A DNA stretch of 32,687 bases from Prevotella sp. (GTDB taxonomy: Bacteria; Bacteroidota; Bacteroidia; Bacteroidales; Bacteroidaceae). Shown here piece after piece: positions 1 through 32,687 of this stretch. Location: contig JAFRPY010000028.1 of the NCBI GenBank assembly GCA_017428925.1, forward strand, positions 1 to 32,687. The letters run 5' to 3'. The notes beneath the pieces were generated by a model. The model saw nothing but the letters and a program-made list of their open reading frames with translations. It was not told where the DNA came from and searched no databases. Made by a program: the position numbers and the translations under genes. Within the stretch, counting starts at the first letter, position 1. Each line of letters starts with the position of its first letter.

Positions 1-1536
1 ATTGATGGTGACGTCCTTAATGGTGACGTTATCAACCAGGAAGTGGTCGCTGGGCGTTCCGTCGCTCTTCAGTGCGAAGGTGGTGCCGCCGTTGAGGGTG
101 ATTAGCGGAGTGCTCAGGCTGCTGGCGTCGACAGTTGCGCCGTTACCGTTGATGATAATGCTTCCCGGTCCGGTAATCGTGCTGCCGATGGTGTATGCTG
201 CGCCCTCGGTCAGGTTTACGGTGATGTTGCCCACGTAGTCTCCGTCGTAGGTCACTCTCTTGACTTCGGCAGCCACGGCCTCGGCAATGTCGCCGCTCTC
301 GGGAGAAACGGTGATGTCTACAACTTCAGGTGTGTGAGCATTTACTTTCAGGTTGATGGTGAAACTGAACGATTTATACACTTCGTCGCCCAGGAACTTT
401 ACGCTGATGGAACCAGAACCTTCCTTCAGGAATTCAATCGTCTTGTTCTCCAGGTCCAGATTAAACATCGACAGGTCTATGCCCTCGGTCTCGATGCTGA
501 AGAGTCCCAGCAAGCTGACCAGTGATGTATGCTTCTCCCTCATGTGGGAAATGTAGGCCGACAATTCGGAAATGAATCCAAGCAGGTCGGCAATATCGAT
601 GCTGAGGATGTCGTCCTTGAATTGATTGAGGTGAGAGAAAACCTTCTCCTTGTCAACCTTGGCGCCTACTTTACCCTCGATGGTAAGGAATTTCTGCAAG
701 AGTTCCGATGTGGGGAACTTGAGTTCCAGCTTACCCTTCGAGGCGTCCATCTGTGCGGCAATTTGCTCGGGAGTGAGGGCCTCGTTTGTCAAGTAGAAGT
801 TAGCGAATGAAAAGCTACCGTCGGCGTCGTTCCAGTCCCATGCCTGGTTGCCGCCAAGACAGATGTATTTCAGTTCGGAACCATTAGAGAACAGTCCGCT
901 GATGCAATGACCGTCAGACCCGTCGACAGTCCACTCATTCTTCAGCGAGCCGTCAAGATAAATTTTCAGGCTGGTCTCGGTGAACACTGCCGTATAGTAG
1001 TGCCATTTCTGGTCTTCAAGCCAGTTGCCGCCGTCAATATTATTTTCATCGGAAACCTCCCAGCTATTGGAGTTATACACTGTATTCTTGCCTGCCGCAT
1101 TGTCGGCATAAGTAAAATCGCACCATCCAGCGCAGTTTACCTGGGCTAATCCGCGACTTTGCAAGGCCAACATAGGCCAGCTGTTAGTCTCGTTTTTCTG
1201 GGCGTAGGCCGTGAAAAATGGCGCAAAAATGTACTGGTCGGGGGTGTAGCCTTCGGCCGTCACCCAGAAGCCGATGGTGAGGGCTTTCGTTTCCGACGAC
1301 TGTGCTAACAGATTGTCGGGCAACAGCAGATAGTTGGTGCGCACTAAGCCACCTACGTTCTGGAACACCTTCCCGAACCGTTCGTCGTCCACGAAACTAC
1401 CGCTGCCCACAATGGTCAGCCCTTCGGTTGACGAGAAGTCGTTCTCATAGACGAAACTGTCGGCCAAGGCTCTTCCTGTTCCGAGGAACGGCATCACCAT
1501 TGCCAACAGCATGGAATAGAGTAAATTTTTTTTCAT
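1..1536 (-). CDS. Secreted LamG/concanavalin-like surface protein (partial, C-terminus off window)
   Basis: The frame is open from the ATG at 1534-1536 to the window edge, giving 512 residues with no stop, so only the N-terminal part is seen. Residues 1 to about 25 form a signal peptide (MKKNLLYSMLLAMVMPFLG... ending near ALA). Residues about 28-265 resemble a LamG/concanavalin A-like jelly-roll: FVYENDFSS near the start, then ALTIGFW, WHYYTAVF, KIYLDG and a final strand region (FANFYLTNEALTPEQIAAQM). That last motif is typical of LamG_3-type domains. A middle region of about 130 residues has no domain I recognise. The final visible part (VDITVSPESGDIAEAV, then NITVNLTEGAAYTI, GSIIINGNGATVD) looks like the start of a parallel beta-helix. 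It is probably an exported carbohydrate-binding or adhesin-like protein; the ligand is unknown. A well-spaced promoter lies upstream. Confidence 0.75.
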   Translation of the reverse strand, partial: MKKNLLYSMLLAMVMPFLGTGRALADSFVYENDFSSTEGLTIVGSGSFVDDERFGKVFQNVGGLVRTNYLLLPDNLLAQSSETKALTIGFWVTAEGYTPDQYIFAPFFTAYAQKNETNSWPMLALQSRGLAQVNCAGWCDFTYADNAAGKNTVYNSNSWEVSDENNIDGGNWLEDQKWHYYTAVFTETSLKIYLDGSLKNEWTVDGSDGHCISGLFSNGSELKYICLGGNQAWDWNDADGSFSFANFYLTNEALTPEQIAAQMDASKGKLELKFPTSELLQKFLTIEGKVGAKVDKEKVFSHLNQFKDDILSIDIADLLGFISELSAYISHMREKHTSLVSLLGLFSIETEGIDLSMFNLDLENKTIEFLKEGSGSISVKFLGDEVYKSFSFTINLKVNAHTPEVVDITVSPESGDIAEAVAAEVKRVTYDGDYVGNITVNLTEGAAYTIGSTITGPGSIIINGNGATVDASSLSTPLITLNGGTTFALKSDGTPSDHFLVDNVTIKDVTIN

Positions 1537-1604
1537 GATTTTTGGTTTTTAATAAATTTAATGATATGTTGTCTTTTGATTGTGTCTGTCGACAATCTCG
1601 CTTG

Positions 1605-1635
1605 CAAAAATACCGAAAAAAGCCGAAAGAGCAAA
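1605..1635 (-). promoter_or_regulatory. Bacteroidetes-type promoter of the LamG gene
   Basis: On the minus strand, TATTTTTG (1612-1605) fits the -7 consensus TAnnTTTG, and TTTG (1635-1632) sits 19 bases upstream as the -33 element. The predicted leader is about 60 nt before the ATG at 1536. Confidence 0.65.
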
Positions 1636-1730
1636 AACTTAGGCAAGAAATATTCTTTTTTTTGAACGTATAGTCACCGAAGAAGAGAAAAAAACAAAGC
1701 CAAAATGTGTGCTTTTTCAAGAAAAAGTAT

Positions 1731-1738
1731 TAACTTTG
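1731..1738 (+). promoter_or_regulatory. -7 element (TAACTTTG) of the HhH protein gene
   Basis: TAACTTTG matches TAnnTTTG and ends 20 nt before the ATG at 1759. It rules out the longer reading frame that starts at 1705, upstream of this promoter. The -33 position holds only TGTG, a weak match. Confidence 0.55.
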
Positions 1739-1758
1739 CCTTAAAACCTGAAAACGAC

Positions 1759-3750
1759 ATGAGGATACTTCTGACAATTATGCTCTTCGCTTGCGGCTTA
1801 TCATCCTGGGCACAGGACGGCTGGCAGCAATATATGGACAAAACGGGAAATCTGGAAGACGTGGAAACTGCAGGTTGGGAGGCCGCATACGAGACGCTGA
1901 GCGAACTGGCGGAACATCCCTTCGACATCAACACAGCAACGCGCGACGACCTCTCGCAACTGCCGTTCCTGACGGCCCAGGAAGTGGAAGACATCATCGC
2001 CTTCGTCAATTTCTATGGTCCGCTGAAGTCGGCAGGCGAACTGGCCATGATTCGCAACCTCAGCTATGAAAAACGCCAGCTGCTGCTCTGCTTCATCTAT
2101 ATCGGAAAAGAGCAGGAACAAGGGTTCCCAAAACTGGAAAACATTCTGAAATACGGCACGCACACGCTCACAGCAACGGCCAAAATCCCCTTCTACGAGC
2201 GCGAAGGCGACAAAAACGGATACCTGGGCTATCCCTATCGTCACAACCTGCGCTACACGTTCAGTTACGGCAATGCCGTGAAGGCCGGCATCGTAGGTGC
2301 ACAGGATGCCGGCGAACCGTTTTTCGCCAACCGCAACAAGGCGGGCTACGATTTCTATTCATTCTATGCCATGATCAAGAACATGGGACGACTGAAAACT
2401 CTTGTCCTGGGCCGCTACCGTGCCAATTTCGCGCATGGACTAGTGATGAACACCGATTTTTCGTTAGGCAAGATAGGCATGCTGGCCAATTTAGGGCGCA
2501 ACCAAAATCAGCTGAGGCCCCATTCGTCGACAATGCAGGCCAACTATCTGCAGGGAGCCGCCGCAACGGTCGAGGTTGCCAAGGGACTTGACGCAACTGC
2601 CTTCGTATCATGGCGATACATCGATGCGACACTGAACGACAGCGGACGGATACAGACCATCCGCACCGACGGCTACCACCGCACCGTGAACGAAATGGAT
2701 CACAAGGACAATGCCTCACAATTGTGCGGCGGAACCCATCTCGGTTTCTTCTCAAAAGGATTCCATGCCGGACTGACCGCCACCTACTCGCGGCTGAACG
2801 AAGACCTTCGGCCAGCAACTTCGGCCATCTACCGATACTACTATGCCAGCGGAAACAATTTCTGGAACGCCAGCGTGGACTATGGCTACACCGGTGCCAA
2901 ATTCACGGTGAGCGGCGAGACGGCAACGGGCGGCTGCGGTGCACTGGCCACGCTGAACACGCTGAGTTGGAAACCCCTGCAGGAACTGTCGCTGATGGCC
3001 GTGCAGCGGTTTTATAGCAAAAGCTATTATTCACTCTTCTCCGAGGGTTTCAGCGACGGCGGACGCGTACAGAACGAGAGCGGAATCTACATCGGCGCCA
3101 ACTGGCAACCCATGCGCCGCCTGCAATTTTCGGCCTATACCGACTATGCCTACTTCCCCTGGCCGCGCTATCAGGTGTCGCAAGCCTCGCATTCGTGGGA
3201 TCATCTGGTACAAATGACATGGATGCCCGAAAAATGGAAAATTGGCATGCGCTACCGGCTGAAACGGCGCGAAACCGACAGCAGCGACAAATCATCACTC
3301 GTCTGGAAAAACGAACACCGGGGAAGGCTCTCCATTGGTTACGACGATGGCACATGGAGCAGCCAAACCCAGGGCGACATGGCTTACAGCAAGACAGTGG
3401 AACGGAGCTTCGGATGGATGGTTTCGGAACAACTGCAACTGAGGGCACAATGGGCGAAAAGCAAATGGACGGCAACGGCCGGCATCGCCTATTTCCATAC
3501 CGACGACTTAGACTCACGGCTCTACACCTACGAACGCGGCATGCTCTACGGATTTAACTTCCCAATGTTCTACGGGGAAGGAATCAGACACTGGCTGATG
3601 GCAAAGGCCGAATTCTCGTCACGGCTAATGGTCACGGCGAAAATCGGCACCACCAATTACTTCGACCGCACCGTCATCGGGACAGGCTACCAGCAGGTGA
3701 ATCATTCGGCCATGACCGACCTTGAGCTGCAACTGAGGTGGAAGATTTAG
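1759..3750 (+). CDS. Secreted helix-hairpin-helix (ComEA-like) protein with beta-barrel-like body
   Basis: 663 residues from the ATG at 1759. That start is preferred to 1705 because it opens a clean signal peptide (MRILLTIMLFACGLSSWAQ) and lies just after a TAnnTTTG box. Residues about 50-115 form a helix-hairpin-helix unit (FDINTATRDDLSQLPFLTAQEV, IIAFVNFYGPLKSAGEL) like the DNA-binding repeats of ComEA. The rest is rich in alternating aromatic strands (LRYTFSYG, FHAGLTATYSRLN, LELQLRWKI) and ends in a short hydrophobic strand, as in outer-membrane barrels. Proteins of this architecture are common in Bacteroidetes and usually annotated only as HhH-domain proteins. A role at the outer membrane, perhaps with DNA, is inference. 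Its promoter is divergent from that of the LamG gene. Confidence 0.8.
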   Translation: MRILLTIMLFACGLSSWAQDGWQQYMDKTGNLEDVETAGWEAAYETLSELAEHPFDINTATRDDLSQLPFLTAQEVEDIIAFVNFYGPLKSAGELAMIRNLSYEKRQLLLCFIYIGKEQEQGFPKLENILKYGTHTLTATAKIPFYEREGDKNGYLGYPYRHNLRYTFSYGNAVKAGIVGAQDAGEPFFANRNKAGYDFYSFYAMIKNMGRLKTLVLGRYRANFAHGLVMNTDFSLGKIGMLANLGRNQNQLRPHSSTMQANYLQGAAATVEVAKGLDATAFVSWRYIDATLNDSGRIQTIRTDGYHRTVNEMDHKDNASQLCGGTHLGFFSKGFHAGLTATYSRLNEDLRPATSAIYRYYYASGNNFWNASVDYGYTGAKFTVSGETATGGCGALATLNTLSWKPLQELSLMAVQRFYSKSYYSLFSEGFSDGGRVQNESGIYIGANWQPMRRLQFSAYTDYAYFPWPRYQVSQASHSWDHLVQMTWMPEKWKIGMRYRLKRRETDSSDKSSLVWKNEHRGRLSIGYDDGTWSSQTQGDMAYSKTVERSFGWMVSEQLQLRAQWAKSKWTATAGIAYFHTDDLDSRLYTYERGMLYGFNFPMFYGEGIRHWLMAKAEFSSRLMVTAKIGTTNYFDRTVIGTGYQQVNHSAMTDLELQLRWKI

Positions 3751-3876
3751 TTTTGCTGAAGAAAAATGCTGACAACGGGTTTTTGCAATCTGGAAATTCT
3801 GACCTGCTGAAAAACATAAAATCAGCGTTTCGAATGGGAAAAATCAACAAAAAATCAGCCGATTTTTCCTTCCGCT

Positions 3877-3964
3877 GAGCAAAAGATAAGGAATTGATGA
3901 GCAAAAGATAAGGATTTGACGAGCAAAAGATAGGGAATTGAAGAGCAAAAGATAAGGAATTCGT
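3877..3964. repeat. 22-bp tandem repeat, four copies
   Basis: Units start at 3877, 3899, 3921 and 3943, each opening GAGCAAAAGATAAGGAATT or a one- to two-base variant; the last three bases vary. A degenerate copy (GAGCAAAAAATTAGGATTTT) follows at 3975 after a 10-base offset. The period is exactly 22 bp. Function unknown. Confidence 0.9.
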
Positions 3965-4071
3965 GGAAAAAAATGAGCAAAAAATTAGGATTTTGGTTTG
4001 TTAACATCTCCTTGAAACCCTCAAATTCTCAAAAACCTACTCATTATCAATAGATTACACAAAAATCGCTC

Positions 4072-4125
4072 AAAACTCGCGTATTTGCGCCCCGTTGGGC
4101 GTTTCGTGATGAATTCGCGAGTTTT
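4072..4125. repeat. Nested inverted repeat (possible bidirectional terminator or dispersed palindrome)
   Basis: AAAACTCGCG at 4072-4081 pairs perfectly with CGCGAGTTTT at 4116-4125. Inside lies a second hairpin, CGCCC (4088-4092), loop CGTT, GGGCG (4097-4101). It stands between two convergent genes, about 40 bp past the GT4 stop codon. It could end transcription in both directions, but it has no long U-run. Confidence 0.55.
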
Positions 4126-4166
4126 ACCCCTCAAAATTCAGAAATTATTTAACAAAACGTCGGGAG

Positions 4167-5327
4167 CTAACCGTCTATGAGTTCCTCGTAGAGGGAAAGC
4201 ACCTGCCCGGCAACGTCGACGCCCTCGAAACGGCGGACGTATTGCTGGCTGAGGCGGATGCGCTCGTCGCGCCCTTCGGCGCCTTTCAAGCTCTGACGGA
4301 TGGCGGCTGCCATGCCTTCGACATCGTCGGGAGCGACGTAGAGGCTGTCGGGACCTCCGGCTTCTTCGAGACAACTGCCGGTACAGGCCACCACGGGCAG
4401 TCCGCTCTGGATGGCTTCGATGACGGGAATGCCGAAACCTTCGTAACGCGAGGGATAGACGCAGGCCTCGGCCATCTGATAAATGGAGGGCAGGTCGCTG
4501 TTGGGAACGCCCCTGAGGATATGCACGCGCTGGGCAACCTGAAGCCGGGCGGCCTCCTGCATGACGGAATCGGTATAGGGCGTGCGACGACCGACAATGA
4601 CAAGATGTAGGTCGGGCGGCAGCAGCGGCAGGGCCTTTACGGCCAGCGCGATGTTCTTGCGCTCCTCGATGGTGCCCACGTTGACGATGTAGCGGCTGGG
4701 CAGTTCGTAGCGGGCGTTGACCTTCTGCAGCAAATCCTCGCTCTCGCGCTGCTTGAAGAAGGTGCTGCACGACTGGTAGATGAGCGAGATTTTCTCTGGG
4801 GGCACCTGTCCGAACTCGATAATGTCGCGACGGGTGCACTCGGAAATGGCAATGATGCGGTCGGCCTCTTTCAGTGTGCGCCGGAACTTCCAGGCATACA
4901 GCTTGGAGTCTATCCACTTATAGTATTCGGGATGGCGCAGGAAAATGAGGTCGTGGATGGTGACAACCGAACGGATGCCGCTCTTGCGGATGCCTATAGG
5001 GAGTTCGCCGGAAAGTCCGTGATAGAGCCGGACACCCTCGCGACGGAGTTGACTGACGATGCCGTGGGAGCGCCATAGCGAGCCTCTTCCCCAACCCCTC
5101 TCCCAAAGAGAGGGGGGATTCGTTTCCGGGTGGCATAGGGTGAGGCGCGGATTTTTCTCTAACTGTCCTGTGAGCGCGGGATTGCCCTCGTCGGGGGCAT
5201 ACAGGCGGAAAGTCCAGTCGGGCGAACTGGCACGCAGAAGATCGCCCACGAGCGTCCGCCCGTAGCTGCCGAGTCCGGTGGCATTGTTCACGATGCGTTT
5301 GGCATCGAATCCAATAACGTGCTTCAC
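4167..5327 (-). CDS. GT4-family glycosyltransferase
   Basis: 386 residues with a GT-B fold. The N-terminus (VIGFDAKRIVNNATGLGSYGR) is the usual acceptor-side glycine loop. The C-terminal nucleotide-sugar domain shows IVNVGTIEERKN (about 214-225), LVIVGRRTP and the E-x7-E pair in YEGFGIPVIEA (E296, E304). It transfers a sugar from an activated donor, probably in capsule, LPS or exopolysaccharide synthesis; donor and acceptor are unknown. Translation starts at GTG (5327-5325), supported by family alignment at the N-terminus. A TAACTTCG box (one mismatch to TAnnTTTG) lies only 5 bases upstream, so the transcript may be nearly leaderless. Residues about 69-82 (PPSLWERGWGRG) are an in-frame insertion encoded by a GC-rich dispersed palindrome and look foreign to the family. 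The gene is divergent from the deacetylase. Confidence 0.9.
   Translation of the reverse strand: MKHVIGFDAKRIVNNATGLGSYGRTLVGDLLRASSPDWTFRLYAPDEGNPALTGQLEKNPRLTLCHPETNPPSLWERGWGRGSLWRSHGIVSQLRREGVRLYHGLSGELPIGIRKSGIRSVVTIHDLIFLRHPEYYKWIDSKLYAWKFRRTLKEADRIIAISECTRRDIIEFGQVPPEKISLIYQSCSTFFKQRESEDLLQKVNARYELPSRYIVNVGTIEERKNIALAVKALPLLPPDLHLVIVGRRTPYTDSVMQEAARLQVAQRVHILRGVPNSDLPSIYQMAEACVYPSRYEGFGIPVIEAIQSGLPVVACTGSCLEEAGGPDSLYVAPDDVEGMAAAIRQSLKGAEGRDERIRLSQQYVRRFEGVDVAGQVLSLYEELIDG
5084..5122. repeat. GC-rich dispersed palindrome, copy 1 (inside the GT4 gene)
   Basis: The + strand reads CCCCAACCCCTCTCCC, then AAAG, then AGAGGGGGG, a hairpin of CCCCTCTC against GAGAGGGG. It resembles the copies at 26317-26354 and 26791-26821. 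It stays in frame within the glycosyltransferase. Confidence 0.75.
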
Positions 5328-5392
5328 GGGTGCGAAGTTACAAATATTTTTAATTATTCTGTCATTTTTTATGGAAAAAGAAAAAAAATAGG

Positions 5393-5400
5393 TACTTTTG
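5393..5400 (+). promoter_or_regulatory. -7 element (TACTTTTG) of the deacetylase-GT2 operon
   Basis: TACTTTTG fits TAnnTTTG and ends only 8 bases before the ATG at 5409, implying a leaderless or near-leaderless mRNA. It fixes the start at 5409 rather than the upstream in-frame ATG at 5319. Confidence 0.55.
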
Positions 5401-5408
5401 TGCCCTGT

Positions 5409-6197
5409 ATGATACTACTTAGTTTTGATACCGAAGAATTCGACGTACCTCGCGAGCACGGTGTGGAATACGACACGCTGAAGGAGGGCATGGAAGTCTC
5501 GAAAGTGGGCACGTGCCGCATTCTGGACGTGTTGAAGGAGAACGGAGTGAAGGCCACGTTTTTCTGCACGGCCAATTTTGCACAGCATGCGCCTGAGGTG
5601 ATGAAGCGCATTATGGACGAGGGGCACGAGGTGGCCAGTCATGGTGTGGACCACTGGGAACCGAAAGCGACCGACTTCAGGGAGTCGAAGCGCATCATCG
5701 AGGAAATATCGGACGAGGAGGTGAGGGGATATCGCCAGCCGCGCATGTTTCCCGTGAACGACGAGGAGATAGAGGCTGCAGGATATTGGTACAATTCATC
5801 GCTGAACCCGGCATTTATCCCAGGACACTACATGCACCTGAGGGCGCCGCGGACGTGGTTCATGAAGGGGAACGTGATGCAGATACCGGCATCGGTAACC
5901 CCGTGGATCAGGTTTCCGCTGTTCTGGCTGTCGCTCCACAACCTGCCGCTATGGCTCTACGAATGGATGGTGAGGCGAACGCTGAAACACGATGGCTATT
6001 TCGTCACCTATTTCCATCCATGGGAGTTCTACGACCTGAAAGAGCACCCCGAGCTGAAGATGCCGTTCATCATCAGGAACCACAGCGGACGGGAGCACAT
6101 GAAACGCCTCGACCACGTCATCAAGATGCTGAAGGACCGGGCAGAGGATTTCATCACGTTCTCGGAATTTGTTATACTGCGTAGGGTGACTAAGTAA
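5409..6197 (+). CDS. Polysaccharide deacetylase (NodB-like, CE4 family)
   Basis: 262 residues. NodB homology motifs appear in order: LSFDTEEFD at the N-terminus (catalytic and metal Asp), KATFFCTANFA, SHGVDHW (metal His pair), GYRQPRMF (motif 3), and FVTYFHPWEF near the C-terminus (the last catalytic His). The family removes N- or O-acetyl groups from sugars. This subtype, lacking a signal peptide and ending in an HPWEF motif, is often found in exopolysaccharide clusters (PEP-CTERM/XrtA-type deacetylases). The start at 5409 gives the standard N-terminus MILLSFDTEEFD. The GT2 gene follows 25 bases downstream on the same strand, so the two are probably one operon that modifies a glycan or lipid-linked sugar. 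Confidence 0.9.
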   Translation: MILLSFDTEEFDVPREHGVEYDTLKEGMEVSKVGTCRILDVLKENGVKATFFCTANFAQHAPEVMKRIMDEGHEVASHGVDHWEPKATDFRESKRIIEEISDEEVRGYRQPRMFPVNDEEIEAAGYWYNSSLNPAFIPGHYMHLRAPRTWFMKGNVMQIPASVTPWIRFPLFWLSLHNLPLWLYEWMVRRTLKHDGYFVTYFHPWEFYDLKEHPELKMPFIIRNHSGREHMKRLDHVIKMLKDRAEDFITFSEFVILRRVTK

Positions 6198-6222
6198 ATG
6201 GAAAAAATGATAAACCGGAAAA

Positions 6223-7164
6223 ATGATAAAACTGGCTACGGTCTCACCGTGTTATAATGAGGAGGAAGTTCTGGAACGCTCGGTTGAGCGACTGACAGAA
6301 CTCTTCGGGCGCATGATTGCTGACGGGAAAATCAGCAACGACAGTATGATGGTCTTCGTGAACGACGGCTCGAAAGACCGCACGTGGGAAATCATCGAGA
6401 AGCTGCACAAGGAGAACCGATTCGTGAAAGGCATCAACCTGAGCCGAAACGTGGGTCACCAGAACGCCATTATGGCCGGAATGATGACCGCCAGAAAATG
6501 GGCCGATGCCGTGGTGACCATCGATGCCGACCTGCAAGACGACCTGGGGGCACTGGAGAAGATGGTGGATGACTGCAACGCGGGCTACGACATCGTCTAC
6601 GGCGTGAAGGTGTCGAGGAAAGCCGACCCGCTGCTGAAGCGTCTTTCGGCAGAGGCTTTCTACAAGATGCAGAAGTCGATGGGGGTGGAAAGTGTGTTCA
6701 ACCATGCCGACTTCCGGCTGATGAGCCGCCGTGCGCTGGACATGCTGGCGGGCTATCCCGAGCGCAACCTGTACCTGAGGGGACTGGTGCCGATGGTGGG
6801 ACTAAAGAGCACAACGGTGGACGACGTCATCAGCGAGCGCGAGGCGGGCCAGTCGAAGTATACCCTGAAGAAAATGCTTAACCTGGCAATGGACGGCATC
6901 ACATCGTTCTCGGTGAAACCGATATACATCATTCTGTATATGGGCATCCTGTTCCTGGTGGTGACGCTGTTTATCGCAATCTACGTCGTGCGAGCACTCG
7001 TCTTGGGCACGGCCGTCAGTGGCTGGGCTTCGCTTATCCTGAGCATCTGGTTTGTAGGCGGATTCATCCTCATCGCACTGGGCATCGTGGGCCTGTATAT
7101 CGGAAAAATCTATACCGAGGTGAAAGGCCGTCCGCTGTACAACATTCAGGAAGTCTTGGAATAA
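6223..7164 (+). CDS. GT2-family glycosyltransferase (DPM1/GtrB/ArnC-like) with two membrane helices
   Basis: 313 residues. The N-terminal GT-A domain has TVSPCYNEEEVLERS, FVNDGSKDRTW and the DxD-type IDADLQDD. Further family marks are NLSRNVGHQNAI, FRLMSRRAL and REAGQSKYTLKKM. Two hydrophobic helices close the protein (about residues 232-255 and 266-290: IYIILYMGILFLVVTLFIAI, WFVGGFILIALGIVGLYIG). The family makes polyprenyl-phosphate sugars (glucose, mannose, aminoarabinose donors) at the inner membrane; the sugar here is unknown. It is co-directional with the deacetylase, and its 3' end overlaps the convergent GT87-like gene by 19 bases. The pairing suggests a lipid-linked sugar pathway in which the GT87-like enzyme could use the product (inference). 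Confidence 0.92.
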   Translation: MIKLATVSPCYNEEEVLERSVERLTELFGRMIADGKISNDSMMVFVNDGSKDRTWEIIEKLHKENRFVKGINLSRNVGHQNAIMAGMMTARKWADAVVTIDADLQDDLGALEKMVDDCNAGYDIVYGVKVSRKADPLLKRLSAEAFYKMQKSMGVESVFNHADFRLMSRRALDMLAGYPERNLYLRGLVPMVGLKSTTVDDVISEREAGQSKYTLKKMLNLAMDGITSFSVKPIYIILYMGILFLVVTLFIAIYVVRALVLGTAVSGWASLILSIWFVGGFILIALGIVGLYIGKIYTEVKGRPLYNIQEVLE

Positions 7165-8294
7165 TCCCTAGTCAGCATTTCATAGCAGAGCTGAAACCAC
7201 ACCAGCACCACGGGGAGGGCCTTCAGCGCGTATGGCTGTACATACTCTTTGCGCAGGAACGAAGGGAAGAGGTCGCTGGGCGACAGGCTCGTCAAGACGA
7301 AGACAAACACCATCAGGAAGATATCCCATCGGGTGCGCTGCCAAGGACAGGCGGTATACCAAATGACCACACCGACAAGGGCGATGACATATCCGCTCGA
7401 CTCGCTGCCCGTAGAAAAAAGCACTACAAACATCAGTACCGAGGCCAGCAGCGTCTGGCGGAAGGCGATGTGGCGGTATTGCGACAGACGTAGATAAGGC
7501 AAGGCAAAAAGAATGAGCCCAGGAACAATGAGCCACAAGTCGCTGAACTGGAGGCCGGTGGTGCGGTGGACAAGTCCCAAGAGGGATATGTTCTGGGCGA
7601 TTGATGCCAGGTTCTCGCCGTTTTTCTCCGTGAGGCAGGCATACCACTCCCCGTATTGCTGAATGATATAGTCGGGGCCTGAGATAAGCATCGGTGCCAC
7701 AAACATGACGGCTGCCCAGCAGACGAGGCCGGCAATGAGTTTTCCCTTGTGGCGGGAAAAGAAGAAAAACGCCAACCCCACAATGCCATAAAGTTTGACA
7801 AAAGTGCCCAGCATAATCCAGAAGGCAGCCATGAAGTCGTGCTCGCGCTCGATGCAGTACCACGTGAGCAGAATGATGGCAGCAATGGCTATGTTGAACT
7901 GCTGCATATAAAGGGCCGTGAGCAGCTCATGGGCACAGAACCAGAGGATGAACAGCTGCTGGTAGTCGGTGAACAGGTTGCGGCGGACGGCCACGTAAAG
8001 GAATAGCGCGAGGCCAACGCACCAAAGCAACAACCCGAGCCATTCGGGAATGACGGCAAAGGGCGCTATGACCAAGGAGAAGAGCGGTCCGTAGTGGTTG
8101 ACGTCGAAATATTCCTGCGGATAGGCTTCGTAGAGCGATGTGCCCTGCCAGGTGTGCCAGAAGACGCCGCGGAAAATAAGAAAGTTATTGTCGCTATGGT
8201 ATTTCATGATGGCGGCAACAACACCAAGAATTATCCACAAACCCAGCAGCGTGCGGTAGTCGGTAACGACTGATTTCAGTTTTGCCTTGTTCAT
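7146..8294 (-). CDS. GT87-like (DUF2029) polytopic membrane glycosyltransferase
   Basis: 382 residues with about nine to eleven hydrophobic helices throughout. After the first helix (LLGLWIILGVVAAIMKY) comes a periplasmic loop with NNFLIFRGVFWHTWQGTSLYE and VNHYGPLFSLVIAPF. The Asp-poor loop and the YGPLF motif are typical of GT87/DUF2029 proteins, which in mycobacteria transfer mannose from polyprenyl-phosphate mannose. The match is by overall pattern, so a general GT-C membrane transferase is the safer call. It starts 15 bases after the stop of the DUF4139 gene on the same strand, so both may share the promoter at 10264-10271. Its 3' end overlaps the convergent GT2 gene. Confidence 0.75.
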   Translation of the reverse strand: MNKAKLKSVVTDYRTLLGLWIILGVVAAIMKYHSDNNFLIFRGVFWHTWQGTSLYEAYPQEYFDVNHYGPLFSLVIAPFAVIPEWLGLLLWCVGLALFLYVAVRRNLFTDYQQLFILWFCAHELLTALYMQQFNIAIAAIILLTWYCIEREHDFMAAFWIMLGTFVKLYGIVGLAFFFFSRHKGKLIAGLVCWAAVMFVAPMLISGPDYIIQQYGEWYACLTEKNGENLASIAQNISLLGLVHRTTGLQFSDLWLIVPGLILFALPYLRLSQYRHIAFRQTLLASVLMFVVLFSTGSESSGYVIALVGVVIWYTACPWQRTRWDIFLMVFVFVLTSLSPSDLFPSFLRKEYVQPYALKALPVVLVWFQLCYEMLTRDYSKTS

Positions 8295-8309
8295 TTTTTC
8301 AGCTTATTC

Positions 8310-10220
8310 TTATTCTACAACCAACCGGCGGTTCTTGGGATACTTGACGCGGTATTGCACGATGAACTCCCGCTGCTCGTTGGGCTGGAGTTTCAGTTGC
8401 CAGACGACAATGCCCGTTGACTTATCCAACTGTCCACCGCTGAGTTCCTCGGTGGTGACAGTGATATTGGAGTTCTGCGAGACAGGTATCTGATCCTGCA
8501 GTGTGAGTGAAACTGCTTCCTTGCGGCTGTTCTTGACCGTGATGCGCCAAGTCATATTCTGCTTCTGATTGGAAGCCAGCAGGCGACGAGTGGAGCGGTC
8601 GGCCACTTTCGTGCGCTGAATGCGGATTCCATTATCCCTGCCTAATGAGAAATGCAGCGTGTCGCTGGTCACCATGGGATCGAGGATGGTCTTTCCGACG
8701 AACGAATTCTCGAAATAGACATTGGCTTCGCCTTCGAGCAGATTATGCTGCTGCCAGTCGGTGGCATCGGCCACGAGGAACGCATCCTTGTCAGCCCTCG
8801 GAATGCCAAGATACTGATAGGTAGCGGGGAGCTGGTAGCGGGCTATCTCGGTGGTAGTGGTCTTACCGTCGGATGACAGCGTGAGCGGCTGCCTGATATC
8901 GAACTCGTAGCCGAACTGGGCCTTCTGTTCATTAACGGTAATCAACTCGCTTTCCGGCATTTCCTTTTCCTTTGAAACGGCAATTCCCGGTACCTTTCCA
9001 TCAAGTGCCATAGCGGCATCTTCCTGTTTGCGGCTGACCTTGCCTTTTCCCGGTTTGCTCACACCATAACCTACGACCACCACTTCCTGCAATGCGGCAG
9101 TATCCTCTTTCATCCTGACATTCAGGGTAGAATTGTTGACGTTGTGCGTCTGAGTAAGATACCCGACATAGGCGAATTTCAACTGGTTCTTGCCACGGGG
9201 CAGGGCGATGCTGTAGCGTCCGTTGACGTCGGTAACCGTACCAAGACTTGTGCCTGTCACCATGACAGAACAACCTATCAATGGTTCCCCTTCTTCGTCG
9301 AGCACGACACCCGTCACGCTGCCTTCTACGGCCGACTCGTTGTCATAGCGGGGAGCCTGCTTGCCATAGTCAATCCAATAGGTGCGCAACTCTGGGGCAA
9401 TGTTGGAACGATTAGGATTGGCCGACGAGAGGGTCACAGGAATGTTCTTCCATTCCTCTTTGGTGTTTTGGAACATGTTGGCCTTATACGACAGTTGCAG
9501 GGGTTGGTCGAGTCCTTCGGAGCGAAGGTCGTAAGTGGGATACCAACCAGCATTCCTGACATAATAAGACAGTTCGAACTCTACCTTGCCAGCCTGCGGC
9601 ACCTGCAGTTTAAGGTCTGCCTCGGTAAAGGCCTTCATCTTCAGATGGGCAACGGAATCAGCAGTTTTTTCCTGTTGCTCGCGTTTCTCGGCCAGCACTG
9701 CCAGTTCCTGGTCGATGGCGATAGCCTTTTTCTTCAGTTCAAGCGTCTCTTGGGCATAGTAGTTGTTCAGTTCCTTGATATTGACCAACGGGGTAACCAC
9801 CGTGCGGTTGCCCGTAGAGCAATTGGTCTTCAACAATTCCAACTGGGCATTCACCACCTCCAGTTGTGCCTTCAGTTCCCTTTCTTTGTCGGCAGTCTGT
9901 TTCACCTTTTGTTCAGCCTCGCGCAACTGCTTTACTTGCTGCATGCTGTCGGGATATGTCGTACGATAGTTCACCCCAAGCACGGTAAGTTTTCCCCGTG
10001 CCTTAATCTGCATACTCTTCACGTCGGTATAGGGTGAAAGCCCCGTGAAGGTGATGACCTGCTCACCCGCCGTCAGGTTTACGGAATGGGTACGTTCCAC
10101 CTGGGCGCCATTTGTAAACACCGTCACGTGCTTAATATTTGCTGTTACTTTCTTGTTTTCACCATTTGCCGCAGTCACCAGCATCAGTGCCACGGCCATC
10201 ATAAGAACTCTTGCTTTCAT
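8310..10220 (-). CDS. DUF4139 (MuiA-like) exported protein with embedded CarboxypepD_reg segment
   Basis: 636 residues. Signal peptide at 1-20 (MKARVLMMAVALMLVTAANG). Residues about 28-125 match the DUF4140 N-terminal domain (VTVFTNGAQVERT, LSPYTDVKSMQI). Two charged, heptad-like stretches (about 92-132 and 150-190) suggest a coiled coil. The DUF4139 beta-sandwich begins near 210 (VEFELSYYVRNAGWYPTYDLR) and resumes after 430, ending RVKYPKNRRLVVE. Inserted at about 300-415 is a carboxypeptidase-regulatory-like module (SVTGVVLDEEGEPLIG, TVTDVNGRYSIALP) followed by EVVVVGYG and LDGKVPGI, which closely resemble the N-terminal extension of SusC/TonB-dependent receptors. The family is annotated as mucoidy inhibitor A but its biochemistry is unknown. 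Probably periplasmic or outer-membrane associated. Confidence 0.85.
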   Translation of the reverse strand: MKARVLMMAVALMLVTAANGENKKVTANIKHVTVFTNGAQVERTHSVNLTAGEQVITFTGLSPYTDVKSMQIKARGKLTVLGVNYRTTYPDSMQQVKQLREAEQKVKQTADKERELKAQLEVVNAQLELLKTNCSTGNRTVVTPLVNIKELNNYYAQETLELKKKAIAIDQELAVLAEKREQQEKTADSVAHLKMKAFTEADLKLQVPQAGKVEFELSYYVRNAGWYPTYDLRSEGLDQPLQLSYKANMFQNTKEEWKNIPVTLSSANPNRSNIAPELRTYWIDYGKQAPRYDNESAVEGSVTGVVLDEEGEPLIGCSVMVTGTSLGTVTDVNGRYSIALPRGKNQLKFAYVGYLTQTHNVNNSTLNVRMKEDTAALQEVVVVGYGVSKPGKGKVSRKQEDAAMALDGKVPGIAVSKEKEMPESELITVNEQKAQFGYEFDIRQPLTLSSDGKTTTTEIARYQLPATYQYLGIPRADKDAFLVADATDWQQHNLLEGEANVYFENSFVGKTILDPMVTSDTLHFSLGRDNGIRIQRTKVADRSTRRLLASNQKQNMTWRITVKNSRKEAVSLTLQDQIPVSQNSNITVTTEELSGGQLDKSTGIVVWQLKLQPNEQREFIVQYRVKYPKNRRLVVE

Positions 10221-10263
10221 GTATATTTGATTGTCATTTCTGCATTGATTGGAAATTCGTTTG

Positions 10264-10271
10264 CAAATATA
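10264..10271 (-). promoter_or_regulatory. -7 element (TATATTTG) of the DUF4139-GT87 unit
   Basis: The minus strand reads TATATTTG, an exact TAnnTTTG match, 43 bases upstream of the ATG at 10220. The -33 position holds a weak CTTG near 10292-10295. Confidence 0.55.
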
Positions 10272-10355
10272 ATAAAAATTATGTAAAGGGGCAAGTTTTA
10301 CCTTTTTTCTCGCTAAATTGCGAAATTATTCAATGACTAAATTAGGTATTGAGAA

Positions 10356-11273
10356 TTAATCCCTCTGGGAGGCGATATTTCGCGGATGATGCTGTAGTAT
10401 TTCCTCGCGCAGGGTAGTGGTGTCGATGTGGGTGTAGATTTCGGTGGTGCCGATGGATTCGTGTCCCAGCATGGCCTGGATGGCCCGCAAGTCGGCACCG
10501 CCTTCTAAAAGTGCTGTGGCAAACGAATGGCGGAGGGTGTGGGGAGAGATGGTTTTCTTGATGCCTGCCTCTTCGGCTGTCCGTTTGATCATGATGAGAA
10601 TCATGGTGCGCGTCAGCCGTGCGCCGCAGCGGTTCAGGAATACATAGTCTTCGTTTCCAGGTTTTATTTTCATGTGGCAGCGGACGGCGAACCACAGATT
10701 GAGTTCTTTGACGGCGCGTGGCGATATAGGTACAAGCCGTTCCTTGCGCCCCTTGCCTGTTACCCGTATGTAGCCCTCGTCGAGATAGAGGTTGCTCATG
10801 GGGAGGTTGACCAGTTCCGATACGCGCAGTCCGCACGAGAAGAGCACTTCGATAATGGCGCGGTTGCGGTGCCCTTCGGCTTTCGACAGGTCGATGGCAG
10901 CCTCCAGTTGGTCTACCTCTGCCGTTGTGAGGAATTCGGGCAGGTGCTCCCCTTGTTTTGGGGCTTCAAGGAGTTCGGCGGGGTCGTTTTCAATCCAGCC
11001 GTCGAGCAGCAGGAACCTATAGAACGAGCGCACGCCGCAGAGGATGCGGGCCTGGGAGGATGCCGCGATGCCCAAGTCGTGGAGTGAGGCGGAGAAATGT
11101 TCCAGGTCGTCGATGGTAACTTCCAGCGGGTCTTTCTGTTCACCTTTTAGGTAGACGAGCAGTTTCTGCACGTCGCGCATATAGGCGTCCAGCGTGTTTG
11201 CCGTGAACCCTTTCTGCAGTTTCAAGTAGCGCTGATATTGTCTCAGTGCGTCTTTCCGTTCTTTCTTCTCCAT
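10356..11273 (-). CDS. xerD: Tyrosine recombinase, XerD type
   Basis: 305 residues, the normal XerC/XerD length. The N-terminal core-binding SAM-like domain covers about 8-95 (YQRYLKLQKGFTANTLDAY). All catalytic residues are present: R150 in SCGLRVSEL, K174 in GKGRKERLVP, H245 and R248 in SPHTLRHSFA, H271 in LGHESIGTTEIY, and nucleophile Y280. Xer recombinases resolve chromosome dimers at dif with a partner and FtsK. Full-length sequence and ordinary composition argue for the housekeeping enzyme rather than an integrase, though an attachment site was not looked for beyond this window. A well-spaced promoter precedes it. It lies on the left border of the AT-rich region holding the ATPase and cas genes, divergent from both. 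Confidence 0.9.
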   Translation of the reverse strand: MEKKERKDALRQYQRYLKLQKGFTANTLDAYMRDVQKLLVYLKGEQKDPLEVTIDDLEHFSASLHDLGIAASSQARILCGVRSFYRFLLLDGWIENDPAELLEAPKQGEHLPEFLTTAEVDQLEAAIDLSKAEGHRNRAIIEVLFSCGLRVSELVNLPMSNLYLDEGYIRVTGKGRKERLVPISPRAVKELNLWFAVRCHMKIKPGNEDYVFLNRCGARLTRTMILIMIKRTAEEAGIKKTISPHTLRHSFATALLEGGADLRAIQAMLGHESIGTTEIYTHIDTTTLREEILQHHPRNIASQRD

Positions 11274-11304
11274 GGTGTCTTAGCGTTAGCATCAAGATGA
11301 TATG

Positions 11305-11336
11305 CAAAGGTACTATTAAGTGCGCAAAAAAACAAA
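11305..11336 (-). promoter_or_regulatory. Promoter of the xerD-type gene
   Basis: On the minus strand TACCTTTG (11312-11305) fits TAnnTTTG and TTTG (11336-11333) lies 20 bases upstream. The predicted leader is about 25 nt before the ATG at 11273. Confidence 0.65.
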
Positions 11337-11461
11337 AAAGCTTGATTATTTTTGCTTTGTCTGACGCAAGTTTCTTATTATAAGCACATTGTGCTGTTAA
11401 TCTTCGTTAATGACATCTCGTTTTCTTGCAACTATGGTAATATTTTATTTATTTTGCATTT

Positions 11462-11489
11462 CATAAAACATGAAACATAAAACATGAAA
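11462..11489. repeat. Perfect 14-bp tandem duplication in the ATPase leader
   Basis: CATAAAACATGAAA occurs twice head to tail (11462-11475 and 11476-11489), ending two bases before the ATG at 11492. It covers the region where the ribosome binds. Confidence 0.85.
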
Positions 11490-11491
11490 TT

Positions 11492-12631
11492 ATGGCAAAA
11501 ATAAAATTGGACAATCCCTTTCCTGAATATGGCTATTTTGGTCCAGAATATTTCTGTGACCGTGAAAAAGAAACGGAAAAACTCACTGTAGCGTTGCTCA
11601 ATGGCAGTAATGTGACACTCATGGCTCCCCGAAGAATCGGCAAGACAGGACTTATTCTTCATTCTTTCCAACGGATAAAGGAGAAATACAATAATGTACA
11701 TTGTTTTTATGTAGACATTTTTCCGGCAAAGACTTTCGACCAGATGGTTCGTTTTATGGCGAATGCTATTATCGGAAAACTGGACTCGCCTTCACAGTCT
11801 GTAAAAAGGAAACTTAATAATTTCATTGCGGCTTTGCGTCCTACCGTTTCACCCGATCCGGTAAGCGGAATGCCAACATTCAGTTTTACAGTAGCTCCTG
11901 AGGATGCCCGGCAGACACTTCAGCAAGTTTTTGAGTATATGAAAGAATCTGGGCAGACTTGTTTCTTGGCTATTGACGAGTTTCAGCAAGTCTGTCAATA
12001 CACCGATTTGGGTGTAGCAGCCTTCATCCGTTCCATCATCCAGTTTATTCCAAATGTCCATATCATTTTTTCAGGAAGCCAGCAGCATCTTCTTGCCAAC
12101 ATGTTTATGTCACCTCAGCATCCTTTCTTCAGCAGTTCCCAAATCATGTCAATCCATGAGATTGACGAAGAAAAGTATCGGTTTTTTGCCAATGGTTTTT
12201 TCCGAAAGCATAACAAGGAATTTGCTCAAGACGTTTTTCATTATCTGTATAGTTCAGTTGACGGGCAAACATGGTATATACAGAAAATACTAAACCGATT
12301 ATATCGTAAACCTAAAATTGATTTAACAGAGGCTGAAGTGAAAAATGCCATTAATGAGATTATTTCAGAACAGGAAATAAACTATCAGGTCAACTATAAT
12401 CTTTTGACGGAGAACCAGTCACGCTTGTTGACGGCCATTGCCAGTGAAGGTGTAGTGAAGGCTCCGACAGCCCAGGATTTTATTCGTAAATACCGTTTGC
12501 CGGCTCCAAGCAGTATCAAGCTTGCCCTTACGTCGCTTACCGAAAAAGAGTTTTTGCATTGTACCCCAGAAGGATACTATTTAGTTTACGACCGCTTTTT
12601 TGGACTATGGCTGAAGCGCTTGATGGACTAA
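11492..12631 (+). CDS. P-loop ATPase of the archaeal-ATPase/STAND-like group
   Basis: 379 residues. The N-terminus (NPFPEYGYFGPEYFCDREKE) is the typical lead-in of this family. Walker A is APRRIGKT (45-52) and Walker B is CFLAIDEFQQV. A sensor-like motif follows in IIFSGSQQHLL. The C-terminal third looks like a winged helix (LLTAIASEGVVKAPTAQDFI, SIKLALTSLTEKEFL) ending YDRFFGLWLKRL. Members are often called ATP-binding protein and have no settled role; some sit in defence or toxin-antitoxin contexts. No effector domain is fused here. It reads AT-rich like the cas interference genes and ends 122 bases before cas3, on the same strand, but cas3 has its own promoter. A functional link with CRISPR is not shown. 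Confidence 0.8.
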   Translation: MAKIKLDNPFPEYGYFGPEYFCDREKETEKLTVALLNGSNVTLMAPRRIGKTGLILHSFQRIKEKYNNVHCFYVDIFPAKTFDQMVRFMANAIIGKLDSPSQSVKRKLNNFIAALRPTVSPDPVSGMPTFSFTVAPEDARQTLQQVFEYMKESGQTCFLAIDEFQQVCQYTDLGVAAFIRSIIQFIPNVHIIFSGSQQHLLANMFMSPQHPFFSSSQIMSIHEIDEEKYRFFANGFFRKHNKEFAQDVFHYLYSSVDGQTWYIQKILNRLYRKPKIDLTEAEVKNAINEIISEQEINYQVNYNLLTENQSRLLTAIASEGVVKAPTAQDFIRKYRLPAPSSIKLALTSLTEKEFLHCTPEGYYLVYDRFFGLWLKRLMD

Positions 12632-12680
12632 TCTGATTGTGCAAAAAAAATAGTTAAGTACACCTATTTCGTTTAATCAT

Positions 12681-12697
12681 GTTCCACGATTTGGAAC
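12681..12697. promoter_or_regulatory. Inverted repeat overlapping the cas promoter (candidate operator)
   Basis: GTTCCA (12681-12686), five bases, TGGAAC (12692-12697) form a perfect 6-bp dyad. It overlaps the TTTG at 12690-12693 and lies 10 bases upstream of the -7 box, where a bound dimer would block or recruit polymerase. The regulator is unknown. Confidence 0.5.
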
Positions 12698-12715
12698 AGT
12701 TCACCATTATCTTTG
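12690..12715 (+). promoter_or_regulatory. Promoter of the cas operon
   Basis: TATCTTTG at 12708-12715 is an exact TAnnTTTG match. TTTG at 12690-12693 is 14 bases upstream, shorter than the usual 17-20, so the -33 contact may be weak and need an activator. The predicted leader is about 30 nt before the cas3 ATG at 12754. Confidence 0.6.
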
Positions 12716-12753
12716 CACTCTAATTATAAATGTTATGGCGGAATTAAGTTCTC

Positions 12754-14934
12754 ATGGAATATAACGACAAAACATATATAGCCCACTCCGCAAATTCATG
12801 CGGTATCATGCAAACAATGAAAGAACATTGTTTGGGTGTTGGTAAATTCATGAGAGAATTTGCCCTCTCAGAATCGTTTGAAGACTTATATGAGTTTTGT
12901 GGACTCATTCATGATATGGGAAAGTACTCGGATAGTTTTCAAAAGCACATCTCTGGAGTTAAGAATATAGTTAGGCATTCTATATATGGTGCCATTTTTG
13001 CCAAAGAGAAATCTCTTATGGAAGTTGCTATTCCTATATATGGACATCATGCAGGAATGCCTAATTGTCCTGATATGCTCCAAGATATGAAGGCAGAACT
13101 CAAATCTTGTAATGATACATATAATGAAATTTGTACAGAATGGAGCAAGGATACGGATAAACAAGTTACAATTCCAAATAATCAGGCGTTTCGGGATATT
13201 CCAGATGTTCTGCAAAAAGAATTGTTTGTAAGGATGCTATTCAGTTCCATCGTTGATGCCGATAGCCTTGATACAGAAAGGCATTTTAGTGAAGAGAGAT
13301 TCAATGCAAGAACTTGTTTACCTTTGAATCCTAATCTTTTACTAAACAAATTACAGGAAAAAAGGCTAAGGTCATTTGAGAATGACTTAGATAATAAATC
13401 GCAAAGGATTAATATCTTGCGCAACTCTGTTCGTTTATATGCTGAATCTAAGGCAAATCTTCCATTGGGATTCTACTCTCTAACCCTTCCAACAGGAATG
13501 GGAAAGACTCTTTGCAGTATTAATTGGGCTTTGCATCATGCGCAATATCATAGGAATATTAAAAGGATTATCGTTGTACTACCATTTATCAGCATTATTG
13601 ACCAGACAGCAGAGGAATTCAAAAGTATTTTTAATGATGATGAATGTGACTATGTGCTGGAACACCATTCAAATGTAATTCATTTCGATAACGAAGATAA
13701 TGATGAGTATTCTTCAAAACAATTAGCAACAGAGAACTGGGACTATCCTATTATTGTTACAACAGCAGTACAATTCTTTGAGTCTCTTTTCAGCAATAAA
13801 AGATCTGCCTGTAGGAAATTGCACAACATTCAAGATTCAATTGTTATCTTTGACGAAATACAAACACTTCCGTTATATGTTACAGAGCCAACGCTGGCTA
13901 TGCTTGATAACCTACAGCAGTTATGCAGATGCAGTTTGTTATTTTGTACTGCGACTCAACCCGATTTCAACTCGCGAAAAGGTTTTTGCGGAATAAATCA
14001 TATAGAATCCTTGGTAGAATACCCACAGCGTATTTTTGATGAAACAAGACGTGTAAAATATCATTCTATTGATGACTATAATGAATTATCCATTTCAGAG
14101 TTGGCAGATATAGTTGTTAAGAATCGGAATTCATCACTTGTTATATTCAATACCAAAAAGAAAGCTCGATTGTTTTTTGATGAACTAAGTGGAAACAATA
14201 GTTACAAGTTGTTCTATCTATCTACTACGATGTGTCCTATTCATCGAAAAGAGGAAATTCAAAGCATTCGTAAGGCACTTGAAAATAATGAATCTATTAT
14301 AGTTAGTTCTACACAGCTTATCGAAGCAGGTGTTGATATGGATTTTCCTACTGTATATAGAGAGCTGGCTCCATTAGAATCTATAATACAATCAGCGGGA
14401 AGATGCAATCGAGAAGGAAAAGAAGTGAAGGGTGATGTCTATTTGTTTAAGTTGATAGAATCAAGTCAACCAAGCAGGGAATATCGTACGTTCCTAGAGT
14501 TCGCAAATCTACTTTATAAAGGGAACGAAGAAAAATTGTATACCCATGATTTCTATAGTTTTTATTATAGGGAACTTGTCAAAAACTATGCAGACACTGA
14601 TAAACTAAGCATTACAGAGGACAGGAAGAATTTATTGTTCCAAACTGTAGCAGAGAAATACAAGATCATTGATAGTAAAACTCAAACTCTTTTTGTCTAT
14701 GATTACAGTGAAGATAGTAAACAGTTATATTACCAAATAAAAGATAAGGAGTACTTGTCAAGGCAAGAGCGACAACAGATTGCACAATATAGTGTCCAAG
14801 TATATGACAAGTTTATCGAAGATAATAAGTCTTTTATCGGTTATGAGCGGTGTGGACTATTAGTATGGCATGGGTCATATTCATCTGATTATGGTTTGTC
14901 CTTTAATGAAGAAATCAATGTGTTAATCAAATAA
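12754..14934 (+). CDS. cas3: CRISPR-associated nuclease-helicase Cas3 (type I-C)
   Basis: 726 residues, usual length for I-C Cas3. An N-terminal HD nuclease domain carries H11, the HD pair H53-D54 in LIHDMGKY, and later His residues (HHAG). The superfamily-2 helicase follows: Walker A LPTGMGKT (245-252), DEIQ (367-370) in the Walker B position, CTATQPD (motif III), and QSAGRCNREG (546-555, motif VI). Cas3 is recruited by Cascade bound to target DNA, and nicks and unwinds the displaced strand from 3' to 5'. It is the first gene of the operon; cas5c starts 10 bases after its stop codon. A nine-codon upstream frame (12735-12764) overlaps the cas3 start. Confidence 0.97.
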   Translation: MEYNDKTYIAHSANSCGIMQTMKEHCLGVGKFMREFALSESFEDLYEFCGLIHDMGKYSDSFQKHISGVKNIVRHSIYGAIFAKEKSLMEVAIPIYGHHAGMPNCPDMLQDMKAELKSCNDTYNEICTEWSKDTDKQVTIPNNQAFRDIPDVLQKELFVRMLFSSIVDADSLDTERHFSEERFNARTCLPLNPNLLLNKLQEKRLRSFENDLDNKSQRINILRNSVRLYAESKANLPLGFYSLTLPTGMGKTLCSINWALHHAQYHRNIKRIIVVLPFISIIDQTAEEFKSIFNDDECDYVLEHHSNVIHFDNEDNDEYSSKQLATENWDYPIIVTTAVQFFESLFSNKRSACRKLHNIQDSIVIFDEIQTLPLYVTEPTLAMLDNLQQLCRCSLLFCTATQPDFNSRKGFCGINHIESLVEYPQRIFDETRRVKYHSIDDYNELSISELADIVVKNRNSSLVIFNTKKKARLFFDELSGNNSYKLFYLSTTMCPIHRKEEIQSIRKALENNESIIVSSTQLIEAGVDMDFPTVYRELAPLESIIQSAGRCNREGKEVKGDVYLFKLIESSQPSREYRTFLEFANLLYKGNEEKLYTHDFYSFYYRELVKNYADTDKLSITEDRKNLLFQTVAEKYKIIDSKTQTLFVYDYSEDSKQLYYQIKDKEYLSRQERQQIAQYSVQVYDKFIEDNKSFIGYERCGLLVWHGSYSSDYGLSFNEEINVLIK

Positions 14935-14944
14935 GAAAAAAGTT

Positions 14945-15682
14945 ATGCTTGACAAAGAAATTGTTAGACTCAAAGTAACTGGCGACTTCGCTTGTTTTAC
15001 CCGCCCAGATTTAAAGGTGGAGCGTATGAGTTATCCATGTATGACACCTTCTGCGGCACGTGGTGTTTTGGAATCTATTCTTTGGAAAAAGGAATTCCAG
15101 TGGTTCATACGAAGAATCATTGTTCTCAACCCAATCAAGTTTGCTTCCATAAAGAGAAATGAAATATCCAAGCGACAGAATCCCAAAGGATTACCAATTG
15201 AAATTACAGAGAATCGAGTACAGCGAAATAGCATCGTTCTGAAAGATGTCGCATATATTATTGAGGCTTCTGTATATGTCGATGAGTCCTTGATTGAGAA
15301 ATCAAAAGGAAGTAATAATCCGCTTACGGTGATGAAATATCGTACAATGTTTGAACGGAGAGTAAGAAAGGGGCAATGTTGGCATCAACCATGCTTAGGT
15401 ACCAGAGAATTTGCTGCAGACTTTTCGGTACCTAGTGATTTGGACAAACCGTTAGATATTACTTATCCTATTGGAAGTATGTTCTATGATATGTACTATG
15501 ATGAGAAAGGAAAAGCAATACCTGAGTTCTTTTACGATGTGGCTATTGTAAACGGTATTCTTGAATGTCCTGAAGATAGAGCAACAAAGATGTTGTCTTC
15601 TTCACATATACTGCCAAAAGCGGATGAAGATTATAATAGTGTGGTTTACGAACACTATAAAGAAGAGGAGGCAGAATTATGA
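14945..15682 (+). CDS. cas5c: Cas5c (Cas5d), crRNA-processing subunit of type I-C Cascade
   Basis: 245 residues. The N-terminal RAMP fold has VTGDFACFTRPDLKVERMSYPCMTPSAARG, and the characteristic I-C motif RRVRKGQCWHQPCLGTREF lies at about 139-156. In type I-C systems, which lack Cas6, Cas5 cuts pre-crRNA at the base of the repeat hairpin and stays on the crRNA 5' handle. In the Bacillus halodurans enzyme a Tyr, Lys and His form the active site; K142 and H147 in the motif above are candidates here (inference). Its stop overlaps the cas8c start by four bases (ATGA), a sign of translational coupling. Confidence 0.95.
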   Translation: MLDKEIVRLKVTGDFACFTRPDLKVERMSYPCMTPSAARGVLESILWKKEFQWFIRRIIVLNPIKFASIKRNEISKRQNPKGLPIEITENRVQRNSIVLKDVAYIIEASVYVDESLIEKSKGSNNPLTVMKYRTMFERRVRKGQCWHQPCLGTREFAADFSVPSDLDKPLDITYPIGSMFYDMYYDEKGKAIPEFFYDVAIVNGILECPEDRATKMLSSSHILPKADEDYNSVVYEHYKEEEAEL

Positions 15683-17376
15683 TACAAGAGTTAGTGGAGT
15701 TTGGCAAACGTGTTACAAAAGGCAAAAGCATGGCTCTTAAAGAGGAACCTTTTGTCATAGACCTAGTTATTAATGAAGAAGGTGAGTTCCAGCGTTTTAT
15801 TGTTGGTGAGAAGCGAACAATTGAAACAGAAGTACTTACTGCAAAAAAAGGTAAAGCACGTTTCCTTCTTGACAAAAGTGAAGAAGTGTTAGGTATTGGG
15901 GAAGGAGCGGAAAAGAAACATAAACTCTTCATGAAAAAACTAGAGTTGTTCAGAGGTGTACAATCTTTAGATCCAATATTCAAGTTTTATGATGAGAACA
16001 ATGAGAATGGCATAAAAAAGTCAGTATTATTATTTGAGAAATTGGACAAGAAAGCCCAAAAGGAGAATATGACGTTTATGGTTGATACAACACGATTGTT
16101 GGAAAGGGACGAGATTCGAAATGCAATCATTGAAAAGTATGCAAAAAACGAAAGAAAGTTGTCTAATGGCAAGATTTGTTCAATTTGTGGAACCTCTAAT
16201 AGCCCTGTGTTGGACGAACCTCATGGATTGGTTAAGATGCCCAAAGGTCAAACTGCTGGTTGCGCTTTGATTTCTTACAACGAAAATGCTTTTGAATCGT
16301 ATGGATTGAAAGGGAATTTGAATTCGTCAATTTGTAGGGATTGTGCAAGAAATTATATAGAAGGTTTGCGTTTTCTTCTATCCGATGGATACAATGTAGA
16401 AGGAGACGATAAACAGAAAGCACATTTTCACTATAATCATAGGATAAAAATAAGCGATAATACTGTTGTCTTGTTTTGGACTCGAGAAGATACAGATGTG
16501 TTAGATCCATTTTCGGTATATGATACTCCAGATGCAACAGAGATAAAGAATCTATTTGATTCTGTCTGGAATGGCAAACAGGATATTGGTTCAGTTGTTG
16601 ATACGAATATGTTTTACACATGTACATTATCATCTGCTGCTGCACGTATTGCTGTTCGCGATTGGACTGCCATTTGTTTAGGTGAATATAAGAAGAACTT
16701 GGCAGAGTGGTTTCAAGACATAGAAATGGTGAATAATACAGGTGAATTAACATACAGTCCATTAAAATGGTTGATAAATGCGACCCAGCGTGACAAAAAA
16801 ACAGGAGAGAAAATTAAAGCTGATCTCAACTCGAGAACAAGAATTGGTACAATTCTATGGAATGCTTCAATAAGAGGACATTCATATAAGATACCTCTTG
16901 AGGTTTTGCAATATGTACTTAACAGGATATGGAAAAAAGATAAATTCTCATTAGAACGGGCTGCCCTTATAAAATTAGTCATTAACAGAAATACAAATAA
17001 AAATATGAAATCAACATTAGAAGAAACAAACACAAGCGTAGCCTACTTGTGTGGAAGATTGTTCGCTGTCATTGAAGCAATGCAGTGGAAGGCTATTGGT
17101 AATGTTAACAATGGTGTCAAGGAACGCTATTTTGCTGCTACAGCCTCTCAACCATCTATCTTAGGTACGCTCTTAACAAAGAATGTACCTATATATCAGC
17201 ATAAAATAGGTGGTTATCTGGCAAAAGAACTAAATGAGATTGCAGGAAGAATAAGTGAAGTTGGTAGTTTTCCTCAACGCTTTACTACTATTGAACAGGG
17301 AGAGTTCGCATTGGGGTATTATTTCCAGAGGAACCACAAAAAAGATAATGATAATCAAGATAATATTAACTCATAA
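15679..17376 (+). CDS. cas8c: Cas8c (Csd1), large subunit of type I-C Cascade
   Basis: 565 residues, close to the usual Csd1 length. The N-terminal part reads LVEFGKRVTKGKSMALKEEPFVIDLVI and continues through FLLDKSEEVLGIG. Two CxxC pairs, C167/C170 (ICSICG) and C219/C222 (ICRDC), form a likely zinc-binding knuckle. The C-terminal part holds the family motif RYFAATASQPSILGTLL. Cas8c reads the PAM and stabilises the R-loop. In characterised I-C systems the C-terminal part is also made separately as Cas11c from an internal start; a candidate is listed at 17005. It overlaps cas5c by four bases, and cas7c follows after 12 bases. The gene is visibly AT-rich. Confidence 0.95.
   Translation: MIQELVEFGKRVTKGKSMALKEEPFVIDLVINEEGEFQRFIVGEKRTIETEVLTAKKGKARFLLDKSEEVLGIGEGAEKKHKLFMKKLELFRGVQSLDPIFKFYDENNENGIKKSVLLFEKLDKKAQKENMTFMVDTTRLLERDEIRNAIIEKYAKNERKLSNGKICSICGTSNSPVLDEPHGLVKMPKGQTAGCALISYNENAFESYGLKGNLNSSICRDCARNYIEGLRFLLSDGYNVEGDDKQKAHFHYNHRIKISDNTVVLFWTREDTDVLDPFSVYDTPDATEIKNLFDSVWNGKQDIGSVVDTNMFYTCTLSSAAARIAVRDWTAICLGEYKKNLAEWFQDIEMVNNTGELTYSPLKWLINATQRDKKTGEKIKADLNSRTRIGTILWNASIRGHSYKIPLEVLQYVLNRIWKKDKFSLERAALIKLVINRNTNKNMKSTLEETNTSVAYLCGRLFAVIEAMQWKAIGNVNNGVKERYFAATASQPSILGTLLTKNVPIYQHKIGGYLAKELNEIAGRISEVGSFPQRFTTIEQGEFALGYYFQRNHKKDNDNQDNINS
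17005..17376 (+). CDS. cas11c: Probable internal Cas11c small subunit (in-frame start inside cas8c)
   Basis: An in-frame ATG at 17005 (residue 443 of Cas8c) would give 123 residues, MKSTLEETNTSVAYLCG to the shared stop. Separately translated Cas11c proteins of about 120 residues are known from type I-C systems. The ATG is preceded by an A-rich stretch (AAATACAAATAAAAAT), the kind of ribosome-binding context used in this phylum. The product is mostly helical, as expected of Cas11. Start choice is inference; ribosome profiling or mass spectrometry would decide. Confidence 0.6.
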   Translation: MKSTLEETNTSVAYLCGRLFAVIEAMQWKAIGNVNNGVKERYFAATASQPSILGTLLTKNVPIYQHKIGGYLAKELNEIAGRISEVGSFPQRFTTIEQGEFALGYYFQRNHKKDNDNQDNINS

Positions 17377-17388
17377 ATTATAGCAGAT

Positions 17389-18222
17389 ATGGAAAATTTC
17401 ATTAAGAACAAGTATGATTTCGTATTTCTTTACGATGTAAAGGACGGTAATCCCAACGGTGATCCAGATTTTGACAATCAGCCGAGAATTGATTTTGAAA
17501 CAAGAGAAGGACTTGTCTCAGACGTGTGCATTAAGCGTAAAGTCCGTAACTACATACAGCTAAAAGTTGAGACCGGTGAACTTGATGAAGCTAAATATAA
17601 TATTTTTATCAGACAGGGAAACATTCTTAATGACATCATTAACGGAGAGAAGAAAAAGGCAGATAATGATGAAAAGAAGGGTAGAATGAGTATGTGTGAT
17701 AATTATTATGACATCCGCACATTTGGTGCAGTCCTTAGCACTGGAGATGGGCTTGGAGTAGTTCGTGGACCTGTGCAATTTGTTTTCTCGCGTAGCATAG
17801 ATTCTGTAGATAGCCGGACTCATTCCCTAACAAGATGTTGTGTCGTTGATAATGCAGATTCAACTACTTTTGGCAATAAATCAACTGTCAGTTATGGCCT
17901 CTATCGTATGCATGGCTATGTTTCTGCTTTCGATGGGGAGAAGTGCCATTTCACAGAAGATGATTTGTATCTTCTATGGGAAGCCCTTGCAAATGCTTTT
18001 GAACACGACCATTCTGCAGCCCGTGGTGAAATGAATGCTCGTGCTCTTGTCGTATTCAAACATGAATCAAAACTTGGTAATGCTCGTTCTGCCCAGTTAT
18101 TCAATCTTGTGAAGATTGAGAAGAAAGAAGGTGTAGTTTATCCGCGTTCATTTGAAGATTACACGGTAACTATCAATAGGGAGAATCTTCCTGCTGGAGT
18201 TACCATCGAAGAACTTATCTAA
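17389..18222 (+). CDS. cas7c: Cas7c (Csd2), backbone subunit of type I-C Cascade
   Basis: 277 residues. The N-terminus has the Csd2 signature YDFVFLYDVKDGNPNGDPD followed by PRIDFETREGLVSDVCIKRKVRNYI. A mid-region with RTFGAVLS and VRGPVQFVFSRSIDSV is the usual RAMP core and thumb. Near the end, FEHDHSAARGEMNARALVVFKHESKLGNA is also typical. Several copies wrap the crRNA spacer to form the Cascade filament. The next gene (RhuM family) starts only six bases after its stop, on the same strand, so they are very probably co-transcribed. Confidence 0.96.
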   Translation: MENFIKNKYDFVFLYDVKDGNPNGDPDFDNQPRIDFETREGLVSDVCIKRKVRNYIQLKVETGELDEAKYNIFIRQGNILNDIINGEKKKADNDEKKGRMSMCDNYYDIRTFGAVLSTGDGLGVVRGPVQFVFSRSIDSVDSRTHSLTRCCVVDNADSTTFGNKSTVSYGLYRMHGYVSAFDGEKCHFTEDDLYLLWEALANAFEHDHSAARGEMNARALVVFKHESKLGNARSAQLFNLVKIEKKEGVVYPRSFEDYTVTINRENLPAGVTIEELI

Positions 18223-18228
18223 CAGATT

Positions 18229-19257
18229 ATGGCAAAAAAACACGAGATAAGAAACAGTACGGCAGAGTTCCTGTTTTTCCAGATAGAGAATAAGGAGCAG
18301 GGGGTTGAGGTGATGTATGCCGATGAGACCATTTGGTGTACACAGAAAGCAATGGCTACCCTTTTCGATGTGGGAGTTTCAGCCATCAGCAAGCACCTCG
18401 CAAATGTCTTTGAGACTGGAGAACTGAAGGAAGAGTCAACTATTTCCAAAATGGAAACAGTTCAACAAGAGGGTGAACGAACCGTGAAACGATCAGTTGT
18501 CATGTACAAGTTGGACGCCATCATCGCGGTAGGTTACCGCGTGAACAGCATCCGTGCCACTCAGTTCAGACAGTGGGCTACAAACGTGCTACGTCAATAT
18601 GCCATACGTGGATTTGTGCTTGACAAGAAACGCATGGAGAACGGAACTTTCTTGGGTGAGGACTATTTTGAGCACTTGCTGGCGGAGATTCGTGAAATAC
18701 GTCTTAGTGAGCGGCGCTTTTACCAAAAGTTGACAGACATCTATGCTACGAGCATGGACTACAACAAAGATTCACCCACAACAAGACAATTCTTCAAGCT
18801 AATTCAAAATAAGATGCATTATGCAGTGCATGGCCGCACTGCGGCGGAACTCATAATGCAGCGTGCTAATGCAGAAAAGGAACACATGGGACTGACCACA
18901 TGGGAGAATGCCCCCGATGGGAAGATTGTTAAAACGGATGTGTCAATAGCCAAGAACTACTTGAAGCAAATAGAGCTGGATGATATGGGACGTATCGTGA
19001 CGGCAGTGCTGGAATTTGCCGAAAGCCGAGCCAAACGGCATGTTCCCATGACTATGGAGGACTGGGCCAAGCGTATCGATGCGTATCTGAGTAGCGATGA
19101 GCGTCCGTTGCTTGACAATGCTGGGAGCGTGAGCCATGAAGATGCGGTGCTTCATGCTGAGACAGAATTTGAGAAATATCGCATTGTTCAGGACCGTTTG
19201 TTCCAAAGCGATTTTGACAAATTCTTAGGAACATTGCCATTTGAAGAAGAATCATAA
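18229..19257 (+). CDS. RhuM-family protein inserted in the cas operon
   Basis: 342 residues matching the Virulence_RhuM family (first described in Salmonella pathogenicity island 3). Residues about 27-100 resemble a KilA-N/winged-helix-like DNA-binding region (VMYADETIWCTQKAMATLFDVGVSAISKHLANVF, SVVMYKLDAIIAVGYRVNS), with the family motif RATQFRQWATNVLRQYAIRGF. The C-terminal half is helical, with ERRFYQKLTDIYATSMDY and HYAVHGRTAAELI, and HMGLTTW. The biochemical role of the family is unknown; members frequently occur in or near restriction-modification loci. Here it starts six bases after cas7c and ends 13 bases before the preferred cas4 start, in the same direction, between the interference and adaptation modules. 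It looks intact. Possible roles are regulation or an accessory defence function (inference). Confidence 0.88.
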   Translation: MAKKHEIRNSTAEFLFFQIENKEQGVEVMYADETIWCTQKAMATLFDVGVSAISKHLANVFETGELKEESTISKMETVQQEGERTVKRSVVMYKLDAIIAVGYRVNSIRATQFRQWATNVLRQYAIRGFVLDKKRMENGTFLGEDYFEHLLAEIREIRLSERRFYQKLTDIYATSMDYNKDSPTTRQFFKLIQNKMHYAVHGRTAAELIMQRANAEKEHMGLTTWENAPDGKIVKTDVSIAKNYLKQIELDDMGRIVTAVLEFAESRAKRHVPMTMEDWAKRIDAYLSSDERPLLDNAGSVSHEDAVLHAETEFEKYRIVQDRLFQSDFDKFLGTLPFEEES

Positions 19258-19270
19258 CAGCATAATAAAA

Positions 19271-19942
19271 ATGTATAGTGATGACGATATGCTCATGTTG
19301 TCGGGGATTCAGCACTTCAGATTTTGTCCCCGGCAATGGGCGTTGATTCACATAGAGCAACAGTGGGACGATAATCGGTTGACGGTAGAGGGCGAGATTC
19401 TGCATAAGCATGTGGACGATGCCGCCTACCGTCAGAAGTGCGGCGACTACATCACCCTGCGTTCTGTGAGCATTGCTTCGCACGAACTGGGACTATACGG
19501 TTTTTCGGATGCCATTGAGCTACACCCCACGGATGATGAAGAGAACTGTATCACGCATCCCAAATATCCGGGACGGTGGTTGCCTTATCTCATAGAATAC
19601 AAACATGGACGACCGAAGAAGAACGAGGTAGACGAGGTGCAGTTAGCTGCACAGGCAATGTGCTTGGAAGAGCAATATGGCATCCACGTCTCTTTGGGAG
19701 CTTTCTTCTATTATGAGATAAGGCACCGGGTGGAAGTGGAAATCACGGAACATCTGCGCGAAATTGTGCGTCACTGTGCCGTGGAGATGCACCGCGTGTT
19801 CCAGAGCGGACGTCTGCCAACCATACAATATGGCAATTATTGCGACCGCTGTTCTCTTAATAATTTTTGTATGCCCCGAACGGCCAACCAGCCGGCGGCA
19901 TCAACCTATTTGAAACGGAATTTGTATGAGGAAATTACTTAA
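19271..19942 (+). CDS. cas4: Cas4 (type I-C), adaptation nuclease
   Basis: 223 residues. The start at 19271 gives the family N-terminus MYSDDDMLMLSGIQHFRFCP; an in-frame ATG at 19241 would overlap the RhuM gene by 17 bases and is less likely. The iron-sulfur cluster cysteines are C19 (FRFCPRQW) and C191, C194, C200 (CDRCSLNNFC). The RecB-like nuclease core shows GFSDAIEL and LIEYKHGRPKK. Cas4 trims prespacers with Cas1-Cas2 and selects PAM-bearing ends. Its 3' end overlaps cas1 by 17 bases. GC content by eye is higher than in cas3-cas7c and closer to the chromosome. Confidence 0.95.
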   Translation: MYSDDDMLMLSGIQHFRFCPRQWALIHIEQQWDDNRLTVEGEILHKHVDDAAYRQKCGDYITLRSVSIASHELGLYGFSDAIELHPTDDEENCITHPKYPGRWLPYLIEYKHGRPKKNEVDEVQLAAQAMCLEEQYGIHVSLGAFFYYEIRHRVEVEITEHLREIVRHCAVEMHRVFQSGRLPTIQYGNYCDRCSLNNFCMPRTANQPAASTYLKRNLYEEIT

Positions 19943-20948
19943 TACACTCTATATCACGACGCCGGAGTCTTATCTGAGCAAGGACGGCATGAACGTGGTG
20001 GTCTCAGTGAAACAGCAAGAGGTGTTTCGCATCCCTGTCATCAACATCGAGAGCATTGTCACGTTCGGCTATATGGGTGCCAGTCCAGGACTGATGAAAT
20101 TATGTACTGAAAACAACGTGTCGCTGACATTCCTTTCGCCCAATGGCCGATTTGTCAGTCGTATCCAGGGACAAACGCGAGGTAATGTTCTACTGCGGAA
20201 GACCCAATATCAGTTGGCCGAGGACGAACGGTGGACGCTCCATGTGGCGCAGGTGATGATTGGCGGTAAAATACAGAATTATCGCAACATTCTGCGCCGC
20301 TATATTCGCGACTATGGTGATAACGAAGAGGTAGAGGATGTAGTCAAAGCACAGGAGGGGTTTAAGCGTGATGTGTTTCGGTCAACGGATAAGAAGACGC
20401 TTTCGGGTGTGGAAGGCATGGCGGCCAATCGCTACTTCGAGGTGCTGCCCCTGTTGATGACACAACAGAAGGATGCCTTTCCCTTCACGGGTAGAAACCG
20501 CCGTCCACCTAAAGATGCTGTGAATGCAATGCTGTCACTGGCGTACACACTTATCACAAACGACATCACGGCTGCCCTTGAGACGGTGGGACTTGATCCT
20601 TATGTGGGGTTCCTGCATACCCTACGACCAGGCCGTGCGTCGCTGTCACTAGACATGGTGGAGGAACTGAGGGCCTATTTAGGCGATCGTTTTGTCTTGT
20701 CGCTCATCAACCGTAGACAAATCACGCCCAGTGATTTCCTCTATCAAGGAGAGAAAGGAGTCCTGCTGACAGACAGTGGTCGGCGGACTTTCTTGACAGC
20801 ATGGCAAAACCGCAAGAAAGAAACCATAGTGCATCCTTATCTGAATGAGAAGATTCCTGTTGGCCTGATACCCCATGCACAGGCGATGCTGTTGGCTCGG
20901 TATATGAGAAATGACATTGACGATTATCCTGTATTCCTAATTAAATAA
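19926..20948 (+). CDS. cas1: Cas1 integrase (type I-C)
   Basis: 340 residues, the normal I-C length. The N-terminal beta domain opens KLLNTLYITTPESYLSKDG. Catalytic metal ligands lie in the helical domain: E163 (LSGVEGMAANRYF), H231 (YVGFLHTLRPGRASL), and D243 or a neighbouring acidic residue in SLDMVEELR. FTGRNRRPPKDAVNAMLSLAY is a typical Cas1 stretch. With Cas2 it inserts new spacers at the leader end of the array. It overlaps cas4 by 17 bases, and cas2 begins two bases after its stop, so adaptation genes are translationally linked. Confidence 0.97.
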   Translation: MRKLLNTLYITTPESYLSKDGMNVVVSVKQQEVFRIPVINIESIVTFGYMGASPGLMKLCTENNVSLTFLSPNGRFVSRIQGQTRGNVLLRKTQYQLAEDERWTLHVAQVMIGGKIQNYRNILRRYIRDYGDNEEVEDVVKAQEGFKRDVFRSTDKKTLSGVEGMAANRYFEVLPLLMTQQKDAFPFTGRNRRPPKDAVNAMLSLAYTLITNDITAALETVGLDPYVGFLHTLRPGRASLSLDMVEELRAYLGDRFVLSLINRRQITPSDFLYQGEKGVLLTDSGRRTFLTAWQNRKKETIVHPYLNEKIPVGLIPHAQAMLLARYMRNDIDDYPVFLIK

Positions 20949-20950
20949 AG

Positions 20951-21241
20951 ATGTATATACTAATTACATACGATGTAGATACTGTCAGTAAGATGAGGCA
21001 GAAAAGGTTGCGGAAGGTGGCGCGTATTTGTAGGGACTATGGCCAGCGTGTGCAGAATTCTGTATTTGAATGTGAAGTCACTGAGGTCCAATATGTTAAG
21101 CTGAAGGAATCGCTATCTGCTGCAATGAACAAGAGCCTTGACAGCATCCGTTTCTATCATCTCAACAAGAATGAGAACAGGCGAGTTGAAACAATGGGAG
21201 TGGAGAAGGCATTCAATATGAATGAAGTAATAATACTCTGA
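20951..21241 (+). CDS. cas2: Cas2 (type I-C)
   Basis: 96 residues. The N-terminal strand MYILITYDVDT carries the conserved Asp pair, and the ferredoxin-like fold continues with RLRKVARICRDYGQRVQNSVFECEV and LDSIRFYHL. It forms the dimer that bridges two Cas1 dimers in the spacer-integration complex. It is the last cas gene; the leader and array follow directly. Confidence 0.96.
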   Translation: MYILITYDVDTVSKMRQKRLRKVARICRDYGQRVQNSVFECEVTEVQYVKLKESLSAAMNKSLDSIRFYHLNKNENRRVETMGVEKAFNMNEVIIL

Positions 21242-21399
21242 TTGCGAACGTTATGCAATACAAATATAATAGATGGTTCGCATTTGCTGATTATTAGCTG
21301 TTTAGTCTGTTTTTCTGATATTCATAGATACAAATTGCATGATGGTTCGCAGAAAGCATATGCTATAGTTCTGGAATTCAGAGAATAAATAAGAACACG
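21242..21399 (+). promoter_or_regulatory. CRISPR leader with a duplicated motif
   Basis: 158 AT-rich bases between cas2 and the first repeat. An imperfect 24-25 bp direct repeat (ATACAAAT, a variable gap, then GATGGTTCGCA) occurs at 21258-21282 and 21328-21351. An inverted GCGAAC lies at 21244-21249 and a 10-bp palindrome AGCATATGCT at 21355-21364. No exact TAnnTTTG box faces the array, so the array promoter is not identified. Confidence 0.75.
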
Positions 21400-22089
21400 G
21401 TCGCCTCCCATGTGGGGGCGTGGATTGAAACTGAACCACTGCCACGGACTATCGCCAAAGAGTATGTCGCCTCCCATGTGGGGGCGTGGATTGAAACATC
21501 AACAAAATGTCATTTGACTGTCGCAGGCGCGTCGCCTCCCATGTGGGGGCGTGGATTGAAACTCGATGTCACCGCACTTGTAGAGTTTGAAAATCGTCGC
21601 CTCCCATGTGGGGGCGTGGATTGAAACCCGTTTAGCGGTTTTGAGAGCTTGAAAGCTTGAAAGTCGCCTCCCATGTGGGGGCGTGGATTGAAACACTTGG
21701 GATAATGTTTTGAAGTTCGTCAACGAGAGTCGCCTCCCATGTGGGGGCGTGGATTGAAACTCAATGTCACCGCACTTGTAGAGTTTGAAAATCTGTCGCC
21801 TCCCATGTGGGGGCGTGGATTGAAACAACGGATAGCCCCTATCCCCGTCCGAACCAAAAGGTCGCCTCCCATGTGGGGGCGTGGATTGAAACATAAAATT
21901 CTGCAACTGATGAACAAAACAACAGTGTCGCCTCCCATGTGGGGGCGTGGATTGAAACGGTGCAAGTTTAACTATAAAAACGTTTTTATTATGTCGCCTC
22001 CCATGTGGGGGCGTGGATTGAAACCTTATCTTCTCGTCCTCACTCTCTTTGAGTTCGGTCGCCTCCCGTGTGGGGGCGTAGGTTAAATG
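21400..22089 (+). CRISPR. Type I-C CRISPR array, 11 repeats and 10 spacers
   Basis: The 32-bp repeat starts GTCGCCTCCCATGTGGG and ends GTGGATTGAAAC. A 7-bp stem with one G-T pair (CGCCTCC with GGGGGCG) is suited to Cas5c cleavage, leaving the GGATTGAAAC-type 5' handle. Repeats start at 21400, 21466, 21531, 21596, 21663, 21729, 21795, 21861, 21927, 21993 and 22058. Spacers are 33-35 bp (34, 33, 33, 35, 34, 34, 34, 34, 34, 33). The first ten repeats are identical; the last (22058-22089) is degenerate at six positions, which marks the leader-distal end and confirms the leader is on the cas2 side. Spacers 3 (21563-21595) and 6 (21761-21794) are almost the same. No spacer target was noticed in this window. 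Confidence 0.98.
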
Positions 22090-22094
22090 TTTTC

Positions 22095-22769
22095 TTATCT
22101 TTTCACCCGTATCTTTTTGCCGTTTCTTTCTAACGGCAATGCATGGGCAAGGTGCTCTTTCAGTTCGGCGGGTGGTATTCGGTAAACTTTTAAGGAAATG
22201 GCTCTTGGGAAACGGTTGAAATAGGGGTCTTTGGAAAAATACCATCTGCATTCGGCGATCTCTGGGACACGGGGCAACTGGTCCCACAGCTGGAAAAGTC
22301 GCGTCTTGGCGGCGATGGTTATTCCCGTATCGCCGGAATTGAAGCGTATGGCACAAACCAGGTGCTGTCTGACTTCGGTGTCTTTGTCCTGTTCTTCTTT
22401 TGTCCGTCTGTGTGAGATGGAAATGTTCCGATGAAAACGCTTGTTAATATCGTTCATCATCTGGGTGAATACTGTGCCGTGGGGGGAGGTATCCTGAATC
22501 TGGTTCGACAGGATATAGTAGTGAATCATTTCATGGAGGATGGTATCTTCGACCTCGGTTTCAGGATAGTCCCGCTTGCTGCTGATGACAAAGATAAAGT
22601 CGGAATAATGCCAGGTTCCATCAAAGTTGGGCTTTCTCTTGAAACGGACCTGTCCCAAGAAAGTCCTTGCAGAACTAAGCCTGAAGGGGAGCGGTTCCAG
22701 TTTTCCTTCGAAGCAGCGTTCGTTGTATTCTGCAAACTTCCGTTTTACGTAGTCAATCGATGCAATCAT
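22095..22769 (-). CDS. SprT-like zinc metalloprotease-family protein
   Basis: 224 residues from the ATG at 22769. This start is preferred to the in-frame ATG at 22817, which would overlap the upstream dehydrogenase gene, and GGAATAGG precedes it. The SprT-like domain has YNERCFEGKLEPLPFRLS at the N-terminus and the metal site HEMIHYY (H79, E80, H83) with a third ligand probably H97 in SPHGTVF. Bacterial SprT-like proteins resemble the eukaryotic DNA-protein crosslink protease SPRTN, but their substrates are unknown. It follows the dehydrogenase by 25 bases on the same strand, probably as one transcript, and ends six bases from the last CRISPR repeat, converging on the array. Confidence 0.85.
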   Translation of the reverse strand: MIASIDYVKRKFAEYNERCFEGKLEPLPFRLSSARTFLGQVRFKRKPNFDGTWHYSDFIFVISSKRDYPETEVEDTILHEMIHYYILSNQIQDTSPHGTVFTQMMNDINKRFHRNISISHRRTKEEQDKDTEVRQHLVCAIRFNSGDTGITIAAKTRLFQLWDQLPRVPEIAECRWYFSKDPYFNRFPRAISLKVYRIPPAELKEHLAHALPLERNGKKIRVKR

Positions 22770-22794
22770 CCTATTCCTAATAATATTTGAACCC

Positions 22795-23745
22795 TTACAC
22801 CGTGTTTTGGGGTTCACCGTTCAGAAAAGCCCTCAGGTTGTCGACGGCTGTCTGCAACAGTCGTTCGCGGGCTTCTTTCGTCGCCCAGGCGATGTGGGGA
22901 GTAATAAAGGCCTTGGGTTCTTTGAGCAGCGGATTGTCGATACGGGGAGGTTCTTCGGTGAGCACATCGGCACAGAAGGTGGCAAGTCGCCCTTCACGGA
23001 GTGCATCGGCAACGGCTTGGTCGTCCACCAAAGGCCCGCGTCCGGTGTTGATAAGGATGGCCGTCGGTTTCATCAAGCGCAGCGTATCGGCATTGATCAG
23101 ATGACGGGTGGTGTCGGTGAGCGGACAGTGCAATGATACGACATCCGACGTGGAGAGCAGTTCCTGAAGGCTGGCCTTGGCGATACCGGGATGAAGAGCA
23201 TCGGCGGTTTTGCTGGTTAGGGCTATGACTTTCATGCCGAAGGCGAGGGCTGTCTGGGCGACGCGCTTTCCGATGTTACCGAGTCCGACAATGCCGAGGG
23301 TCTTCCCCGCGAGCTCTATCAGCGGTGTATCCCAGTAGCAGAAGTCGGGATTGCGGCTCCATCGGCCGTTGCGGTTCTCGCGGGCATAGTATTCCGTGCG
23401 GTTGGTCACCGTCAGCAGATGGGCGAATACCATCTGCATGACGCTCTCGGTGCTGTAGGCCGGCACATTGGTCACCACGATATTGCGCTGACGGGCTGCG
23501 GGAATGTCAACCACATTGTAGCCCGTTGCCAGCACACCGATGTATTTCAGACGGGGCAGTTGTTGCAACTCGTTACTGCCGATGACCACCTTGTTGGTCA
23601 TAATGATGTCGGCATCGGCAGCTCTTGCCACCGTCTCGTCGGGCTTGGTTCGTTCGTAAACGGTCAGCTCGCCCATCTGTTCGAGTTCTTTCCAGGGCAG
23701 GTCGCCGGGGTTTGCCGTGAAGCCGTCAAGTACAACTATTTTCAT
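22795..23745 (-). CDS. D-isomer-specific 2-hydroxyacid dehydrogenase (glycerate dehydrogenase-like)
   Basis: 316 residues from the ATG at 23745 (or 317 from the adjacent ATG at 23748). An ATG further upstream at 23799 is rejected because it lies beyond the promoter. The NAD-binding motif is GIVGLGNIGK (GLGNIG at 154-159). The catalytic Arg is R236 (INTGRGPLV), the Glu is E265 (VLTEEPP), and the His is H284 in ITPHIAWAT. The last motif is characteristic of glycerate dehydrogenase/hydroxypyruvate reductase members. It would reduce hydroxypyruvate or a related 2-oxoacid with NADH in the cytoplasm; the exact substrate cannot be told from sequence. Confidence 0.92.
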   Translation of the reverse strand: MKIVVLDGFTANPGDLPWKELEQMGELTVYERTKPDETVARAADADIIMTNKVVIGSNELQQLPRLKYIGVLATGYNVVDIPAARQRNIVVTNVPAYSTESVMQMVFAHLLTVTNRTEYYARENRNGRWSRNPDFCYWDTPLIELAGKTLGIVGLGNIGKRVAQTALAFGMKVIALTSKTADALHPGIAKASLQELLSTSDVVSLHCPLTDTTRHLINADTLRLMKPTAILINTGRGPLVDDQAVADALREGRLATFCADVLTEEPPRIDNPLLKEPKAFITPHIAWATKEARERLLQTAVDNLRAFLNGEPQNTV

Positions 23746-23764
23746 CATCCTTTCAGTTTTGGTG

Positions 23765-23795
23765 CAAAGATACAAAAAGTTAAGAGCATAACAAA
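23765..23795 (-). promoter_or_regulatory. Promoter of the dehydrogenase-SprT unit
   Basis: On the minus strand TATCTTTG (23772-23765) is an exact TAnnTTTG match with TTTG (23795-23792) 19 bases upstream. It fixes the gene start at 23745/23748. Confidence 0.7.
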
Positions 23796-23813
23796 ACAAA
23801 TAACACCAAAGAC

Positions 23814-23844
23814 TTGCATGATTCTATGTTTTTATCTACTTTTG
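23814..23844 (+). promoter_or_regulatory. Promoter of the small plug-like gene
   Basis: TACTTTTG at 23837-23844 fits TAnnTTTG, with TTG at 23814-23816 about 20 bases upstream. It is back to back with the dehydrogenase promoter. Confidence 0.6.
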
Positions 23845-23901
23845 CAAACAGTTATGGGCACAGATAAACCGGAATTTACTATTAATCAGCAATTTAGATT
23901 T

Positions 23902-24225
23902 ATGAGAAATTTATTTGTATTCCTTTTTCTTTGGCTTAGTATGACAATTAATGCTCAAGAAATCAGTTCACAGGATTCTCTGAATATTCCTGTATTCTTG
24001 GTTGATGGGGTTGAGGTGCTAAACTTGGATAGTATAAATCCAGAAGATGTTGTTGATATAAAAGTCATAAAGGATGAAGAAGTAAAAAAAGTTTTTTATC
24101 CTCGTGTTGGGGGAGTGATATATATAACAACCAAGTCGAAGAAATTTCTTATACCAATGATACAGAAATATAAGGAAAATATCGACGCTAAGAAAAAAAA
24201 GGAAGGTGTAATATATATCAGGTAG
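23902..24225 (+). CDS. Small secreted protein resembling a TonB-receptor plug segment
   Basis: 107 residues from the ATG at 23902, which opens a signal peptide (MRNLFVFLFLWLSMTINAQ). A longer start at 23854 is possible but would bury the signal. The mature part (FLVDGVEVLNLDSINPEDVVDIKVIKD, then YPRVGGVIYITTK) follows the pattern of TonB-dependent receptor plug domains (VDG, I-x-DI-x-S-I-x-VLKD, GVI-ITTK). However, no barrel, TonB box or CarboxypepD_reg module follows. The C-terminus is Lys-rich. It may be a free-standing plug-like periplasmic protein or a remnant of a larger gene. No downstream coding remnant of a barrel was seen before the sigma gene. Confidence 0.7.
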   Translation: MRNLFVFLFLWLSMTINAQEISSQDSLNIPVFLVDGVEVLNLDSINPEDVVDIKVIKDEEVKKVFYPRVGGVIYITTKSKKFLIPMIQKYKENIDAKKKKEGVIYIR

Positions 24226-24272
24226 CTTTGCAGTTGCAAAAATATTTTAGAAAAAAGTGAGAATTGTGTAGT

Positions 24273-24295
24273 TTTTCGGAGAGACAGGGCGTCTA
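24273..24295 (+). promoter_or_regulatory. ECF-type promoter motif before the sigma gene
   Basis: TTTTCGG (24273-24279), ten bases, CGTCTA (24290-24295). CGTC in the -10 position is typical of ECF promoters. The same two blocks with the same ten-base spacer precede the YbjQ gene (26411-26433). The site is 32 bases before the sigma ATG, so autoregulation is likely. Confidence 0.55.
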
Positions 24296-24327
24296 ACGAA
24301 TAAAAACAATTAATACAACGAACCGTA

Positions 24328-24798
24328 ATGGACAACAAAGAAACCGACTTCTCACGCATGATCAGGGAGCATAAGAGCACCATCTACACCGTGTGCTATA
24401 TGTTCTCGAATGACAAACAGGAGGTTGACGACCTCTTCCAGGAGGTGCTTATCAAGTTGTGGCAGGGCTACGACTCCTTTCAGGGCAAAAGCGACCTGCG
24501 GACATGGATTTACAGGGTGAGCCTGAACGCTTGTATCTCTATCGACCGCAAGAAGAAGCGCCGCAAGGCACAGCCGCTTTTGGAGGGTATTGACCTGTTC
24601 GACAAGAATGATGCAGACAACCGTCAGACCGACCTTTTGCATGAACGCATCGGCAAACTCCAGGCTTTCGACCGTGCCATCGTACTGCTTTGGCTGGAAG
24701 ACATGAGCTACGATGAGATTGCGCAGATAGTGGGCATCTCGGTGAAGAACGTTTCGGTGAAGTTGTATAGGATTAAGGAACAATTAAAACAAATGTAA
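24328..24798 (+). CDS. ECF-family RNA polymerase sigma factor
   Basis: 156 residues. Region 2 covers about 8-80: YTVCYMFSNDKQEVDDLFQEVLIKLWQ, then GKSDLRTWIYRVSLNACI. Region 4 covers about 105-155: FDRAIVLLWLEDMSYDEIAQIVGISVKNVSVKLYRIKEQL, a helix-turn-helix for the -35 element. No region 3 is present, as in all ECF factors. The membrane-protein gene starts 13 bases after its stop and is a candidate anti-sigma factor. The upstream motif at 24273-24295 suggests the sigma factor drives its own operon and also the YbjQ gene. The inducing signal is unknown. Confidence 0.93.
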   Translation: MDNKETDFSRMIREHKSTIYTVCYMFSNDKQEVDDLFQEVLIKLWQGYDSFQGKSDLRTWIYRVSLNACISIDRKKKRRKAQPLLEGIDLFDKNDADNRQTDLLHERIGKLQAFDRAIVLLWLEDMSYDEIAQIVGISVKNVSVKLYRIKEQLKQM

Positions 24799-24811
24799 AA
24801 ACTGCACGATT

Positions 24812-25405
24812 ATGGAAAATCTGAATAATATGAACGAATTGGAAGAAATGCGCCAGCAGTTGCAGGTGCTTAAGGATAAAGTGGAGAAACAAGGCGTTCT
24901 CAACGAGCAGCTCGTCAGGAAGTCTGTCAAGGACAAGATGAAGGATATTCACCACACCATCTATAAACTTTTTGCCATGGTTGTGCTTGTCACTCCTGTA
25001 TGGTTGCTGATAAAGTATCAGCAGAATCTCTCATGGCCGCTATTTATCTTCACGCTTCTGATGATGTATGTGTCTGTGTTCTTCGATTGGTATATCAACC
25101 GTATGGATGTGGACTCTATGGGCAGCGACCTGAAAGAGACGGCAAACCGTCTGGTGGAAATGAAGAAACGCCGCTCGCTTCAGGAGAAGATAGCTTGCTT
25201 TGTGGTGATTCCCGTATGGGTGGTATGGTTAGCATACGAATTCTATCAAAAGGCTCCTGACCATGAAACTGGCATCATTATGATTGTATCCATGGCTATC
25301 GGTCTCGTTATCGGTGGTGCCATTGGACTGCGCATCTTCTTAAAGTGGCAGCACAAGAATGATGAGATGATTGAGCAGATTGAAGATTTGCTAAAAGAAG
25401 AATAA
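24812..25405 (+). CDS. Membrane protein, possible anti-sigma partner
   Basis: 197 residues. The N-terminal 50 residues are charged and coiled-coil-like (MNELEEMRQQLQVLKDKVEKQG), followed by an amphipathic stretch and four hydrophobic helices: LFAMVVLVTPVWLLI (about 50-67), PLFIFTLLMMYVSVFFDW (about 72-92), IACFVVIPVWVVWLAYEF (about 126-145), and IIMIVSMAIGLVIGGAIGL (about 154-175). A short charged tail follows. I recognise no named domain. Its position 13 bases after the sigma gene, and 8 bases before the GumN-like gene, is the classical place for an anti-sigma factor, with the cytoplasmic N-terminus as the sigma-binding part; this is inference. Confidence 0.75.
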   Translation: MENLNNMNELEEMRQQLQVLKDKVEKQGVLNEQLVRKSVKDKMKDIHHTIYKLFAMVVLVTPVWLLIKYQQNLSWPLFIFTLLMMYVSVFFDWYINRMDVDSMGSDLKETANRLVEMKKRRSLQEKIACFVVIPVWVVWLAYEFYQKAPDHETGIIMIVSMAIGLVIGGAIGLRIFLKWQHKNDEMIEQIEDLLKEE

Positions 25406-25413
25406 TCAACAAA

Positions 25414-26358
25414 ATGAATACTGAAATGAAAAAAGTGATCCTCACCCTGACGCTCGTTCTCGCAACGGCAGTCAGCGCTAACGCACAGCTGCTCTACAAG
25501 ATTTCGGGCAACGGACTTGCAAAACCATCGTTTATCATCGGAACCTACCATCTGGCTCCCGTGTCGTTCACCGACAGCATTCCGGGACTGAAAGAGGCCC
25601 TCGATGCTGCCGAACAGGAATACGGCGAACTGGATATGGTTGACTTGATGTCGGCAGAGAACACACAGAAGATGCAGGCCGCCATGATGCTGCCGGAAGG
25701 ACAGACACTCGACAAACTGCTCACAACCGAACAAATGGCACGCGTCAACGGACTGCTCAAAACCCTGATGGGTGTCGATATGACCAACCCAATGGTGGCA
25801 CAGCAACTGGGCAAGATGACTCCTCAGGCACTCACCTTGCAGATGTCGCTGCTGATGTTCATAAAGAAGAACCCTGATTTCAATCCGCAGGAATCTTTTG
25901 ACGATTATTTCCAGCAGGTGATAGCCAAGGCGGGAAAACCCGTGAAAGGCTTTGAGACCGTCGACTTTCAAGTGGATGCGCTGCTGAAGGGATCGCCCAT
26001 GGATCGCCAGATAGAAAACCTGATGTGTATGGTGGACAATCAGGAATGGCAGGAGGAAATGGCGGAAGAAATCGTGAATGCTTTCTTCTCTCAGGACCTG
26101 AAAGCCATCGAAGCCGCCCTCGATGCGAAGTTGAACAACAGTTGCGATGACACCCCTGAGGAGAGAGACCGCTTGATCTACAACCGCAATGCCAACTGGC
26201 TGAAGATGATGCCGCAGATTATGAAAGAGAAGAGCACGTTTTTTGCCGTAGGTGCTGCCCATCTGGTAGGCGAAAAGGGTGTGTTGACGGGTCTGAAGAA
26301 TGCAGGGTTTACTGTAGAGCCCACCCCCGGCCCCTCCCCAAGGGAGGGGGGCTCCTAA
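25414..26358 (+). CDS. TraB/GumN-family exported protein
   Basis: 314 residues. Signal peptide 1 to about 24 (KKVILTLTLVLATAVSANAQ). Family motifs are FIIGTYHLAP (GTYHL at 43-47), the GELDM Glu, an ERN-like R-x-x-x-W stretch (YNRNANWLKMM), and the C-terminal FFAVGAAHLVGEKGVLTGLKNAGF. The TraB/Tiki fold is proposed to be a metal-dependent protease, with the GxxH and Glu/His residues at the site. The protein should end shortly after GFTVEP; the last 12 residues (TPGPSPREGGS) are encoded by a GC-rich dispersed palindrome, which also supplies the stop region. It is the third gene of the sigma-factor operon, eight bases after the membrane protein gene. Confidence 0.87.
   Translation: MNTEMKKVILTLTLVLATAVSANAQLLYKISGNGLAKPSFIIGTYHLAPVSFTDSIPGLKEALDAAEQEYGELDMVDLMSAENTQKMQAAMMLPEGQTLDKLLTTEQMARVNGLLKTLMGVDMTNPMVAQQLGKMTPQALTLQMSLLMFIKKNPDFNPQESFDDYFQQVIAKAGKPVKGFETVDFQVDALLKGSPMDRQIENLMCMVDNQEWQEEMAEEIVNAFFSQDLKAIEAALDAKLNNSCDDTPEERDRLIYNRNANWLKMMPQIMKEKSTFFAVGAAHLVGEKGVLTGLKNAGFTVEPTPGPSPREGGS
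26317..26354. repeat. GC-rich dispersed palindrome, copy 2 (3' end of the GumN-like gene)
   Basis: GAGCCC at the left pairs with GGGCTC at the right, enclosing CCCCTCCC/GGGAGGGG. Translated in the host frame it gives PGPSPREGG, a peptide string often seen at Bacteroidetes protein ends. It resembles the copies at 5084-5122 and 26791-26821. Confidence 0.8.
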
Positions 26359-26410
26359 ACTCCAAAGACTTTGAGCGAAAGCGTAACTTGAAATGAAAGC
26401 CTGTTGCAAC

Positions 26411-26433
26411 TTTTCGGTCACTCAAAACGTCTA
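26411..26433 (+). promoter_or_regulatory. ECF-type promoter motif before the YbjQ gene
   Basis: TTTTCGG (26411-26417), ten bases, CGTCTA (26428-26433), in the context GCAACTTTTCGG. Sequence blocks and spacing equal those before the sigma gene at 24273-24295. The site lies 39 bases before the ATG at 26473. Confidence 0.55.
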
Positions 26434-26472
26434 TATAAAAAAGTAGCATTTAATAATAAAACTAACAGAATT

Positions 26473-26790
26473 ATGATTTTATCAACAACTCCAACCATTG
26501 AAGGCCATACCATCCGCGAATACAAGGGCGTGGTGACAGGCGAGACCATTATCGGTGCAAACTTTGTGAAAGATTTCTTTGCCGGTGTGCGCGACATCGT
26601 TGGCGGCCGCTCAGGTTCGTACGAGAGAGTGCTGCGCGAGGCAAAAGACACCTCGATGAAAGAGATGGAGGATCGTGCCCGTGATATGGGTGCCAACGCC
26701 ATCGTGGGCATTGACATCGACTATGAGACCATCGGCGGCAACAATTCTATGTTGATGGTGGCTACCAGCGGCACTGCCGTAGTGATTTAA
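26473..26790 (+). CDS. YbjQ/UPF0145-family protein
   Basis: 105 residues, the usual family length. The start at 26473 gives the standard N-terminus [24 protein letters not shown]. Conserved blocks are [55 protein letters not shown] and [12 protein letters not shown]. The family forms pentameric dodecin-like beta assemblies of unknown role and is often induced by stress. No signal peptide, so cytoplasmic. An ECF-type promoter motif lies upstream, which places it in the regulon of the adjacent sigma factor (inference). A GC-rich palindrome follows its stop codon directly. Confidence 0.9.
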
Positions 26791-26821
26791 GGCCCACCCC
26801 TGCCCCTCCCGAGGGGAGGGG
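26791..26821. repeat. GC-rich dispersed palindrome, copy 3 (just after the YbjQ stop)
   Basis: GGCCCACCCCTGCCCCTCCC, then GAGGGGAGGGG: a hairpin of CCCCTCC with GGAGGGG. It begins at the base after the TAA. No U-run follows, so it is not a normal intrinsic terminator, but it could stabilise the 3' end of the mRNA. Confidence 0.75.
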
Positions 26822-26869
26822 TAATGTTCATGTGATACATTTATTAACAAAAATGACAAAGAAAAAACA

Positions 26870-26899
26870 TTGCCGTTTGACGGACAATGATTAATTTTG
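26870..26899 (+). promoter_or_regulatory. Promoter of the M16 peptidase gene
   Basis: TAATTTTG at 26892-26899 fits TAnnTTTG; TTG at 26870-26872 lies 19 bases upstream. It excludes the in-frame ATG at 26887, which lies before the -7 box. Confidence 0.6.
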
Positions 26900-26934
26900 C
26901 ATGCGAAATGAAAATTCATACTAACTTCAATAAG

Positions 26935-29772
26935 ATGAAATTTAAAAGATTTATGCTGATGGCTGCACTGCTGGTGAGCAGCGTGACCATGATGGTGGCT
27001 CAGGAAATGCAGATGCCTCCTATCCCCATCGACAAAAACGTGAGGATTGGTAAACTGGACAATGGTCTGACTTACTACATCCGTAAAAACAACTGGCCTG
27101 AGAACGTGGCCAACTTCTACATTGCCCAGCGTGTGGGCTCTATCCAGGAAAACGAAGACCAGCGCGGACTGGCTCACTTCCTTGAGCACATGGCCTTCAA
27201 CGGCTCGGAGCATTTCCCCGATTCAGCCCTGCTCGACTTCACCCGCCGCATCGGTGTTGACTTCGGACGTGACCTGAATGCCTACACCTCTATCGACCAG
27301 ACGGTGTATCGCATTTGCGACGTGCCCAGCAAGCGCGTGACGGCTCTCGACTCTTGTATACTCGTGCTGAAAGACTGGTCGAACGGTCTGACGCTGAAGG
27401 GTGAGGAGATTGAGAAGGAGCGCGGCGTTATCCATCAGGAATGGCAGTTGGGCGAAGGTCCCGAGCAACGCATCTATCAGAAAATCCTTCCCCGCCTGTA
27501 TCCCGGCTCGAAATACGGCGAGCGTCTGCCTATCGGTCTGATGAGCGTTGTCGATGGTTGTAATCCCCAGGTGTTGCGCGACTATTACCACAAATGGTAT
27601 CGTCCCGACAACCAGGCCATCATCATCGTCGGTGATGTGGATGTGGATCATTGCGAGCAGGTGATTAAGGAACTCTGGAAAGACAGCAAGGTCGATCCCA
27701 ATGCCGCCAAGGTGGTTGACGAGCCTGTACCCGACAATGACGAGGCCATCTATGCCATCGAGAAGGACAAGGAGATGCAGTATGGTCAGATTCTGATGTG
27801 CATGAAGAAAGAGGCCACGAAGCCCGAGGAGAAGGTGGGCATCGACTACCTTATCCAGGACTATTGCATCGACCTGATTTCGCTGATGTTCGACATGCGT
27901 ACCCAGGAGGCTGCCCAGAAACCCGACTGTCCGTTTGTCTATGCCAGTGCAAGTTATGGTGAATTCCTGCTTTCCAAGACAAAGGATGCCTTCATGTTGG
28001 TGGGTGTGCCCAAGGAAGGCAAGGACCTCGAGACCGTGGCCGCCATCTATCGTGAGGCCCAGCGCGTGAAACAGTATGGATTTACCCCCTCAGAGTTCGA
28101 CCGTGCCAAAGAGGAATACATGAGCCGCCTGGAGAAGCAGTATACCAACCGCAATAAGATCAAGAACTCTGAGTTCGGCGACCAGTATCGCGACCACTTC
28201 CTGTCCAACGAGCCTATTCCTTCTATCGAGGAATTATACGAGATTATGAAGCAGATGGCTCCGATGATTCCCCTTGAAGCCGTTAACGAAGCCCTGCAGA
28301 AAGAACTCATCACCGATAACGACTCCAACCTCGTGGTGGCTTTCTTTGCCCCCGACCGAGAAGGCTATGCCCTGCCCACCGAGCAGCAGATGGCTGAGGC
28401 CGTCAAGGCCGTGCGCACGGAGAAGATAGAGCCTTATGTGGACAATGTGAAGAACGAGCCGCTGATTGCTCCCGAGGCTATGCCAAAGGCTGGAAAGATT
28501 GCTAAGGAGACCGAGAACAAAGAATTTGGTTATAAGGAACTGACACTTTCCAACGGTGCCCGCGTGATTCTGAAGAAGACCGACTTCAAGGACGACGAGA
28601 TTATGTTCCAGGCCATGGCCAAGGGCGGTAAGGGCCTCTATGGCAAGGCCGACTACGACAACCTGCAGCTGTTCTCCACCGTGCTTCAGACCAGCGGACT
28701 GGGCAACTTCTCGAATACCGAGTTGCAGAAAGCCCTCTATGGTAAGCAGGCTGCTGTGAGCATGAGTCTCGACAACTATTATCAGGTGTTGGGCGGACAA
28801 ACCGTTCCCAAGGATATCGAGACACTGATGCAGTTGATCTACTTGAACTTCACCAATGTGAAGAAAGACGATGATGCCTATAAGAGCATCATGGGCCAGA
28901 TTGAGGTGGTGCTGAAAAACCGCAGCCTCTCGCCCGAGACCGCTTTCAGCGACTCTGTTGCCGTCACTCTCTACAACCACGAGGCCCGCTTTGCCCCGCT
29001 TACAGTCGAGACGCTGAAGGGTGTCAACCAGGACCGCATCATGCAGATGGCCAAGGAGCGTTTCGCCAATGCCGGCGAGTTCGTGTTCTATTTCGTGGGT
29101 AACTTCGATGAGGCCACCCTCCGTCCGCTCATCGAGCAGTATATTGCCTCTCTGCCCTCACAGAAGAAGGCCTCAGGCTGGAAATCTGTTCCCAGTTTCG
29201 TCAAGGGCAATGTGCAGAACAAGTTCCTTCGCAAGATGGAGGTTCCGAAGGCTTCTGCTTTCGAGGCATACCACATGCCTGTGGCCTACACTGCCGAGAA
29301 CGAGGTGCTGGTCGACGCAGCAGCACAGGTGCTTACGATGGTTTACCTGAAGGATATCCGCGAGGATGCCAGCGCAGCCTATTCCGTTGGTGTGCAAGGC
29401 AGCATCAAGCGTCAAGGTGACAACACCATCGCCCTGCTTCTCGCACAGTGCCCCATGGATCCCAACAAGGCTCAGACAGCCCTCCAGCTGCTCGCCAAGG
29501 GTATGGCCGACAACTGCGTGAAGGTTGAGGACGAGAAGGTTCAGAAGGTGAAGGAGACCATGCTGAAGACCTACGACGAGCAGGTGAAGACGAATGGTTT
29601 CTGGATGAACTATATCGACGAATATGTGTGGACAGGCAAGAATCTGATTAAGGGTCAGCGTGAGGCCATCGAGTCGCTGACTCCCGAGAAGATTGCCGCC
29701 TTCCTGAAGCAGATGGTAGCCAGCGGAAATCACGTCGAGGTAATTATGTTGCCCGAGGAAGAGAAGAAGTGA
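26935..29772 (+). CDS. M16-family zinc metallopeptidase (large, two-halves, exported)
   Basis: 945 residues from the ATG at 26935, which opens a signal peptide (MKFKRFMLMAALLVSSVTMMVAQ); ATG 26908 is a possible alternative. The N-terminal half has the inverted zinc motif HFLEH (H81, E84, H85) within GLAHFLEHMAFNGSEHFP, and the distal Glu region EEIEKERGVIHQEWQ. The second half begins near residue 530 (FGYKELTLSNGARVILKKTDF) and lacks the zinc motif, as is normal for the structural half. This length and layout are those of the PqqL-like periplasmic M16 peptidases common in Bacteroidetes. Substrates are unknown; oligopeptides are likely. A strong terminator follows. Confidence 0.92.
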   Translation: MKFKRFMLMAALLVSSVTMMVAQEMQMPPIPIDKNVRIGKLDNGLTYYIRKNNWPENVANFYIAQRVGSIQENEDQRGLAHFLEHMAFNGSEHFPDSALLDFTRRIGVDFGRDLNAYTSIDQTVYRICDVPSKRVTALDSCILVLKDWSNGLTLKGEEIEKERGVIHQEWQLGEGPEQRIYQKILPRLYPGSKYGERLPIGLMSVVDGCNPQVLRDYYHKWYRPDNQAIIIVGDVDVDHCEQVIKELWKDSKVDPNAAKVVDEPVPDNDEAIYAIEKDKEMQYGQILMCMKKEATKPEEKVGIDYLIQDYCIDLISLMFDMRTQEAAQKPDCPFVYASASYGEFLLSKTKDAFMLVGVPKEGKDLETVAAIYREAQRVKQYGFTPSEFDRAKEEYMSRLEKQYTNRNKIKNSEFGDQYRDHFLSNEPIPSIEELYEIMKQMAPMIPLEAVNEALQKELITDNDSNLVVAFFAPDREGYALPTEQQMAEAVKAVRTEKIEPYVDNVKNEPLIAPEAMPKAGKIAKETENKEFGYKELTLSNGARVILKKTDFKDDEIMFQAMAKGGKGLYGKADYDNLQLFSTVLQTSGLGNFSNTELQKALYGKQAAVSMSLDNYYQVLGGQTVPKDIETLMQLIYLNFTNVKKDDDAYKSIMGQIEVVLKNRSLSPETAFSDSVAVTLYNHEARFAPLTVETLKGVNQDRIMQMAKERFANAGEFVFYFVGNFDEATLRPLIEQYIASLPSQKKASGWKSVPSFVKGNVQNKFLRKMEVPKASAFEAYHMPVAYTAENEVLVDAAAQVLTMVYLKDIREDASAAYSVGVQGSIKRQGDNTIALLLAQCPMDPNKAQTALQLLAKGMADNCVKVEDEKVQKVKETMLKTYDEQVKTNGFWMNYIDEYVWTGKNLIKGQREAIESLTPEKIAAFLKQMVASGNHVEVIMLPEEEKK

Positions 29773-29796
29773 TGAGCGATAAGTGATAAGTTAGGA

Positions 29797-29829
29797 CAGC
29801 CCTGCGACATCATCGCGGGGCTGTTTTTT
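29797..29829 (+). terminator. Rho-independent terminator of the M16 gene
   Basis: CAGCCCTGCG (29797-29806) pairs with CGCGGGGCTG (29814-29823), a 10-bp stem with one G-T pair and a 7-base loop, followed by six T. It lies 25 bases after the stop codon. Confidence 0.9.
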
Positions 29830-29884
29830 CGTGCCTAATGGCAGGTTGAGGCTCCTAAATAAAAAAAATAACAGATAGTCAGTA

Positions 29885-29915
29885 TTGCAGGATTGGAACT
29901 AAATGATTACCTTTG
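29885..29915 (+). promoter_or_regulatory. Promoter of the first Rid-like gene
   Basis: TACCTTTG at 29908-29915 fits TAnnTTTG, with TTG at 29885-29887 about 20 bases upstream. The predicted leader is about 25-30 nt before the ATG at 29950. Confidence 0.6.
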
Positions 29916-29949
29916 CAGGCGGGTTTTTATAAATGAGGAATAAGTAATC

Positions 29950-31083
29950 ATGCAACAAGCCATTCAATTGACGAACGCGTTTGCCGAGATTCATTTGTTT
30001 GATGCAGGAACCGAAGTAAAGGAGTACCATGTGATGATTCATGTGGACAATCCTTTGCTGCCCTTCGCCCAGCAGCTCGATGCCATTGTCGGTGCCTATC
30101 GCCAGTTACTCGACGGACAGCTTAAAGGTTGCGTTGCCGCCTTTAAGCGTTATTTCGTCAGCGATGCCACCAATCAGATGGACCTCATCCAGAAGGCTGA
30201 GCCCGCCGATTCGGCTTGGGCCGTCATCCAGCAGCCACCGCTCGACGGTACGAAGCTGGCCCTGTGGGTTTATCTGCTTACGGGCGTTGAAAAGCGTTTC
30301 CTTGAGAGTGGTCTTTGGGAAATCAGCCATAATGGCTACCGCCACCTTTGGTTCTGCGGTGCCAACAGTCAGGCTGATGGTTCTCACGACGAAACGATAG
30401 AGATTCTGAATGGTTACGTCAGCAAGCTTGAACAAGAAGGACTCACTCTCGAGAAGAACTGCATACGCACATGGCTCTTCGTGAACGATGTGGACAACCA
30501 CTATTCCGGAATGGTAAGGGCGCGCAATGAGGTGTTCGACGAGCAGCAACTCACCACCGACACCCATTTCATCGCATCAACGGGTATTGGCGGTCGGCAG
30601 GCCGATCCCTCGCGCCATGTCATGATGGATGCATACGCCATCGACGGCATCCGCCGCGAACAGGTCCATTACCTCCATGCCACCAGCCATCTCAACCGCA
30701 CCAGCGAGTATGGGGTGCGCTTCGAGCGCGGCACATACGTCGACTACGGTTCCCGCCGCAAGATTTTCATCTCGGGTACGGCCAGCATCAACAATAAGGG
30801 TGAGATTCTTCATCGCGGCGACATCCGCTGCCAGACCATCCGCATGCTGGAGAATGTCGAGACGTTGCTCTGCGAGGCCGATGCCACTTTCGACGACGTC
30901 GAGGTGATGGTGGTCTATCTGCGCGACATAGCCGACTATGCCGTGGTCAAGCAAATCTACGATGAGCGTTTCCCCGGCAAGCCGCGAGTCTTCGTGAATG
31001 CACCAGTGTGCCGTCCGGGATGGCTTGTCGAGATGGAATGCCAGGCCGACAAGAAAATTTCAACCGAGTATCCAGCACTATAG
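29950..31083 (+). CDS. Rid/chorismatase-like protein, paralog 1
   Basis: 377 residues, no signal peptide. The C-terminal third resembles a Rid (YjgF/L-PSP) domain: KIFISGTASINNKGEILHRGD, then QTIRMLENVETLL, VMVVYLRDIADY and the end motif CRPGWLVEMECQA. The middle part has CIRTWLFVNDVDNHYSGMV and ASTGIGGRQADP, a layout seen in FkbO/Hyg5-type chorismatases, which also have a Rid-like fold. The N-terminal 100 residues (VMIHVDNPLLPFAQQLDAIV, VIQQPPLDGTKLALW) are not assigned. Function is unknown: a Rid-type deaminase, a chorismatase-like hydrolase or a non-enzymatic relative are all possible. It has its own promoter and a close paralog 112 bases downstream. Confidence 0.75.
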   Translation: MQQAIQLTNAFAEIHLFDAGTEVKEYHVMIHVDNPLLPFAQQLDAIVGAYRQLLDGQLKGCVAAFKRYFVSDATNQMDLIQKAEPADSAWAVIQQPPLDGTKLALWVYLLTGVEKRFLESGLWEISHNGYRHLWFCGANSQADGSHDETIEILNGYVSKLEQEGLTLEKNCIRTWLFVNDVDNHYSGMVRARNEVFDEQQLTTDTHFIASTGIGGRQADPSRHVMMDAYAIDGIRREQVHYLHATSHLNRTSEYGVRFERGTYVDYGSRRKIFISGTASINNKGEILHRGDIRCQTIRMLENVETLLCEADATFDDVEVMVVYLRDIADYAVVKQIYDERFPGKPRVFVNAPVCRPGWLVEMECQADKKISTEYPAL

Positions 31084-31195
31084 AGTTTGGAATTTGGAGT
31101 TACGAAGTACGAAGTAGTACATCTTACTTCCACCTCGCCGAAGGCTACACATCGTAAATTTTCCTTCCAACTTCTAACACCTAACACCCAATTAA

Positions 31196-32341
31196 ATGAT
31201 GAAGCATACAGAAATCATACACGGACATGCCCGAATAGAATGTACGCTGTTCGGAACAGACACTGCCGTCGCCGAGTGTTTCGCCATGATTCACGTCGAT
31301 GATGCAACCCTCACTTTCGAAGAGCAACTCGAAAGTGTCCGGGCTGCCTATTTCTGGATGCTGCACCACGAGCTGCACAACGCCGACTGCGTCTTCCGCC
31401 GCTATTTCCTCAGCGATGCCTGCAACCAGCTGTCGGTACTCATGGCCACCGAGACCGAAGACCCCATAGGCGAAGTGTCGGTCATCCAGCAGCCACCCCT
31501 CGACGGCACGAAAGTCGCCCTCTGGGCCTATATCATGACCAACGTCAGGGTGCAGGCCCTGGCCAACGGACTTACCGAGGTGAGTCATGGCGCCTACCGC
31601 CATCTGTGGAATGCCAGCATGTTCCGTTACGAGGAAAATTCCGAATACCAGACCCGCATCATCCTCAACGACTTCGTCATGCAGCTCATCGAGGCCGGCT
31701 GCTCCATGGAGCGCAACTGCATACGCACCTGGTTCTTTGTCAACGAGGTGGACACCAACTATGCCGGCATGGTGAAGGCGCGCAACGAGGTGTTCCTCGT
31801 TCAGGGCATGAATCCCCGCACCCACTATGTTGCCTCTACCGGAATCGGCGGTCGTCAGGCCGATCCGCAAATCACCGTCCAGATGGATGCCTATGCTGTC
31901 GACGGTCTTCAGCCCGGTCAGGTGCACCATCTCTATGCCCCCACTCATCTCAGCCGCACCTCTGTCTATGGTTCCGCCTTCGAACGTGGCACCTGTGTGG
32001 ACTATGGCGACCGCCGCCATGTCTTCATTTCCGGAACTGCCAGCATCGACTGCAATGGTCAGATACTCTATGCCGGCGACGTTGAGAAACAGACCGCCCG
32101 CGTGCTGGAAAATGTCGAGACACTGCTCACTGAGGCCGATGTCATTTTCGACGATGTTCCCTATATGATTGTCTATCTGCGCGACATTGCCGACCATGCC
32201 GTTGTCCGCAAGATTTTCCATGAGCGTTTTTCCGGCAAGCCCTGTGTCTTCGTACTTGCCGCGGAATGCCGTCCCCAGTGGCTCGTCGGTATGGAATGTA
32301 TGGCCGTGAAGAAGATTTCCACCGAGTATCCACCGCTATAA
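31196..32341 (+). CDS. Rid/chorismatase-like protein, paralog 2
   Basis: 381 residues, closely related to the preceding gene over its whole length. Shared blocks include IQQPPLDGTK, CIRTW-FVN-VD, GMV-ARNEVF, STGIGGRQADP, FERGT-VDYG-RR, FISGTASI, LENVETLL and the end KKISTEYPPL. By eye more than half of positions agree. The start is ATG 31196, with another ATG directly after it at 31199. The 112-base gap contains no clear promoter, so it may be co-transcribed with paralog 1. N-terminal sequences differ most, which suggests that the two copies have diverged in ligand or partner. No signal peptide. Confidence 0.75.
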   Translation: MMKHTEIIHGHARIECTLFGTDTAVAECFAMIHVDDATLTFEEQLESVRAAYFWMLHHELHNADCVFRRYFLSDACNQLSVLMATETEDPIGEVSVIQQPPLDGTKVALWAYIMTNVRVQALANGLTEVSHGAYRHLWNASMFRYEENSEYQTRIILNDFVMQLIEAGCSMERNCIRTWFFVNEVDTNYAGMVKARNEVFLVQGMNPRTHYVASTGIGGRQADPQITVQMDAYAVDGLQPGQVHHLYAPTHLSRTSVYGSAFERGTCVDYGDRRHVFISGTASIDCNGQILYAGDVEKQTARVLENVETLLTEADVIFDDVPYMIVYLRDIADHAVVRKIFHERFSGKPCVFVLAAECRPQWLVGMECMAVKKISTEYPPL

Positions 32342-32687
32342 GGACAAAGGCAACGGGTAGGCGCGACAGCGGGAATCCCAACACCCATTACCCGATAAAT
32401 ATGTTTCCGTCCAAACTCACTGGACACTTTCGCCTTATCTTTGTAGCTGCACCCAGCACCTTTTTACCTATGGACAAAAATCTTACAAAAAAAATTTACG
32501 GAACACGAAGACACAAAGGCACAAAGTTTTTTCTATACCGCAGAAATTAGTGTCTTTGTGCGGCAAATCCCGATGAACAAAGGGAAGATTTGTGTTAGAT
32601 TTTTGAAGATTTTTGTTTAAGAAAAGGATCCTTTCTTACTTAATTTCCGCCCAGCAAAACCCTATGATTTCATCAGCAAATCATAGG
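32342..32687. other. Non-coding 3' stretch with inverted repeats
   Basis: 346 bases without a gene I can support. TATCTTTG at 32436-32443 fits the TAnnTTTG promoter consensus, but only a 26-codon frame (32470-32550) follows, with no recognisable product. ACACAAAGGCACAAAG (32511-32526) and CTTTGTGC (32554-32561) form an inverted pair (GCACAAAG/CTTTGTGC), and a 12-bp palindrome AAAGGATCCTTT occurs near 32625. It may be a dispersed element or a small RNA region. Confidence 0.5.
32661..32687. terminator. Perfect hairpin at the window end (candidate terminator)
   Basis: CCTATGATTT (32661-32670), loop CATCAGC, AAATCATAGG (32678-32687): a 10-bp perfect stem. On the minus strand the stem is followed by GTTTTGC, so it may end a gene coming from beyond the right edge; what follows on the + strand is not visible. 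Confidence 0.45.

Follow-up and report, generated by a model that had tools for sequence, protein, structure and literature searches.

A RhuM-family gene recurs between the interference and adaptation genes of type I-C CRISPR operons and adjoins other CRISPR types in Bacteroidota

The type I-C CRISPR operon of a Prevotella genome carries an additional gene of the RhuM family between cas7 and cas4. Our comparisons show that this arrangement recurs in other Bacteroidota, where members of the same RhuM clade also adjoin I-PGING, Cas9 and Cas12a loci. The fixed slot, together with the relatives beside several CRISPR types and often at the borders of exchanged segments, suggests that rhuM is probably a companion part of CRISPR loci rather than an accident. 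We give about an even chance to the more specific reading that this clade is an optional DNA-binding CRISPR companion, or defence accessory, of Bacteroidota. That reading draws on comparisons of sequence, namely the recurrence, the position, the open frame, purifying selection, the variety of CRISPR types next to a single clade, the exchange of modules and a variable recognition part.

The rhuM gene and its recurrence in type I-C operons

The window, by which we mean the whole 32,687-nt stretch analysed (contig JAFRPY010000028.1 of Prevotella sp. assembly GCA_017428925.1), holds a complete type I-C system with all seven cas genes and an array (Table 1). Assigned with Pfam, NCBIfam and PADLOC, the genes follow one another on the plus strand as cas3, cas5c, cas8c, cas7c, rhuM, cas4, cas1c and cas2. 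The canonical order is cas3-cas5-cas8-cas7-cas4-cas1-cas2; the window shares its seven cas genes and repeat type and differs by the one extra gene, which breaks the uninterrupted order between cas7 and cas4. The original prediction had placed an intact RhuM gene of 342 codons at this boundary of interference and adaptation genes, and the ORF calls and the PF13310 match bear out the gene, its coordinates and its spacing: the frame starts with ATG, has no internal stops, follows the cas7 stop codon by 6 nt (CAGATT) and precedes the cas4 ATG by 13 nt. The protein matches its family over the full length (E 1.7e-108, 362 bits against a curated cut-off of 33.7, model positions 1-249 of 252) and also matches the PADLOC model PDC-S05 (E 4.5e-153). 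A chance ORF, which we had considered, is ruled out by the open frame and the PF13310 match.

Table 1 Coordinates of the features discussed (positions in the window unless another locus is named)
Feature	Position	Strand	Evidence
cas3	12754..14934	+	Pfam, NCBIfam, PADLOC
cas5c	14945..15682	+	Pfam, NCBIfam, PADLOC
cas8c (csd1)	15679..17376	+	Pfam, NCBIfam, PADLOC
cas7c (csd2)	17389..18222	+	Pfam, NCBIfam, PADLOC
cas7-rhuM gap, 6 nt, border between shuffled modules	18223..18228	+	gap measurements, module comparison
rhuM, inserted gene, 342 aa	18229..19257	+	PF13310, PDC-S05
RhuM residues 44-92, variable recognition part of predicted winged helix	18358..18504	+	entropy, block pattern, pN, model
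C-terminal domain of RhuM (residues 141-285), helical and strongly conserved	18649..19083	+	conservation, pN, model
rhuM-cas4 gap, 13 nt	19258..19270	+	ORF coordinates
cas4	19271..19942	+	Pfam, NCBIfam, PADLOC
cas1c	19926..20948	+	Pfam, NCBIfam, PADLOC
cas2	20951..21241	+	Pfam, NCBIfam, PADLOC
CRISPR array, repeat GTCGCCTCCCATGTGGGGGCGTGGATTGAAAC, 10 repeats and a degenerate last copy	21400..22089	+	repeat search
Exchanged-system pair	L050 5619-16594; L250 1737-14501		

We know of no established biochemistry for RhuM, a widespread family. Its known members (PF13310/PDC-S05) occur in phage, satellite phage, plasmid and restriction contexts; unlike them, the window gene is fixed in an I-C operon, and the promoter pattern scanned reveals no promoter-like site belonging to it. 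Neither gap beside rhuM holds a listed promoter-like or terminator-like site in a sigma-70-type scan, which does not cover Bacteroidota promoters and whose promoter count over the region is close to that expected by chance (32 against 24.8; for terminators, 12 against 6.4). A pattern that we take to be that of Bacteroides promoters occurs upstream of none of 18 I-C-linked rhuM copies, as opposed to 25 of 63 copies without I-C hits and 86 of 1260 shuffles; because the DNA upstream of I-C-linked copies is coding, its composition differs from that of the other copies in this comparison. The same pattern matched only 5 of 15 assessable cas3 upstream regions, that of the window not being among those matched. 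The lack of the pattern before I-C-linked copies fits an operon gene without its own promoter, and I-C-linked rhuM is probably on the transcript of the I-C operon.

Recurrence was assessed by searching for cas7c in three samples, each of which includes the window genome; the gene was found in 14 of 200 genus genomes, 16 of 393 order genomes and 28 of 296 phylum genomes. The resulting census comprises 56 different I-C genomes, with the locus examined in every one. RhuM lies between cas7 and cas4 in 10 of the 56 (window, L009, L011, L020, L021, L102, L103, L107, L114 and L238), that is, in 5 of 14 genomes of the genus sample, 4 of 15 further ones of the order sample and 1 of 27 further ones of the phylum sample. 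The frame is open in nine of these ten loci and broken in L020, and two of the proteins are distant RhuMs (50% identity in L103, 45% in L238). Since rhuM recurs across species in the I-C slot, an insertion found only in this strain, on which the original prediction would have foundered, is ruled out.

The remaining 46 I-C genomes have no RhuM in the slot; in four of them (L113, L242, L243 and L245) the fetched piece lacks a cas4 match, and in L015, L016 and L240 the match is partial. A regular cas gene of type I-C would be present in most I-C loci, which at 10 of 56 rhuM is not. In a scan of named genomes we kept the best 80 RhuM loci, whose open frames, being those of the best-scoring loci, are a biased set. 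Twelve of the 80 have rhuM in the I-C slot, two of them on the same contigs as L009 and L102, and the distinct I-C loci with rhuM in the slot number 20. By their record titles they are mostly from uncultured Prevotellaceae and Bacteroidales, many of rumen or gut. The spacing in carriers bears on the proposed check of order and co-directionality: of 18 I-C loci measured, 16 have a cas7-rhuM gap of exactly 6 nt, and the two genes overlap in L021 and lie 12 nt apart in L103.

The order sample contains 191 RhuM matches (fragments counted) in 149 genomes, or 1.28 per genome. Assuming 3000 genes per genome, the probability for one given slot is about 0.0004, compared to 10 of 56 observed; because the genomes are related, this excess is an enrichment and not a clean probability. 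Within the same sample RhuM is found in 5 of 16 I-C genomes and in 0 of 80 non-I-C cas1 loci (p 7e-5, unadjusted), but the background would put only 0.3 RhuM in those 80 loci, so their lack of RhuM says little. These 80 loci, and 40 from the genus sample, are chosen parts of the cas1 rows, some of them cut by contig ends. We also considered whether rhuM goes with longer arrays: among the I-C loci compared, whose pieces differ in length, there is no sign of it, array length being no greater with rhuM.

Other CRISPR types and exchange at the edges of rhuM

Of the best 80 named RhuM loci, 20 are linked to CRISPR, including the 12 of type I-C; the count may be low, since cas genes were sought by tblastn with a small set of queries and arrays from exact seeds. 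In L033 rhuM stands between cas3 and cas4 of a type I-PGING operon, and L049 has rhuM together with a 41-residue piece of the same cas4. In L051 the order is rhuM, a 133-aa ORF, Cas9 (TIGR01865, 2.5e-150), cas1, cas2 and an array, while in L050 (Xylanibacter brevis ATCC 19188) rhuM is accompanied by a short array and by Cas12a (TIGR04330) on the opposite strand. Arrays lie within about 1 kb upstream of rhuM in L030 (44 repeats) and in the related loci L034 (26) and L046 (4); the repeat of L030 has TCTACTATTGTAGAT at its end, presumably a Cas12a-type ending. The genus sample has 42 places of close RhuM relatives, four of them I-C and three others (G178, G127 and G117) no more than 1.5 kb from a different cas1, and RhuM is present in 3 of its 40 fetched non-I-C cas1 loci, namely L248 (the L033 locus), L249 and L250.

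L076 presents two CRISPR types around one rhuM: positions 6559-10473 hold a type II cas1 and cas2, an array, rhuM and then directly an I-C-type array. The locus also has weak Cas9-like stretches, and no I-C cas gene was found on its 11.4-kb piece.

The gene had been proposed as an accessory of type I-C. It does recur in the I-C slot, but the clade also adjoins I-PGING, Cas9 and Cas12a loci, and RhuM is therefore not an accessory of that type only. The proposal had further called the arrangement undescribed. Reports that place RhuM in type I-C, I-PGING or Cas12a loci did not come up in our literature search, which left subscription papers and preprints outside, but for type II-C there is a precedent in print: RhuM-domain ORFs lie inside the cas cluster of Bacteroides fragilis, between cas1 and cas9 (PMC5704556, in the part available to us). 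L051, L076 and L250, with RhuM near Cas9 or a type II cas1, resemble that arrangement. The available part of the description differs from our loci in that it concerns one species, in which two ORFs separate cas1 from cas9 and the cluster also holds restriction genes, and covers no I-C, I-PGING or Cas12a locus. The RhuM clade beside all four of these types offers a testable setting for a family without known activity.

We then compared the histories of the genes around rhuM by means of quick trees. The cas7 genes of the I-C carriers form two lineages (starred), and starred cas1 clades mix both: the window with L011 and L021, L009 with L023 and L047, L041 with L048, and L045 with L107. In Mantel tests on 16 I-C loci, from which L020, L029, L103 and L238 were omitted because of breaks or distance, the distances of cas7 show no relation to those of cas4, cas1 and rhuM (r -0.05 to 0.01), cas4 and cas1 agree with r 0.84, and rhuM shows a weak correlation with both cas4 (r 0.305, p 0.002) and cas1 (r 0.305, p 0.007). 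By these comparisons the I-C interference and adaptation genes have been shuffled around rhuM, which tends to move with cas4-cas1-cas2.

Pairs of loci locate the borders. Between L009 and L023 identity rises abruptly no more than 30 nt from the start of rhuM, then stays high through cas1. The crossover does not coincide with the gap in every pair, since between L024 and L032 identity is already rising about 100 nt upstream of rhuM; moreover, the stronger conservation of rhuM relative to cas7 by itself raises identity there. In L045 and L107 the recognition part of rhuM itself differs. L033 and L249 have 2790 nt in common at 78%, a stretch that begins 8 nt downstream of the rhuM start and takes in the adaptation genes; their interference genes differ, the cas7 and cas8 of L033 having no match in L249. 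L050 and L250 are 98% identical over 4431 nt to just past rhuM, and 95-99% identical again beyond the locus. What lies between these flanks is the Cas12a locus in L050, but in L250 it is an array together with cas2 and cas1 of type II and a Cas9-like gene (32-37% identical to the L051 Cas9). With flanks and rhuM 98% identical and CRISPR types that differ, a whole system was exchanged beside an unchanged rhuM. Such exchange of CRISPR modules at the edge of rhuM, once of a whole system, amounts to a natural experiment in modular immunity.

A single insertion followed by strict vertical descent was considered and is unsupported: with the presence of I-C genes as the label, parsimony on a quick tree without bootstrap gives 13 changes, at least 5 of them forced by starred branches. 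In the same kind of tree the I-C-linked rhuM alleles intermix with other alleles.

Other genes in the slot and neighbours of copies without I-C genes

The exchange of systems beside an unchanged rhuM in L050 and L250 can also be read the other way, and this is the main rival to our interpretation: rhuM would be a passenger or a recombination anchor, a common mobile gene at CRISPR borders whose conserved DNA supplies homology for exchange and which gives CRISPR nothing. The I-C slot indeed takes other genes: the operon strand carries IS200-like transposases in L109 and L222 and DUF559 in L221, and the opposite strand HicA in L108 and PIN in L240. Moreover, 60 of the best 80 named RhuM loci have no detected CRISPR link, and the copies without I-C genes have few neighbour genes in common. 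When 84 of 101 neighbour proteins of such copies were scanned, no Pfam family was common to more than 4 and no PADLOC model to more than 3 of the 84 among the matches listed (25 of 89 Pfam families, 25 of 220 PADLOC models), all 220 models matching at least one neighbour. Several rhuM copies are also flanked by direct repeats.

Against a mere passenger stand the exact 6-nt spacing and the operon strand, which are found in two I-C lineages, the frame that is open in nine of ten census loci, and the concentration of the CRISPR link in close relatives: 19 of 35 named loci at 77% or more identity to the window protein are linked, as opposed to 1 of 45 below. Strand alone does not distinguish RhuM, since other cargo of the slot also lies on the operon strand; number does. 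Weighing both sides, we consider the passenger or anchor explanation somewhat unlikely.

Bro-N proteins also occupy the I-C slot on the operon strand, in L236, L247 and, truncated, in L241 (Pfam). In their C-terminal part those of L236 and L247 weakly resemble DinD (E 0.0015 and 1e-4, well short of the cut-off), and fragments in L227 and upstream of RhuM in L238 may be read as Bro-N/DinD-like genes. We found no literature on the BRO family with type I-C, in a search with subscription papers and preprints outside it. In L108 the cas7-cas4 gap holds, inside the I-C operon and on the opposite strand, the HicA toxin gene and an adjacent ORF, which has no Pfam match and which we take to be HicB-like.

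The direct repeats flank rhuM in seven loci without I-C neighbours (L043, L065, L067, L082, L084, L086 and L096), in L043 as a perfect 55-nt pair at 135-189 and 1257-1311, and are possibly the footprint of single-gene insertion. In L054, L055, L092 and the related loci L068 and L078, the rhuM stop is directly followed by a similar stretch of about 60 nt with an inverted repeat. PglX-like methyltransferase genes lie near rhuM in L036 and L038, and a DrmD-like helicase gene in L036, all under family cut-offs; these are possibly other defence loci beside the RhuM clade. RhuM in phage and plasmid records shows 44-71% identity among the matches listed, and a distant RhuM used as query against viral contigs found nothing.

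An association of RhuM with restriction genes was also part of the original prediction. A type I M gene is overlapped or adjoined by RhuM in two plasmid relatives, at least one of the 84 scanned neighbours, among the matches listed, is a type I methyltransferase, and the literature describes such contexts (PMC3710099, in the part available). According to the same source, as far as available, RhuM-like genes replace Doc toxins in restriction loci, are also fused to Doc and have been proposed to be toxins. RhuM could accordingly be an abortive-infection effector, a second layer beside CRISPR that is used when CRISPR fails. PADLOC lists the family as a defence candidate, at least 2 of the 84 neighbours are Fic/Doc proteins among the matches listed, and HicA or PIN takes the same slot elsewhere. 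However, sequence and structure searches recognised no toxin fold and no toxin relative of RhuM, the gaps of 6 and 13 nt beside rhuM hold no antitoxin gene, and the part of RhuM that varies is its recognition region. A toxin is in our judgement improbable.

The RhuM protein and its possible role

A first structure model of RhuM (pLDDT 56.5) was replaced by a second AlphaFold2 model (pLDDT 70.7, pTM 0.49), which presents a winged helix followed by a helical C-terminal part. A structure search with the second model gave 17 viral matches at E 0.001 or below, several of them named BRO-N, repressor or regulatory, with BRO-N, KilA-N and antirepressor proteins of phages among the structural relatives. 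The N-terminal part is thus predicted to be a BRO-N-like winged helix, and the DNA-binding look attributed to it beforehand is in line with the model and the structure search. RhuM would share this predicted fold with the BRO-N/KilA-N antirepressors and has a weak PHROG match to Ant, but it has a different C-terminal domain and no Pfam Bro-N match, PF13310 being the only family reported for the window protein at E 0.01.

Among solved structures only DdrC falls below 0.001 (E 4e-4). The superposition is poor (TM-score 0.22, rmsd 20 A), and RhuM has no sequence match to DdrC or to any other solved structure. DdrC of Deinococcus radiodurans binds ssDNA and dsDNA, protects DNA from nucleases and anneals strands (PMC5436757, in the part available). 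By the model, it is a lead for RhuM and not a sign of membership.

Variation is concentrated in the predicted winged helix. The C-terminal domain, by contrast, has residues that vary hardly or not at all (N194, K195, H197, H201, E207 and K242). The median pN is 0.34 in residues 44-92 compared to 0.05 in residues 141-285, and across 84 copies the recognition helix and wing of residues 44-92 occur as recombining blocks. Among I-C-linked copies the recognition helix reads VGVPAISKHL, VNIPAISKHL, CDRSVVTKHL or CSTDNVGLHL, with others elsewhere, and at least three recognition blocks can be told apart. The N- and C-terminal histories are uncorrelated (r 0.13, p 0.23). Such block-wise variation is like that of type I restriction specificity subunits. 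Overall pN/pS is 0.15 for rhuM and 0.26-0.39 for cas1, cas4 and cas7, and rhuM is by this measure under purifying selection. The ratio is 0.147 with I-C genes and, without them, 0.165 at identity of 77% or more and 0.229 overall; as copies without I-C genes are under about equal selection, the constraint does not show a Cas-linked role.

The winged helix, predicted to be like that of phage antirepressor and BRO proteins, would suit a regulator that adjusts the activity of the locus from its cas promoter or leader, and regulation of the operon had been among the roles first proposed. What weakens this role is the block-wise difference of the recognition part between cas-linked copies, with at least three blocks next to I-C genes. 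In addition, rhuM distances do not follow those of cas7, and I-C operons without rhuM are common. We regard regulation as very improbable.

As a companion of CRISPR, RhuM would act as follows. In I-C it sits between interference and adaptation genes with operon spacing, and would probably be made from the operon transcript. From the model we infer that it probably binds DNA through its N-terminal BRO-N-like winged helix, with a preference that would differ from copy to copy, and acts through the conserved helical C-terminal domain. It may act on broken DNA or on DNA of invaders, together with the CRISPR system present at the locus, either as a second layer of defence or as a modifier of what reaches the adaptation proteins.

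A narrower version places this clade at adaptation, independently of CRISPR type. RhuM would bind DNA ends or fragments and steer, protect or veto them before Cas1-Cas2, its swappable recognition part would change what is favoured, and at this boundary in I-C loci BRO-N proteins of another subfamily would have been taken on in the same function. Since the adaptation step is common to the types, rhuM would then be kept while the neighbouring CRISPR system is exchanged. We think this version unlikely; if true, action of RhuM and BRO-N proteins in adaptation would imply that a step between cutting and recording has gone unrecognised.

Several further features of the window and its genome were observed. 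The genome (85% complete, 122 contigs) holds further RhuM-like genes and fragments, with 43-44% identity where they are near full length. Two spacers of the window array (21563-21595 and 21761-21794) are nearly identical, which suggests related targets or repeated sampling; the 30 bases common to both have no exact match in the viral contigs searched. An AAA ATPase gene (PF01637, 11492-12631) lies directly upstream of cas3 on the same strand. The ORFs at 29950-31083 and 31196-32341 (377 and 381 aa) have stretches of 76-84% DNA identity at an offset of about 1258 nt and are a tandem duplication, and a short tandem repeat with the 22-nt unit GAGCAAAAGATAAGGAATTGAT is present in about 4-5 copies at 3877-3983.
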